Positions 1 to 64,000 are shown, counted from the first letter of the stretch. The stretch: DNA of 64,000 nucleotides from Desulfuromonadales bacterium (GCA_013349325.1 DUZX01000008.1:49774-113773), one strand, 5' to 3'. The notes: generated from the letters alone by a model not told the origin. A program made the numbers and translations.

Positions 1-813
1 AACAGTATCGATCATGGCATCGAAATTCCCGGCGTGCGCCGTGCCGCCGGCAAACCGGCCCAGGGGACCATCCATCTGGGCGCTGTTCACTCCGGCGACA
101 GCGTCCTGATTACCATTCGTGATGACGGCGCCGGACTCGACCGTGACAGAATCAGGGAAAAAGCGATCGAGCGCGGGCTGATGTCCGCCACTGCCGATCT
201 ACCGGACAAGGATATCTACAACATGATCTTTGCGCCCGGTTTCTCTACAGCGGCCAAAGTCACCAGCGTTTCCGGGCGCGGCGTCGGTATGGATGTCGTC
301 AAGAAGGGGATCGAGTCACTGCGCGGTTCGATCAGCATCAGCAGCAATCGTGGCATCGGCAGCACAATCACGCTGCGAATTCCTCTGACGCTGGCTATCA
401 TCGAAAGCCTGCTGGTGCGCATTGACAGCAGCTATTTCGTACTGCCGCTCTCTCACGTCGAGGAGTGTGTCGAACTGACCCGCGAAGATATCAAAAATGC
501 CCATGGGCGCAACCTGGCACATGTGCGCGGCAACCTGATTCCCTATATCCCGCTGCGTGAACAGTTTGAAATCAGCGGCAACCGTCCCGATATCGAGCAG
601 ATCGTCATAACCGCTATCAACGGCAGCAAGGTCGGTTTCGTGGTGGACAGTGTTATTGGTGAACATCAGACCGTCATCAAAACGCTGGGCAGGGTGTATC
701 GCGATGTAAAAGGAATATCGGGCGCCACCATTCTGGGGGATGGGACGGTGGCGCTGATTCTTGATATGGGAATGCTGCTGCAAACAATCTCAAACGAAAA
801 GGAGACAGTATGA
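1..813 (+). CDS. cheA: Chemotaxis histidine kinase CheA, C-terminal part (truncated by window start)
   Basis: Frame 1 reads NSIDHGIE (CheA N-box) from base 1, then G-boxes and CheW-like domain; overlaps the mcp start. Confidence 0.93.
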
Positions 814-2504
814 GCTGGTACTACGATCTGAAAATCAGTGTGAAACTTTTGTCGGCATTTATTATTGTGGCCGCAATCGCCGGCATCATCGGCACAATCG
901 GAGTTGTCGAGATTGGCAAAATCGACACGGCCGACAGTACACTGTACGAAAAGGTAACTATCCCTATCGGACAGTTGCAGGATGTTTCAACGTTTTTTCA
1001 ACGTATCCGGGTCAACACGCGTGACCTGATCCTTGCCGAAAACAAAACTGACGAAATGAAATGTGTTGCAAATATTAAGGAATTGCGATCCGGGATCGAC
1101 AAAGCGGCTGGAGAGTTCGAAAAGACCATTCTTACTGATGAAGGGCGTAAACTTTTTGAAGAGTTCAAGAAAACCCGTGCTGCGTATGGCGCGATCCTGG
1201 ACAGAATCGTAGTACTCATTGAACAGAATCAGGAAAAAGAGGCGGTCCTCTTCATGAAAACAGCAGCTGCCGGTCAAGCAGCTGCCGATGAACAGAAAGC
1301 CATTGATGCACTGGTTGATGCCAAGCTCAAGCAGGCCAAGCTCACCGCCGATGGTAACGATGCCCTTGCAAAAGAGGCAACCAGACTCATGATCGGACTT
1401 GCGGTTGGTGGCATTTTAATCGCGATTCTGTTCGGCTTTTTCATTGCAAACAGCATCAGCACCCCGCTGCGTACCGGCGTGCTCTTTGCTCAGGCTGTCG
1501 CCTCGGGCGACTTGACTCAGAAAATCGATCTGAAGCAGAAGGACGAAGTCGGGCAACTGGCCACGGCCTTGAATGAGATGGTGGCAAAGCTGAGCAGTAT
1601 CGTCGGTGAAGTCATGGCCGCCTCGGATAACGTTGCCTCCGGCAGTCAGGAGCTTTCCTCCACGGCGCAGCAGATGAGTCAGGGGGCCACCGAACAGGCC
1701 GCTTCAGCCGAAGAAATCTCTTCCAGCATGGAAGAGATGGCCTCCAGCATCCGCCAGAATACCGATAACGCCATGCAGACCGAGAAAATCTCGATCAAGA
1801 GCTCTGTCGATGCCCGGGATGGCGGCAAAGCGGTGGTCGAGACGGTCGCGGCCATGAAAGAGATCGCCACCAAGATCAGCATCATCGAAGAGATCGCCCG
1901 CCAGACAAACCTGCTGGCACTGAATGCCGCCATCGAAGCGGCCCGGGCCGGTGAGCATGGCAAAGGCTTTGCGGTGGTTGCCTCTGAAGTGCGCAAGCTG
2001 GCAGAACGGAGCCAGTCGGCAGCCGGCGAGATTTCGAGCCTCTCCACCCGTAGTGTGGCGATTGCCGAGCAGGCCGGCGATATGCTGACCAAGATGGTGC
2101 CGGACATTCAGAAAACTGCCGAACTGGTGCAGGAAATCACCGCCTCCAGTAAAGAGCAGGATACCGGCGCCGAACAGATCAACAAGGCCATTCAGCAGCT
2201 TGATCAGGTTATTCAGCAGAACGCCTCGGCGTCTGAAGAGATGGCTTCCACCTCGGAAGAGCTCTCCAGCCAGGCCGAACAGCTTCAGCACTCAATCAGC
2301 TTCTTTGATATCGGCACTGCCGGTCGCCGTGCATCTGCTGCTGCCCCGACCTCGCGCAAACCGCTTCACAAGACACAGATTGCCCACGCCAGAAGCGGAA
2401 TATCTGCGCACTCGCCGACTAAACGGACATCTAGCGGCGGTGTTCATCTGCAGCTCGGACAGGCCGGTCCAGATCATCTCGATGATGAGTTTGAAAAATT
2501 TTAG
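810..2504 (+). CDS. Methyl-accepting chemotaxis protein
   Basis: N-terminal TM and 4-helix sensor, HAMP, signalling hairpin '[41 protein letters not shown]'. Confidence 0.97.
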
Positions 2505-2526
2505 AAACAGGGAAAAAATCAGGGTC

Positions 2527-2612
2527 AAGGGGCAAGGGTCAAGGAATTTCAAAATCTATTTTCCATGATCCTTGACCCATCCATGCCCCTTGCCCCTTGA
2601 CCCTTGCCCCTT
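2527..2612. repeat. Intergenic inverted repeat made of degenerate GGGTCAA/GGGGCAA heptamers
   Basis: aaggggcaagggtcaagg (2527-2544) is the exact reverse complement of ccttgacccttgcccctt (2595-2612). Confidence 0.85.
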
Positions 2613-2637
2613 AACTTGACCCTCCAAAGGAGCCTCT

Positions 2638-3132
2638 ATGAGCGTCGCGGGAATAACCGAAACGGTTCAATATCTGACTTTCAAATTATCTGAAGAAGTT
2701 TTTGCAGTGGACGTTGCCAAGGTGCGTGAGATCCTCGAGATAACCACCATAACCAAAGTGCCGCAAACGCCCGATTTCATGCGCGGTGTCATCAATCTGC
2801 GCGGCAGCGTGGTACCGGTCATCGACATGCGTCTCAAATTCGGCATGAGTGCAACCGAGCAGACCGTCAACACCTGCATCATTGTGGTTGAAATCAACAT
2901 GGATGGCGACATCACCGTACTGGGCGCCCTGGCTGATTCGGTGCAGGAGGTTGTCGAACTGGAGCCTGAGAGCATTGAGTCGGCACCGCATATCGGTACG
3001 AAACTGAATACCGATTTTATCAAAGGTATGGGGAAGCACAATGGATCCTTCATCATCATCCTCGATATCGACAAAGTATTTTCAAGCGACGAGATTTCAC
3101 TGGTACGTGAAAACGAACGGCATGCAGCATAA
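2638..3132 (+). CDS. cheW: Chemotaxis coupling protein CheW
   Basis: 'YLTFKLSEEVFAVDVAKVREILE...VINLRGSVVPVIDMR'. Confidence 0.96.
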   Translation: MSVAGITETVQYLTFKLSEEVFAVDVAKVREILEITTITKVPQTPDFMRGVINLRGSVVPVIDMRLKFGMSATEQTVNTCIIVVEINMDGDITVLGALADSVQEVVELEPESIESAPHIGTKLNTDFIKGMGKHNGSFIIILDIDKVFSSDEISLVRENERHAA

Positions 3133-3958
3133 TAATTCCGGAATGTGGGACCGCGAGTTCACCCGCTTCAGCAGTTTTATTTATGAGCAGGTCGGCATCA
3201 AGCTGCCCCCCTCAAAAAAAACCATGCTGGAAGGGCGCCTTCACAAACGGCTCAAGTCCCTCAATATCAAGACCTATGAGGAGTATGCCACCTACGTTAT
3301 CAGTTCGGAAAACAAACATGTCGAACTTATTCATCTGATCGACGCCGTAACAACCAATAAAACCGACTTCTTCCGTGAACCCCACCACTTCGAATACCTC
3401 GTCAGAAATGTTCTCCCGGCTCTGGCCGCTCAAGGCAGCGGCAGCTCCCTCAACATCTGGAGCGCCGGCTGCTCTTCCGGTGAAGAGCCCTACACGATGG
3501 CCATGGTGCTGGCTGACAAACTGCCCGCCTACCCCGGTTTACGGGTTTCAATTCTGGCCTCGGATATCTGCACGGATGTGCTTAAAAAAGCACGCGACGG
3601 CATCTATCCGGAAGAGCGCATCAATACCATCCCGCTCTATTACAAGAAGAAATTTCTGCTCAAGAGCCGCGAGCGGACCCGTTCGCTGGTTCGGGTTGTG
3701 CCGGAGTTGCGTTCACTGATCACCTTCCGCCGGATAAACTTCATGGACGATGACTTCGGCCTGACCAATAAAATGGACGTCATCTTCTGTCGTAATGTGG
3801 TCATCTACTTTGACAAACCGACCCAGAAAGCTCTGATGCTGAAGTTTCATCAGCAGCTGAAACCGGGCGGATATCTCTTCATCGGTCATTCGGAATCACT
3901 CAATGGGCTTGACCTCCCCTTCAAGCCGGTCGCAAACACCATCTTCCAAAAGGTATGA
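3122..3958 (+). CDS. cheR: Chemotaxis protein methyltransferase CheR
   Basis: '[16 protein letters not shown]', '[16 protein letters not shown]', '[11 protein letters not shown]'; ORF opens earlier but start at MQHNNSGMW is likely. Confidence 0.96.
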
Positions 3959-3968
3959 AGGTGCCGCT

Positions 3969-5030
3969 ATGAACAAGATCAAGGTTCTCATCGTCGATGA
4001 TTCGGCGCTGGTCAGACAGACTCTGGCGGCGATCCTCTCGTCGGATCCCCAGTTAGAAATCTGCGGTATGGCTGCCGACCCGTTCGCCGCTGCCGAACGG
4101 ATGAAGGAGTGCATCCCGGACGTCATCACGCTGGATGTGGAAATGCCCAAGATGGACGGCATCACCTTCCTGCAGAAAATCATGACACAGCACCCGATTC
4201 CGGTGGTCATGTGCTCGACGTTGACAGTGGCGGGCAGCGAAACGGCTCTCAAGGCTCTTGAGTACGGCGCCGTCGACATCATCGTCAAACCGAAGCTGGG
4301 CACCAAGCAGTTCATCGAAGAATCCCGCATACTGATCTGCGACACCGTTAAAGCGGCATCCCATGCGCGCCCAGGGAAAATTTCTCCAATGCGTCAGGTG
4401 GCACCCAAATACACTGCCGATGTCATTATGGAAAAACCTTTGTCACAAGCCATGATTCAGACAACGGAGAAGGTCGTTGTGGTGGGTGCTTCCACGGGGG
4501 GGACCGAGGCGCTCAGAATATTTCTTGAAATGCTGCCCGAAGATACTCCCGGCATTGTCATCGTTCAACATATGCCGGAGAATTTCACCGCCGCCTTTGC
4601 CAAACGCCTGGATACACTCTGCCGGGTCACCGTCAAGGAAGCGGCGCATAATGACACGGTCGTGCGGGGGCGCGCTCTGATCGCGCCGGGTAATCATCAC
4701 CTGCTGCTGAAACGGAGCGGTGCGCGCTATTACATCGAAATCAAGGAGGGCCCGCTCGTCTCACGCCATCGCCCGTCGGTGGACGTGCTCTTTCGCTCTG
4801 CCGCCCGCTATGCCGGTAAAAATGCCGTAGGTGTCATCATGACCGGCATGGGTGATGACGGCGCTCGCGGCATGAAAGAGCTGTTCGACGCCGGTTCCTA
4901 TACGATTGCTCAGGATGAAGCCAGCTGCATCGTCTACGGTATGCCGCACGAAGCGGTTAAACTGGGGGGGGTTCACCGTAGTATGGCTTTGCAGAATATT
5001 GCCGCCGAGGTGGTGCGGCACGGCAATTGA
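3969..5030 (+). CDS. cheB: Chemotaxis response regulator protein-glutamate methylesterase CheB
   Basis: Receiver '[15 protein letters not shown]' plus methylesterase '[13 protein letters not shown]', '[15 protein letters not shown]'. Confidence 0.97.
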
Positions 5031-5050
5031 TCCTAAAAACGGCCGTTCAT

Positions 5051-5190
5051 GAAACACAGAGCAACTGAGCAACAGAGAAATCAGGCAGTTACATCAACAA
5101 CTGACATAACCAAAATGGTGAGTGACTTTTTCTCGTTTTATCCTGAAATTTTCTTTGTTTTTGCTCAGTTGCTCAGTTGCTCTGTGTTTC
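5051..5190. repeat. Long-loop inverted repeat between convergent cheB and rodA
   Basis: gaaacacagagcaactgagcaac (5051-5073) exactly reverse-complements gttgctcagttgctctgtgtttc (5168-5190); arms have an 8-nt quasi-period. Confidence 0.88.
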
Positions 5191-5214
5191 AAATGCTTTT
5201 TCTAGGTTGATTGG

Positions 5215-6315
5215 TTAAAACATAAAGCGCCGCATGCTGATATTCTGCAGCAGACCGATGCCGACCATTGACGTAATCATTGAGGTGCCGCCATAGGAGA
5301 AGAATGGCAACGGCACACCGACTACCGGAAACAATCCGATCACCATGCCCATATTTATGACGATATGCCAGAACAGCATGGCTGTCACGCCGACCGCCAG
5401 CAGCCCGCCAAAACGGTCGTTGCAGCGTCTGGCAATGTTGAGCCCCCATAATACCAGAAACAGGTAGAGAATCATCAGCAGCAGGCAGCCGAGAAAACCC
5501 CACTCTTCCGCAAAAACAGAAAACGCAAAATCGGTATGCTGCTCCGGCAGAAAACGGAGCTGAGACTGGGTCCCCTTGATGTAGCCCTTGCCCGAAAACC
5601 CACCTGAGCCGACAGCAATCTTGCTCTGGATGATGTGATAACCGCTCCCCAGGCGGGAACGCTCCGGATCGAGAAAATCGAGAACCCGGTTTTTCTGGTA
5701 TGGTCGCAGCAACCTGGCCCAGGCGAACCAGACCATCGGAATCGTAATGCAGGTGAAGGTCACGACGGTTGACCAGCGCACACCGATGTAGAACGTCATC
5801 GAAAGCACGATCAGGATTACGAGGACAGCCGTCCCGAGATCGGGCTGTTTCATGATCAGTGCCGCCGGTAAGGCCAGCAGGGCCAGCGGGGTCAGCACAT
5901 CCTTGACGGTCAGTCCGCCGGTCGAATGGAAGTTGTTGTAGAAACGTGCAAAGGTAATGATGATCCCGATTTTCATCAACTCGGAAGGTTGGACAGAAAA
6001 CAGACCGAGATTCAACCAGCGGGTGGCCCCCATTGAGCGACGGCCTATCAGCAGAACGGCAACCAGAAGCAGTACCAGAAAACCGTACAGCCAGTACGAG
6101 AAATCCTCCATGATATGATAGTCAATACTGGAGACCATCAGAGAAATCGTAATGCCGGCCAGTAGCCAGTAGCACTGCTTCAGATAGTAGGCGGTACCGA
6201 TAATTTTATATGGTGTCGTGGCGCTGTAGATATTTATGATACCAAGCAGACTGACGACCAGGACCAGACCGAGCAGGATCCAGTCAAAATTGAGTAACAG
6301 ACGGCGATCGATCAT
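5215..6315 (-). CDS. rodA: Rod shape-determining protein RodA (SEDS family)
   Basis: Multi-TM; 'FAFSVFAEEWGFLG', 'VGVPLPFFSYGGTSMI'. Confidence 0.95.
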   Translation of the reverse strand: MIDRRLLLNFDWILLGLVLVVSLLGIINIYSATTPYKIIGTAYYLKQCYWLLAGITISLMVSSIDYHIMEDFSYWLYGFLVLLLVAVLLIGRRSMGATRWLNLGLFSVQPSELMKIGIIITFARFYNNFHSTGGLTVKDVLTPLALLALPAALIMKQPDLGTAVLVILIVLSMTFYIGVRWSTVVTFTCITIPMVWFAWARLLRPYQKNRVLDFLDPERSRLGSGYHIIQSKIAVGSGGFSGKGYIKGTQSQLRFLPEQHTDFAFSVFAEEWGFLGCLLLMILYLFLVLWGLNIARRCNDRFGGLLAVGVTAMLFWHIVINMGMVIGLFPVVGVPLPFFSYGGTSMITSMVGIGLLQNISMRRFMF

Positions 6316-8240
6316 CGATTCACACCACTTTCCCGTTCCGGTGTCTTTACATCGACTGCCGGCGTAACCTCTTCAGCATCATTCTCGTTTTTAGCCGGTG
6401 CGGGGTGTACGGCTTCTTTTACGACCGGTTTCTTGCCGTCAAAATAGGCCCGCAGGATCCGGCCGACAATCGGTGCCGCCGCCGAACCGCCATGCTCGCC
6501 ATGCTCGACAACCACCGCTACGGCAATTTCGGGATTTTCAAACGGCGCAAAGGCGACAAACAAGGCATGATCGCGAAATTTATAGGCCGTACTGTTTTTA
6601 CTGTCACGCATCTTGACAACCTGGGATGACCCGGTTTTCCCCGCAACACGCACATCGTACAGCCTGGCCATGGCGCCGGTACCGCCCGGTTCGTTGACAA
6701 CAGCCGACAAGCCCTGCTTTACGAGACGATAGGTTTCTTTTGAAAATGCGGTGGTTTTGCTTAGAATCTCCGGTTTTGTCTCCCGGAGCGTTTTACCGTC
6801 GGCATCAACCACCTTCTTGACGAGGTGCGGACGAAACACGGTCCCTTCATTGGCAACCGTCGCAATCATCGAAGCCAACTGAATCGGCGTCATCAGCACA
6901 TAGCCCTGGCCGATTGAGACCGGCAGCGTCTCACCACGGTACCAACGCTGACCAAGACGCTTCTGCTTCCACTCAGTCGTCGGGATCAATCCGACTTTCT
7001 CGTTCTGCAGTTCAACCCCCAGAGCGGTACCCAGCCTGAATTCTCTGGCAGCGGCAGCTATTTTGTCGACTCCCAGCTTTTCACCGAGCTGGTAATAGTA
7101 GACATCGCACGATTCACGTAACGATTTTTTCAGACTGGTGGTCCCGTGTCCCCGCTTGTTCCAACATTTAAAGGTCGATGTTCCCATACTGTAGGAACCG
7201 CTACAGTTGACGGATGTAGCATCATTGATCGTCCCCTCCTGCAAACCTGCCAGCGCGGTAATGACCTTGAACGTCGATCCGGGAGGATACTGGCCGCTGA
7301 GCGCCTTGTTCTCCAGTGGTCGGCGGACATCCTCAAGGTATCCTTTCCAGATATCAGCAGGCAGCTTGCCACTGAAGAGCGCCGGGTCAAATCCGGGATT
7401 ACTGACAAAAGCAAGAATTTCGCCGTTGGAGACATCCATGGCAACAGCTGCACCGGCCTGATCGCCAAAGGCCTGTTCGGCCTGTTTCTGAACCGCCATA
7501 TCGATCGTCAGAACGATGCTGTTCCCAACCGTCGGGCGGCTTTCTGAAATGGTCCGCAACACCCGGCCGCGCGCATCAACCTCCAGCTGTCTGCCGCCGT
7601 CGGACCCGTGCAGTTCACGCTCAAGCGCACGTTCGATACCATTCTTGCCGACGTAATCGCCCGGATTGTACTCTTCAAGCCCGGCGCTATCCAACTCCTT
7701 CTCGGAAATCTCTCCGATATACCCGAGCAGATGGGCTGCCAGTACGCCATGGGAATACTCACGTACCGGTTTCATCTCGATTTCGACGCCCGGCAGGCGC
7801 AGGCGGTTTTCCTCGACAATCTCAACCTGATCGCGACTTATATTTGAAGAGAGTACAATTGGGAAATATTTAGCCCGACCATGGTTTTTTTGCCAGTTTT
7901 CGGACATCTCTTTCCGATCAAGCCCCAGCAGGTCGGCCAGCTGCGTCAGCAGCAGCTCTTTGTCTTGTACCTCCTGCGGAATAACCGCCAGACTGAACGA
8001 GGGGCGGTTACTGACGATTACCGCGCCTTTACGGTCAAGGATGGCGCCCCGTGATGCCGCTACCGGGACGAAGCGGAGGCGATTGTTTTCCGAGCGGGCC
8101 TGGTAATCTTCGGCGTTCAGGATCTGGAGATGCCACAGCCGCAGCACAAGCAGCAGAAAGACAAACGCTACAACAAACGAGAGCCCAACGATCCGCTGTT
8201 TTGACTCCATCAATTCACGGACAAAGCGCCGCTCTTTCAT
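6312..8240 (-). CDS. mrdA: Penicillin-binding protein 2
   Basis: 'YPPGSTFKVITALAGLQEG' (SxxK), 'AGKTGSSQV' (KTG); overlaps rodA by 4 bp. Confidence 0.96.
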   Translation of the reverse strand: MKERRFVRELMESKQRIVGLSFVVAFVFLLLVLRLWHLQILNAEDYQARSENNRLRFVPVAASRGAILDRKGAVIVSNRPSFSLAVIPQEVQDKELLLTQLADLLGLDRKEMSENWQKNHGRAKYFPIVLSSNISRDQVEIVEENRLRLPGVEIEMKPVREYSHGVLAAHLLGYIGEISEKELDSAGLEEYNPGDYVGKNGIERALERELHGSDGGRQLEVDARGRVLRTISESRPTVGNSIVLTIDMAVQKQAEQAFGDQAGAAVAMDVSNGEILAFVSNPGFDPALFSGKLPADIWKGYLEDVRRPLENKALSGQYPPGSTFKVITALAGLQEGTINDATSVNCSGSYSMGTSTFKCWNKRGHGTTSLKKSLRESCDVYYYQLGEKLGVDKIAAAAREFRLGTALGVELQNEKVGLIPTTEWKQKRLGQRWYRGETLPVSIGQGYVLMTPIQLASMIATVANEGTVFRPHLVKKVVDADGKTLRETKPEILSKTTAFSKETYRLVKQGLSAVVNEPGGTGAMARLYDVRVAGKTGSSQVVKMRDSKNSTAYKFRDHALFVAFAPFENPEIAVAVVVEHGEHGGSAAAPIVGRILRAYFDGKKPVVKEAVHPAPAKNENDAEEVTPAVDVKTPERESGVNR

Positions 8241-8737
8241 GCGATTTCCAGATTTCTGTCAAAGCCGGGCAGAAGGGTGACAAGCGATGCAACAAAGCAG
8301 TTAACGAGCAGGCGGGGAACGATATCGGTAAACATTGAATACGCAATGCCGGGTGTCGCGGTAAACATCAGCAGCAGAATCATATTCAGCGTAAAAACCG
8401 CCAGCGTGACGCCAGCGGTTGTCAGCACAAACAGCAGCGCACTCTCTGCGTACAAGCGATCGGAGACACCTTTGATGACCAGAAAAACGACCAGGTAGGT
8501 AACCGCATTCAGGCCGAGATACAGGCCGCTGAAAACATCACTCAGCGCACCCAGCAGCCATGACAGGAGGGCGCCCGATCCGGTGGGTCCACGCAGCGCC
8601 ATGAAGATCATTAAAACCAGCAGCAGATCCGGTTTGAAGGCGGGCAGCAGGAAAACCGGCAGAACCGTGACCTGCAGGACGACAGCGGCAGCGAGCACAG
8701 GAATGAACAGCAGCATGGCACGATTATTCATAGCCAC
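8237..8737 (-). CDS. mreD: Rod shape-determining protein MreD
   Basis: Small multi-TM protein between mreC and mrdA. Confidence 0.9.
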   Translation of the reverse strand: MAMNNRAMLLFIPVLAAAVVLQVTVLPVFLLPAFKPDLLLVLMIFMALRGPTGSGALLSWLLGALSDVFSGLYLGLNAVTYLVVFLVIKGVSDRLYAESALLFVLTTAGVTLAVFTLNMILLLMFTATPGIAYSMFTDIVPRLLVNCFVASLVTLLPGFDRNLEIA

Positions 8738-9545
8738 CCCGTTGTACGATCAGCACCTCTTCCAGGTGGGCAAGGTTAACAATAGGTCGAATCGATACCG
8801 TCTGAAAGATGCCGTATTCACCACGCTTGACCATGGTTACTTCGCCGATCGGCACCCCTTTGGGAAAGACGCCGCCAATTCCGGAGGTTATCACCAGATC
8901 ACCAACCTTGACATCTTCCTCCCGGGTTGTAAATTCGAGCGAGCAGAGCATTTCACCCTTCCCCTTAACGACGCCCCGGGCGCGCGAACGCTGGATGGTC
9001 GCAGATATACCGCTGGCATGGTCTGTCAGCAGCAGAACCCGCGAACTTTCTCCGGCCACCTTGACGGTCTGGCCGACAACTCCATCGGCAGCCACAACGG
9101 CCATCCCCTCACGCAACAAACTGCTGCGACCCCGGTCAATCACCAGCGTCCTGAACCAGGAAGAGCCATCCTCACCAATAACGGACGCAGCTACGGTCGG
9201 AGGTGTTAAACTCTTTTTCATCTCCAGAAGTCGTTCAAGCCTCTGACGTGCCAGCAAAGCTTCGTTCGCCGCCACCAACCGTGCATTCAGAGAGCGGATA
9301 TCTTCACGCAGGCGCAGATTTTCACCACGGGTATCTATCAGCTGTATATAGTTGTCCCAGACGTCTTCAATACTTCCACTTACATGGGATAACGGGCGCA
9401 GTAACGGAGCCATCAGCGAAAGAACGCCCCGTTCCATAAAGTTTGCTTCTCGATTACGCGGAATATTCAAAGAGAAGATAATCAGGGCGACCAGGACACC
9501 GAAGCCGACCAGCAGAACCAGCAGATATTTTTTCAGTATTCCCAT
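8724..9545 (-). CDS. mreC: Rod shape-determining protein MreC
   Basis: N-terminal TM, coiled coil, 'VVGQTVKVAGESSRVLLLTDHASGISA'. Confidence 0.94.
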   Translation of the reverse strand: MGILKKYLLVLLVGFGVLVALIIFSLNIPRNREANFMERGVLSLMAPLLRPLSHVSGSIEDVWDNYIQLIDTRGENLRLREDIRSLNARLVAANEALLARQRLERLLEMKKSLTPPTVAASVIGEDGSSWFRTLVIDRGRSSLLREGMAVVAADGVVGQTVKVAGESSRVLLLTDHASGISATIQRSRARGVVKGKGEMLCSLEFTTREEDVKVGDLVITSGIGGVFPKGVPIGEVTMVKRGEYGIFQTVSIRPIVNLAHLEEVLIVQRGGYE

Positions 9546-9563
9546 AAGTTACATCTGTTCCGA

Positions 9564-10460
9564 TCAGGGACGCCCACACAGTTCAGTTTCGTTGAATACC
9601 CGCTGAAGATAATCTCGGTAGGAAGAAGAAGGGGTGGCGTTTATAATCTGCTCCATCTTTTGACAGCTGATAAATCCACGGCGCAGTGCAATCTCTTCCA
9701 GGCAGGCGATCTTGAGCCCCTGGCGCGATTCAATCGTCTCGATGAAGTTGCTGGCCTCCAGCAGACTTTTGTGCGTACCGGTATCCAGCCAGGCGATACC
9801 GCGGCCCAGGCGTTCAACCATCAATTTCCCTCGTCGCAGGTATTCAAGGTTCACATCCGTGATTTCCAATTCACCGCGTGGTGAAGGTTTGATCGCTTTG
9901 GCTATATCGACGATATGTTCATCATACAAGTAGAGGCCGGGTACGGCATAATACGACTTCGGACAGAGCGGTTTTTCCTCGATACTCAGCACCTTTCCCT
10001 GTGGATCATATTCGACCACCCCGTAGCGTTCCGGGTCGGTAACCTGGTACCCGAACACGCGTGCGCCACCGTCAAACTCAGAAAAGATGCGGTCCAGATT
10101 CATTTTCCCATAAAAAATATTATCGCCCAGGATAAGGGAAACCGGTTGATGAGCAATGAACTCTTCACCCACCAGGAAAGCTTGGGCAATCCCTTTTGGT
10201 TCAGGTTGAACCTTATAGGAAATGGTGATACCCCAGCGGGAACCGTCTCCCAGCAGCGCCTCAAAGCGGGGTGTATCATGCGGCGTGGATATCAGCAGAA
10301 CATCCTGAATGCCGGCCGCCATCAGTGTTGCCAGCGGATAGTAGATCATCGGCTTGTCATAGACCGGCTGCAGCTGTTTGCTGGCTACCAGTGTCAGCGG
10401 ATAGAGACGACTACCAGCCCCTCCTGCCAGAATGATTCCCTTGGTAATTGCCTGAGTCAT
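9564..10460 (-). CDS. rfbA: Glucose-1-phosphate thymidylyltransferase
   Basis: '[37 protein letters not shown]'. Confidence 0.97.
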
Positions 10461-10521
10461 ACAACGCTCCTCGTTCGTGAGTAAAAAACGTTATGTAGGT
10501 AACATGATACACATTCGCCTG

Positions 10522-11091
10522 TCAAATTGGATCAAAGCCGGTCGGGCTGGAAATCAGACTATCTACCGCTTCCGGCAGTGAATTGCTGACCGCTGAAGCT
10601 GCAGTGCCCCGCCGTTCCTCCTCGACCCCATACCCGGTGCGGACCAGAATAGTGCGGCATCCAACCGCCTGACCGGCAGCGATGTCGGCGTACTTGTCAC
10701 CGATCATAATCGACGACGGAAGGTCAAGGTCATAGCGGCGGGCAGCTTCAATCAACATCCCCGGCAGCGGTTTACGGCACGTGCAGGGGAGCGCATAACT
10801 GCCGCGACCGTCCGGGTGATGCGGACAGTACAACCAGGCATCCACGCGGGCACCAATTTTGTCCAGTTCACGGGCGATATGTCGATGCAGGTTTTCTACA
10901 TCCTCTTCGGTATAGTACCCGCGAGCCACACCGGACTGGTTGGTGACCACAACAACAAAAAATCCGGCCCGGTTCAGGCTCTGTATGGCTTCCGGCACAC
11001 CGGCAATAAACTCGAAGTCATCAATCCGAAACAGATAATCTTTTTCAACGTTGATGGTGCCATCTCTGTCCAGAAAAACCGCTCGTGTCAT
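10522..11091 (-). CDS. gmhB: D-glycero-D-manno-heptose 1,7-bisphosphate 7-phosphatase
   Basis: 'AVFLDRDGTINVEKDY', 'VVVTNQSGVARGY', Zn motif 'CPHHPDG...CTCRKP'. Confidence 0.93.
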   Translation of the reverse strand: MTRAVFLDRDGTINVEKDYLFRIDDFEFIAGVPEAIQSLNRAGFFVVVVTNQSGVARGYYTEEDVENLHRHIARELDKIGARVDAWLYCPHHPDGRGSYALPCTCRKPLPGMLIEAARRYDLDLPSSIMIGDKYADIAAGQAVGCRTILVRTGYGVEEERRGTAASAVSNSLPEAVDSLISSPTGFDPI

Positions 11092-11222
11092 ATCACCCTC
11101 CGCGCTTTTGTAATCATCAAATTCAACCTGCTGATTTATTGAGATATTAGACCAGAGAAGCATTGACAACTACGCATCAAAGACTCTATAACAATGGTCA
11201 CTTTACCCAGGGAGAGCTGTCC

Positions 11223-12275
11223 ATGATCAAGACAAACAATCTGAAAGTAACCGGGATCACACCGATAATCGCACCCACAGACCTGCGCCAGGTATTCCCG
11301 GTTTCCGATAAAGAGCGAGCCTTTATCAGCACAAGCCGTGAGCAGATCAAAAACATTATTCACCGGCGCGACAAACGGTTGATGGTAATTGTCGGTCCCT
11401 GCTCCATCCACGACACGAAAGCAGCGCTTGAGTATGCCGAGCGCCTGACGATTCTCTCGCGCCGTGTCGAAGATCAGTTACTGCTGATCATGCGGGTCTA
11501 TTTTGAAAAGCCGCGTACAACGGTCGGCTGGAAGGGACTGATCAACGATCCCGACATGAACGGCAGTCACCTGATCTCTAAAGGTCTCGGCATTGCCCGT
11601 GGGCTTTTAAGTCGCATGACCGCTCTGGAAGTTCCGGTTGCCAACGAAATGCTCGATCCGATCACCCCGGAATACGTTGCTGATCTGATAAGCTGGGGAG
11701 CCATAGGAGCCCGCACGACCGAATCCCAGACCCACCGTGAAATGTCGAGCGGGCTCTCATTCCCGGTCGGCTTCAAAAATGGCACCGACGGCAACCTGCA
11801 GATTGCGATGGACGCCATGAAAGCGGCTCAGCACCCGCACAGCTTTCTTGGCATCAACAGCGAAGGTCGTGCATCGATCGTTCAGACTATTGGCAACCCT
11901 GACGTACACATTGTGCTGCGCGGCGGTTCCAAAAAAGCCAATTACCATCCCGAGGATATTGCCCACACTGAGGAGTGCCTCAGAAAGCACGGACTGGTAC
12001 CGACTATCATGGTCGATTGCAGCCATGGTAATTCCAACAAGGACTTCAACAAGCAGCCCGAAGTTCTGGCAAGCGTGGTTGAACAGATCCTTGCCGGCAA
12101 TACCTCCATCTCGGGCGTTATGATCGAAAGTAACCTCCAGCCGGGCAACCAGAAAATTTCCGAAGACCGTAGCCTTATGAAATACGGTGTTTCAATAACG
12201 GATGCCTGCATTGACTGGGCTACAACCGAAGAGGTACTGCTGAACACTCATCGTCAGCTGCAAAAGAGAAACTGA
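11223..12275 (+). CDS. 3-deoxy-7-phosphoheptulonate synthase (AroF/G/H type)
   Basis: 'VIVGPCSIHDTKAALEYA', 'RVYFEKPRTTVGWKGLINDPDMNGS', 'VDCSHGNSNKD'. Confidence 0.96.
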   Translation: MIKTNNLKVTGITPIIAPTDLRQVFPVSDKERAFISTSREQIKNIIHRRDKRLMVIVGPCSIHDTKAALEYAERLTILSRRVEDQLLLIMRVYFEKPRTTVGWKGLINDPDMNGSHLISKGLGIARGLLSRMTALEVPVANEMLDPITPEYVADLISWGAIGARTTESQTHREMSSGLSFPVGFKNGTDGNLQIAMDAMKAAQHPHSFLGINSEGRASIVQTIGNPDVHIVLRGGSKKANYHPEDIAHTEECLRKHGLVPTIMVDCSHGNSNKDFNKQPEVLASVVEQILAGNTSISGVMIESNLQPGNQKISEDRSLMKYGVSITDACIDWATTEEVLLNTHRQLQKRN

Positions 12276-12280
12276 TAACG

Positions 12281-12309
12281 CGGGGAGCCATTACAGGCGC
12301 CCCGTTTTA
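12281..12309 (+). terminator. Rho-independent terminator after DAHP synthase
   Basis: cggggAgcc-attaca-ggcGccccg followed by tttt. Confidence 0.75.
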
Positions 12310-12311
12310 TT

Positions 12312-13193
12312 TCACTCATACATCATGCGCAGCCCTCCGGCAGCTCTGCCGAGCGGCCCCTGAAAGGCTCCTTCGGCACCGTCAACCAGCACATCCATAT
12401 AGTTGACCTTTTTCTTCGGCGGGAGCAGGATCTCCGGTTCTCCGCTGATACCGGCCAATGTGCCGGCTTCCTCAAGCGCATCCTGCAGAGTACCCAATCG
12501 ATCCACCAGTTGTAACTTCATAGCCTGCTCACCGGAAAGAATGCGTCCGTCAGCTATCGCACGAACACTTTCTATCGGAAGCTTACGACCGGTCGCTACG
12601 GCGGCAACAAACTGTTCATGGGTATTGTCGATAACCGCCTGCAGCATGGCCCGATCTTCAGCAGACAACTCGCGCAGCGGCGAACCGGAGTCTTTGAATT
12701 TCCCGGTTTTAAGCGTATGCGATTTGATGCCGATCTTGTCCATCAGGATCTCGATATTGGAGAGTTTCAAAATCACGCCGATACTGGCCGTAATGGTACC
12801 GGGATTTGCATAGATAACGGAAGCCGGGGCGGAAATATAATACCCCCCTGATGCGGCCAGACTCCCCATCGAGACGATGATCTTCTTTTTAGCGGCAAAC
12901 TTTTTCACCTCGGCATAGATCTCCTGTGAAGGCGCCACAATTCCGCCCGGAGAATCAACACGCAGCACGACCGCCTTGACGTCTTCCTTCTTCAGAAAAT
13001 AACGCAGCTGGCGGATCGTTTCTTTTGAATCGAGAATCATCCCCTTGACTTCAACCAGGCCAACGCCCTGTTTTCCGGTCAGTGTCGTTTCATCCCCCCC
13101 GATCAGCATCGAAGCGATTTTGACTGAAACGGCAAACAGCGCCGTCACTGAACACAGTATGACCAGACCGATTACGATTACTTTTTTTGACAT
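12312..13193 (-). CDS. sppA: Signal peptide peptidase SppA
   Basis: 'VLRVDSPGGIVAPSQEIYAEV', 'VSMGSLAASGGYYISAPA'. Confidence 0.95.
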   Translation of the reverse strand: MSKKVIVIGLVILCSVTALFAVSVKIASMLIGGDETTLTGKQGVGLVEVKGMILDSKETIRQLRYFLKKEDVKAVVLRVDSPGGIVAPSQEIYAEVKKFAAKKKIIVSMGSLAASGGYYISAPASVIYANPGTITASIGVILKLSNIEILMDKIGIKSHTLKTGKFKDSGSPLRELSAEDRAMLQAVIDNTHEQFVAAVATGRKLPIESVRAIADGRILSGEQAMKLQLVDRLGTLQDALEEAGTLAGISGEPEILLPPKKKVNYMDVLVDGAEGAFQGPLGRAAGGLRMMYE

Positions 13194-13255
13194 ATTTGCG
13201 TACCTGCTCCTGATTTAGACTGTAATGATGGCGACACTTCTGCTAAAGTTGCCGC

Positions 13256-13723
13256 ATGAAAGTACTCGTAATTTCCGATACTCACGGTAATTTTCCGTCT
13301 GCCCTGACAGCCTGCGACCTGGCGGAACCGTTCGATGCACTCATTCATCTGGGGGATGGGTGCGGCGATGCTGATCTGTTGCGGTCAGCCCTGGATATTC
13401 CGGTTATTGCCGTATCCGGTAATTGCGACGTCGGTATAAACGCCCCGAGAGAATTGTTGTGGGAATGTGAAGGGAAGAAGTTTCTGCTGGTTCACGGGGA
13501 TATCTATCGGGTTAAATCAGGCCTTGCTCTTCTGGAACAGCGAGCCAGGGAACTGGGTGCTGATGCAGTTCTGTATGGACATACCCACGTGGCCATGCAG
13601 GAAGAGCGATCCGGCTTGCTGATACTGAACCCCGGCACGCTGATCAAGAGTGGCCGGTTCCAGAGCTACGCCATCCTTACCGTTGATACAGACAGCATCT
13701 CCGCCCGAATCTTAGAGATTTAA
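13256..13723 (+). CDS. YfcE/MJ0936-type metallophosphoesterase
   Basis: 'MKVLVISDTHGN', 'VSGNCD', 'LYGHTHVAM'. Confidence 0.92.
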   Translation: MKVLVISDTHGNFPSALTACDLAEPFDALIHLGDGCGDADLLRSALDIPVIAVSGNCDVGINAPRELLWECEGKKFLLVHGDIYRVKSGLALLEQRARELGADAVLYGHTHVAMQEERSGLLILNPGTLIKSGRFQSYAILTVDTDSISARILEI

Positions 13724-14523
13724 AGCGCCCCTTCCCTGCCGGCACCCTCACGTCCCTTGTGTACCGCTTTTTCCAGTCTGCGTCGCCGTGGCCAGGTGAG
13801 TACAAAATCCACCGGTCCGGAAAATACATACAGCAGCAGAATCGAGAATGTCATCAGCACCGGTTCTGCCGCCACGACGATCAGCAGCACCACTGCCAAA
13901 AGCAGAAAGCCGAACGGCTGACGCTTGATCAGCGCCGGATCCTTGAATGAGTAGTAGCGGAAGTTGGAAACCATCAGGAAGGCCAGCAGATAGATCAACG
14001 CAATGATAGCCAGTTTTTTGTAAGAACTGGGCCAGCCGAAATGTGTGAAGAGCAGAACAGTGGATGCGATCATACAGGCCGCAGCCGGAATCGGCAGACC
14101 AACAAAGCGTTTGCTTTCAACCGTTTCAACCTGAACGTTAAAACGCGCCAGACGCAGGGCACCGCAGACCACAAACAGAAACGCCGCCAACCAGCCCAGC
14201 CTGCCGAACGGGCGCAGAGCCCAGGCGTACATCATCAAGCCAGGCGTTACACCGAATGCTACCAGATCGGCCAGGGAGTCGAATTCGACGCCGAATTTAC
14301 TGGTCGTTCCGGTCATACGGGCAACCTTACCGTCAAGTCCGTCGCAGACCGCCGAGATAAAGATCCAGGCCGCAGCAGAAGAGTAGTTACCGTTCAGCGT
14401 GGCAACCATACTGTAAAAACCGGCAAACAGGCTTGCGGCCGTTACAAGGTTGGGCAGGATGTAGATACCCCGCTTCATGCTTTCGCGTCGGTTACCGGAT
14501 TCCTGTGGTGTCTCTAGGTTCAT
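13720..14523 (-). CDS. pssA: CDP-diacylglycerol--serine O-phosphatidyltransferase
   Basis: CDP-alcohol phosphatidyltransferase motif 'CDGLDGKVARMTGTTSKFGVEFDSLAD'. Confidence 0.95.
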   Translation of the reverse strand: MNLETPQESGNRRESMKRGIYILPNLVTAASLFAGFYSMVATLNGNYSSAAAWIFISAVCDGLDGKVARMTGTTSKFGVEFDSLADLVAFGVTPGLMMYAWALRPFGRLGWLAAFLFVVCGALRLARFNVQVETVESKRFVGLPIPAAACMIASTVLLFTHFGWPSSYKKLAIIALIYLLAFLMVSNFRYYSFKDPALIKRQPFGFLLLAVVLLIVVAAEPVLMTFSILLLYVFSGPVDFVLTWPRRRRLEKAVHKGREGAGREGAL

Positions 14524-14537
14524 TCGGTTGTCCCCAC

Positions 14538-15197
14538 CTATGCAACTCTGGCCAGTATGGTTTCACCGGCAACAGCCGAGTCGCCCAACTTGACCAGCAA
14601 CTCCATATTCAGCGGCAGATAGATATCGACGCGCGAACCGAAACGAATCAGCCCATAGCGCTCGCCGCGCGTAAGCTTGTCGCCGCTACGTGCGTAGCAG
14701 ATAATACGTCGCGCTATCAGTCCGGCAATCTGGACAAAAGCGATGCGGGCACCGCCCGGCGTTTCCAGCACGACACCGTTGCGTTCATTCTCGCAGGAAG
14801 CACGACCGTCACGGGCATCAAAAAAAGTGCCGCGATGATAGAACACATCCCGTACTGTGCCGTCAAACGGCACCCGGTTGACATGAACACTGAACACTGA
14901 CATGAAGACGCTTACTTTGAGTGCCTCGCACCCCAGAGGTGTGTCCGTAACCACATCGGCGACAATCACGGTACCATCAGCCGGAGAGACGATTGCACGC
15001 GGATCTGCCGGCGGAGTACGCTCGGGATTTCGGAAAAAATAGAGGACAAACAGGGCCAGCACGAGGGAGAGAGCGAATGGCACTGCCAGAACAATCGAAC
15101 AGAGCATCCAGGCTGCGCATCCCAAAAGAAGCGTTACAACGAGGGACCAGGCGATAAATGGATAGCCTTCTCTGGCAATTGGTGATGAGTTATTCAT
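14538..15197 (-). CDS. psd: Phosphatidylserine decarboxylase
   Basis: 'FFRNPERTPP', 'VSPADGTVIV', autocleavage 'RFGSRVD'. Confidence 0.94.
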   Translation of the reverse strand: MNNSSPIAREGYPFIAWSLVVTLLLGCAAWMLCSIVLAVPFALSLVLALFVLYFFRNPERTPPADPRAIVSPADGTVIVADVVTDTPLGCEALKVSVFMSVFSVHVNRVPFDGTVRDVFYHRGTFFDARDGRASCENERNGVVLETPGGARIAFVQIAGLIARRIICYARSGDKLTRGERYGLIRFGSRVDIYLPLNMELLVKLGDSAVAGETILARVA

Positions 15198-15210
15198 GTA
15201 CCTGCCTAAT

Positions 15211-15256
15211 GCGCAGACACCCCTGCCCGAGAGCGGGAAGGGGTGTCTGGTTGCGC
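15211..15256 (-). terminator. Strong hairpin between ilvC and psd (terminator or attenuator)
   Basis: gcgc-agacacccctgcccg / cgggaaggggtgtct-gcgc long imperfect stem. Confidence 0.65.
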
Positions 15257-15266
15257 GGATGGATAA

Positions 15267-16322
<1,056 letters not shown>

Positions 16323-16467
16323 CTAACATGCAAAGAGCATCTGATACTACATTCAAGCAGGGGCGTCAACGTAAATAGCCGTTTTGACCTCTCTCACAGC
16401 AGCAGGTCATTCAAACGTAACGAAATGTGTTCACCACTGCGCGAAAGCCAGGAAGCAACCTCTCTGA

Positions 16468-16968
16468 CTAACCGTTCCACCCTTTTGCGCCACGACCGAT
16501 TGCAACCGCTCCGGTACGTACCAGCTCCTTGAGTCCCAGAGGACGCAGCAATTCGAGAATAGCATCAATCTTGTTCGGGTTGCCGGTCGCCTCAATGGTG
16601 TACGATTTGGGAGTTACATCGATAATCTTGGCGCGGAAGATATCGGCAATCCGCAGAACCTCAGCCCGGCTGTCATCCTCGGCAGAAACTTTGATCAATG
16701 CCAGCTCGCGTTCAAGAGCACTGCCGTCACTAAAGTCAAGAACCTTGAGAACATCAATCAGTTTGTAGAGCTGTTTGTTGATCTGCTCAAGGACCTGCTC
16801 ATCACCACGTGTGACAATCGTTATGCGCGACAAACCCTCTTCGTTGGTAGGAGCAACCGAGAGCGAATCGATATTGAACCCGCGCCCCGAGAAGAGCGTT
16901 GCAACACGTGACAGTACGCCAAAATCATTTTCAACTATAACCGACAGTGTGTGTTGTGTATGGTGCAT
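16468..16968 (-). CDS. ilvH: Acetolactate synthase small subunit
   Basis: ACT domain 'LSVIVENDFGVLSRVATLFSGRGFNIDSLSV'. Confidence 0.97.
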   Translation of the reverse strand: MHHTQHTLSVIVENDFGVLSRVATLFSGRGFNIDSLSVAPTNEEGLSRITIVTRGDEQVLEQINKQLYKLIDVLKVLDFSDGSALERELALIKVSAEDDSRAEVLRIADIFRAKIIDVTPKSYTIEATGNPNKIDAILELLRPLGLKELVRTGAVAIGRGAKGWNG

Positions 16969-16984
16969 GCCTAATCCCTCCCTT

Positions 16985-18685
16985 TTATGCGTTCAGTACC
17001 ATCTCATTCAGCGACGCTCCGGCCGGAACCATCGGCAGCACTTTCTCTTCACGGGAAATCTTGAACTCCATGATTACCGGGCCACTGTGTTGCAATCCTT
17101 GGCGGATAACATCCTCAACCTCTTCCGGCTTGGTGGCCAGAAAGCCCTTGGCACCAAAGGCGTCAGCCAGTTTGATGTAGTCAATCGGCAATTCCATGCA
17201 GGTTGATGAATATCGCTTATCAAAAAACAGCTCCTGCCACTGACGTACCATGCCAAGAAAATTGTTGTTCAGGATCACAATTTTTACCGGCAGACCATTC
17301 TGGACCAGAGTCGCCATCTCCTGAATATTCATCTGCACGCCGCCGTCACCGCAGATCGTAATAACCTGACGTTCGGGAAAAGCGGCCTGAGCTCCCATGG
17401 CGGCCGGGAGGCCGTACCCCATGGTACCGAGTCCGCCGGAGGTCAGCAGCGTGCGTGGCTTGTTGAACTGGAAGAACTGCGCCGTCCACATCTGGTGCTG
17501 GCCGACATCGGTAGAAATGATCGCGTCATCATCGGAGAGTTCACGCAGTTTCTGGATCACGAATTGCGGTTTTATAGTCGCGGTGCTCTGTACATAATCA
17601 ATCGGATGCTTCTTTTTCCAGGTGCTTATTTCTAAATGCCATGGTTCTACGGCAGCAGAAAATTCGGCCAGCTTTTCGCTGTTCTTATCCGCCTGCACAA
17701 TCATTTTGGTAAGAACGTCCTTGACGTCACCCACTATCGGCAGGTCGACCCGGACATTTTTCTTGATCGAGGTCGGGTCTACGTCGATATGAATGATTTT
17801 GGCATGCGGCGCAAATGTTGAAAGTTTACCGGTAACGCGGTCATCAAAGCGTGCCGCAACGGCAATAATCAGATCTGAATTGGTCATGGCCATGTTGGCA
17901 CAGTAGGAGCCATGCATGCCGAGCATACCCAGTGAGAGCGGATCGCTCTCCGGAAAAGCCCCCAGACCCATCAGCGTTGTCGTTACCGGTACCGTCAGTT
18001 TGCGGGCCAGTAACGTCAACTCATCGGAAGCCCCTCCCAGCACTGCGCCACCACCGACATACATGACCGGACGCTTGGCCGCGAGGATCATGGTGACAGC
18101 TTTTTCCACCTGGCGGGGATGACCGGAGAGGTTCGGTTTGTAGCCACGAATTTCGACTTCTTCCGGATAATGAAACTCACCCTGCGACATCTGCACATCT
18201 TTAGGGAAATCGACCAGTACGGGACCGGGACGACCGCTGCGGGCGATGTAAAATGCCTTCTTCATCGTCAAGGCGATATCCTTGACATCCCGAATCAGAA
18301 AACTGTGCTTGGTACAGGGGCGGGTTATGCCGATGATATCAACTTCCTGGAAGGCATCGTTGCCGATCAGCGCCGTCGGCACCTGACCGGTGATAATCAC
18401 CATCGGAATTGAATCCATATAGGCGGTTGCTATGCCGGTTACCGTATTGGTTGCACCGGGACCGGAGGTGGCAATCGCAACCCCGACCCGGCCGGTTGCT
18501 CGGGCATAACCGTCAGCAGCATGGGTACCGGCCTGCTCATGACGCGGCAGGATGTGGCGAATTTCCTTGAAGTTGAACAGTTCGTCATACAGATTTATGA
18601 CAGTCCCCCCCGGATACCCGAAGACGGTCGTAACACCTTCCTTTTTCAAACACTCCAGCATGATTCGTGCGCCGTTCATTTTCAT
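16985..18685 (-). CDS. ilvB: Acetolactate synthase large subunit
   Basis: ThDP enzyme; 'GYPGGTVINLYDEL', 'GDGGVQMNIQEMATLVQNGLPVKIVILNNNFLGMVRQWQELF'. Confidence 0.97.
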   Translation of the reverse strand: MKMNGARIMLECLKKEGVTTVFGYPGGTVINLYDELFNFKEIRHILPRHEQAGTHAADGYARATGRVGVAIATSGPGATNTVTGIATAYMDSIPMVIITGQVPTALIGNDAFQEVDIIGITRPCTKHSFLIRDVKDIALTMKKAFYIARSGRPGPVLVDFPKDVQMSQGEFHYPEEVEIRGYKPNLSGHPRQVEKAVTMILAAKRPVMYVGGGAVLGGASDELTLLARKLTVPVTTTLMGLGAFPESDPLSLGMLGMHGSYCANMAMTNSDLIIAVAARFDDRVTGKLSTFAPHAKIIHIDVDPTSIKKNVRVDLPIVGDVKDVLTKMIVQADKNSEKLAEFSAAVEPWHLEISTWKKKHPIDYVQSTATIKPQFVIQKLRELSDDDAIISTDVGQHQMWTAQFFQFNKPRTLLTSGGLGTMGYGLPAAMGAQAAFPERQVITICGDGGVQMNIQEMATLVQNGLPVKIVILNNNFLGMVRQWQELFFDKRYSSTCMELPIDYIKLADAFGAKGFLATKPEEVEDVIRQGLQHSGPVIMEFKISREEKVLPMVPAGASLNEMVLNA

Positions 18686-18754
18686 GGTTTACCTCTAAGT
18701 GAAAATATTTTTTCAGCCCGGTCAGCCCTGTCAGACTCGTCTGAAGGCCTTGTT

Positions 18755-20416
18755 TTAATCGGCAGTTGTTACTGCCCCGGTATGCGCTGATGTTACTACC
18801 TTGGCATAGCGGGCCAGCCAGCCGGTCTTGATTTTCGGCGGCGGCGCCTGCCAGCGGGAGCGACGCTCAGCCAATGTTGCTTCATCTACCAGCAGTTCCA
18901 GGCGACGGGCCGGGATATCAAGCAGAATCCGGTCGCCATCCTCCACCAGAGCAATCGGCCCGCCTTCAGCCGCTTCAGGTGAAATGTGGCCAATGCAGGG
19001 CCCGCGTGTGCCGCCTGAGAAACGTCCGTCAGTAATCAACGCCACGCTGTCACCCAGACCGAGTCCCATTATAGCGGCGGTCGGGGCCAGCATCTCGCGC
19101 ATGCCAGGCCCGCCTTTGGGCCCTTCATAGCGGATTACGACCACATTTCCGGCGGTGATTTTCCCCTCCATAATGGCAGCCATCGCCAACTCCTCAGCGT
19201 CGAAACAGCGGGCCGTACCTTCAAACTGCATCATGGCCGTGGAAACACCGGACTGTTTGACGACAGCGCCTTTGGGGGCGATATTTCCGAACAGAATGGC
19301 AATGCCACCCTCTTTTTTGATCGGGTTATCCCGTGAACGAATTACCTCATCATCCACGTTCTGAACGCTTTCAGCCAGCTGATGCGTTGTCAGTCCGAAA
19401 AGAGTCCGAGTATCCTTGATCTTGCTCCCCAGCTGTTTGAGAACGCCGCCGACGCCGCCGGCAATATCCAGATCTTCCATAAAATGCTCACCGGCCGGAT
19501 TCATCGAAGCCAGCTGCGGCGTATCTTTGCCCAGTTCATCGAACAGCTCCAGCGGCAGATCGACACCCGTTTCCCGGGCTATCGCCAGAAGATGCAGAAC
19601 CGTATTGGAAGAGCCTCCCAGCGCCAGGTCAACGCGAATGGCATTTTCAAAGGCAGCGCGGGTCATGATGCTGCGCGGGGTGACATTGTTCAGTACCAGT
19701 TCAACGATTTTTTCGCCGGAAGCAAAGGCAATCCGCCGTTTGAGAGCGGAAACTGCCAGTGCCGTACCACAACGCGGCAGACTCATCCCCATAGCTTCGG
19801 TCAAAATCGCCATGGTGTTGGCGGTAAAAAGGCCCTGACAGGAGCCCATACCGGGACAGGCGTTATCTTCGCAGACCTGTAGCTCTTTGGCATTAATTAC
19901 ACCGGCCTTGTAGCGGGCCATAGCCTCAAAGGTGTCCGTTACAAACGAATATTTACGACCGACCTGACCACGCCCGCTCATCATCGGACCGGCAGTCACA
20001 ACAATACAGGGAATATCAAGCCGGGCTGCCGCCATCAGCATACCGGGCGTAATCTTGTCACAGTTAGTCAGCAGAACCAGCCCGTCCAGACGATGCGCTT
20101 CGGCGACGGATTCAACCATATCGGCGATCAGCTCACGGGTCGGCAGGGAATAATGCATCCCTTTGTGTCCCATGGCGATTCCGTCACAGACGCCGGGAAT
20201 ACCAAAGAAAAAGGCTTGACCACCACCGGAATGAACACCCTTTTCAATAAAGCGTTCCAGATCACGCATGCCAGAATGTCCAGGGATCAGGTCCGTAAAG
20301 CTGGTAGCAATGCCGATAAACGGCTTATCCATCTGACTCTGCGGGACTCCGGTCCCTTTCAGGAGGGCGCGATGCGGTGTCCGCTCCAACCCCTCTTTTA
20401 TCATATCACTGCGCAT
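18755..20416 (-). CDS. ilvD: Dihydroxy-acid dehydratase
   Basis: '[14 protein letters not shown]', '[19 protein letters not shown]', 'GRFSGGTRG'. Confidence 0.97.
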
Positions 20417-20589
20417 AACAATGTTCCTTACGTAGTAGCCATTCGGTTTGAAGCCGCCAAACCCTTCAACTACGGGGCATGGGGGGGAACGAAGATAATA
20501 TAGATCAGCGGATGTGTCAATCGGAATGCCTCAGGCAAAGAGCCGGTATGCTGCAAATGGTGCATTCTTCAGAAGAGAGAAGGCCGGTC

Positions 20590-22824
20590 TTAAGCTGTTA
20601 CGTCAGCGTAGTAGCTGAGGGTTTGCTGTGTATAGTGATTTGAAACGGGACGTTTTTCTGAATCACGCAGCAGTCGCTCGACCTCATCAGCCGGAAGCGG
20701 CTTGCTGAAGAAGAATCCCTGCATCTCGTCACAGCCCAGTTCCTGCAGCTTCCGAAGCTGATAGTTCGTTTCAACTCCTTCTGCCAGAAGGTGCAGGCCA
20801 AAACCGCGCGCAATGCCGATGATCGCGTTAATAATCGGCGTAGAGCTGTGATGTTCATCCAGGTCGCGGATGAAAGATTTGTCAATTTTTATGGTATTGA
20901 CCGGAAAGCGGCGCAGGTAATTGAGCGACGAATAGCGGGTACCGAAATCGTCAATCGAAATCCGGATTCCTCGTTCTCGCAAACGCCGAAGTTTGTCGAT
21001 AACGCCGGAATCGTCATGCATGAGCAAATTTTCCGTTATCTCAATATCCAGAACCTCTTCGGGGAGGTTGTATCTGTTCAGCTGCGAAACAATGCGTTCA
21101 ACAACATCGTCATTGTTAAACTCCTGCGGGGAGACATTGACTGCAACACGAAGTTCATTCAAACCCGTGGCGCGCCAGCGGACAAGCTGCCGGCAGGCCT
21201 CCCCAAGCACCCAGTCGGTTATTGAGTTGATAAGGCCAAGCTCTTCGGCCATATCGATAAAGCTGCTCGGATTCAACAGACCATGGAGTGGATGGCGCCA
21301 ACGAATCAAGGCTTCCACACCGACAATCCGGTTACTGATCAGATTGACCTGAGGCTGATAGTGCAGCTCAAACTCGCAATTCTGAATGGCCTGGTGCAAC
21401 TCGTTTTCGAGGCTGATGCGCTCCTGATAGCTGGAATTCATCTCGCGGGTAAAAAATGTATAGCCGTTTTTGCCGCTGGATTTGACCTTATACATGGCGA
21501 TATCGGCGTTTTTGAGAAGCAGTTCCGCTGTCTCGCCGTCTCGCGGAAAAACCGATATCCCGATGCTGGCTGTCGCGCGAAACTCCTGACCGGCAACGAT
21601 AAACGGGGTCGCAAACAGTTCCAGAATCTTTTTGGCGATCAGGGTTGCGTCTTCGGCGTGCACGAGATCCGGAAGCAGTATCGTGAACTCATCGCCCCCC
21701 TGACGTGCCAGTGTATCACTGGTACGCACGCAGCGTAACAGCCGTTGGGCGACACTTTTCAGCAATTCATCACCTTCGGCGTGGCCATAGGTATCATTAA
21801 CCAGCTTGAAACGATCGAGATCGATGAACATGACGCCGATCCCGCCACCCTTGCGAACAGTTTGCGCCATCGCCAGTTCCAGTCGATCCTTGAACAGTCT
21901 CCGGTTGGGCAGATGAGTGAGATGGTCGTGCAGCGCCTGAAAGCTGATGGTCTCTTCAGCCAGCTTTCGTTCGGTAACGTCGCGGGCAACGCCGTAGGTA
22001 CCCATAAAACGCCGCGTCTGCTCTTCCTCACCGTTATCGGGCGTATCGTAAATGCCCATTGCGCTGAGCATGGCGACTATGTAGCGGCTTTCAAAATGGC
22101 GATAGTGGTTGTCTTTGCATTTAAGTCGAATTTCAATATTGGAGGTAGCCCGGTCATCACTGCGGCGCTCGGTGAAGGCGTAGATGGCGTGTTCAAGGTC
22201 CTCTTCATGAACGATGAGGGTGTAATAATTTCCGATCAGCTCGTCGCGCGAATAGCCAAGCAGTGACTCCACGCGACTGTTGACAAAAATGAAGCGACCT
22301 TCATGATCGAGCGTATAAATGAGATCAGGTGAGCTTTCAACCAGGAAACGATGCAGACGTTCCGACTGCTCAAGCCGGGCAGTCATCAGGACGTGCCGTC
22401 GCTCAAGACTGCGCCGCTGTAGGATATTTGCAACCTTATGCTCTATTTTGTCGAGCTCTTGCGGTTTGCGGACAAAATCCACGGCACCGCTGCGGGTGGC
22501 GCGAATGGCAGTATCGATATGGGAATCGGCACTGACCATGATCACGCTGGTCAGAATATGATTACTCGCTATCCACTCCATCACCTCCAGCCCGGAAATA
22601 TCAGGAAGGTTGACATCAAGCAGTATCAGTTCAACATCCTGCGACTTCAGGATCGTTAAGGCTCCACCACCGGTGGCGGACTCCAGTATCTGTCGTCCGT
22701 CGGCCTCAAGCAGCAGACGCAGACTGGAACGGATTCGTGGTTCATCGTCAACAATCAGAATGCGCTGGGGAGTCTGCTGCCATTCGTCAGCTGCCTCCAA
22801 ATATGCCCTGGTCTTGTTGATCAT
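20590..22824 (-). CDS. Response regulator with receiver-PAS-GGDEF-EAL domains
   Basis: 'ILIVDDEPRIRSSLRLLLEAD', PAS, GGDEF 'RQGGDEFTILL', EAL 'GVEALIRWRHP', 'LLAEGVET'. Confidence 0.94.
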   Translation of the reverse strand: MINKTRAYLEAADEWQQTPQRILIVDDEPRIRSSLRLLLEADGRQILESATGGGALTILKSQDVELILLDVNLPDISGLEVMEWIASNHILTSVIMVSADSHIDTAIRATRSGAVDFVRKPQELDKIEHKVANILQRRSLERRHVLMTARLEQSERLHRFLVESSPDLIYTLDHEGRFIFVNSRVESLLGYSRDELIGNYYTLIVHEEDLEHAIYAFTERRSDDRATSNIEIRLKCKDNHYRHFESRYIVAMLSAMGIYDTPDNGEEEQTRRFMGTYGVARDVTERKLAEETISFQALHDHLTHLPNRRLFKDRLELAMAQTVRKGGGIGVMFIDLDRFKLVNDTYGHAEGDELLKSVAQRLLRCVRTSDTLARQGGDEFTILLPDLVHAEDATLIAKKILELFATPFIVAGQEFRATASIGISVFPRDGETAELLLKNADIAMYKVKSSGKNGYTFFTREMNSSYQERISLENELHQAIQNCEFELHYQPQVNLISNRIVGVEALIRWRHPLHGLLNPSSFIDMAEELGLINSITDWVLGEACRQLVRWRATGLNELRVAVNVSPQEFNNDDVVERIVSQLNRYNLPEEVLDIEITENLLMHDDSGVIDKLRRLRERGIRISIDDFGTRYSSLNYLRRFPVNTIKIDKSFIRDLDEHHSSTPIINAIIGIARGFGLHLLAEGVETNYQLRKLQELGCDEMQGFFFSKPLPADEVERLLRDSEKRPVSNHYTQQTLSYYADVTA

Positions 22825-25040
22825 TTTTTCTGTCCACTGTCGTGAGGCAGCAGGATACTGAATGTGGTTCCGTTGCCGACTTCGCTCTGGCATGAAATAT
22901 GTCCACCGAGATGTGCAACCAGCATCGCTACAATTGAAAGCCCTAATCCTGAATGTCCGGGACGCCTGTCAGGCTCCAACTGCTGAAAAAGGCGTTGCCT
23001 GACATCGGTCGGCAAACCAGGCCCGCTATCGCTCAGCAGGATTTCGACAAACAGGTGGCCGTTTTTGGGAACGTTGTCTTTCGTGCAGATGGCAATACGT
23101 CCACCGTCCGGCATCGCCTCGGCGGCGTTCTTCCAGATATTCAGCAGAATCTGCTTGACTCCGTCCTGATCACAGTTGATGGGAACAAGTGCCGGGTCGA
23201 GTGTTTTTTCGACTTTTATGCGGTTCACCGAAAAGAGCGAGTCGCTGTAAAGTGACAGCATGCCTTCAATCACGCCGTTTATGTCAACCGTACCGGGCTT
23301 CGGCGATAGTGCATTTGCCGAGTCAAGATGCAGTAAAATGTGCGAGACCCGATCTATCTCTTCTCTGAGTATATCGAGCTCGTGATGAATCTCGTTTTCA
23401 CCGGGTATCTTCAACGATACGATTTTGAGATAATTTTTGATTATGCTGAGCGGGTTTCCCGCCTCATGAATAACACGGCGGGCCTGAAGTTCGTACCTGT
23501 CGGCGACCTCCGCCGCAATCTGCTTTTCGGTATTGCGCAGCCCTCGCCAGGCGTCGATACTGGTCGCTGCCAGATGAGCAAAACGAGTCATCCAGGGGAG
23601 TTGTTTCCGGGAGAGAGCATGCTGTGATTCGGAGATTCCATAGACCATGACGCCGATACCGCGGTCATCAATCCGCATCGGGACATACAGCAGGCCGTCA
23701 CTACAGAGGATTCGAGTGATTTGAATATCAACCAGTGATATTTCGGCCGGACGGACTTTGTCAAACGTGGAACAGGGTTCTGTATCCGACGCCACAGCAG
23801 CGACCAGACTGTTGCTGGTATCCAGCTGGATTTCAAGCCGTTTCAGCATGCCTGATTGTCCGGAAAAATGAGCGCCGGAAAGGGTATTTTCATCAGAATT
23901 GACAATCAGGAACGCGATGTGGCTGAGACTGAAAAGAATTTTGGCAGATTCCCGGATGGCGATAAAGATATCTTCTTCACTGTGCAAAACCGCCAGATTA
24001 TGCTGTAGCGATTGCATTAAAGCCATGTCTCTGACCATTTCATCCATGTGAGCATGCACAGGATCGGGATCAGCGAGGCGCAAACGCTCGTGTTCGGAGG
24101 CAAGGAGTGGTGAGGGCAGGATTCTGGAATTTTCTGATTCTACAACACCAAGCGCGTCGGCAAGTTGGGCGACCTGACTCGATGTCTGTTCAAGGATGGC
24201 AGCAATATCAGCCATTTCGATTCCGAGTATCGATGCAACGGCAACGAGATCGGGCGTATGCAGCATGCGGGTACGATCGATGCGGCTCGTATAGCCGCTC
24301 ATGATATGTGCGGACCAGACAATCTGGCTCAACGTGTCGGCAGTAACAATCTCGGTTGAGGGTTTATGATGAAACAGGATCGCATCTGACATGAACGATG
24401 ACAGCTTCCAATGATCTACCAACCATGACCCGACTGCCGCATGGTCCGTGCCGATCATCGGTTTTTCTATGTCACTTAAGACCGACTCATCGATACTCAG
24501 CTTGAGAAGATCTCCATAGCGCACCCCCCTGTTCCCGAGGAGCAGTAACAGACCGACATCATGCAAGAGTCCTGTCAGATAGGCTTCTTCGACATCACAA
24601 TAGTTTTTTTTGGCCGCCAGTGCGCGGGACAATTCAGCCACTCTCAGGGAATGCCCCCAAAAGCCCTTCAATTCGTACTGTATTTCTCCGGCAGAGCGTG
24701 AAAACACGGTCTGAACGGCTAAACACGCAGCCAGAGTGCGCGTCAGACAGGTACCCAGAGTGATCATGCATCGTTCGAGGCTGAGTATTTCCCGGTCACG
24801 GCGCAACGCCGGAGAGTTGGCTACCGTCAGGAACCGTGCGCTCAAAGCGGGGTCCTGCCCGACCAGTTTCGCCAGATCGGCAATCCGGGAGTTATCGTCT
24901 TCGACCACCTTCAAAAACTGCAACAAAACGTGCGGAATAGAAGGAAAGTTTATGGACTCTATTTCATCACTGATAGCCAGCGGTATCTGCGACATAACAC
25001 TCTCGAATGTTCGTATAATATTGAGAAGTTCTGATAACAA
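22821..25040 (-). CDS. HDOD domain / GAF-like / sensor histidine kinase fusion
   Basis: N-terminal HDOD ('AYLTGLLHDVGLLLLLGN'), C-terminal kinase ('RRVIHEAGNPLSIIKNYLKI', 'ILLNIWKNAAEAMPDGG', 'SGPGLP', 'GHSGLGLSIV'). Confidence 0.88.
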   Translation of the reverse strand: MLSELLNIIRTFESVMSQIPLAISDEIESINFPSIPHVLLQFLKVVEDDNSRIADLAKLVGQDPALSARFLTVANSPALRRDREILSLERCMITLGTCLTRTLAACLAVQTVFSRSAGEIQYELKGFWGHSLRVAELSRALAAKKNYCDVEEAYLTGLLHDVGLLLLLGNRGVRYGDLLKLSIDESVLSDIEKPMIGTDHAAVGSWLVDHWKLSSFMSDAILFHHKPSTEIVTADTLSQIVWSAHIMSGYTSRIDRTRMLHTPDLVAVASILGIEMADIAAILEQTSSQVAQLADALGVVESENSRILPSPLLASEHERLRLADPDPVHAHMDEMVRDMALMQSLQHNLAVLHSEEDIFIAIRESAKILFSLSHIAFLIVNSDENTLSGAHFSGQSGMLKRLEIQLDTSNSLVAAVASDTEPCSTFDKVRPAEISLVDIQITRILCSDGLLYVPMRIDDRGIGVMVYGISESQHALSRKQLPWMTRFAHLAATSIDAWRGLRNTEKQIAAEVADRYELQARRVIHEAGNPLSIIKNYLKIVSLKIPGENEIHHELDILREEIDRVSHILLHLDSANALSPKPGTVDINGVIEGMLSLYSDSLFSVNRIKVEKTLDPALVPINCDQDGVKQILLNIWKNAAEAMPDGGRIAICTKDNVPKNGHLFVEILLSDSGPGLPTDVRQRLFQQLEPDRRPGHSGLGLSIVAMLVAHLGGHISCQSEVGNGTTFSILLPHDSGQKK

Positions 25041-25132
25041 TTAAAACATGAACCGTCAAGTTAAAACGATAGGATTTGTCAAGATTCATGATCGCTCATG
25101 ATTTCTGTTTCATATCAATGATTAGGCTGAAA

Positions 25133-25912
25133 TCAGTGTCCTTTAAAAACGGGACGCCGCTTCTCACAGAATGCGTTTTTCCCCTCCAGGTAATCGTCGC
25201 TGTCATACGCCCGACGTCGCAATCCCTGTATCCGCTCGAACGTTTCTGGACTGAGAGGATGAGAATTACCGAGCAGGCGCAGCTGCTCTTTTATGACCGC
25301 AATCGCCAGCGGTGAATTTTCAGCAATCTGTAGTGCCATGGCGTTCGTAAATCCCTCCAGCTCTTCGGCAGAAACCAGGTGATTGAGAATCCCGACCTGC
25401 AAGGCGCGTTCGGCAGGTATCGGGTGGGCGGTAAAGAACATTTCACGGGCGATGCGTGGGCCGACGACATTGATAAAGTGCAGGATTCCGGTGGACGTGT
25501 ACGGCACGCCGATTTTGGCGGGGGTAATCGCAAACGCGCAACTCGGGCAACCGATGACGATATCGCAAATAAATGCCAGATCGCAGGCCCCGCCCCAGAC
25601 ACTCCCCTCAACCATGGCCAGGACCGGTGCCGGAAAAAGTTGAATCATACGAAGCGCCTCCTCCAAAGGGTCGTTATAGGAAAGGGGGTCACGACCCGGC
25701 GTCGGAAGCAGCTTGATATCAAATCCTGATGACCAGACTTTGACGCCCGGCTTGGCACGGATGATGACGGCCCTCGCCTTGTGCTGTTCAAAGATGTGCA
25801 GCGCTTTGATCATCTCGTTTAACAGCTCATTAGAAAGACTGTTACGGGTTTCGTCGTGGTTGAAGGTAATCGTGCCGATGCAATCATTGTAAGATGTAAG
25901 AATAAGCGACAT
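25133..25912 (-). CDS. Methylmalonyl-CoA decarboxylase / enoyl-CoA hydratase family protein
   Basis: Crotonase fold 'AMVEGSVWGGACDLAFICDIVIG'; resembles YgfG/ScpB. Confidence 0.85.
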   Translation of the reverse strand: MSLILTSYNDCIGTITFNHDETRNSLSNELLNEMIKALHIFEQHKARAVIIRAKPGVKVWSSGFDIKLLPTPGRDPLSYNDPLEEALRMIQLFPAPVLAMVEGSVWGGACDLAFICDIVIGCPSCAFAITPAKIGVPYTSTGILHFINVVGPRIAREMFFTAHPIPAERALQVGILNHLVSAEELEGFTNAMALQIAENSPLAIAVIKEQLRLLGNSHPLSPETFERIQGLRRRAYDSDDYLEGKNAFCEKRRPVFKGH

Positions 25913-25938
25913 GTATGTTCCTCCAAAACTGTGTGATT

Positions 25939-26421
25939 TTAATGTGCTACAACTCCGGGGCGGTTGCGGATTGTCGTCCCTTTCAGGAAATTTCTGAGAA
26001 ACTGGTCACCACACTCCTTGAAATGCTTATGCCCGTTGTTCCGAAAGAGCGCCGTCAGTTCTGATTTTGAAATCGAGATCCCGGCCAGCCCCATAATGGC
26101 AATCATATCCTCCTCTTTCAGGTTCAGGGCGATACGCAGCTTTTTCAGGATAACGTTATTGTTCAGTGAAGCAACGGCAGCAGTTGTCAGAACATCCCCG
26201 GATTCACGGGGGCCACGCAGATGAATGATCAAACCGTCCAGAAAAAACGTCATCAGCGGATTACTGCATTCAATAAACTCGTCTTCCTCCTCCCTTTTAA
26301 GGAGTTTGAGCAGTGTCGGCTCTGTCATGCTGCAACCGGCCAGCTTGAAAATTTCAACCATTTTGGGATTACTGATATCCAGAGCGTAACGTACCCGCCG
26401 CAGTATGTCGTTATTGTTCAT
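25939..26421 (-). CDS. DUF1456 (YehS-like) protein
   Basis: Two repeats: 'NNNDILRRVRYALDISNPKMVEIFKLAG' and 'NNNVILKKLRIALNLKEEDMIAIMGLAG'. Confidence 0.88.
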   Translation of the reverse strand: MNNNDILRRVRYALDISNPKMVEIFKLAGCSMTEPTLLKLLKREEEDEFIECSNPLMTFFLDGLIIHLRGPRESGDVLTTAAVASLNNNVILKKLRIALNLKEEDMIAIMGLAGISISKSELTALFRNNGHKHFKECGDQFLRNFLKGTTIRNRPGVVAH

Positions 26422-26450
26422 GTCGTTGTTCTCCTCGAATGCTGATCTGT

Positions 26451-27044
26451 CTATCTAAAGGCTGCCACCTGCGCCTGATAGAGTGTTACCGGAACATAAC
26501 GAACGGCAAACTCACTGCTGCATTTGCTACATGCCACAAAAAACGGTTTGCCGTTTTTACCCTTTTCAAACGGAAGCTCATGCCTGGTGCTGCAGTAGGG
26601 ACAGGCGGCCGCTACCGTTTCCTGGAGGATTCTGGCCGGCTTTGCGTCCGCAGCGGGACGAGATAAGGCTGCTTTTTTTGGCGCTGTAGGCCGCAGCGGT
26701 GCTGCTGATGGCATTTCTTCAGAACGTGCCGTTTCTGATATGTTTTCCTTGAGCATTTTTGTGCGCTCCTTTTTTGTCGGTATTGTGACGGGCAGGTTTT
26801 CATCTTCGGGGTGAATGATGGCAACGCTGGCTGGCGGCAGGATGCCCAGCATGGCCTTCTTCCAGATAGTCGGCAGCGTGGTTTTTGAAAAATGCAGCGG
26901 CCTGACGCCTCGCATCCGGGCAGCGCCACGTTCGACCAGATAATATTTTTCCCGGTAGAGCACCAGGGACTGACTGCCGATCTCAGCCAGCTTGATTCCC
27001 GATGATATTTTGTTATCAAGCCAGAACGTTACCGCTTCTTCCAT
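26451..27044 (-). CDS. Zinc-ribbon-like hypothetical protein
   Basis: ORF with paired CPYC...CSKC motif in the C-terminal third. Confidence 0.65.
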   Translation of the reverse strand: MEEAVTFWLDNKISSGIKLAEIGSQSLVLYREKYYLVERGAARMRGVRPLHFSKTTLPTIWKKAMLGILPPASVAIIHPEDENLPVTIPTKKERTKMLKENISETARSEEMPSAAPLRPTAPKKAALSRPAADAKPARILQETVAAACPYCSTRHELPFEKGKNGKPFFVACSKCSSEFAVRYVPVTLYQAQVAAFR

Positions 27045-27067
27045 CTGCAGACCTCCACTGAGTAGAA

Positions 27068-29713
27068 TTACGCCAGACTCTTCTGGACAACTTCATAGAC
27101 ATCCCGGGGTAGATCGGCGCTTCCCTGTATCTTCAAAAGCTCGTGCTGCATCAGCGTACTTCGACCACTTTCAAAACGGCGCCAAGTGGTCAGCGGGGCC
27201 AAAAGGCGGGCCGACACCTGCGGGTTGATCGGAATCAGGCGCAGCAGCTGATCGGTGAGAAACCGGTAGCCGGAACCATCCGGCGCATGAAAACGGACTT
27301 GATTACCCTGACTGAATGCCCCCACTAAAGAGCGGAAGCGGTTCGGGTTGGCGAGTTCAAAATCGTGATGTCCCAGAAGTGCCGTGACCTCTACCAAGAC
27401 AGACGGAAGCGTCGAGGTGGCCTGCAGCGTGAACCATTTATCGATAACCAGCCGATCATCCTGCCAGCGTTCATAGAAATGATCCAGCGCCGCGCGACGT
27501 TGCGGGCAATCGCAGGAGACCAGCAGCGCCAGCGCAGCACAGGCATCGGTCATGTTATCTGCTGACAGGTACTGGTCAAAGCAGATTTCAATGATATCAA
27601 GTTCTTCAGACTGCATCAGATAGGCCAGCGTGAGGTTGGCCAGGCGTCTCTGGCCGGAACGGCCATCATCGGGAGAGTACGGCTTCCCGCTCCGACAACG
27701 TTCGCGCACGTCCAGCAGTTCGTCTTTAAAAAGCGTTCCCAACGATCTGAGTACAAACTGACGGGCTTCATGAATAGCCACGGGATCAATCACCGCGACC
27801 TGTTCTGCCAGATATTTTTCTGACGGGGGTGTCAGCATCTCCGCCAGGAAAGCGGGATCATCCAGCCCGCTCGTCAAACTTTTCCGGAAAGCGTCGGCAA
27901 AACAGGCGTCCAGCACAAGCTTATTTCCCTGCTGCCTGTCTGCCATTAAACCTAACACCGTCTGTGAAGCCATGCGCTGACTGGCCTCCCAGCGACAGAA
28001 CGGATCTGGCTCATGCGCCATCAGCAGCGCAAGTTCTCCTGCCCGGTATGGATACTCCAGCCGGACCGGCGCCGAAAAACCGCGCAGCAGTGCCGGGACC
28101 GGTTGTTCTGTAAGGCCGCAAAAGCAAAAACTCTGTTCGGCCTCTGTCAGGTGCAGGACGCGGGTCGTCGCTCCGGTTCCGCATTCTCCGCCCAGCACCA
28201 GCGGAAGCTGACGACCATCGTGCCCCAAAAGCCCCAGCGCCAACGGCAGATGCAGCGGTTTCTTTTCAGGCTGTCCCGGTGTCGGCGGACAGGACTGCCG
28301 CACTGTCAGAGTGTAGGTTGCGGCGTCGGGATCGTAGAGGCTGCTGACCTGTAGCTGCGGCGTACCGGCCTGACTGTACCAGAGAGAAAATTGTTCCAGA
28401 TCAAACCCGCCGGCATCGGCCATGGCCTTTACAAAATCGTCAACCGCCACCGCCCGGCCGTCATGTCGTTCAAAGTAGAGGTCCGTACCGCGACGGAATA
28501 GCTCAGGACCGAGCAGGGTATGCAGCATGCGCACGACTTCGGCCCCTTTTTCATAGACCGTTACGGTGTAGAAATTGTTGATCTCGATATAGGAATCGGG
28601 CCGAACCGGGTGAGCCATCGGACCGCCGTCCTCTGCAAACTGAACTGTCCGCAGGGTACGAACATCCACAATGCGCTGCACGCCGCGCGAGCCCATATCG
28701 GACGAGAATTCCTGGTCACGAAAGACGGTAAAACCTTCTTTCAGCGACAGCTGGAACCAATCGCGACAGGTCACACGATTGCCGCTCCAGTTGTGAAAAT
28801 ACTCGTGCCCGATGACCCCCTCAATAGCATGGTAATCATCGTCCGTGGCGGTTTCCGGGCTGGCCAGGACATAACGCGAGTTAAAGATATTCAGCCCCTT
28901 GTTCTCCATGGCCCCCATATTAAAATCATCGACCGCCACGATCATGAAGCAATCGAGGTCATACTCCCTGCCATAGGTCTCTTCATCCCAGCGCATCGCC
29001 TTTTTGAGTGAGCGCATGGCATGTTCGCATTTGGTGCGGTTATGCTCGTGAACATAAATATGCAGTGCCACGTTCCGTCCCGAGCAGGTGCGAAAACTGT
29101 CTGAAATACAGGCCAGGTTTCCCGCCACCATTGCAAATAGATAGCTCGGCTTGGGAAAGGGATCGTGCCACGCGGCAAAATGGCGACCATCCGGTAAATC
29201 CCCCGCTTGCATCAGATTTCCATTTGCAAGCAGCACCGGATATTTTTCTTTATCTGCCACGATAGTGACCGTAAAGACCGCTAAAACATCCGGACGGTCC
29301 GGGTAATAGCTGATCGAGCGGAATCCCTGCGCTTCGCACTGGGTACAGAACATGCCATTCGAGCAGTAGAGCCCTTCCAGAAAGGTATTGTCCTGAGGGC
29401 GCAGCTCGGTTATCACCTCCAGCGTAAACAGAAATGGAACCATGGGGACAACCAGCTGTTCCGTCGTAACGCTGTAGGCGTCCGGCGGCAACACCAGACC
29501 ATCCATCGACACTGAAATCAGCCTGAAGCGATGCCCGTCCAGCAGCAGCGGGCGTTGCCCCTGCGCGGCATCATGGTTCGCTCTCAGAACCATACGAGAA
29601 ACAACGCGGGTCGTCTCTACACCAGGCTCAATACGAAGGTCGATGCTGTCAACAATGTAATCCGGGGGCGTGTAATCGCTGCGATAGACAGGAGCAGGTA
29701 CAACTATGGTCAT
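27068..29713 (-). CDS. pepN: Aminopeptidase N
   Basis: 'GAMENKGLNIFN', 'VIGHEYFHNWSGNRVTCRDWFQLSLKEGFTVFRDQEF'. Confidence 0.97.
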   Translation of the reverse strand: MTIVVPAPVYRSDYTPPDYIVDSIDLRIEPGVETTRVVSRMVLRANHDAAQGQRPLLLDGHRFRLISVSMDGLVLPPDAYSVTTEQLVVPMVPFLFTLEVITELRPQDNTFLEGLYCSNGMFCTQCEAQGFRSISYYPDRPDVLAVFTVTIVADKEKYPVLLANGNLMQAGDLPDGRHFAAWHDPFPKPSYLFAMVAGNLACISDSFRTCSGRNVALHIYVHEHNRTKCEHAMRSLKKAMRWDEETYGREYDLDCFMIVAVDDFNMGAMENKGLNIFNSRYVLASPETATDDDYHAIEGVIGHEYFHNWSGNRVTCRDWFQLSLKEGFTVFRDQEFSSDMGSRGVQRIVDVRTLRTVQFAEDGGPMAHPVRPDSYIEINNFYTVTVYEKGAEVVRMLHTLLGPELFRRGTDLYFERHDGRAVAVDDFVKAMADAGGFDLEQFSLWYSQAGTPQLQVSSLYDPDAATYTLTVRQSCPPTPGQPEKKPLHLPLALGLLGHDGRQLPLVLGGECGTGATTRVLHLTEAEQSFCFCGLTEQPVPALLRGFSAPVRLEYPYRAGELALLMAHEPDPFCRWEASQRMASQTVLGLMADRQQGNKLVLDACFADAFRKSLTSGLDDPAFLAEMLTPPSEKYLAEQVAVIDPVAIHEARQFVLRSLGTLFKDELLDVRERCRSGKPYSPDDGRSGQRRLANLTLAYLMQSEELDIIEICFDQYLSADNMTDACAALALLVSCDCPQRRAALDHFYERWQDDRLVIDKWFTLQATSTLPSVLVEVTALLGHHDFELANPNRFRSLVGAFSQGNQVRFHAPDGSGYRFLTDQLLRLIPINPQVSARLLAPLTTWRRFESGRSTLMQHELLKIQGSADLPRDVYEVVQKSLA

Positions 29714-29900
29714 GGGAAAATCCTCAATCATAAAATAGCGCTTCAGAGCAGATCGGGATACTGTCGCTGAAGTTTTCGGAAAAATACCACACTTCGCGTC
29801 GTACCTGACAGTATTAAATCATTATATTGCATTTGTTTTCAGAGGGTCTTATTGTGTTTTCTAAATTTCCCGTTTTTCACCACCAATCAGGAGTTGTCCA

Positions 29901-31229
29901 ATGAAAAAGACCTGTTGCAAGCTGTTATGTTCGGCAGTACTCCTTTCCGTACCGTTACCTGCTCTGGCTGCCGAAATAAGTGTTGATGCCAGCACCCTGT
30001 TCGGCATCGGCCAGCGAGATGTTTCCGGAGGAAAAAAAGAGTCCTTGCTGCCGGCCACGCAATTTTTGGGTCTTGATGTTGACAGACTCGCAGATGGCAA
30101 TCTCTCTTTGCACACCTACGGCTGGGGGCGGGCTGATCTGGCTGACAAAAGCTATAATGGTAAAAACGAAGATGGCAGCCTTACCTACGGCTACCTGCAG
30201 TACCGTTTCAAACAGGCTAACGCAAACATCCGAGCCGGGCGGACTTTTATTCACGAAGGGATTGTCAATGAGCAGCTTGATGGCCTCTCTGTCCGCACCG
30301 ATCTTCCCGCCGGTTTCGGAGTGTCGGCCTTCGGTGGGGCGGTCGTGCATGGTAAAAATCTCTCCGGCGAAAACAGCGACGGCAAAGGTGCTTCACTCTT
30401 TGGTGGTCGTGCCAGCTACCGTTATGGCAGCATGCTGGAGTTGGGAATTTCCGGTCTCTACGAAGCCAAAGCCCCCACATTAAACAGCTATACACATGGC
30501 AGCCACCGCCTGACAGGTATCGACCTCTGGCTTGCCCCCCACAAAATGGTTTCACTTTCGGGACAGAGCAGCTACAACCCGGAAACAAAGTCGGTTGCCG
30601 AACACAGCTACCTGCTTACTGTTACGCCGCTTCAGCAGCTGATCGTCAGCGCTGAATTTAATGAATACCATAGTCAGAACTATTTCAATTCATCCGCACT
30701 GTTTACCAGCAAACACATGCTTACCTATAACCCCTCCGAAAGATCCCGCTCCATCGGCAGCAGCGTTTCGTATCAGCTCACCAAGGAGCTGGAGCTGGTT
30801 GCAGATTACAAGCACTACTCCCGACAACTCGGGGGCGCAGACCGCTACGGCGCTGAAACGCGCTTTACGCTGACACGTCCCGCCTACCAGAGCGACTCTA
30901 TCCGCTATGGAGTTGGCTATCACTACCTGCATGCCGGTCAGGAATTCGCCTCGGCACCATACACGACCGCTTCTTATCACGAACTGCGCGGTTATCTGAT
31001 GCACGACACCAAAGGATATTTCGCAGCTCTTGATGCTCTGGGTTTCTTCTTTAAGGGGAGAAAGAGCGCCTGGGAAGGAACTGTTTCACTCGGCTATCAC
31101 TTCACACCTGCCCTGGCCCTGTCCGGCGACATCAGCTATGGTAAAAACCCCGAATTTTCTGATGAGTCCAAAGGACTGCTGCGCCTGACCTACAACACGA
31201 CTTTTGCACAGAATGGAGTGAAAAAATGA
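29901..31229 (+). CDS. Outer-membrane beta-barrel (porin-like) protein preceding cytochrome genes
   Basis: Signal peptide ending ALA; alternating aromatic/polar beta-strand pattern; 4-bp overlap with the next cytochrome gene. Confidence 0.78.
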   Translation: MKKTCCKLLCSAVLLSVPLPALAAEISVDASTLFGIGQRDVSGGKKESLLPATQFLGLDVDRLADGNLSLHTYGWGRADLADKSYNGKNEDGSLTYGYLQYRFKQANANIRAGRTFIHEGIVNEQLDGLSVRTDLPAGFGVSAFGGAVVHGKNLSGENSDGKGASLFGGRASYRYGSMLELGISGLYEAKAPTLNSYTHGSHRLTGIDLWLAPHKMVSLSGQSSYNPETKSVAEHSYLLTVTPLQQLIVSAEFNEYHSQNYFNSSALFTSKHMLTYNPSERSRSIGSSVSYQLTKELELVADYKHYSRQLGGADRYGAETRFTLTRPAYQSDSIRYGVGYHYLHAGQEFASAPYTTASYHELRGYLMHDTKGYFAALDALGFFFKGRKSAWEGTVSLGYHFTPALALSGDISYGKNPEFSDESKGLLRLTYNTTFAQNGVKK

Positions 31230-31702
31230 CCCGATTCAAACTGACCATCTCGGTTCTGACACGTATCGGATTGTTACTCTTTCTTGCGGCTTGCGCGCAG
31301 ATGGGTACCCTGCCGAGTCTGCCCGCATCCCATCCGGAAGCTTTGGCTATCGGCCAGCAGGTTAATTGTGCCGAGTGTCACGAAGACCAGCAGAAGGGTA
31401 CCCTGAAGCCCTACAAAGCCTTCAACCACTCACCCGTTTTTGTCAAAAGTCACCGCTTTTATGCTGCCTCTGATGACCGACTCTGCAGTACCTGCCACAA
31501 AAGCTCCTTCTGCAATGACTGTCATACCAACAAAGTCCAGATTAAACCATCCACAAAGTTCGGCAATCGTCCCGACCGTGAGATGCAGCATCGCGGCAAC
31601 TTCATGACCATGCACAAGATAGAAGGTAAACTCGATCCCGCCAGTTGCTATCGCTGTCATGGCCGCGCCAACAACGAACGCTGTATACAGTGCCACCACT
31701 AA
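31226..31702 (+). CDS. Pentaheme c-type cytochrome lipoprotein
   Basis: Lipobox-like LFLAACA; five motifs CAECH, CSTCH, CNDCH, CYRCH, CIQCH. Confidence 0.92.
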   Translation: MTRFKLTISVLTRIGLLLFLAACAQMGTLPSLPASHPEALAIGQQVNCAECHEDQQKGTLKPYKAFNHSPVFVKSHRFYAASDDRLCSTCHKSSFCNDCHTNKVQIKPSTKFGNRPDREMQHRGNFMTMHKIEGKLDPASCYRCHGRANNERCIQCHH

Positions 31703-31715
31703 GGAGGAGAAAAAC

Positions 31716-33761
31716 GTGATCATGTGCAAAAGTGTTCTCATTATATTTATACTTATGGCTCTCTTTGGATGCTCGAACGGCAGCAACACTTCTATAGTAC
31801 TTGACTCGACCGGTAAACACCCGGCCAACTGGCTTGTCCCTCTCGACGGTGGAAACCATCCGGTAACCTATCTGACCAGTCCGGAGAAATGTTTGGAATG
31901 TCACGGTACCGATTTAAAGGGGGGCGTCAGTAATGTCAGCTGTTTCAGTGCAGACAGAAATGGCATAACATGTCACGCTCAGGGACCTTCCGGGCACCCG
32001 ACTGGCTGGAACAATCCCTCTGCGCACGGAGCGCATGCCAAGGCTGCGGCAACCGGGGCCAATGGGATCGCCTTCTGTAAGAACTGTCATGGCGCGGATT
32101 ATTCAAAGGTGCTCGGCACAAAATCCTGTACCGGATGCCATGGTGTCGCCGCTCCACACCCACCCAAACCCTGGTTTGGCAGTGCCTCGACACATAAAAA
32201 CACCGATACGAGCAACGCACCGGCTTGTGCCGCCTGTCACACAAATCGCGCCAATCTGAGTATCGCCGGAGCAGCTACACTGCCTGCTACTGCTATGCTC
32301 GGCACAACAGGCTGTTTTAATAACACCTTGTGCCATGGCGCCATGGGACATAGCAGTGATCCGCAACCATGGAGTTCGCCTGCCAATCATGGTGCCAGGG
32401 CGATAGCTGAACCCGGTGCTGCCGGAAATTACGGCCTGGCGACCTGTCAGCAATGTCACGGAACGGACTTCAGTGGGGGGAACGTCAAACAGTCCTGTTT
32501 CCCCTGCCACGGTGTCCCGGCACCCCACCCGAAACGTGCCGACTGGACTTTGAAAGCCGGAGTACTCAGTCACGTGGCGGCAGGCGAAGGAAATATAAGC
32601 GTCTGTGTCTCCTGCCATACCACGGGCACTAAAAACCTGGCTGAGCCCTATCTGACCCGCTTTGCCAGCTCACCAGCCGGTTCGTTCGTCAGCACCGTCA
32701 CACCCGGCTGTTTCAATACATCCACCTGCCACGGTGACGTGAGAAAGACTACAAATTGCGACGCCTGCCACAGTACTGCCACCTCGGTTCCCTTCAAATC
32801 GATGGTCGGCGCTACTGCTGCAAGCGACACCAAAGTGGGCGCGCATGTTAAACACCTGAACGCATCGACTCAGGCACCTGCGTATTCATCCAATATCGCC
32901 TGTTCGGAGTGTCACGCCGTTCCTGGCACACCTGCTATTTCCGGGGCCCACCGCAACGGTACTAATGATATCGCTTTTGGAACAGTGGCAAAAACCGGCT
33001 CTTTAATACCGACCTATGCTGCCTCAACCGGCGTCTGCGCCAATACCTACTGCCATGGCACAACCCTGACCGGAGGCGGCTCAAACAAATCACCAGTCTG
33101 GAATCAGACTAATTATCTGGTAGCAGGATGCGCAACCTGTCATGGGTATCCACCGACTTCGGTTCGCAATGGGGCAGCGACACATTCAACCAGCAGTTCC
33201 TGTTCGGGATGTCATGCCCACGTCAACGCGACCAATAACGGCTTCAGCGATCCGAGTAAACATATTAACGGCACCATTGAGGCTTCCGGTGCTGCGTCAC
33301 ACGTTTTTCCAAATCCCGGTTCCTCACACAAAGGATCATCAAACGGTACCGGATGTCTGGGATGTCACGCCTTTGGAAGCAGCACCAGCGGCTATCCTGT
33401 CACCTCCGGCACACCTCCTGACTGTCGTGCTTGCCACCTGAACGCCAACCCCGGCACCGACCCGCAATGTTCAGACTGCCACGGCTCTGCAGCTAACAAT
33501 AACAGTGCAACGCTTGCAGGCCGACCGGTTGCAGGTGGCGCAACATTCCCCAACCGACCGGGGCAGCACAACAGAAGTGAACATGTCGGTCGCGCCTGCA
33601 CGGTCTGTCACCCTTTTACATCAGGAAGTCCGCTTCATGGCTGGTCAAACAGAACAAAAAGTACAGCTGCACAGGTTGGTGGTGCAGGCACAAGCATCAA
33701 TAGCTGGAATCCTGTGACCAAAAGCTGTTCTCCCGTGTGTCATGGCTCTGAAAAATGGTAG
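31716..33761 (+). CDS. Large multiheme c-type cytochrome, probable lipoprotein (CxxxxCH/CxxCH family)
   Basis: RBS aaggagga then GTG (31716) or ATG (31722); lipobox 'LMALFGCS'; 15 CxxCH plus CX3CH, CX4CH, CX5CH (x2) and CX9CH variants. Confidence 0.92.
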   Translation: MIMCKSVLIIFILMALFGCSNGSNTSIVLDSTGKHPANWLVPLDGGNHPVTYLTSPEKCLECHGTDLKGGVSNVSCFSADRNGITCHAQGPSGHPTGWNNPSAHGAHAKAAATGANGIAFCKNCHGADYSKVLGTKSCTGCHGVAAPHPPKPWFGSASTHKNTDTSNAPACAACHTNRANLSIAGAATLPATAMLGTTGCFNNTLCHGAMGHSSDPQPWSSPANHGARAIAEPGAAGNYGLATCQQCHGTDFSGGNVKQSCFPCHGVPAPHPKRADWTLKAGVLSHVAAGEGNISVCVSCHTTGTKNLAEPYLTRFASSPAGSFVSTVTPGCFNTSTCHGDVRKTTNCDACHSTATSVPFKSMVGATAASDTKVGAHVKHLNASTQAPAYSSNIACSECHAVPGTPAISGAHRNGTNDIAFGTVAKTGSLIPTYAASTGVCANTYCHGTTLTGGGSNKSPVWNQTNYLVAGCATCHGYPPTSVRNGAATHSTSSSCSGCHAHVNATNNGFSDPSKHINGTIEASGAASHVFPNPGSSHKGSSNGTGCLGCHAFGSSTSGYPVTSGTPPDCRACHLNANPGTDPQCSDCHGSAANNNSATLAGRPVAGGATFPNRPGQHNRSEHVGRACTVCHPFTSGSPLHGWSNRTKSTAAQVGGAGTSINSWNPVTKSCSPVCHGSEKW

Positions 33762-33796
33762 CAGGGTGAGATCAGCGCTGCCAGTTGATACTCCAA

Positions 33797-33826
33797 CGGC
33801 CTGCCTCATTGATTCGGGGCGGGCTG
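33797..33826 (+). terminator. Possible terminator after the cytochrome genes
   Basis: 11-bp GC-rich stem (three G-U pairs) cggcctgcctc/ggggcgggctg; weak U tract. Confidence 0.4.
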
Positions 33827-33862
33827 TTTACGGACAATTTTCAGGTGTGACAAGAGATCAAA

Positions 33863-35986
33863 ATGCATATCAATAAAATCAAACTCACATTCGCACAGGC
33901 AAACGAATTCAAGGAGGGCGACCTTCAGGTTGGCGGAACAATTGATGAACAAATCAGGTCGGATGCGAGAAAAGAAATTTCTGCCCTGCGAATCAGCGAG
34001 ATTTCAAAGCTCGTTTTTGTTGAAGACGCCATCACAGAAGCGCTTTTCCGCTCACTCAACCGGCAGCTGCTGAGTGAAATTTCCCACCTGACAATCGGCG
34101 AAATGAAGAGCATCGTTATAGGCGAATCCGGCGCTTCATGGGTTAAAAAATTCTCTGCCGGATTGTCGAGCGAAGTTATTGCGGCACTCGTAAAAACAAT
34201 GAACAACGAAGAGCTTTCTTCCGTTTCCCGTTCAATCTTCAATAGCCTGCCTGATGCAACCCAAAAAGGTCCGGTTGTTGTCGGCTCGGCCAATCATTTT
34301 GGCAGCCGTATCCAGCCGAACAGCCCCGGTGATTCTGAAGAAGAGATTCTCCTGTCTGTCCTTGAGGGCCTTGCCTTTGGCTGCGGCGATGTCATCATCG
34401 GGCTCAATCCCGCCAGCGACGATATTGAAACAATTATCAGAACTGAAAAACTTTTGCAGCGAATTGTCGAACGACTGCAACTCCCAACCCGCTTTTGCGT
34501 CCTCTCCGATATGGCAAAACAGTCTGCCGCCCGTTCACTGACCAAAGTAGACGTCGGATTCCAGAGTCTGGCAGGGACCTCAACAACGCTCGTAGGCATG
34601 CTGGGTCTTGATGTTGACGGACTGCTGGAATTATCGCACGGTTTCAGCGGCCTGTATTTTGAAACCGGTCAGGGTTCCGAAATAACCAACGGCACGGCTG
34701 AAGGCGTCGACATGGTGACACTTGAGTCACGCTGTTATGGTCTGGCGCGCTCTGTACAACAGCAGTGCAGCGGAAAATGGATGATCGTCAACGATGTGGC
34801 CGGATTCATCGGCCCGGAAGTGTTTCGAAGCGGGCACCAACTTGTACGGGCATGCCTTGAAGACACCGTCATGGCCAAGCTGCACGGCATCACCATGGGT
34901 CTGGATGTCTGCTCAACGTTCCACATGGGCATATCCCCGTCGGAGCTTCAGAACCTGACTGAGGAGCTGGCCACAACAGCCGCTCCTGCCTATCTGATGT
35001 CAGTTGCCGGAAAAGCCGACCCGATGCTCGGCTATCTGACCACATCCTATCGGGAACACCCGCGACTCAGAATAAAAACCGGCAAACAGTTTTCCAGCGT
35101 CATGCAGGAACGGCTATCAACACTCGGCGTGATTGATGCTGATGGCCTCGCCACAGGCGCCCCCGAATGTACGGCCATGCTGTACGCGCGATATATGAAA
35201 GCAGGGGGAGATTCCCGGGCTATTGAGGCCATCATGGAAGAATGTTTCAGAAAAATTACAGCACTGCAGGAAAAAGGGTGTGATCTCGGGTATGGCTTCG
35301 GGCCTGATTTCAGCGACCCGCCCTCTGTCTCCACACGGCTTGCGGCCATCTACCGGCATGCCAGGAGTGCCCTGTACGCCACGCTTGACGCGGCTGTTAT
35401 TCGGGACTGCTCTCCTCGGCATATCGACATAGCCTCCCAATCAAGCGACCGGGAGGAGTATCTTGTACATCCGGCTTCGGGGGAACGAATCTGCTTGACA
35501 GATTACGCCGCCCTCTTCGAACTCTCGGCATGTTTTAAAGTTGCCCCGCAGATTTTGATCGTTGTTTCTGACGGTCTTAACGCCGATGCCGTCAATGAGA
35601 ATCTGCGTAGCATCCTGCCCGGCCTGAAATGGTCATTACAAGAAGCGGGCTATCATGTATCAGAAATGGACATTGTCATACGGAACGGTCGCGTACGGGC
35701 CGGATATCACGTAGCGCAGTTGCTTGAGCCTGAAATCCTGATCCACCTGATCGGCGAGCGGCCGGGCTCGGGCCTGAATCTGCTTTCAGCGTACATGACC
35801 TACGGAAAACTACCAAGTGGTCTACTCCGCTGGAGCCCAGACATGGATCATTCGTGCACAACAGCACTATGCAGCATACATCCCAAAGGGAAATCAACGG
35901 AATCGGCAATAGCCGATATGGTCACAACCGTCAGACGCATGTTCGAATCGAAATGTTCCGGTGTTTCCCTCGGCGCGCTGACATAA
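33863..35986 (+). CDS. Ethanolamine ammonia-lyase EutB-EutC fusion
   Basis: EutB: 'ANEFKEGD', 'LYFETGQGSEITNGTAEGVDMVTLESRCYGLAR', 'GFIGPEV'; EutC: 'ASQSSDREEYLVHP', 'ILIVVSDGLNADAV', 'NGRVRAGYHVAQLL', 'LIGERPGSGLNLLSAYMTY'. Confidence 0.92.
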   Translation: MHINKIKLTFAQANEFKEGDLQVGGTIDEQIRSDARKEISALRISEISKLVFVEDAITEALFRSLNRQLLSEISHLTIGEMKSIVIGESGASWVKKFSAGLSSEVIAALVKTMNNEELSSVSRSIFNSLPDATQKGPVVVGSANHFGSRIQPNSPGDSEEEILLSVLEGLAFGCGDVIIGLNPASDDIETIIRTEKLLQRIVERLQLPTRFCVLSDMAKQSAARSLTKVDVGFQSLAGTSTTLVGMLGLDVDGLLELSHGFSGLYFETGQGSEITNGTAEGVDMVTLESRCYGLARSVQQQCSGKWMIVNDVAGFIGPEVFRSGHQLVRACLEDTVMAKLHGITMGLDVCSTFHMGISPSELQNLTEELATTAAPAYLMSVAGKADPMLGYLTTSYREHPRLRIKTGKQFSSVMQERLSTLGVIDADGLATGAPECTAMLYARYMKAGGDSRAIEAIMEECFRKITALQEKGCDLGYGFGPDFSDPPSVSTRLAAIYRHARSALYATLDAAVIRDCSPRHIDIASQSSDREEYLVHPASGERICLTDYAALFELSACFKVAPQILIVVSDGLNADAVNENLRSILPGLKWSLQEAGYHVSEMDIVIRNGRVRAGYHVAQLLEPEILIHLIGERPGSGLNLLSAYMTYGKLPSGLLRWSPDMDHSCTTALCSIHPKGKSTESAIADMVTTVRRMFESKCSGVSLGALT

Positions 35987-36062
35987 AATTTATCCTTGAT
36001 ATCGTCTGCCAGTTGCCGATAAGCTTTTTTAGGAGCTACCAGAATCACCCGGAGGTGCATCA

Positions 36063-36287
36063 ATGACACTATCACCGATTTCATCCAGTACCCTGACGGC
36101 GGCATACGCGACACCTGCTCCGGCCCAACAGCAGCAGATAAAATCACCTCAGAAGGCTCCTGGCGCAGACGTGGTAACCATATCAAAACAGGCACTGCAG
36201 ATGGCGACTGACGGGGACCCGAAATCAAAAGAGACGAGTGAAAGCGGAGCTCAGAAAGTCTCCGAAACGATGCGCGGCAGGATATAA
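36063..36287 (+). CDS. Small hypothetical protein (74 aa)
   Basis: RBS ggaggtg upstream of ATG; low-complexity N-terminus, 'GADVVTISKQALQM'. Confidence 0.6.
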   Translation: MTLSPISSSTLTAAYATPAPAQQQQIKSPQKAPGADVVTISKQALQMATDGDPKSKETSESGAQKVSETMRGRI

Positions 36288-36289
36288 TT

Positions 36290-36408
36290 CCAATTCCAGA
36301 TCAAGGATGATATCAAGGCGGCGAGGATTGAGGCTGCGAGGCGTGCATGTCCGTACGTTGAGCAGCCGAAGACGAGCCAACGAAGAGAGGGCCTTGATAT
36401 GGAATTGG
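36290..36408. repeat. 119-bp intergenic element bounded by 17-bp inverted repeats
   Basis: ccaattccagatcaagg (36290-36306) versus ccttgatatggaattgg (36392-36408), one mismatch; inner ggctgc/gcagcc and cgtgc/gtacg arms. Confidence 0.8.
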
Positions 36409-36443
36409 TGTAACAAAAAAAATTCCATAACGTCAATTCATCC

Positions 36444-36482
36444 AAAAAGGGTATGGAGACAAACACTCCATACCCTTTTTGC
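36444..36482. terminator. Bidirectional terminator hairpin
   Basis: aaaaagggtatggag-acaaaca-ctccatacccttttt, perfect stem with A and T tracts. Confidence 0.88.
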
Positions 36483-36508
36483 ATAAAAACACCCCGCAAC
36501 ATCAAAGA

Positions 36509-36808
36509 TCAATTATCGTTATTGTCACCCCAGAGTGCCATCCACTGCTGCTGCGGAGTGCGACTGTCACCATACTGGACGATGACACCATCCTCCCTTT
36601 GATAGGAGCAGGACCAGCCCGGTTTATCGGCAGCAGAAAAAACCGGATACTCGCCTGAGTGATCAAGTGCTTTGTACGGAGCAGAATATGTACCGTCGTC
36701 CTTGGGGGGTGGACAGCGCACATCCCCTTGATACCATGTATATTCTTCGCAATGAACCGCTGTCGCAATCAATATCAGTAAAAAAACGACAATACAGCCT
36801 GTTTTCAT
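36509..36808 (-). CDS. Small exported hypothetical protein
   Basis: Signal peptide 'MKTGCIVVFLLILIATAVHC'; directly downstream of the caspase gene. Confidence 0.65.
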   Translation of the reverse strand: MKTGCIVVFLLILIATAVHCEEYTWYQGDVRCPPPKDDGTYSAPYKALDHSGEYPVFSAADKPGWSCSYQREDGVIVQYGDSRTPQQQWMALWGDNNDN

Positions 36809-36837
36809 ACGCTCCTCCCTGAAAAAGAATAAATATC

Positions 36838-39800
36838 TCAATCCCGCAGCAGCTTAAAGCGCCCCTTCGCCTCTAGTTTATCCGTACTCAGTACCGGACT
36901 TTGCGACACATTCTGTCCCTTTGCGGTATCCTCCACCAGCGGTTTCAGGTAACGGTAGACCGCATCGATGTCACCTTTTCCCTCTTTGATGGCTTTGAGG
37001 AAATAGTACGTGAAGACACCATGTTCTTTTTCCTCGAACGAGGTTGAAATCTGGGATCCCTGAGTCGAGGCGAGAATAGCCATTCCAGGCGGAACGACCA
37101 GGGTGTCCGCCATCAACACCAGCGGTCGGGCCCCCTTGGCCAGAACACTTCGGCCGCCACTTCCCGAAAAGCATGAATCCATTACCACAATCACTTCGGC
37201 CGCTTTGGCTGCACCGAGCTTTTCATACAACCGCTTGATCGGATAGCCGGTATCATTCAGATATGACGGATCACCGTCATAGGGAACGATAGAGGCTTCG
37301 CCGGTGGCCGGATCCGGGGCGCCATGACCGGAGTAGTAGAAGAAAATGCGTGACCCCGACTTGACCCTGTTCGGCAGCCAGCTTTCAACCGATTTCCTGA
37401 TGGCCGAAAGCGTAGCGCGTTCGTCAGCCAGAAACTCGATATTGCGCTCGGCAAAGCCGAGCGAGAGCAAATAGGCTTTAATCGAACGGGCATCATTATA
37501 GGCAAAATCGGACTTCGGCACATTCTGGTAGCGCTCTATTCCAATCACCAGCGCCAGATCCCGATCATTAAACGCGCGCCGGGTAACGGCCAGCAGCGGA
37601 ACCATGCCAATGTCATCCTGTGCTGCGGCGACGGGTGCTGTCTCACGCTCTTTTACGGTGACTAGTCGGACCTCAGGCGCCTCCTTGTTGAGCACCAGCT
37701 GCAACTGCGGCTTAATGTTAAATTGAGATCGCTCCTCGGTTATCTGGAATGCCACCGGGAGTATTTTTGGCCCCTTGTAACGCTGGGTAACGGCCATCGT
37801 AAAGCTTGCCCGCTTGCTCTCACCCGGCTTAAGCAGCCCCAAAGCGATCTCACTCTCTCCAAAAAGTTTCACCTGTGGGTCACTGCTGTCGAGCCGTACC
37901 ACAACGCCACGAGCAAAACCTTTACCGATATTTTGAACCGTGAGGGTTACGTTACTTTCTTTGCCTTTGGCAACAACCCGTTTTCCCTCTGCGTCACTTA
38001 TCTCAATGCGCGCAACCTGCAAATCCGGCGGGATCAGCGCTTTGAGACTGAAGTCCATCAGAACCGGTTGCGCATCGAAGCCACCCGCTTCCAGAGCGGC
38101 TATCTGCAACCGTATTTCTCGTCCCGGCACCCCTTCTGCTGCAGAAATCGGTACATCAACGCTTCGGCTCTGGTTCGGACCAATATCACCGACCGGCATT
38201 CGCTCAACGAACGAAAGTGTCGTCGACAGAGCAGTTGTTCCCTCAGCGCGCAGAGCAAGCGCAACGCCTTCAGCGCTACCACTGCCGGAGTTTCGCACGA
38301 CCGCCCGAATGCTGCCCTGCTCACCAGCATCAAGTGCATTATTACCTGACGGTTCAACGAGCGTCACCGAGACTATCTCCAGATTAGGCGCGGCTGTGCG
38401 CTTGCTGGCGACCACGGGGAGAGCCGGCTGCAGCAGCGGTGATTCGGTCTGCAGCGCAACGCCCGCTACCTGCCTGCCGAACGGAAAACGTCCACCGCTG
38501 ACCCGGTCCACCAGCGTCCCGTTCACCAGCTCTCCCCGCTGCGGGTCGTGATAGCGCAGCAAGCCATTGAACTGCAGTGATTCCCGGCGAGCTGCCAACT
38601 CCTGTGCCATCCGCTGGGGGACCGGTATCGAAATCGGTACTCCTCCCAGAGTCGCGTGAAAAACGTGCCGGTCAGCGTCATAGCGCCCCAGATCTCCCGT
38701 CGCACGAAACGGATAATACTGCCGCTTCATTTTTTCTTCCTGCTGTTCAAGCTCTGTCGCCAGCGCCGAGCGCCTGACCGCATATTCTCTGCGCAGCGCC
38801 TGCGCTTCACTCTTGGCCAGCCTCAGACGCTCGGCATATTCGCGACTGTTTTCGAACTCGCTCTTTTGCGGATAGAGAGCCTTGATGCGCTCATCGCGCT
38901 CCTGATCAACCGTTTTGAGTGCATCACCGTGAGCACCGCCGGATGCAGCCAGGGAGATAATGCCCGGCAGATTCCAGAGGTGCACCTGTTTGTCTTCGCC
39001 GGCAATCGCAAGACCGGTATTGTCCGGGCTGCATTGAACAGCCAGCGGTTCATTCTTTTCATCACTGATAGCATACAGCTCGCGATTTGAACGACTGCTC
39101 CAGAATGCGGTCCGTTTTTTACCGGCTGAGACAAGAAGCGCTCCATCGGCGCTAAAGGCCAGACCGACTATGTCATCCTGCTCTCGGGGCAACTGCCGCA
39201 GCTGAGATTTCCCGAACAGGTCCCAGATCAGGATGGTCTGTTTATCTTCAACAGCCGCCAGGCGTGAACCATCCGGACTGAAGGCCAGCATACGAATTTC
39301 CTTCTGAAAACCTTCCAGCGATTTCGTACGAATCCACTGCCGCACATCCCAAATAGCGACCTGTCGATCTTTACCGGCCAGAGCCAGTTGATCGCCATTC
39401 ACGCTAAAAGCAATGCTGAGAACATCATGATCGCCACCCGATAGCGTTTTAATCACCGCTCTGTCAGCACGAGTCTGATCCTCGTTCTTTTTTGAATCGT
39501 CCTTGCGCTTCAACCAGCTGAAATAGCCACTGCTGTCCCCGGGTTTTTCGGATGTGGCTGTTGTCGATACGTTCAGACTGTCCAGATTCCAGACCACAAC
39601 ACCCTTATCTACCGCAGCGGCCAGGACGTGCCCTCTGCGGCTGCACGCCAGCGACTGGACATCTTTTTTAGCACGGAAACCGGTTATGTACGAGCCGGTT
39701 GCTGCGTTAACCAGATGAATATTCTCCCCCTTGGTCGTCAAAGCCAAAACATCCCCACTACCACAAAAAGAGAGATTCGTAACCCGATCAGGCAGATTTT

Positions 39801-40098
39801 TGATCGACCAGGCCTGCTCCCCGCTCTGAAGATCCCAGGCGATCAGCGACTTGTCGTCACCGCCACTGATCAGACGTTTACCGTCCGGTGAATAGGCCAG
39901 CGCCAGAATTTTTGAAGTGTGACCGCTTAAGGTTTTGTTCTCCGTGATCAATTGTTCGTAGGCAAGCGGAATCAGCAGTGCTGCGGAGGAAGCGGGGGAA
40001 TTGGTCAATTTCTTTTTACCCGGCCTCTCTGCGGATACTCCCGAGTTTGGCAGAAATGAGATCAGCAGTACAGCCAGCAGTATCTGTTTCAGTATCAT
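36838..40098 (-). CDS. Exported WD40-repeat / CARDB / caspase (peptidase C14) protein
   Basis: Signal peptide; WD40 repeats ('SGHTSKILALAYSPDGKRLISGGDDKSLIAWDLQSG'); CARDB-like segments; C-terminal caspase 'ALVIGIERYQNVP...FFYYSGHGAPD...VVMDSCFSGSGGR'. Confidence 0.92.
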   Translation of the reverse strand: MILKQILLAVLLISFLPNSGVSAERPGKKKLTNSPASSAALLIPLAYEQLITENKTLSGHTSKILALAYSPDGKRLISGGDDKSLIAWDLQSGEQAWSIKNLPDRVTNLSFCGSGDVLALTTKGENIHLVNAATGSYITGFRAKKDVQSLACSRRGHVLAAAVDKGVVVWNLDSLNVSTTATSEKPGDSSGYFSWLKRKDDSKKNEDQTRADRAVIKTLSGGDHDVLSIAFSVNGDQLALAGKDRQVAIWDVRQWIRTKSLEGFQKEIRMLAFSPDGSRLAAVEDKQTILIWDLFGKSQLRQLPREQDDIVGLAFSADGALLVSAGKKRTAFWSSRSNRELYAISDEKNEPLAVQCSPDNTGLAIAGEDKQVHLWNLPGIISLAASGGAHGDALKTVDQERDERIKALYPQKSEFENSREYAERLRLAKSEAQALRREYAVRRSALATELEQQEEKMKRQYYPFRATGDLGRYDADRHVFHATLGGVPISIPVPQRMAQELAARRESLQFNGLLRYHDPQRGELVNGTLVDRVSGGRFPFGRQVAGVALQTESPLLQPALPVVASKRTAAPNLEIVSVTLVEPSGNNALDAGEQGSIRAVVRNSGSGSAEGVALALRAEGTTALSTTLSFVERMPVGDIGPNQSRSVDVPISAAEGVPGREIRLQIAALEAGGFDAQPVLMDFSLKALIPPDLQVARIEISDAEGKRVVAKGKESNVTLTVQNIGKGFARGVVVRLDSSDPQVKLFGESEIALGLLKPGESKRASFTMAVTQRYKGPKILPVAFQITEERSQFNIKPQLQLVLNKEAPEVRLVTVKERETAPVAAAQDDIGMVPLLAVTRRAFNDRDLALVIGIERYQNVPKSDFAYNDARSIKAYLLSLGFAERNIEFLADERATLSAIRKSVESWLPNRVKSGSRIFFYYSGHGAPDPATGEASIVPYDGDPSYLNDTGYPIKRLYEKLGAAKAAEVIVVMDSCFSGSGGRSVLAKGARPLVLMADTLVVPPGMAILASTQGSQISTSFEEKEHGVFTYYFLKAIKEGKGDIDAVYRYLKPLVEDTAKGQNVSQSPVLSTDKLEAKGRFKLLRD

Positions 40099-40136
40099 CG
40101 CAATCTCCCACGTACAACAATGTTTCTGTAAACCTC

Positions 40137-41006
40137 TTACTTCACCTTCTGGAGCTTCGGCTCGATACTATAAACCGCCACCGCCTCGCCCCAGTCAACC
40201 GGATCGAGCTGATTGAGTTTACGCGCCAGATCACCTACCAATCCAGTGGAACGGGCATCAAAAACCTTGAACATCCCTTCCGAAAAGCCCCGTTCCAGCA
40301 AGATCTCCTTATGCCGGGTGGCGATGATTTTAATTTTTTCACTGGAACGGGTTTCCGTCATGCCGGGTAATGCCTGCGCTCGCAGTTTTACCGGAAAAGT
40401 ATCCGGCGGGAACACTCGGCCTACATCACCTTTAACAAAGTTATTCTGCTCAAGCGAGTTGGGGAAGAGCAGTGTGACCGAATTATCGGCGCCGATCGAA
40501 AAAATGTGCACATAGCAATCTACATTCGTCTGATACAGGATCCTGACTTCGTCACCATCCTGCAGAATTGGTTTGGAGATATCCAGCTTGATGTTGATCC
40601 CCTCCCCTTCCTGCGGGTAGACCGGTTGCACGAGGGCCTTCAGTTTGACCCGATAGAGATTGGGGTCATTCCTGTCGCGCTCCTCCTGTAGAATCTGTAC
40701 TTTGTCAATCCAACCCCGCACGCGGGCGTAGGTAAATTCTTCGGCCAGTTCATTGTTGATCACCAGAGAGCTGGATCGGACAAAAGTGCCGACCGCCTCT
40801 TCGACCGCCTTGCGTTTGGCCTCGTTGCGGGCCCGCTCCATGACCTCTTTGGGAGGATCATACTCACTACCAGCCGCCTCGCCAATGGCTTCGACCCAGA
40901 CCGGAGCGTTGGTTACGGGAACATCCAAAGCTTTGGCAACAGTTGGCACTGTTGCCATGAGTACGAACGAGACATAGATGACACTATTTTTCAGAAAGCC
41001 AGACAT
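40137..41006 (-). CDS. Exported DUF4384-like protein
   Basis: 'LQDGDEVRILYQTNVDCYVHIFSIGADNSVTLLFPNSLEQNNFVKG'; signal peptide. Confidence 0.82.
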   Translation of the reverse strand: MSGFLKNSVIYVSFVLMATVPTVAKALDVPVTNAPVWVEAIGEAAGSEYDPPKEVMERARNEAKRKAVEEAVGTFVRSSSLVINNELAEEFTYARVRGWIDKVQILQEERDRNDPNLYRVKLKALVQPVYPQEGEGINIKLDISKPILQDGDEVRILYQTNVDCYVHIFSIGADNSVTLLFPNSLEQNNFVKGDVGRVFPPDTFPVKLRAQALPGMTETRSSEKIKIIATRHKEILLERGFSEGMFKVFDARSTGLVGDLARKLNQLDPVDWGEAVAVYSIEPKLQKVK

Positions 41007-41065
41007 ACTTTGCTCCCATCAATCGGCAGGTATTTATACCATCGGAACAACGCAGAGATAATAAG

Positions 41066-41968
41066 CTACCGCACAATCACTACCCGCCCTTTTTCCAGAT
41101 AATTATTGCCGTAACGGAGGGTTTCCTCAAGCGTGGCCGCATCCTGGGGAGCGATCATAATCCGGTTGTCTGCGGTAACCGCCTCGGCTGAAATTATGAC
41201 CGGATTTGCCCCAGCAGTTTCCGTAATTCTGGCCTGCTCCAGAGAATCGGCATAGCGCACGATGCCGTAGGTCCTTACTATTTCCGGTGCAACCCGTCTG
41301 ACACCGTACACCAGAACGCTTTCCCCTTTTTGAACAGAGACGACCACCGGCAATAGCACCCGTTCAAAGCGCTGACCGCTCAGCAGCAGAATAGTAGCGG
41401 TCGCCGGACGAGCTCTGTCGAAGAACGCCTGTTCCCGTGGCGACGAAAATGTTGGCATGGAGCCTGTGGAACGGCCATCATTCTGGCTCGCGAAGCGATC
41501 AAGACCGAAGGCTGAAACCAGCGCCCCCTTGCCGCTGCACTCTGCCGAACGTCCATCAAGACAGAGCCGCATAACCACCGTCGCTACGGGAGAGCCATCG
41601 ACCATATTTACATCCTGTTTTACAATCAAAGCGCCCCTGACAACCCCCTCAATCCGTGTTCTGCTGGCAACATCCCGTTGCAGCGAACCGTCAATGGTCG
41701 TCTGCGTGTCAATATGAATCCCTTTAATGGTTTCCAAAAGAGCGCGCTGGGCATCAATTTCGGCGGCACGTCTGGCATTCAGCAGTGCCTTATTTGGCGC
41801 CATTCCCCGGGGAGCCGTACCATAACCGGTTGAGGTGATAAAACCACTACTCCAGTCTACACTTCCCTGACCGGCTAAGACCGACGACGGTGCAGCACAG
41901 CAGACCAGCATCAGAACAATAAATAGCATTTTGAGCATCCGGATCAGTTTCACAAAGATTCCTTTCAC
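41066..41968 (-). CDS. Exported LPP20-like protein
   Basis: 'TGYGTAPRGMAPNKALLNARRAAEIDAQRALLETIKGIHIDTQT...' pattern; hydrophobic leader; overlaps the upstream gene by 4 bp. Confidence 0.65.
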   Translation of the reverse strand: MKGIFVKLIRMLKMLFIVLMLVCCAAPSSVLAGQGSVDWSSGFITSTGYGTAPRGMAPNKALLNARRAAEIDAQRALLETIKGIHIDTQTTIDGSLQRDVASRTRIEGVVRGALIVKQDVNMVDGSPVATVVMRLCLDGRSAECSGKGALVSAFGLDRFASQNDGRSTGSMPTFSSPREQAFFDRARPATATILLLSGQRFERVLLPVVVSVQKGESVLVYGVRRVAPEIVRTYGIVRYADSLEQARITETAGANPVIISAEAVTADNRIMIAPQDAATLEETLRYGNNYLEKGRVVIVR

Positions 41969-43056
41969 AGATCACCAGATGTTACATTTGTCACACCGAA
42001 CGATTCGTCAATCAAGGTTACACGGGCATCAAAAACCTTGGGCTGCAGGAAATCGGTAACATCGGCATCAACAAGAGTCATGTTCACCTTCTGGCGGATA
42101 ACCCTGTCTGTACGGGCATCTATGCGTGAGTAGATCACCCTGCTGAAACCCTGGCAATCATCAATCCGAGGCAGAGCCGGAAATCCGATAGTCAGCGACT
42201 TCCGTTTCGGATCGGTCGACTTTATATCAACAATCCAGGCTGCCACCATGTTGCGGCTCTGGGCATCAGCTTTTTGACAAGCCCAGAGGATACTGCGCGG
42301 CAGTGATTTTCCTGAGCCGGGCTCAATCGTGAGTAACCGTGCCTTGATCAACAGACCGTCCGATGGCACTTCAAGGAGTTTTTCCAGGCCGAACGGCAGA
42401 GCGCCTGAGTCCTTACGCTCATAGGTACTGCGATTGATCTTTTGAAGTTTATAGGCAACAACCAAGCCGTCCCCCTCCGTTCCACGACGGGCCTGAGAGC
42501 CGGCTTCCGCTACTGAAGTTGCCGTACCAACCGCATGGCTGGCTCCCACATTAATACTGGCTTTATTGTTTTTTTCATCACTGATTTTGAAGTTCGCCAG
42601 CCGTAAGGCCTCTGTGACATAGGGGACATCCAGCTCGAATGGAATATCGGCAAATGTTACCGGTGAAATAATTTCAAGACCGGCCAGCTTTGCTTTTTCA
42701 ATACTGCCCCCCTGAATACCGAATTCACCCTTTAAAGGCAGGGCGGTCGGCGTTGCTCCCAGCGCCAGGCCAAGGTTATAGGCGTAATCCTGTTGTACGT
42801 TACTGAAAGAGCGGTCTTTTTTAACCCTGATTTCATCGGCCCCTGCCTCTTCAACCGGTCCGAATTGCTTTGACCAGGCAGCGCCAATAAAATGCCGGTC
42901 AATCGGCTTTTTTGCAGGTACATAATCGTTTTCCGTAAGCCCGGAAAGTCCCTTGTTGTGCGTTTCAATGGCACTACCGCCGGTGCTGACACAACCGCTA
43001 ATACTCATTATGAGCACCGCAGCAAGCGCTGTTTTTTGCAACATTATGATTTTCAT
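41965..43056 (-). CDS. Hypothetical lipoprotein
   Basis: Lipobox 'LIMSISGCVSTGG'. Confidence 0.7.
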   Translation of the reverse strand: MKIIMLQKTALAAVLIMSISGCVSTGGSAIETHNKGLSGLTENDYVPAKKPIDRHFIGAAWSKQFGPVEEAGADEIRVKKDRSFSNVQQDYAYNLGLALGATPTALPLKGEFGIQGGSIEKAKLAGLEIISPVTFADIPFELDVPYVTEALRLANFKISDEKNNKASINVGASHAVGTATSVAEAGSQARRGTEGDGLVVAYKLQKINRSTYERKDSGALPFGLEKLLEVPSDGLLIKARLLTIEPGSGKSLPRSILWACQKADAQSRNMVAAWIVDIKSTDPKRKSLTIGFPALPRIDDCQGFSRVIYSRIDARTDRVIRQKVNMTLVDADVTDFLQPKVFDARVTLIDESFGVTNVTSGDL

Positions 43057-43103
43057 CAGGAACTCCATCCATTTCCGTTTATTGATTCAGCGTGAATTAG
43101 TAG

Positions 43104-44396
43104 CTACTGGACCGGCTGTTGATACTGTTGCGTTGGCACCTGATACTGCGACGGTTGCGATGGATCCGGTGGAACCGACTGCTGATACGGTGACGATTGT
43201 GTCGGATATGTCACCGGTGGCGGCTGTTGATACTGTTGAGGCGGCACATGATACTGTGACGGCTGCGATGGATCCGGGGGAATCGACTGCTGATACGGCG
43301 ACGATTGTGTCGGATACGTTACCGGTGGCGGCTGCTGATACTGCTGAGGCGGCACCTGATACTGTGACGGCTGCGATGGATCCAGGGGAACCGACTGCTG
43401 ATACGGCGACGACTGATCCGAAGGAGGGGGCGATTCCTGCAGCATCAGCGGCTGATCAAAAACAGAGGGATCTTCCTGTGGCGGAAGAGCAGCCGATGGC
43501 TGTTGATCCGTTGCTGCTGGCATGCTGTTCTGCAGTTCCTGAATTTGAGCGAGTTCTCTCGGTGCACCCTTGAGAACACAGGAAGCACTCTGCTCTTTCG
43601 AGGTATTGCCGGCAGAATCAACCGCTTGGGCAATCACCCGAAAGGTGCCGCCACCGAGATCAAATGACTGGCTGGTCCCCTCCCACACCTTACCGAGACC
43701 ATTCAGTGACTGCAAACCGACCAGCATTCCCCGGCTGTCAAAAACCCTGAATTTCACCTCACGCAGCCCTTTGTCATCAGTTGCTTTGGTCGAGAATGTG
43801 ACACTTTCGGGCCCCATCACATTCACCTTTAGTGCGCCGATACTCGGTGCAATATCGATCCGATCCATGACCACCAGCAGTTTGTCGATCATGTCTCCTG
43901 CCCGGGCAACACCTGACGGCTGCGGCCCTAACGCCATACCGGTCTTGAGATTTTCCCGACCCCAGTTGTCGTCACTTCGTACCGGCTGGCTACCTGCAAA
44001 CGCCGAACCGGCTGCCGGCGTAACAGAAACCTTGCCACTGAAAGCTGCACTTTTCTGCCTGAGCTCATCTTCCAGCTGAACAACATAGGGGATACCGTTC
44101 TGGGAATAATGCTGTTCAGCCTGCAGCTGAACCGTGACGGCACCCTGATAACCTCCGGGATTCCGATGGTTGTCAAATTCATCGACCGCCACCTCTTTTG
44201 TTTCACGTCCGGCAGATATCACAACTTTCAGCACCGGGTTAAGTGACTGCCACTCCACCGTAAAGTTTATGAAACGATCGAGGTACAGGGCGTCCAGTCT
44301 GGTTACATCCATCTGGCCGGCCGCAAGCGCACAGCCTGATGTTGCAAACAAAAAACAGACCGTAAAAATACAGTATTTTAGTGTATAAAGTGACAT
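43104..44396 (-). CDS. Exported protein with Ig-like segment and Pro/Gln-rich C-terminal tandem repeats
   Basis: Signal peptide from MSLYTLKYC; 'EVKFRVFDSRGMLVGLQSLNGLGKVWEG...VIAQAVDSAGNTSKEQS'; C-terminal 36-aa repeats. Confidence 0.72.
   Translation of the reverse strand: MSLYTLKYCIFTVCFLFATSGCALAAGQMDVTRLDALYLDRFINFTVEWQSLNPVLKVVISAGRETKEVAVDEFDNHRNPGGYQGAVTVQLQAEQHYSQNGIPYVVQLEDELRQKSAAFSGKVSVTPAAGSAFAGSQPVRSDDNWGRENLKTGMALGPQPSGVARAGDMIDKLLVVMDRIDIAPSIGALKVNVMGPESVTFSTKATDDKGLREVKFRVFDSRGMLVGLQSLNGLGKVWEGTSQSFDLGGGTFRVIAQAVDSAGNTSKEQSASCVLKGAPRELAQIQELQNSMPAATDQQPSAALPPQEDPSVFDQPLMLQESPPPSDQSSPYQQSVPLDPSQPSQYQVPPQQYQQPPPVTYPTQSSPYQQSIPPDPSQPSQYHVPPQQYQQPPPVTYPTQSSPYQQSVPPDPSQPSQYQVPTQQYQQPVQ
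43107..43412. repeat. 108-bp tandem repeat (about 2.8 copies) inside the coding sequence
   Basis: SSPYQQS(V/I)P(L/P)DPSQPSQY(Q/H)VP(P/T)QQYQQPPPVTYPTQ, two full units plus a 30-aa partial. Confidence 0.9.
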
Positions 44397-44641
44397 TTTT
44401 CGCACGACACGAGAGGAGAAAGTCGTGACACCATGACGTATTCCAACCATATCAACGTTATCAAAGCTAATAAAATAAAACATTTATGTCTCCATAAAAT
44501 AAAATTCCTATTTGCTACCATTTTTATAAATTACTGATAGCATAAAATTAATAAAAAAGGTATATACATTTGGAATGGCACACAATTGAATTGTGTACAG
44601 CTGTTCTACTAAATTTGCAGCACACTAAAGGAGAGAATATC

Positions 44642-46006
44642 ATGAGAAAAAGTACGGCCCTGATTCTGGCACTTTCCGTCTTTATTGCAGCAAGCTGCGT
44701 AAATGAATCATATGCATGGAAACCTTCACCACCGCCACCACCGCCTATTACTATTCCGACACCTCCGCCCCCACCGCCACCGCCCGTTATTCCACTGCCG
44801 CCATTCCAGATAAACAATGCATCGTTCCTCAAACATCCGGGCACATCAATTGAGTCTGCTCGCAGTACCGGCTGTATCTCAAACAGCGATGTTTTACAAA
44901 TTCGCGGTACAAACGTTAACCTTGCAAAAAGCTTTAACGTTGACGGTGGTCAGGTAACTGCTGCGCGTTTACCCGGTACAAGCGATTGCAACCTGAACAA
45001 TTGTTTTGCTCTCAGCGTCACAACCGTACCCGGGACATCTCCCGGTCAGCGCACGGTTGCACTCACCGCTATAGATGGTCGTGTAATCCGGACAAATTTT
45101 CAGGTCACTCCGGCCGGTAACCGCTGTGACGTACCTGCGCCAAATGTTCCCGGAGTACCGGTGACACAACAAATCCCGCCGCCTCCAATGCAATTACCGC
45201 CGATTAAGACACCGCCTCCGATACAATTACCGCCGATCAAGACTCCGCCTCCGATAGTACTCCCACTGCCGCCGCCCGCACCGCGCAAGTGCACAACAGG
45301 GTGCGACGTGAACAGAAATGACCGGGCTCTGATCTTCCTGAACAATACTGCAGCAGCCGGTGACAGGAACTACCAGCTTTTGTATCAGTTTCTGGAACGG
45401 AGCGGCAAAGCGGTTGTATCTGCAGAGCTAGGCCCCATGTATAAGAACATCATCGCACTTGAAGGTGCCAATGCAACATCCGGCAACTTCAAACAGAGAC
45501 TGGCAGAACTTGAGAATGATCCCAAAGTCAAGGCAATTGACCTTGTTATCTCTTTGCATGGTAATCCCAATAACATTTTGTTCCAGGACACAGAGATGCC
45601 AGTGAGTAATCTCGCTGCAGACATAACTAATGAGCGGGTGCGGACCTGCCGTGGCGACCAGGCATGCATCAATCAGAAGAAGCAGAAGTTGAGGGTTGTC
45701 TACTCAGCAGCCTGCTTCGGCGAATCGCATTTGGATGGATGGCTGGCGGCAGGATTTGATGCTGCTGCTGGTTCTCATGACGTCCATACTGACAGTGCTG
45801 CAAGTTTTCCGACCTTTATGAATACCTGGAGGAGCGGCTATTCGTTCGCAGAATCGGTCAACAGAGCTAACAGCGCCGACAGACAGCGAAAGTACGATGC
45901 CTGGGCACGGTCGATAAACCGGGACTGGTCAAGCGCAAACAGCCAGAAAAGCGTCAAGGGCAACTCCAATGTTGACCCCGGTCGCTTGATGATCTGGACA
46001 AAATAA
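44642..46006 (+). CDS. Exported Pro-rich protein with putative clan-CD (caspase-like) cysteine peptidase domain
   Basis: Signal peptide; PPPPPP stretches; C-terminal 'KAIDLVISLHGNPNN...KLRVVYSAACFGESHLDGWLAAGFDAAAGS' matching hydrophobic-strand+HG and hydrophobic-strand+AC pattern. Confidence 0.65.
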   Translation: MRKSTALILALSVFIAASCVNESYAWKPSPPPPPPITIPTPPPPPPPPVIPLPPFQINNASFLKHPGTSIESARSTGCISNSDVLQIRGTNVNLAKSFNVDGGQVTAARLPGTSDCNLNNCFALSVTTVPGTSPGQRTVALTAIDGRVIRTNFQVTPAGNRCDVPAPNVPGVPVTQQIPPPPMQLPPIKTPPPIQLPPIKTPPPIVLPLPPPAPRKCTTGCDVNRNDRALIFLNNTAAAGDRNYQLLYQFLERSGKAVVSAELGPMYKNIIALEGANATSGNFKQRLAELENDPKVKAIDLVISLHGNPNNILFQDTEMPVSNLAADITNERVRTCRGDQACINQKKQKLRVVYSAACFGESHLDGWLAAGFDAAAGSHDVHTDSAASFPTFMNTWRSGYSFAESVNRANSADRQRKYDAWARSINRDWSSANSQKSVKGNSNVDPGRLMIWTK

Positions 46007-46026
46007 CGCCGGAAAAGGAATGCTAA

Positions 46027-46950
46027 ATGAATAAAGCAACTATACTCTTTTATACACTTATGGCCGGTGTGCTCGTGACCGGTGTCTGCGAATCACACGC
46101 ATGGAGACCGCCCTCACCGCCGCCGCCTCCACCAATTAACATTCCGGCACCTCCGCCGCTGCCGCCACCGCCTGTTATTCCACTGCCGCCATTTAGAATT
46201 GACAGCACCTCGTTCCTCAGACACCCCGGCGCCTCGATCGAGTCTGCACCAAACGGGTCACAATGCTATGCCAACATTGACTGGCTCAGGATCCGCGGAA
46301 CGAATGTGAATCTCGCAACTGACGTCAGAATCGAAGGTGGTCCTGCTCAGTTTGAGCGCCAGATGACGTCAGGTGATTGCAGCCTGAACAACTGCCTCGG
46401 ACTGTATGTAACCATTTATCCGGGAACACCTCCCGGTCAGCGTACCGTATCACTCAAAGCACTAGACGGCCGCGTGATCCGGACGACGTTTCAGATCACC
46501 CCGCCAACCGGTCGTTGCGACGTGCCTGATACGCGTCAGGGTGGCGGTAACTATCAGCAACGTTCCGTAGGAGCACCAACGCCGACACCAGTGCCAATAG
46601 CACCCCCGCCAGTAACCCAAACGGTAACAACGGCATACAAAGGGTGTCAATACGGCCAGACGACACTGACAGGTCAACCAAATTTTACCATCAGCAGCAC
46701 TCAGAGCCTCAAGGTGTCAGTTTCTTTTAACTCAAACTCATCACCCTGCTATTGCCCGAGCGGAATGTGTACACCACCGGCATCCGGTAGTCGCACATGG
46801 ACCTTACGCAACAGAAATGGATCGGCAATTTCAGTCCCCTGGAAGATCGGCGACACAACTGTTCCCAACGTCCCGCCGGGATCGTGGAAGATCGAACTGA
46901 ACGAAGGCGCCACCCCGCCGGGCAGTTATTCGGTTTTCTATACACCCTGA
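46027..46950 (+). CDS. Exported Pro-rich protein, paralogous N-terminal domain to the preceding gene
   Basis: Shared '(I/F)xIxxxSFLxHPGxSIESA', 'LRIRGTNVNLA', 'PPGQRTVxLxAxDGRVIRTxFQ(V/I)TP', 'RCDVP'; different C-terminus. Confidence 0.75.
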   Translation: MNKATILFYTLMAGVLVTGVCESHAWRPPSPPPPPPINIPAPPPLPPPPVIPLPPFRIDSTSFLRHPGASIESAPNGSQCYANIDWLRIRGTNVNLATDVRIEGGPAQFERQMTSGDCSLNNCLGLYVTIYPGTPPGQRTVSLKALDGRVIRTTFQITPPTGRCDVPDTRQGGGNYQQRSVGAPTPTPVPIAPPPVTQTVTTAYKGCQYGQTTLTGQPNFTISSTQSLKVSVSFNSNSSPCYCPSGMCTPPASGSRTWTLRNRNGSAISVPWKIGDTTVPNVPPGSWKIELNEGATPPGSYSVFYTP

Positions 46951-46978
46951 CATACTGATGAATGCAGGCTACATGCAC

Positions 46979-47010
46979 ATGGGGGCGGGACGTAAAATCC
47001 CACCCCCATT
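46979..47010 (+). terminator. Putative terminator after the Pro-rich pair
   Basis: atgggggcggga-cgtaaaa-tcccacccccat stem. Confidence 0.65.
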
Positions 47011-47074
47011 TATATGTTTGTATGTAAGCTGAATATCCGCCTTCAATCAACTCGCCTTCACGTCCTCACATATC

Positions 47075-48424
47075 TCATGGGTTTCCGACCAGGTTCCCCC
47101 AACGCGGTTCGATGCAGATGCCTGGCAGGTCAATATGTTTGGTAGCACATTTCGCGTTCGGGACTCCTCCGGTATTCGGACCAAAACCCCGCTGCCGACA
47201 CGCGATCGAGAACTCGGGGCGCGTCAAATCTACCTTGACTGAACCGAGTGAGTTTACTTTGGGCCCTTTCCATGAAACGGTGCCACTGGAAGGATCCGGT
47301 ACCGTAAGAGTCCTGCTGACCGGCACGAGCCCAAAAGGCGGGTTTGCACAACCGATTTCGCTCTTCTGCGTGCAGTATGGTCCCAAGGTCCAGGCGAGAT
47401 TAAGTGGAAGAACAGCCGGAATAGCGACCGAATTTACAACGCTTGAGCACAACACGGCTGGCTGACTGCACGACGCAGCCGGCTCTACCGAGAAATACGC
47501 AACATTTTGACGGGCGGTACTTATCGTGACGTTCGGTGACTGTATGCTTGGAGGCACCAATTTAAACTCTTTGAGTTTCGGGAGTAGCAGGTTGACATCC
47601 CATGAGGTGCAGACATCGCCCGGGATGTTAACGGTGCGGTTACATTTTGGAAATCTGATATCAACCCCAGCCTGGACTCCGGCCGGGCCTGGATTCCAGA
47701 TCGGCGTAAATGCCCCCGGGTTCCAATCGACACAAACATCGAAATTGTTGACGGGAAGCGGAATACCGGCTGGTGCGGCCGCCATACGGGCACTCTGAGC
47801 GACCTTGGCGGATTGAGCACTATTTGAAGAGACATTTACAATCGGCGATACACCCACACTGCACGACGGGTAATCGACACCAGCGGTCCGGTTACACCCC
47901 GAGATGCACTTCAGCGCCTTAAGCCCGTTCATCGACGTATTGAGCGCATTGATTGATGCCTGCGCTCCATTGGCAATTCCTTTGAACGGCAAACCGGTAT
48001 AGCTGGCTCGACAGGCACTGGGGGGAAATCCGTTTGGACCGTCCGGCCAGACCCTCAGGCAGTTGCCGAGCGCAGCGTCCGCATCCCTGACAGCCTGATT
48101 GGCCTGATCACGCGTTGCAGTCAAACTGTCCCGTTTGTTTTTAAGATCGTTGTAGAGGTTCTGCGCGTCGGGACTCGGACAGCTGGAAAAATCGGCGGAC
48201 TTTTTGCGCGCAGCCGCAGCCGCATCGTTGCCCCATTGATTAATATTTTGAGCCCCTGCGATGGTTCGATTCTTCACTTCAGAAAAAAATGAATCGACCG
48301 TTTTTTTCGTTGAGTCAACTACCTGCTGCACTGGGTTCGGAACATTAAACGCCCACGCCGGCAGTGCCGCCACTAACAAGACCAACACTGAAAAAAGAAT
48401 CTGACACTGCATGGCTTTCTTCAT
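47075..48424 (-). CDS. Exported Cys-rich hypothetical protein
   Basis: Signal peptide 'MKKAMQCQILFSVLVLLVAALPAWA'; many Cys; no family recognised. Confidence 0.65.
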   Translation of the reverse strand: MKKAMQCQILFSVLVLLVAALPAWAFNVPNPVQQVVDSTKKTVDSFFSEVKNRTIAGAQNINQWGNDAAAAARKKSADFSSCPSPDAQNLYNDLKNKRDSLTATRDQANQAVRDADAALGNCLRVWPDGPNGFPPSACRASYTGLPFKGIANGAQASINALNTSMNGLKALKCISGCNRTAGVDYPSCSVGVSPIVNVSSNSAQSAKVAQSARMAAAPAGIPLPVNNFDVCVDWNPGAFTPIWNPGPAGVQAGVDIRFPKCNRTVNIPGDVCTSWDVNLLLPKLKEFKLVPPSIQSPNVTISTARQNVAYFSVEPAASCSQPAVLCSSVVNSVAIPAVLPLNLAWTLGPYCTQKSEIGCANPPFGLVPVSRTLTVPDPSSGTVSWKGPKVNSLGSVKVDLTRPEFSIACRQRGFGPNTGGVPNAKCATKHIDLPGICIEPRWGNLVGNP

Positions 48425-48556
48425 GTACAGCCTCCCTTTCCCTGCAATTCTGTTCAGGGAATGTTTATTTACCATCTCTGTCAAATTCATTGCTCTCATA
48501 AACGTATTCTGTCAAATTATATTTTATTTCACAGAGTTTTTTTTATAAAAGAAATG

Positions 48557-48594
48557 CAAACGCCCCTCCCGTTTGCTACGGGAGAGGCGTTTGT
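48557..48594 (-). terminator. Terminator downstream of hpnH
   Basis: caaacgcccctcccgt-ttgct-acgggagaggcgtttg stem, one mismatch; A-rich flank on + gives U tract on -. Confidence 0.75.
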
Positions 48595-48624
48595 AAAACC
48601 ATAAACAGTGAGACACTATTTTAT

Positions 48625-49623
48625 TCAGGTAAGATTCCAGATCATCATTTCAAGAATGTCTTTCCAGCTTTTACCTATCTCGTTAACAACCGTCGGCTCA
48701 AATCCACAGTGCATCATGCACTGGGCGCAGCGAGGGTCCTTCCCTACCCCGTATTTATCCCACTCAGTCTTCTCCATCATCTCTTTAAAAGTCGGATAGT
48801 GGGCGTCGGTGATCAGATAACAGGGCGCCTTCCACCCCTGCGGATTGCGGGTTGGATTGCCCCAGGGGGTACACTCCAGCTTTTTTTCACCTTTCAGAAA
48901 GCGCAGGTACATCGGCGTTGAAAAGAAACGATGCTTCTTGCTCATTTCGTAGACATCCGCAAATTTATTCTGAATATCGCGACGTTCGAGGAAATGATTC
49001 TCGCCGACCGAATCGTAGCCGAAACCGGGCGCAACCAACAACCCGTCAACGCCCATTTCTTCGAGATGTGTAAAGAGCATCTCGACTTCCACGAGATCGG
49101 TTTCCTTGAAGATCGTGGTATTTGTGCAGACCCGGAACCCCTTCTGCTTGGCCTTTTGAATGGCCTCCATGGCAATTTTGAAAGCACCTTTCCGCTCCAG
49201 AATCCGGTCGTGAGTTTCTTCCAGACCATCCACATGGATATTGATGGTGAAGTTGGGATGCGGCGTCATCACATCAAGCGCTTTTTCGAGGAGCAGCGCA
49301 TTGGTACAGAGATAGATATGTTTGCCGCGCTGCAGCGTACCGGCGATCAATTCATGAATGTGCGGGTAGAGAAACGGTTCGCCCCCCGTAATCGTGACAA
49401 CCGGTGCCGGACATTCATCCACCGATCGCAGACACTCTTCGAGACTCATCATCTCCTGGATTGTGTCGGCATATTCGCGGATACGCCCACAGCCTGAACA
49501 GGCCAGGTTGCAGAGGTGTGTCGGTTCCAGCATCAGCACCAGCGGATATTTTTCGACCTTATTCATCTTGTTGCTCATGATGTATTTGGTCAGGTCATAG
49601 TTAAGTCGCATTGGAAAACGCAT
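48625..49623 (-). CDS. hpnH: Radical SAM protein HpnH (hopanoid adenosyl transferase)
   Basis: 'EPTHLCNLACSGCGRIREYADTIQEMMSLEECLRSVDECPAPVVTITGGEPFLYP', C-terminal 'RCAQCMMHCGFEP'. Confidence 0.92.
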   Translation of the reverse strand: MRFPMRLNYDLTKYIMSNKMNKVEKYPLVLMLEPTHLCNLACSGCGRIREYADTIQEMMSLEECLRSVDECPAPVVTITGGEPFLYPHIHELIAGTLQRGKHIYLCTNALLLEKALDVMTPHPNFTINIHVDGLEETHDRILERKGAFKIAMEAIQKAKQKGFRVCTNTTIFKETDLVEVEMLFTHLEEMGVDGLLVAPGFGYDSVGENHFLERRDIQNKFADVYEMSKKHRFFSTPMYLRFLKGEKKLECTPWGNPTRNPQGWKAPCYLITDAHYPTFKEMMEKTEWDKYGVGKDPRCAQCMMHCGFEPTVVNEIGKSWKDILEMMIWNLT

Positions 49624-49740
49624 TGATCAGTTCCTTTCACGTGCTGCTGAAGTACAAAAATGCAAACGATCACCATACACGAAGATACGAATAATCGCAC
49701 ATACTATTTTATTCCGGAGTGGATCGGCATCTAGCGACTC

Positions 49741-50484
49741 CTACCGTTCCCACACATCCTTCTTCTCTTTGCCGAGATAGGCGCGTTTCACCTCGGCATT
49801 CTCAAGAAGTTCTTCCGCCGTGCCTTCCAAAATTACTTTGCCGGTTTCCAGTACATAACCCCGGTCAGCAAGCTTGAGAGCGGCTTTGGCGTTCTGTTCA
49901 ACCAGCAGAATGGTCGTACCGTTTTCCTGCCGCAATCGTTCCAGAACGCGGAAAATTTCCTGAACGACCAAGGGCGCCAGCCCCATCGAAGGCTCGTCAA
50001 GCAGCAGGATACGGGGGTTCGCCATCAGGGCCCGTCCGATAGCCAGCATCTGCTGCTCACCACCTGACATAGTTCCAGCCAACTGTCTGCGCCGTTCCAG
50101 CAGGCGAGGAAACAGCGTAAAGACCTGCTCCATATCCTTATGAATGGCACTCTTCGCCTCGCGGTTGCGATAGCGCAGATACGCACCCAGTTCCAGATTA
50201 TCTTCGACCGAAAGCGGTTTGAATACCTGCCGCCCTTCTGGCACCTGGGAGATTCCGCGCTGCACGATCTTATCCGGTGAGAGTGCTGTAACCGGCACTT
50301 TGTCGCAGAGAATTTCACCAACTGTAGCGGGTGTCACCCCGGAGATAGTATTCAGAATGGTGGTCTTGCCGGCACCATTGGCACCGATCAGCGTCACAAT
50401 TTCTCCCTTGTCCAGATGCAGGGAAACATTTTTAAGCGCGTGAATTTTACCGTAATACGTATTTATATTTTTCAGGCGCAGCAT
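49741..50484 (-). CDS. livF: Branched-chain amino acid ABC transporter ATP-binding protein LivF
   Basis: Walker A 'GANGAGKTT', 'MSGGEQQMLAIGRALMANPRILLLDEPSMGLAPLVV'. Confidence 0.95.
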   Translation of the reverse strand: MLRLKNINTYYGKIHALKNVSLHLDKGEIVTLIGANGAGKTTILNTISGVTPATVGEILCDKVPVTALSPDKIVQRGISQVPEGRQVFKPLSVEDNLELGAYLRYRNREAKSAIHKDMEQVFTLFPRLLERRRQLAGTMSGGEQQMLAIGRALMANPRILLLDEPSMGLAPLVVQEIFRVLERLRQENGTTILLVEQNAKAALKLADRGYVLETGKVILEGTAEELLENAEVKRAYLGKEKKDVWER

Positions 50485-51239
50485 CAGTCGCCATCCCCCA
50501 GATATGCAGCGATAACTTCATGGCTCTCCTGAATCTCACGCGGTGTTCCCTCAGCCAGTTTCCTGCCCAGATTCAGAACAACAATACGATCACAAATATC
50601 CATGACCAGCTCCATATCATGTTCCACCAATACGACCGTAACACCCAGATCACGGATCTGCTTGATCAGTTTTGCCAGAGCGACTGTTTCCTGACTATTC
50701 AGACCGGCAGCCGGTTCATCCATCAGCATGATGCGCGGCTCGACGGCCAGCGCGCGCGCGATTTCAAGTAAACGCCCCTTACCGAAGGGGAGATTACCGG
50801 CGACCGTATCAGCATACGCAACCATATCGGTAAACTCGAGCCACTTCATGGCGGCGCTACGGATACGGCGCTCTTCAGAAATACTCCACGGCATTTTAAG
50901 CGCACAGGCCAAAAGGCCGCTGGTACTTTTGGTATGCATACCAACCATGACATTTTCCAGCACCGTCATACCGCTAAACAGTTCAATATTCTGGAATGTG
51001 CGCACCATGGCCAGGCGGGCAAGTTTCTCCGGCGGGTAACCGGAAACGTCACGCCCTTCCAACTGAACGGTGCCGCTCGTCTGACGGTATATACCGGTGA
51101 TAATGTTGAACAGTGTCGTTTTACCGGCTCCATTCGGTCCGATTACGCCGGTAATATCACCTTGTGCTATAGAGAAAGAAACCGCTTCGAGCGCAGTCAC
51201 TCCTCCGAATATCTGTGTAATGCCGGATACTTCAAGCAT
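50484..51239 (-). CDS. livG: Branched-chain amino acid ABC transporter ATP-binding protein LivG
   Basis: 'GPNGAGKTTLFNIITGIYRQTSG', 'LMDEPAAGLNSQET'. Confidence 0.95.
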   Translation of the reverse strand: MLEVSGITQIFGGVTALEAVSFSIAQGDITGVIGPNGAGKTTLFNIITGIYRQTSGTVQLEGRDVSGYPPEKLARLAMVRTFQNIELFSGMTVLENVMVGMHTKSTSGLLACALKMPWSISEERRIRSAAMKWLEFTDMVAYADTVAGNLPFGKGRLLEIARALAVEPRIMLMDEPAAGLNSQETVALAKLIKQIRDLGVTVVLVEHDMELVMDICDRIVVLNLGRKLAEGTPREIQESHEVIAAYLGDGD

Positions 51240-52191
51240 GATCGCGTACCTCTTTCCGCCGGACCACCTTTCTGAAAGCTGCCGGGATGCCACGCACCAT
51301 TCCGCCCGGCATGAACATCACCATCACAACCAACAGTCCTCCGTAAATAATAATGTCATAGTCATTGGCACCACGCAGAAATTCCGGCAGCAGCGTCAGC
51401 AGTGCCGCACCGAGAAACGAGCCGTAAATACTCCCTAAACCACCGATAACCACCATCGTCAGCAGCTCAATCGAGAAGTTGAAGCCAAAGGAAGTTGGCG
51501 AAATAAAGGTCATGGTGTGGGCATAGAGACTGCCGGCCAGCGAGGAGATCACTGCGGAGAGAGCAAATATCTGCACTTTCAGCAATCGGGCGTTGACCCC
51601 CAGCACCTGGGCCGCTACCTCGGAGTCATGCACCGCCCGCAGGGCGCGACCAACGCGCGAATTGGCAAGATTGATCGAGAACAGCATCACTGCCAGCGCC
51701 ATTCCCCAGATCAGATAGTAGTTCTTCACATCAGAATCGAAACTGATGCCGGCCAGTTTCAGATTCGGAATACCCGATAATCCGGACGGGCCGCCGGTCA
51801 ATTCAATTGTCTCGTTGAAAACGATGTAGATGATAATGCCAAGGCCGAGGGTGGCCATCGCAAGATAATGCCCTTTCAGCTTCAGGATCGGAAACCCGAT
51901 CGTACCGGCCAGACAACCGACAATAATCGCTGCCAGCGGCATGGCCAGCCAGGGGTTAAGATTTGCGGTGGTAGTCAGTATGCCGGAGAGATATGCCCCC
52001 AGGCCAAAGAAACCGGCATGTCCAAGTGAAATCTGTCCGGCGTAACCGAGCAGCAGATTAAGGGCGATCGCCAGCATGGTATTGATACCGACAAAAACCA
52101 GCACGTTCATCAGGTAGCCGCCTTTGAACAGCTGCGGCGCCAGCATCACCAGCAGGGAAAATCCTGAAAAGAACAGCAGATCTCGTCTCAT
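51232..52191 (-). CDS. livM: Branched-chain amino acid ABC transporter permease LivM
   Basis: 'GYAGQISLGHAGFFGLGAY', 'VVIGGLGSIYGSFLGA'. Confidence 0.95.
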   Translation of the reverse strand: MRRDLLFFSGFSLLVMLAPQLFKGGYLMNVLVFVGINTMLAIALNLLLGYAGQISLGHAGFFGLGAYLSGILTTTANLNPWLAMPLAAIIVGCLAGTIGFPILKLKGHYLAMATLGLGIIIYIVFNETIELTGGPSGLSGIPNLKLAGISFDSDVKNYYLIWGMALAVMLFSINLANSRVGRALRAVHDSEVAAQVLGVNARLLKVQIFALSAVISSLAGSLYAHTMTFISPTSFGFNFSIELLTMVVIGGLGSIYGSFLGAALLTLLPEFLRGANDYDIIIYGGLLVVMVMFMPGGMVRGIPAAFRKVVRRKEVRDHA

Positions 52192-52194
52192 GAC

Positions 52195-53076
52195 CTAGAC
52201 CCTCTCCGAATCGGCTTTGCCGAACAGACCCTGCGGTCTGATAAACAGAATCAGCAGCAGAATGATAAAAGCGATCGCATCCTTGTAACCGGAGGAAATC
52301 AGACCGGCGCCGAGTGATTCCAGTACACCCAGTATAAGTCCGCCGATTACCGTGGAAATTCCGCTGCTCATGCCGCCGATGATGGCCGCGCAAAACCCTT
52401 TCAGACCCAACATGACGCCAACATCGTAGGCGGTCATGGTTAACGGCGCAACGATGATCCCGGCAACAGCTCCCATGGCGGAGCTGATGATAAACGAAAA
52501 CAGCACCATACGACGGACATCGATGCCGACTAGTCCGGCAGCTCGCCGGTTGTAAGCACAAGCCCGCATGGCCTTGCCGCTGATCGTGTGGTAGAAATAG
52601 AGTTTGTTGGCAAGAATAATGATCAGGGTGATTGCCAAAATCCAGAGATGCTGCGGAAGGATGGTGGCCCCCCCGATAGCGATCGGAGCGTCACCTGAAA
52701 AAGCAGGAATCGAGTGGGTATCCTTACCCCACACCAGCATGGCCAGGCCACGGATAAGAATGCTGCCGCCGATGGTGATAATCACCAGATTGATCGGAGT
52801 CGGCTGCCGGAGCGGGCGGATAGCCAGACGTTCGAACAGAATACCGACCACGGTAGAAGCCGAGACGGCACACGGAATCGCAGCCCAGAGCGGCAGGTTA
52901 AAGATCTGCAGACATGACAGTGTCAGCAGGCCGCCCAGCATGACAAACTCACCCTGAGCAAAATTGATGATGCCGGTAGCGTTGTAAATGATCGAAAAAC
53001 CGATCCCAATCAAAGCATAGATGGCACCGGTGGAGAATCCGGACAAAACATATTGAAGAATCTGATCGAACTGCAT
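52195..53076 (-). CDS. livH: Branched-chain amino acid ABC transporter permease LivH
   Basis: 'GIINFAQGEFVMLG', 'LKGFCAAIIGGMSSGISTVIGGLILGVLESLG'. Confidence 0.95.
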   Translation of the reverse strand: MQFDQILQYVLSGFSTGAIYALIGIGFSIIYNATGIINFAQGEFVMLGGLLTLSCLQIFNLPLWAAIPCAVSASTVVGILFERLAIRPLRQPTPINLVIITIGGSILIRGLAMLVWGKDTHSIPAFSGDAPIAIGGATILPQHLWILAITLIIILANKLYFYHTISGKAMRACAYNRRAAGLVGIDVRRMVLFSFIISSAMGAVAGIIVAPLTMTAYDVGVMLGLKGFCAAIIGGMSSGISTVIGGLILGVLESLGAGLISSGYKDAIAFIILLLILFIRPQGLFGKADSERV

Positions 53077-53091
53077 TCTGCCTCATAAAAG

Positions 53092-53115
53092 AGGGGCGAA
53101 CGATCGTTCGCCCCT
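53092..53115 (-). terminator. Perfect palindromic hairpin between the substrate-binding gene and livH
   Basis: aggggcgaacgatcgttcgcccct, perfect 24-bp palindrome. Confidence 0.6.
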
Positions 53116-53140
53116 GCGAAATTAATTATTGCACGCTACG

Positions 53141-54280
53141 TTATTTTACAATCACCCAGTCTTTATTTTTGATCTCGACCAGCACAAATGCATCTTTCCT
53201 GAGACCGGCATGGTCCTGTGCACTGTAGGTAAATGTACCGCCAATACCGCAGAAATTAGTAGTTCTTTCAAGTTGATCCCGAATAGATGAAGGTTTATCG
53301 CCACCATGCTCAATGGCATTTTTTAGAAGCATGACGGCATCCCAGGCATGACCTCCGAAATGATCACCCTCAGCTTTGTAGTGATTCTGATAATCCTTTA
53401 CAAATGATACGAGAGACTTTTTCTGTGACTCAGTTTTTGGAAGCAGGTCACAGACCAAGACCTTTCCAGAAGGAAGTTTAACGCCTTCAGCAGCCTCACC
53501 GGCCAGTTCGATGAACTTTTTGGAAGACACACCATGGCTCATGAAGAGAGGTGTCTTAATACCGAGTTGACGAACATTTTTTGCGACCAGCGCCGGACCG
53601 GGATTGGTGCCCCAACAGATAATAGCGTGGGAGTGAGAACCACGAATCTTAGTCAACTGAGCTGTCATGTCAGTATCTTTGGGGCCATAGGTGTCGTCAG
53701 AAACAATGGTAATCCCGTATTTAGCGGCCTGACTTTTCAGCTGTTCACGACCTGATGCCCCAAATCCATCCGAAACGGTCAGAATTGAAACGCTGGTCTG
53801 CTTTGTCTTCTGCAGATGTTCATAAATTCTGCCGACTGCCAATGCATCATTCTGCGCAGTTTTGAACACCCATTTTTTGACCGGATCGGTGATTTTGCTG
53901 CCGGCTGAGCAGGAAATCAGCGGGACCTGTTCTTTTTCTGCCACCGGTATAACGGCCATAGTCTCACCGGTCGTACTTGGCCCGATAATGGCGACAACCT
54001 TATCGTCCTTGATCAGTTTTGTAGCCAACTGGACCGCTTTTGTAGCATCGCCGGTCGTATCATAAACCACCAACTCCAGTTTACGACCCTTGACGCCACC
54101 TGCCTTGTTGATCTCGTCGACCACCATTTTGGCAGTGTTGCGTTCCGGTTCACCCAAAAAGGCAGCCGGACCGGTAACCGCAAACAGGGCGCCGATTTTG
54201 ATTGGCGCTGCGGCAAAAGAAGTGGCAGAGAACAGAACGGTAATGGCCATAATTACGAAACTCATACATGCAAAGTTCAT
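53141..54280 (-). CDS. Branched-chain amino acid ABC transporter substrate-binding protein
   Basis: Signal peptide; 'IKIGALFAVTGPAAFLGEPERNTAKMVVDEINKAGGVKGRKLELVVYDT'. Confidence 0.95.
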   Translation of the reverse strand: MNFACMSFVIMAITVLFSATSFAAAPIKIGALFAVTGPAAFLGEPERNTAKMVVDEINKAGGVKGRKLELVVYDTTGDATKAVQLATKLIKDDKVVAIIGPSTTGETMAVIPVAEKEQVPLISCSAGSKITDPVKKWVFKTAQNDALAVGRIYEHLQKTKQTSVSILTVSDGFGASGREQLKSQAAKYGITIVSDDTYGPKDTDMTAQLTKIRGSHSHAIICWGTNPGPALVAKNVRQLGIKTPLFMSHGVSSKKFIELAGEAAEGVKLPSGKVLVCDLLPKTESQKKSLVSFVKDYQNHYKAEGDHFGGHAWDAVMLLKNAIEHGGDKPSSIRDQLERTTNFCGIGGTFTYSAQDHAGLRKDAFVLVEIKNKDWVIVK

Positions 54281-54307
54281 AGAGGGTCTCCCTGTAATTC
54301 GTTTAAA

Positions 54308-55450
54308 TTATTTGAGCAGCGCCCAGTCGCCTTTGACAACCTTGACCATTTCGAATGCTGAAAGATCGAGTCCGTTATGATCCTTGCCGGACATTGTGCA
54401 AATACCGGAAATACATACCAGCTTCTGAGACTGTTCGATGCCGTTCCTGATAAGCTCAGGCGTTGCACCAGACTTCTTTATCGCACTGGTGACAAGCAGA
54501 AAGGCATCATATGCATAGCCACCAAAGGTAGATGCTTCTACACCATAAGCCTTCTTATACGACTGGTCATAACTTTTCAGCAGTTTGTACTGAGGGTCAT
54601 TTTTGGGGAGCATGTCATAGATTGCCAATTTTCCAGCTGGCAACATCACACCTTCAGCAGCATCAGCACCGGCAAGTTCGATATATTTTTTGGAAGCGAC
54701 ACCATGGCTCATATAGAGCGGCGTTTTAAGACCGAGCTGTTTAACGTTCTTGGTGATAACCGCCGGCCCCGGATTGGTACCCCAGCAGATGATCGCATCC
54801 GGTTTGATCCCGCGTATTTTAGTGAGCTGTGCGGTCATGTCGGTATCTTTCGGCCCATAAACTTCATCCGCCACAACGGTGAAACCCTTCTGCTTGGCCA
54901 GAACCTTGATCTGTTCACGACCTGAAGCGCCAAAACCGTCAGTTACCGTCAAGAGCGCAATACTCTTCTGATTCTTCGTTGCCATATAGTTGAGGATCTT
55001 TTCGGCAGCAACATGGTCATTGGCCGGTGTCTTGAAAACCCAGTGTTTAGCCGGATCGGTAATTTTGATGCCAGCTGCGCATGAGATCAGAGGAATTTTC
55101 TCTTTTTCAACGACCGGAATAACCGCCATGCTTTCGCCGGTCGTGCTTGGCCCGATGATGACACTGACCTTGTCATCCTTGATCAGTTTTGTGGCGAGCT
55201 GAACAGCCTTGGTGGCATCGCCGCCGGTATCATAGATAACAGCTTCCAGCTTCTGGCCGTTGATGCCCCCTTTTCCGTTAGCCTCTTTCACCAGCAGTTC
55301 AAGGGTCTTTTTTTCCGGCTCACCGAGAAAAGAGGCCGGACCGGTGACGGCAAACAGGGCACCGATCTTGATGGTTCCGGAAGCACACGCCACATTTGCA
55401 AACAGGAGACAGAGACAGAAGCTGCTGAACAGTAACGACATTTTTTTCAT
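54308..55450 (-). CDS. Branched-chain amino acid ABC transporter substrate-binding protein (tandem paralog)
   Basis: Same family as the 53141-54280 product, conserved 'YGPKDTDMTAQLTKIRG', 'ICWGTNPGPA'. Confidence 0.95.
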   Translation of the reverse strand: MKKMSLLFSSFCLCLLFANVACASGTIKIGALFAVTGPASFLGEPEKKTLELLVKEANGKGGINGQKLEAVIYDTGGDATKAVQLATKLIKDDKVSVIIGPSTTGESMAVIPVVEKEKIPLISCAAGIKITDPAKHWVFKTPANDHVAAEKILNYMATKNQKSIALLTVTDGFGASGREQIKVLAKQKGFTVVADEVYGPKDTDMTAQLTKIRGIKPDAIICWGTNPGPAVITKNVKQLGLKTPLYMSHGVASKKYIELAGADAAEGVMLPAGKLAIYDMLPKNDPQYKLLKSYDQSYKKAYGVEASTFGGYAYDAFLLVTSAIKKSGATPELIRNGIEQSQKLVCISGICTMSGKDHNGLDLSAFEMVKVVKGDWALLK

Positions 55451-55488
55451 TTCACCCTCCGGTAATTTTTTAGTCCTCATGAACGACA

Positions 55489-55920
55489 CTACAGTGCATA
55501 CAAACGACTTCCTTCAAGCATCGTAAAATCATGCGCCTTCAGCACAGCAATCGCCTTTTCCGTATCGTCAAAACGGAAGATGATAACCGCATTGCCTCCA
55601 CAGCGTTCAACAAAGGCGTACATATATTCAACGTTGATCCCGGCACTGTCAAGCGTGTGCAAAATGGTTGACAGGCCGCCCGGCCGGTCGGACACTTCGA
55701 CCGCAACGACTTCGGTCATATTGACGGTAAAGCCGCTCTCTTTCAGCACTGAAGTGGCTTTCGTACCGTCATTGACAATTAAGCGCAATATGCCGAAATC
55801 AGAGGTATCGGCCAGCGAGAGTGCCCGAATGTTCACTCCGGCTTCGCCGAGAATACGCGTGATTTCTGCCAGTCGGCCGGACTTGTTTTCGATGAAAATG
55901 GATATTTGTTCGACTTTCAT
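55489..55920 (-). CDS. Tandem ACT-domain protein
   Basis: '[45 protein letters not shown]'. Confidence 0.92.
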
Positions 55921-55928
55921 AGTTCCCC

Positions 55929-57230
55929 CTACAATTTCCGGTTATCAATCACCCGCGTAGCCTTACCCTCACTGCGCTGAATCGTCCTCGGCTCTACCAG
56001 TTTGACTGTGCAGGTGACCCCCAGCATATCTTTAATCTCTTTTTCCACCCGCCGGGAGAGTGCCTGCAAGACCTTGATCTCGTCTGAGAAAAGGTGCTGA
56101 CTGACCTCAACCTGCACCGTCAGCGTATCCAGCGTCCCCTGACGATCAACAATCAGCATATAGTGAGGCTCAATGCCTTCAATTCTCACCAGGACAGCTT
56201 CAATCTGCGACGGGAAAACATTAACACCCCGGATAATGAGCATATCGTCGGAGCGACCACTCATGCGGGCTATACGGGCATGAGTTCTTCCGCACACGCA
56301 TGGTTCATAGCTGATGCTGGTGATGTCGCGGGTCCGGTAACGAATCAGCGGGATGCCCTGCTTGGTGATCGTCGTGATGACCAACTCCCCCCGCTCACCT
56401 TCAGCGACCTGCTCTCCTGTCTCCGGGTTGATAATTTCAGGAATGAAATGATCCTCCCAGATATGCAGTCCTTTTTGGGCCTCGATACACTCGATGGCAA
56501 CGCCAGGACCCATAATTTCAGACAGGCCGTAAATATCGATCGCCGCCAGATTAAGCTTCTGTTCAATCTCGGCGCGCATCGCCTCTGACCATGGTTCTGC
56601 GCCGAAGATACCGACCCGCAACTTCAGATTTTTGAAATCAACACCTTCAGCCCTGGCCTCTTCAGCCAGGAAAAGCGAATATGACGGCGTGCATGTCAGC
56701 ACAGTCGAACCAAAATCTTTCATGATCATGATCTGACGCTTGGTATTGCCGCCCGATATTGGAATGACAGACGCACCCAACTGCTCGGCACCATAGTGAG
56801 CACCCAGACCGCCGGTAAAGAGACCGTAACCGTAGGCATTATGAATGATATCGCCTCTATGTGCTCCGGCTGAGACAAACGAGCGCGCCATCAGTTCCGA
56901 CCAGACCTCGATGTCCTTTTTAGTATAGCCGACCACCGTCGGTTTACCGGTTGTACCGCTGGAAGCATGGATCCTGACAATCTCCTCCATCGGAACGGCA
57001 AACAGGCCGTACGGGTAGGAATCCCGCATATCCTGTTTGTAGGTAAACGGAAGTTTCCGTAGATCATCTAGACATGTTACAGAAGCTGGTGTAATGCCGA
57101 CAGCGTTAAACGAAGTCTTATAAAACGGGACACTGGCGTACACTCTCTCAAGAGTCGACTGCAGCCGTTTCAGTTGCAACGCCTCCAGAGCGGGGCGCGG
57201 TAAAGTTTCAAATTCCTCATTAAAAAACAT
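55929..57230 (-). CDS. paaK: Phenylacetate-CoA ligase (PaaK family)
   Basis: '[18 protein letters not shown]', '[12 protein letters not shown]', '[20 protein letters not shown]'. Confidence 0.93.
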
Positions 57231-57249
57231 GCCGTATTACCTCATATCC

Positions 57250-58794
57250 TTACGATGTTACCTTCTGCGCTCCGGTTCGCTGCTGGAGGAATTTCCAGGA
57301 CAACTCATCCCATTCGATAACCAGCTTGGCGTTACTCGCTTCGTGCTGTTTCTCCCAACTGCTCAGCAGGTCAAGACAAGCGTAATCTATATAAATCGAG
57401 ATTTTCAAAGTGTACGTGCACCTCGCTGCCCCGCTGTACCTGTTCCAAGGCGGCAGCCAGCATGGGGAGGCGAATCAGCGTGGCGGAGCCGGACAGCCGC
57501 AGATGGGTATAATTGTTGGCTGCATCATCTTCCTGCACAATATCGAGCTGTGAAAACACATACAAAAGCTTAAACAGCGACGACAAGAGTCCAAATACCA
57601 CCCCTTTCAGCAGGTCGGTGGCAACAATGACGACCACCGTGGCAATGTAGATAGCCACTTCGCTCTTTCCGAACTCCAGTAACTTGGGTACCGCCTTGGG
57701 GTAGGCCAGTTTGTAACCGGTAAAAACCAGTACCGCAACCAGACAGGAGACCGGAATATAGCGCAGCGTAAAGAGGAGTACCGAGGCGAAAGTAGCAGCC
57801 ATAAACCATGATAAACAGCGGGGGCACGGGTCTTTGCACCCGATTCGATGTTGGCTCCTGAACGAACGATAACGCCGGTCATCGGCAACACGTCAAACAG
57901 TCCGCAAACAGTATTACCAACACCTTGGGCGGTCAATTCCCGGTCATACTTGGTGCGCTGTCCCTGGTGCCTCTGATCGACCGCACTGGCACTGAGCAGC
58001 GTTTCGGCACTAGCTATAAAAGCAACCGAAATAGCGGCCACAAATATAGGGGTCTCGAAGACATGCTTGAAACTTTCCATTGTCGGAAACTGGATCACCG
58101 ACCAGATGTTGTCGGGAACACTGACGAATTTGATATTCAGCTTCAGGGTTGACGCCACGATTACTGTGATGATGACCGCAATCAGCGGCGCCGGCAGTAT
58201 CTTAAGCTTTTTGGGGGCATATGCCCCCCACAGCGCCATCACCGCAATACTCAATACGCCGATGCCCAGTGCCTGGAGCGGTGAACCGCCGCCGTTGACG
58301 GCATTAATCAGTGCATCCGGAATGGCAACCAGATTTTCGATGCCATGGCCGAGCGATTTGCCGTCCAGCATGACGTGGAACTGACCGGTCAGAATCAAAA
58401 GGCCGATCCCTCTCTGCATGCCGTGGATAACAGCAGGCGAAACGTCGCGAAACCATTGTCCCAGCTTGAGCAGACCGGCCGCAATCTGGATGATGCCGGC
58501 CAAGAGGATAATCACACCCAGCATCGGCAGGCCGTGTTGCTGTACCAGTTGCCAAACCAGAACCGTCAATCCGGCTGCCGGACCACTTACCTGAAACGGC
58601 GAACCGGCAATACAGCCGACAACAAGACCACCGACAATACCGGTAATGAGACCTGAGGTGGGCGGAACCCTCGACGCTATTGAAACACCCATGCAGAGCG
58701 GCAGGGACACCAGAAAAACGACAACAGACGCCATGGGGTCTTTAGCGAGCCATTCTTTGATACTTAATTGCTGTGCTGAAGCAAGATTGGACAC
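57250..58794 (-). pseudogene. SulP-family anion transporter with C-terminal STAS domain, split over three frames
   Basis: Frame 1 (57607-58794) ends homology at 'AVYHGLWLLL'; homology continues as 'FASVLLFTLRYIPVSCLVAVLVFTGYKL' (57371-57802 frame) and then 'IDYACLDLLSSWEKQHEASNAKLVIEWDEL' in a third frame ending at 57250. Confidence 0.85.
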
Positions 58795-58823
58795 GTATCC
58801 GGCTCTCCCTGGATTACTAGGTG

Positions 58824-59402
58824 TTATAGTTCTCGTCCCATCAAAAAAGCTTTCTTGTTTACGTCCACAGCTTTCCGTGGCACCATCTTTTCCAGCGCTT
58901 TCATCCAGAACTCTTCGGGTATGTTAAGACGCCGTGAAACCACCCCCAAAAGGACGGTATTGGCGGCTTTGACGTTTCCGGCCTCTGCCGCCAAATGTTG
59001 TCCGTCTACCGACAGAAAATCGGCAAACTGCCCCTTGATGCGATTGGCCAGCCCGGCAGGGTATGTTTCCTGGCCCATTAAAACAGATGGCGGTGATATC
59101 TGCAGATCGTTGGCAACAACCGTTCCACCCGGCTTGAGCAGCGGCAGCGAACGGGCGGTCTCCATCAGTTCGAAACCGAACAGGATGTCCCCCTCCCCTT
59201 CCGGCACGATCGGAGAGAAAACTTCCGTGCCGTAACGGACATGCGAAACAACGCTGCCGCCACGCTGGGACATGCCGTGTATTTCACTTTTTTTAACGTC
59301 AAAACCGGCCAGCATGGCCGCTTCGGAAAGTATTTCAGACGCCAGCAGAATGCCCTGACCACCAACACCTACCAGCAGTATATTTTTAATATCGTGGCTC
59401 AT
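58824..59402 (-). CDS. iorB: Indolepyruvate ferredoxin oxidoreductase beta subunit
   Basis: 'ILLVGVGGQGILLASEILSEAAMLAGFDVKKSEIHGMSQRGGSVVSHVRYG'. Confidence 0.94.
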   Translation of the reverse strand: MSHDIKNILLVGVGGQGILLASEILSEAAMLAGFDVKKSEIHGMSQRGGSVVSHVRYGTEVFSPIVPEGEGDILFGFELMETARSLPLLKPGGTVVANDLQISPPSVLMGQETYPAGLANRIKGQFADFLSVDGQHLAAEAGNVKAANTVLLGVVSRRLNIPEEFWMKALEKMVPRKAVDVNKKAFLMGREL

Positions 59403-61159
59403 TTCGTGCTCCCGATTGCGTTGAACTTGCAGAGTTGGCGACAGACATCGCAGCCGGTACAGAGCAGCGGGTCGATGAAGGCCTTCCCCTTTTTGCTGCC
59501 GTCTCCGGCCGGACGCCACTCGATAGCGGGGCAGCCGATCTTCAGACAGGCTCGGCACCCGGTACAGGCCTCTGTCTCAACCGCATAGACCGGACCTTTT
59601 TGAAAAACGTCTTCGCGCTTGATCAGCACGCACGGCTTATCGGTAATGACCACAGAGGTTTCAGACCGCTCCATCTCCTCGGCAATCACCCGTTTGGTCT
59701 CTTCCAGATCCAGCGGATTGACAATACGAATATGCTTGACCCCCAGCGCCTTGCAGAGCAGAGGAATATTGACGGCGTGCGCCGGATCATCCATCAGGGT
59801 ATATCCGGTGGCCGGATTATCCTGACGGCCGGTCATAGCGGTAATGCTGTTGTCGAGGATGATCACGGTAGCGGGAGAGTTGTTGTAGACCATATCCATC
59901 AAACCATTGATACCGGTGTGCAGAAAGGTAGAATCACCGATGACCGCTACGACTTTTTTCTTCTCTTCGCCGGAGACAACCTTGGCAACGCCGGTAGCCA
60001 TGCCGATCGAGGCCCCCATGCAGACACAGGTATCCATGGCGGAGAGCGGAGGCATGAAGCCGAGTGTATAACAGCCGATATCACCGGTTACGTAGGCTTT
60101 CAATTGATTGAGCGCAAAGAACACGCCGCGATGCGGACAGCCGGGGCACATATTAGGCGGACGGCCCGGCATTTTTTCCATCTCAATGACTGTCGGCTGC
60201 GGCAGGCCGAAAGCGGTCCGCAGACGACCGGGGGTTAGCTCACCACACAGTGAGATGATCTGTTTGCCGATAACCGCGATCCCCATGGCTTTGACCTGCT
60301 CTTCAATGAACGGATCGAGCTCTTCGATGACATACAGTGTTTCAACCTGTGCAGCAAACTCGCGAATCAGGTCATGCGGAAGCGGATGCACGAGACCCAG
60401 CTTAAGAGTCGAGGCCTGCGGCAACACCTCACGAACGTATTGGTAGCAGATACCGGCCGATATAATGCCGATTTTGCTGTCACGCAGTTCCATCCGGTTG
60501 AGCGACAGAGTTGCAGCCGCTTTGGAAAGATCGACCAGACTCTGTTCTACCAGAGGATGTCGGACACGGGCGTTGCCAGGCAACATGACCAGTTTGGCCG
60601 GATTTTTTTCCAGTTTCGGCGCCGGCAAGCCGGTCACCCGCTCACCCAGCTCAACAACCGATTTGCCATGCGAAATACGGGTGCTGCTTCTGAGCATAAC
60701 CGGCGTGTCGTACTGCTCGGACAGCTCAAACGCCAGTCGGGTGAACTCCCTGCATTCGCGCGAATCAGACGGTTCCAGCATCGGCAGTTTGGCAGACTTG
60801 GCATAGTTGCGGCTGTCCTGCTCATTCTGTGATGAGTGCATTTCGGGGTCATCGGCTGCTACCAGGACAAGGCCGCCCCGCACACCGGTATACGAAAGCG
60901 TAAAGAGCGGATCAGCCGCCACATTGACGCCGACATGCTTCATCGTACAAAGCGCCCGACCACCACCAAAGGAAGCTCCGATAGCGACTTCCAGCGCGAC
61001 TTTTTCATTGGGTGCCCAGGAAGAATTTATTTCTTTGTATTTCAATGTATTTTCGAGAATTTCAGTTGAGGGGGTGCCGGGATACGCACACGCCACGAGA
61101 CAACCAGCCTCATAGGCACCGCGGGCAATGGCCTCGTTGCCGGAGAGAATTTCTTTCAT
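59399..61159 (-). CDS. iorA: Indolepyruvate ferredoxin oxidoreductase alpha subunit
   Basis: 'CAYPGTPSTEILE', 'RPPNMCPGCPHRGVFFAL', C-terminal ferredoxin motifs 'CTGCRACLKIGCPAIEW', 'CTGCDVCRQLCKFNAI'. Confidence 0.95.
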   Translation of the reverse strand: MKEILSGNEAIARGAYEAGCLVACAYPGTPSTEILENTLKYKEINSSWAPNEKVALEVAIGASFGGGRALCTMKHVGVNVAADPLFTLSYTGVRGGLVLVAADDPEMHSSQNEQDSRNYAKSAKLPMLEPSDSRECREFTRLAFELSEQYDTPVMLRSSTRISHGKSVVELGERVTGLPAPKLEKNPAKLVMLPGNARVRHPLVEQSLVDLSKAAATLSLNRMELRDSKIGIISAGICYQYVREVLPQASTLKLGLVHPLPHDLIREFAAQVETLYVIEELDPFIEEQVKAMGIAVIGKQIISLCGELTPGRLRTAFGLPQPTVIEMEKMPGRPPNMCPGCPHRGVFFALNQLKAYVTGDIGCYTLGFMPPLSAMDTCVCMGASIGMATGVAKVVSGEEKKKVVAVIGDSTFLHTGINGLMDMVYNNSPATVIILDNSITAMTGRQDNPATGYTLMDDPAHAVNIPLLCKALGVKHIRIVNPLDLEETKRVIAEEMERSETSVVITDKPCVLIKREDVFQKGPVYAVETEACTGCRACLKIGCPAIEWRPAGDGSKKGKAFIDPLLCTGCDVCRQLCKFNAIGSTK

Positions 61160-61330
61160 CAGTCTGATCCTTGCTGCATACAGGTGGGGTAATAATACAG
61201 CGCGGCACTATACTAAAAGTGAAGGGAGAAAGCAATTTCTTTGCACGTAACCCTCTGTACTTGACAAATCCCGTGCGCACGCCGATAATCCCTCAAAATC
61301 GTTACAACTTCATGAAGGGGATTGTTATTT

Positions 61331-62926
61331 ATGCGCATTGAAAGTGATTTTCTTGTTATCGGGAGCGGCATTGCCGGCCTCTCCTTTGCCCTTCAGGCAG
61401 CCGACCATGGCAGCGTCGCCATCGTCACAAAGCGTGATATTTCCGAATCAGCAACAAAATACGCCCAGGGTGGCATCGCTTCTGTCTATTCGGAAGAGGA
61501 CTCCTTTGACGCCCATGTTGAGGACACCCTGGTCGCAGGGGCCGGGATCTGCCATGAAGATGTCGTCAGAATGGTGGTTGAGGAGGGTCCACAGACGATC
61601 CGTAACCTGATTGATTGGGGGGTAAAGTTCACCACCAGCGGCGAGAGCTACGACCTGACCCGCGAAGGGGGACATAGTGCACGGAGGATTCTGCACGCCG
61701 AGGATATAACCGGCCGCGAAATTGAACGGGCGCTGGTCGCAGCCGTCAAACAGCACTCCAACATCACGATCTATGAAAACCACATCGCTATCGACCTGAT
61801 TACCTCTGCCAAGATCGAGCGTCGCCAGCTGGAGCAGAACCGCTGCCTGGGAGCATACGCTCTGGATATCACCGGCGATGAGGTGATAACCTTCAGCTCC
61901 AAGATCACCCTGCTTGCCAGCGGCGGCGCCGGCAAAGTGTATCTTTATACCTGTAACCCGGATGTCGCTTCGGGCGACGGTGTCGCCATGGCCTATCGCG
62001 CCGGAGCGACTATTGCAAATATGGAATTCATGCAGTTTCATCCGACAACCCTCTTTCACCCGTTGGCCAAATCATTCCTGATTTCCGAAGCGGTCCGCGG
62101 TGAGGGTGCCATTCTGCGCCGCCGCGACGGCACGGCATTCATGGAGAAATATCATAAGTTAAAAGATCTGGCGCCCCGCGACATCGTCGCCCGCGCAATT
62201 GATAACGAGATGAAAACCAGCGGTGATGATTGCGCTTTCCTCGATATAACCCACGAACCGGCCGATGCCGTCCGCGCCCGTTTCCCAAACATCTACCAGA
62301 CCTGCATGGATTTTGGTCTGGATATGACCAAAGAGTGGCTGCCGGTTGTCCCGGCCGCCCATTATCTCTGCGGTGGTGTGGCGGTCAATTTTGATGCCGA
62401 AACAGACATCCCCGGTCTGTACGCCATCGGCGAGACCGCCTTTACTGGCCTGCACGGCGCCAACCGCCTGGCTAGCAACTCACTGTTGGAAGCTGCCGTG
62501 TACGCCGGGCGAGCATCACGTCATGCCTGTAAAACCATCTCCTCGCTCCCATGCGACCCCCGCGAACTACCGGCTTGGGATTCCGGCACTGCAACCAACA
62601 GTGACGAGATGGTGGTTGTCTCGCAGAACTGGGATGAAATCCGGCGCACCATGTGGAACTATGTCGGCATTGTCCGGTCGGACAAACGCCTGACGCGCGC
62701 CATAAGCCGTATTAAACTGATCCAGGGCGAAATCGACGAGTACTACTGGAATTTCAACGTCACCTCCGACCTGATCGAACTGCGCAACATCGCCACCGTG
62801 GCCGAGTTGATTGTGACCTGTGCCCAGATGCGCAAGGAATCACGCGGCCTGCACTACAACATCGATTACCCTGAGCGGGATGACCTGAACGGGATCAAGG
62901 ACAGTTTCGTCAAGAAGAAATTTTAA
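61331..62926 (+). CDS. nadB: L-aspartate oxidase
   Basis: 'DFLVIGSGIAGLSFALQAADHG', 'KYAQGGIASVYSEEDSFDAHVEDTL', 'FMQFHPTTLF'. Confidence 0.96.
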   Translation: MRIESDFLVIGSGIAGLSFALQAADHGSVAIVTKRDISESATKYAQGGIASVYSEEDSFDAHVEDTLVAGAGICHEDVVRMVVEEGPQTIRNLIDWGVKFTTSGESYDLTREGGHSARRILHAEDITGREIERALVAAVKQHSNITIYENHIAIDLITSAKIERRQLEQNRCLGAYALDITGDEVITFSSKITLLASGGAGKVYLYTCNPDVASGDGVAMAYRAGATIANMEFMQFHPTTLFHPLAKSFLISEAVRGEGAILRRRDGTAFMEKYHKLKDLAPRDIVARAIDNEMKTSGDDCAFLDITHEPADAVRARFPNIYQTCMDFGLDMTKEWLPVVPAAHYLCGGVAVNFDAETDIPGLYAIGETAFTGLHGANRLASNSLLEAAVYAGRASRHACKTISSLPCDPRELPAWDSGTATNSDEMVVVSQNWDEIRRTMWNYVGIVRSDKRLTRAISRIKLIQGEIDEYYWNFNVTSDLIELRNIATVAELIVTCAQMRKESRGLHYNIDYPERDDLNGIKDSFVKKKF

Positions 62927-62941
62927 AGGAGGTCCCACCAC

Positions 62942-63220
62942 ATGGAAATCAATGAACTACGTAAACGGATCGACCTCTTGGATGATGTTCTGCTCCGGAT
63001 TTTCAACGAACGTGCCCGACTGGCACTGGAGATCGGCCACGCCAAAAAAGGTCTCAGCCTGCCGGTTTTTGATCCGGCTCGAGAAAAACGGATCTTTGAT
63101 CGCATGAAGAGCGACAATCCCGGTCCGCTGGACGATGAGGCTATTGTCAGAATGTTCGAAAGAGTTGTTGATGAGTCACGAAGATTAGAACGAATCATGT
63201 CGCATGCTGATGGCATGTAA
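62942..63220 (+). CDS. Monofunctional chorismate mutase (AroQ type)
   Basis: 'EINELRKRIDLLDDVLLRIFNERARLALEIGHAKKGLSLPVFDPAREKRIF'. Confidence 0.92.
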   Translation: MEINELRKRIDLLDDVLLRIFNERARLALEIGHAKKGLSLPVFDPAREKRIFDRMKSDNPGPLDDEAIVRMFERVVDESRRLERIMSHADGM

Positions 63221-63235
63221 GAGAGGATAGATACT

Positions 63236-63445
63236 ATGCTGATCATCATGAAAACACATGCGCAAGAAACTGTTCTGGATTCGATCAAAGAATATCTGAT
63301 CTCGCGGGATTTCGACATCCACCAGTCAACCGGAGCCAACCGCACCATCATCGGCGTCATTGGCGACACCAGCACCCTGAACGATCAGGAAATCGAGGCC
63401 ATGCCCGGCGTCAGTCAGGTCGTCAGAATCAGGAAGGATGATTGA
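63236..63445 (+). CDS. Stand-alone DAHP synthase N-terminal ferredoxin-like domain
   Basis: 'MLIIMKTHAQETVLDSIKEYLISRDFDIHQSTGANRTIIGVIGDTSTLNDQEIEAMPGVSQVVRI' resembles the regulatory domain of Thermotoga-type DAHPS; no catalytic domain follows. Confidence 0.78.
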   Translation: MLIIMKTHAQETVLDSIKEYLISRDFDIHQSTGANRTIIGVIGDTSTLNDQEIEAMPGVSQVVRIRKDD

Positions 63446-63494
63446 TTTTTATGATAGAAATTTGGTAACTATTCAGCACATATTTTAAAAAGCT

Positions 63495-63571
63495 CGTCAT
63501 TCCCGAGGGTTTAATCGGGAATCCAGACTTTGACTTCGTGGATCCCCGATAGGATCACTCAGGGATGACAG
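63495..63571. repeat. Imperfect palindromic intergenic repeat
   Basis: gtcattccc...gggaatcca / tggatcccc...gggatgac arms. Confidence 0.7.
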
Positions 63572-63653
63572 GTTTTTTTGCTAGTATGTTGAAAACACTG
63601 AACAGTTTTCTTGTTTTTTATTAACGAGACTAGATATAAATACCGCACTGCAA

Positions 63654-63869
63654 TTGGATCAGAAGACCATCGAAGATAAGTTACGAACTATGGAACAGTT
63701 GTGGGATGACCTAGGTCGTCATTCTGATCAAGTCATGACTCCGGCTTGGCATTATGAAGTGCTGTCTGAACGGGAGCAAAACATTTATGCCGGTGGAGCG
63801 GTTTTTGAAGATTGGGGCGCTGCCAAAAAAAGAATCAGGGACTCAAAGGTATTAAAATCTGTGTTCTAA
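63654..63869 (+). CDS. Addiction-module antitoxin-like protein (TIGR02574-like), TTG start
   Basis: 'MEQLWDDLGRHSD...TPAWHYEVLSEREQNIYAGGAVFEDWGAAKKRIR'. Confidence 0.78.
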   Translation: MDQKTIEDKLRTMEQLWDDLGRHSDQVMTPAWHYEVLSEREQNIYAGGAVFEDWGAAKKRIRDSKVLKSVF

Positions 63870-63878
63870 CATATATTT

Positions 63879-64000
63879 ATCGGGTAGGAGGCGGAATTAC
63901 TTCCGCCGTCCTCCCACACCACCGTGCGTACGGTTCCGTACACGGCGGTTCACGTTGAATGTTGAAAACGGTGAAACTGGTCAAGAAGTGAAGGAAGTCC
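63879..64000 (-). mobile_element. 3' end (domains V-VI) of a group II intron on the minus strand, continuing past the window
   Basis: Minus strand reads gaaccgccgtgtacggaaccgtacgcacggtggtgtgggaggacggcggaagtaattccgcctcctacccgat: domain V-like and domain VI-like hairpins then a CCTACCCGAT end. Confidence 0.72.

Follow-up and report, generated by a model that had tools for sequence, protein, structure and literature searches.

The run of six genes at positions 36509-44396 of the window (the whole stretch of 64,000 nucleotides analysed here) raises the question of whether an exported caspase-type protein and its five neighbours form one functional unit, and what such a unit would do. A first-pass annotation of this DNA, whose host is probably a relative of Geobacter and Geomonas judging from its named relatives, described the run as an ordered and probably co-transcribed module that ends in the caspase and may carry out proteolysis in the envelope or periplasm. 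Our ORF calls agree with it on six minus-strand genes (O1 to O6; Table 1), in the same order and at the same coordinates, with spacings from O1 to O6 of 35 bp, a 4-bp overlap, 59, 38 and 29 bp; the array does not, however, end in the caspase, which is the fifth gene of six. This close spacing, together with a terminator-like hairpin beyond O6, makes co-transcription of O1-O6 probable, as had been proposed. A promoter scan found no convincing sigma-70 promoter (15 promoter-like sites versus 9.7 +/- 3.3 in shuffled sequence), and the G+C content of the operon genes (0.49-0.55) does not depart from that of the window (0.53).

Table 1. Coordinates of the genes, catalytic residues and neighbouring features discussed in the text.
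Feature	Position	Strand	Description
D1 and its 307-aa neighbour	44570-46950	+	two exported proteins, divergently transcribed
D1	44570-46006	+	478 aa
O1	43104-44396	-	430 aa from ATG 44396; exported, Sec-type N-terminus read by eye
O2	41965-43068	-	lipoprotein; lipobox ISGC read by eye
O3	41066-41968	-	GTG start, overlaps O2 by 4 bp; exported, LPP20-like; Sec-type N-terminus read by eye
O4	40137-41006	-	exported; SHS2/FlgP-like domain (about residues 36-130) and Ig-like DUF4384 domain
O5	36838-40098	-	1086 aa; signal sequence, WD40 propeller, CARDB repeats, C-terminal caspase (Peptidase_C14)
Catalytic His925 of O5	37324-37326	-	SGHG motif
Catalytic Cys976 of O5	37171-37173	-	DSCFSG motif
O6	36509-36808	-	99 aa from ATG 36808; small protein, last gene of the run
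Terminator-like hairpin	36443-36481	-	stem of 16 pairs, A and U runs at the base; -30.5 kcal/mol including flanks (z = -8.4); 3' of O6
EutB-EutC fusion	33863-35986	+	one 707-aa ORF
Multihaem cytochrome-like protein	31659-33761	+	Cytochrom_c3_2 and GSu_C4xC__C2xCH matches

Both flanks of the run hold plus-strand genes. Homologs of EutB and EutC, the large and small subunits of ethanolamine ammonia-lyase, are usually encoded by separate genes; here they are fused in a single ORF, both halves of which score below their NCBIfam cutoffs, and which adjoins the gene for a multihaem cytochrome-like protein. On the other side, the two divergently transcribed exported proteins have N-terminal regions that are 55% identical over 194 aa, and neither has relatives in 57 related genomes. 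D1, the longer of the two, contains SLHG near residue 330 and SAAC near residue 382, reminiscent of clan-CD proteases; with no profile or PDB match, it was not accepted as a second such protease.

The caspase is intact in sequence. Pfam identifies the WD40 propeller (E = 9e-32), the CARDB repeats (2.5e-11) and the Peptidase_C14 domain (3.9e-17; 63.2 bits against a cutoff of 21.4) of O5, the N-terminus reads by eye as Sec-type, and both members of the His-Cys dyad are in place (H925, C976), so that the exported WD40-CARDB-caspase of the first-pass annotation is confirmed at the level of domains and catalytic residues. Asp974, two residues before the catalytic Cys, is also present; in metacaspases this position is associated with a preference for basic P1 residues, and it is the only sequence sign bearing on cleavage after Arg or Lys.

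Its neighbour O4 likewise has a Sec-type N-terminus by eye, and combines a DUF4384 domain (Pfam E = 4.9e-17) with an N-terminal domain whose FlgT_N match in Pfam is sub-threshold. An AlphaFold2 model built from 39 sequences (pLDDT 82.7) places a beta-rich, Ig-like part after a strand-helix-strand-strand domain, with residues 81-87, close to the position of the FlgP hairpin, falling below pLDDT 50. The whole model returned no Foldseek match at E <= 0.001, and Foldseek support for an SHS2-like domain is weak (Tip-alpha, probability 1.00 over 97 columns, E 0.05); the O4 profile matches FlgP-type lipoproteins (best E = 1.2e-4). We did not file O4 as a member of the FlgP family, as its N-terminus is a signal peptide and not a lipobox; a simple heuristic scan found a signal peptide in 61 of 68 O4 proteins and a lipobox in one. 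Structure prediction, which had been suggested for every product, thus gave a model for O4 and was of little help for O2, whose single-sequence AlphaFold model has a pLDDT of 31.

Judged from gene neighbourhoods, the recurrent pair formed by O4 and the O5 caspase, rather than the six genes, is the conserved unit. We searched gene by gene in 57 related genomes and in 276 other genomes of the class (277 with the window's own), and found full-length O4 in 10 of the 277; in all 10 the retrieved stretch also contains a caspase ORF. The O4 profile was also searched in 394 other genomes of the phylum; when 17 stretches retrieved from among its hits were added to the class hits, a caspase ORF was present on 27 of 28 O4-family stretches from these Desulfobacterota samples, mostly adjacent to O4. 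Scanning genome contigs with the O4 alignment gave 80 named loci, whose hosts include Geobacter-like bacteria, Syntrophaceae and related groups, Nitrospirota, Nitrospinota, Deferribacterota and a few others; Geomonas sp. Red32, a cultured laboratory strain, has the pair (L189 and L234). A caspase occurs in 61 of the 79 O4-bearing named loci, typically across a gap of about 10 bp. Among 49 loci with adequate flanks it lies within 5 kb of O4 in 36 (on the same strand in 32 of these) and within 200 bp in 28, where the 1-9 caspases per genome would lead one to expect such proximity by chance in about 0.3-2.6% of cases. The association of DUF4384 with caspases, which the first-pass annotation had mentioned, is therefore stronger than could be seen from the sequence alone. 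At the remaining 18 of 79 loci no caspase was found and the neighbours, where read, are unrelated genes; O4 therefore has some use alone. Of the 79 loci, 20 have two or more caspases beside O4. The literature searched, beyond whose reach most subscription papers lay, contained no description of an exported caspase/O4 pair, and the pairing across several phyla has apparently not been described before.

The caspases at O4 loci share export signals and an intact active site while differing at their N-termini. By a crude signal-peptide and lipobox heuristic, 74 of 86 carry one or the other (52 lipobox, 22 signal peptide), whereas among 623 other ORFs the share is 29%. None of the 97 O4-associated caspases compared has lost His, Cys or the Asp two residues before Cys; the catalytic His is also conserved in 21 of 21 other caspases. 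N-terminal modules among 56 scanned caspases, the window's included, comprise ankyrin (24), PDZ (7), S41 (4), CARDB (4) and WD40 (3), and one Geobacteraceae caspase (L057/L248) has Sel1-like repeats by eye. On a caspase tree, the label 'O4-associated' requires 5 changes, compared with 19.6 under shuffling, where none of 500 came out as low, with 95 of the 97 in one part and same-branch caspases without O4 making up 7 of 102 tree rows; the tree was made by a quick method, has some long branches and includes only 21 caspases without O4, all from the same class, so that we regard this clustering as support rather than proof.

Two further arrangements were seen at these loci. In some O4-linked proteins (loci L189-L268) the caspase is joined in one chain to PDZ and S41 domains, the latter of the tail-specific protease type, which places two protease domains in one exported protein. 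At L055:11561-14816 and at L190, the closest relative of the caspase is followed by genes for a FecR-domain protein and a CHASE2-guanylate cyclase, a possible signalling link from FecR/CHASE2 to an envelope caspase.

O1, for which an alternative in-frame ATG exists at 44483, consists of a conserved N-terminal region of about 280 aa, Ig-like by a weak Pfam match (its only one), and a Pro/Gln repeat tail of about three 36-aa units, encoded by 2.8 tandem copies of a 108-bp unit with a 91% match; this agrees with the earlier description of a Pro/Gln-repeat protein with an Ig-like segment. Its last 150 residues contain no Lys or Arg, which may reflect low-complexity bias. Homologs of O1 keep the N-terminal region and swap the tail for an SGL/Vgb-type propeller, a Laminin_G domain, STIG1-like sequence or almost nothing. 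O2 has relatives about 60% identical within the genus, with no significant Pfam match for the protein and no PDB match for its profile. O3 likewise has no significant Pfam match, and is called LPP20-like from cross-matches among the profiles built in this analysis.

O6 has no significant Pfam match either. The ORF caller's alternative TTG start at 36841 is less likely, because AGGGAGGAG lies before 36808; the protein is probably exported, though a cleavage site is not evident by eye. With the lipobox of O2 and the Sec-type N-termini of O1, O3, O4 and O5, the claim that nearly all products carry a signal peptide or lipobox holds by eye. Orthologs of O6 occur in 22 of the 57 relatives at other genomic places; O6 is therefore probably outside the system, and we dropped it as a module member.

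The distribution of O2, found in 11 of the 277 genomes, shows that O1-O2-O3 is a separate module, usually without a caspase. Seven of the 10 other O2 genomes (L065, L066, L128, L130-L133) have genes of the O1 and O3 types close to O2, in the order O2-O1-O3 or O1-O2-O3 and sometimes with an insertion, with no caspase there; the module therefore does not need one. Elsewhere, L064 has O2 and O1 and no called O3, and the short contig L129 has O2 and an O1-type match. The L064 stretch (2557-12045) continues past its O2- and O1-type genes with genes for a FlgT-like protein, a DUF4384 protein and a two-partner secretion pore of the ShlB/FhaC type.

O2 and full-length O4 occur together only in the window's genome and in G228, a weak co-occurrence (2 of 277 genomes; hypergeometric p = 0.05). 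In G228, a distant genome, a single contig (L123) carries a caspase gene and LPP20-type, O4, O2, O1-type and O3-type genes, all on the same strand in a span of about 7.5 kb and in changed order, and this clustering is the sole independent sign that the modules O1-O2-O3 and O4-O5 belong together. Between O4 and O2 on that contig (L123:8145-9285, minus strand), a reading frame resembles, by eye, an LPP20-type start with TPR-like repeats behind it. We thus dropped the six-gene order as a conserved unit, since relatives hold two separate modules and O6 elsewhere. Scattering of the orthologs, which the first-pass annotation had named as telling against its single ordered module, is found in part: the modules stand apart in relatives, yet are clustered, reordered, in L123.

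Our leading explanation, held with moderate confidence, is that the locus is a composite operon in which an envelope caspase pair (O4-O5) has been joined to a surface module (lipoprotein O2, LPP20-like O3, and O1 with its exchangeable tail), and that the caspase probably processes or polices surface proteins. As O5 carries a Sec signal and has kept its His-Cys dyad, we predict that it acts as a protease of the caspase type in the periplasm or at the cell surface, where it would cut after Arg or Lys like metacaspases and orthocaspases, its WD40 propeller and CARDB repeats selecting the target. O4 would bind O5 and either keep the protease in the envelope or control it there. The occurrence of DUF4384 as an accessory domain in cyanobacterial orthocaspases suggests such a direct partnership. 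Because the same kind of O4 adjoins one to several caspases with differing N-terminal modules, O4 may be a shared holder and these modules interchangeable recognition parts. Most probably the system would process or shed surface proteins such as O1, or control their quality, with O1 and O2 as candidate substrates. Gene layout, export signals, the conserved active site, the recurring link between O4 and caspases and the division into two modules are read from the sequences, whereas proteolysis, the basic P1 preference, binding of O4 to O5 and the substrates are predicted. The first-pass idea of an envelope or periplasmic proteolytic module survives as the most likely reading.

The same locus could have arisen by fusion of two unrelated operons, with O4-O5 a real envelope protease unit and O1-O2-O3 (and O6) mere neighbours sharing its transcript. 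We consider this rather unlikely, even though most genomes bearing either module have O1-O2-O3 alone or O4-O5 alone, O6 lies elsewhere in relatives and O2 and O4 co-occur so weakly, since L123 belongs to the only other genome of the class sample with both O2 and full-length O4, and chance proximity (about 0.2%, taking 10 kb out of a genome of 5.3 Mb) hardly accounts for their clustering there with O1 and O3 in another order.

Two other explanations change the role of the caspase itself. It might be a suicide or anti-invader effector of a conflict or programmed-death system, triggered through the repeat module in the manner of cytoplasmic caspase systems whose recognition domains vary: the combination of swappable repeat modules with a constant caspase resembles the organisation of EACC1/EACC2 (PMC8195603), and O5 matches a PADLOC caspase model at 3e-20, as well as one HEAT/ARM-type model. 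Against this, the proteins carry export signals, the six-gene run contains no NTPase or nuclease gene, PADLOC finds no full defence system in the window, where the other five genes match none of its models, and O5 falls below the curated cutoff of the EACC1-associated caspase model NF047832 (74.3 versus 140 bits), so that we regard a conflict role as improbable. A structural complex, in which O4 (and O3) would form FlgP-like rings under the outer membrane with the caspase as a scaffold part, appears if anything slightly less probable still. The model for this is the protease-derived PflC of the Campylobacter flagellar motor, which has protease and PDZ domains and docks beneath FlgP rings (PMC12222027); PDZ domains occur on some O4-linked caspases, and O4 itself matches FlgP-type lipoproteins; the catalytic residues, however, are kept in every O4-associated caspase compared, which argues for enzyme activity, O4 proteins mostly have a plain signal peptide and not a lipobox, and the neighbourhoods that were read showed no recognisable flagellar genes next to the pair.

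Returning to the composite operon, a wider and more tentative proposal, which we consider possible and somewhat doubtful, is that the pair represents a widespread envelope caspase system of several phyla, in which caspases that are exported or are lipoproteins, and whose recognition modules can be exchanged (ankyrin, WD40-CARDB, PDZ/S41), would be controlled by one SHS2-DUF4384 partner outside the cytoplasm, where high calcium could keep them active. If true, bacteria would use caspase-type proteolysis to keep watch over their envelope. Bacterial caspase homologs are often discussed as cell-death or immunity proteases; an exported branch with intact residues, a defined partner and swappable targeting modules offers a system that can be tested and that lies outside the cytoplasm. 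For DUF4384 and the SHS2-like domain that accompanies it, partnership with a protease becomes a likely setting, and the six-gene array can be seen to be assembled from separate modules.

Several known systems share parts of this organisation. FecR-CHASE2 sensor operons (PMC5192318) are approached at L055/L190, the closest relative of the pair, where FecR and CHASE2-cyclase genes follow the caspase; no such genes adjoin the operon in this window. The SHS2-like fold is common to the envelope proteins FlgP, Lpp20 and FlgT (PMC12222027), and the N-terminal domain of O4 joins them by profile match; unlike them, O4 carries a signal peptide where they have a lipobox, and it has an extra Ig-like DUF4384 domain and caspase neighbours. 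EACC1/EACC2 (PMC8195603) share the pairing of a constant caspase with a variable recognition domain, whereas O5 is exported and fails the NCBIfam EACC1-caspase cutoff, and the EACC partner domains were not detected here. A 2012 survey noted metacaspase operons with cell-surface functions, with DUF4384, CARDB and ankyrin absent from its main text (PMC3501461). DUF4384 and WD40 are known accessory domains of orthocaspases, DUF4384 in those of cyanobacteria (PMC8283722, PMC7475262), and orthocaspases and metacaspases (Peptidase_C14) have, like O5, the HC dyad and an acidic residue two positions before the Cys. Unlike them, the O4-linked caspases are exported or lipoproteins, are encoded beside a separate SHS2-DUF4384 partner, and have ankyrin repeats as their commonest N-terminal module.
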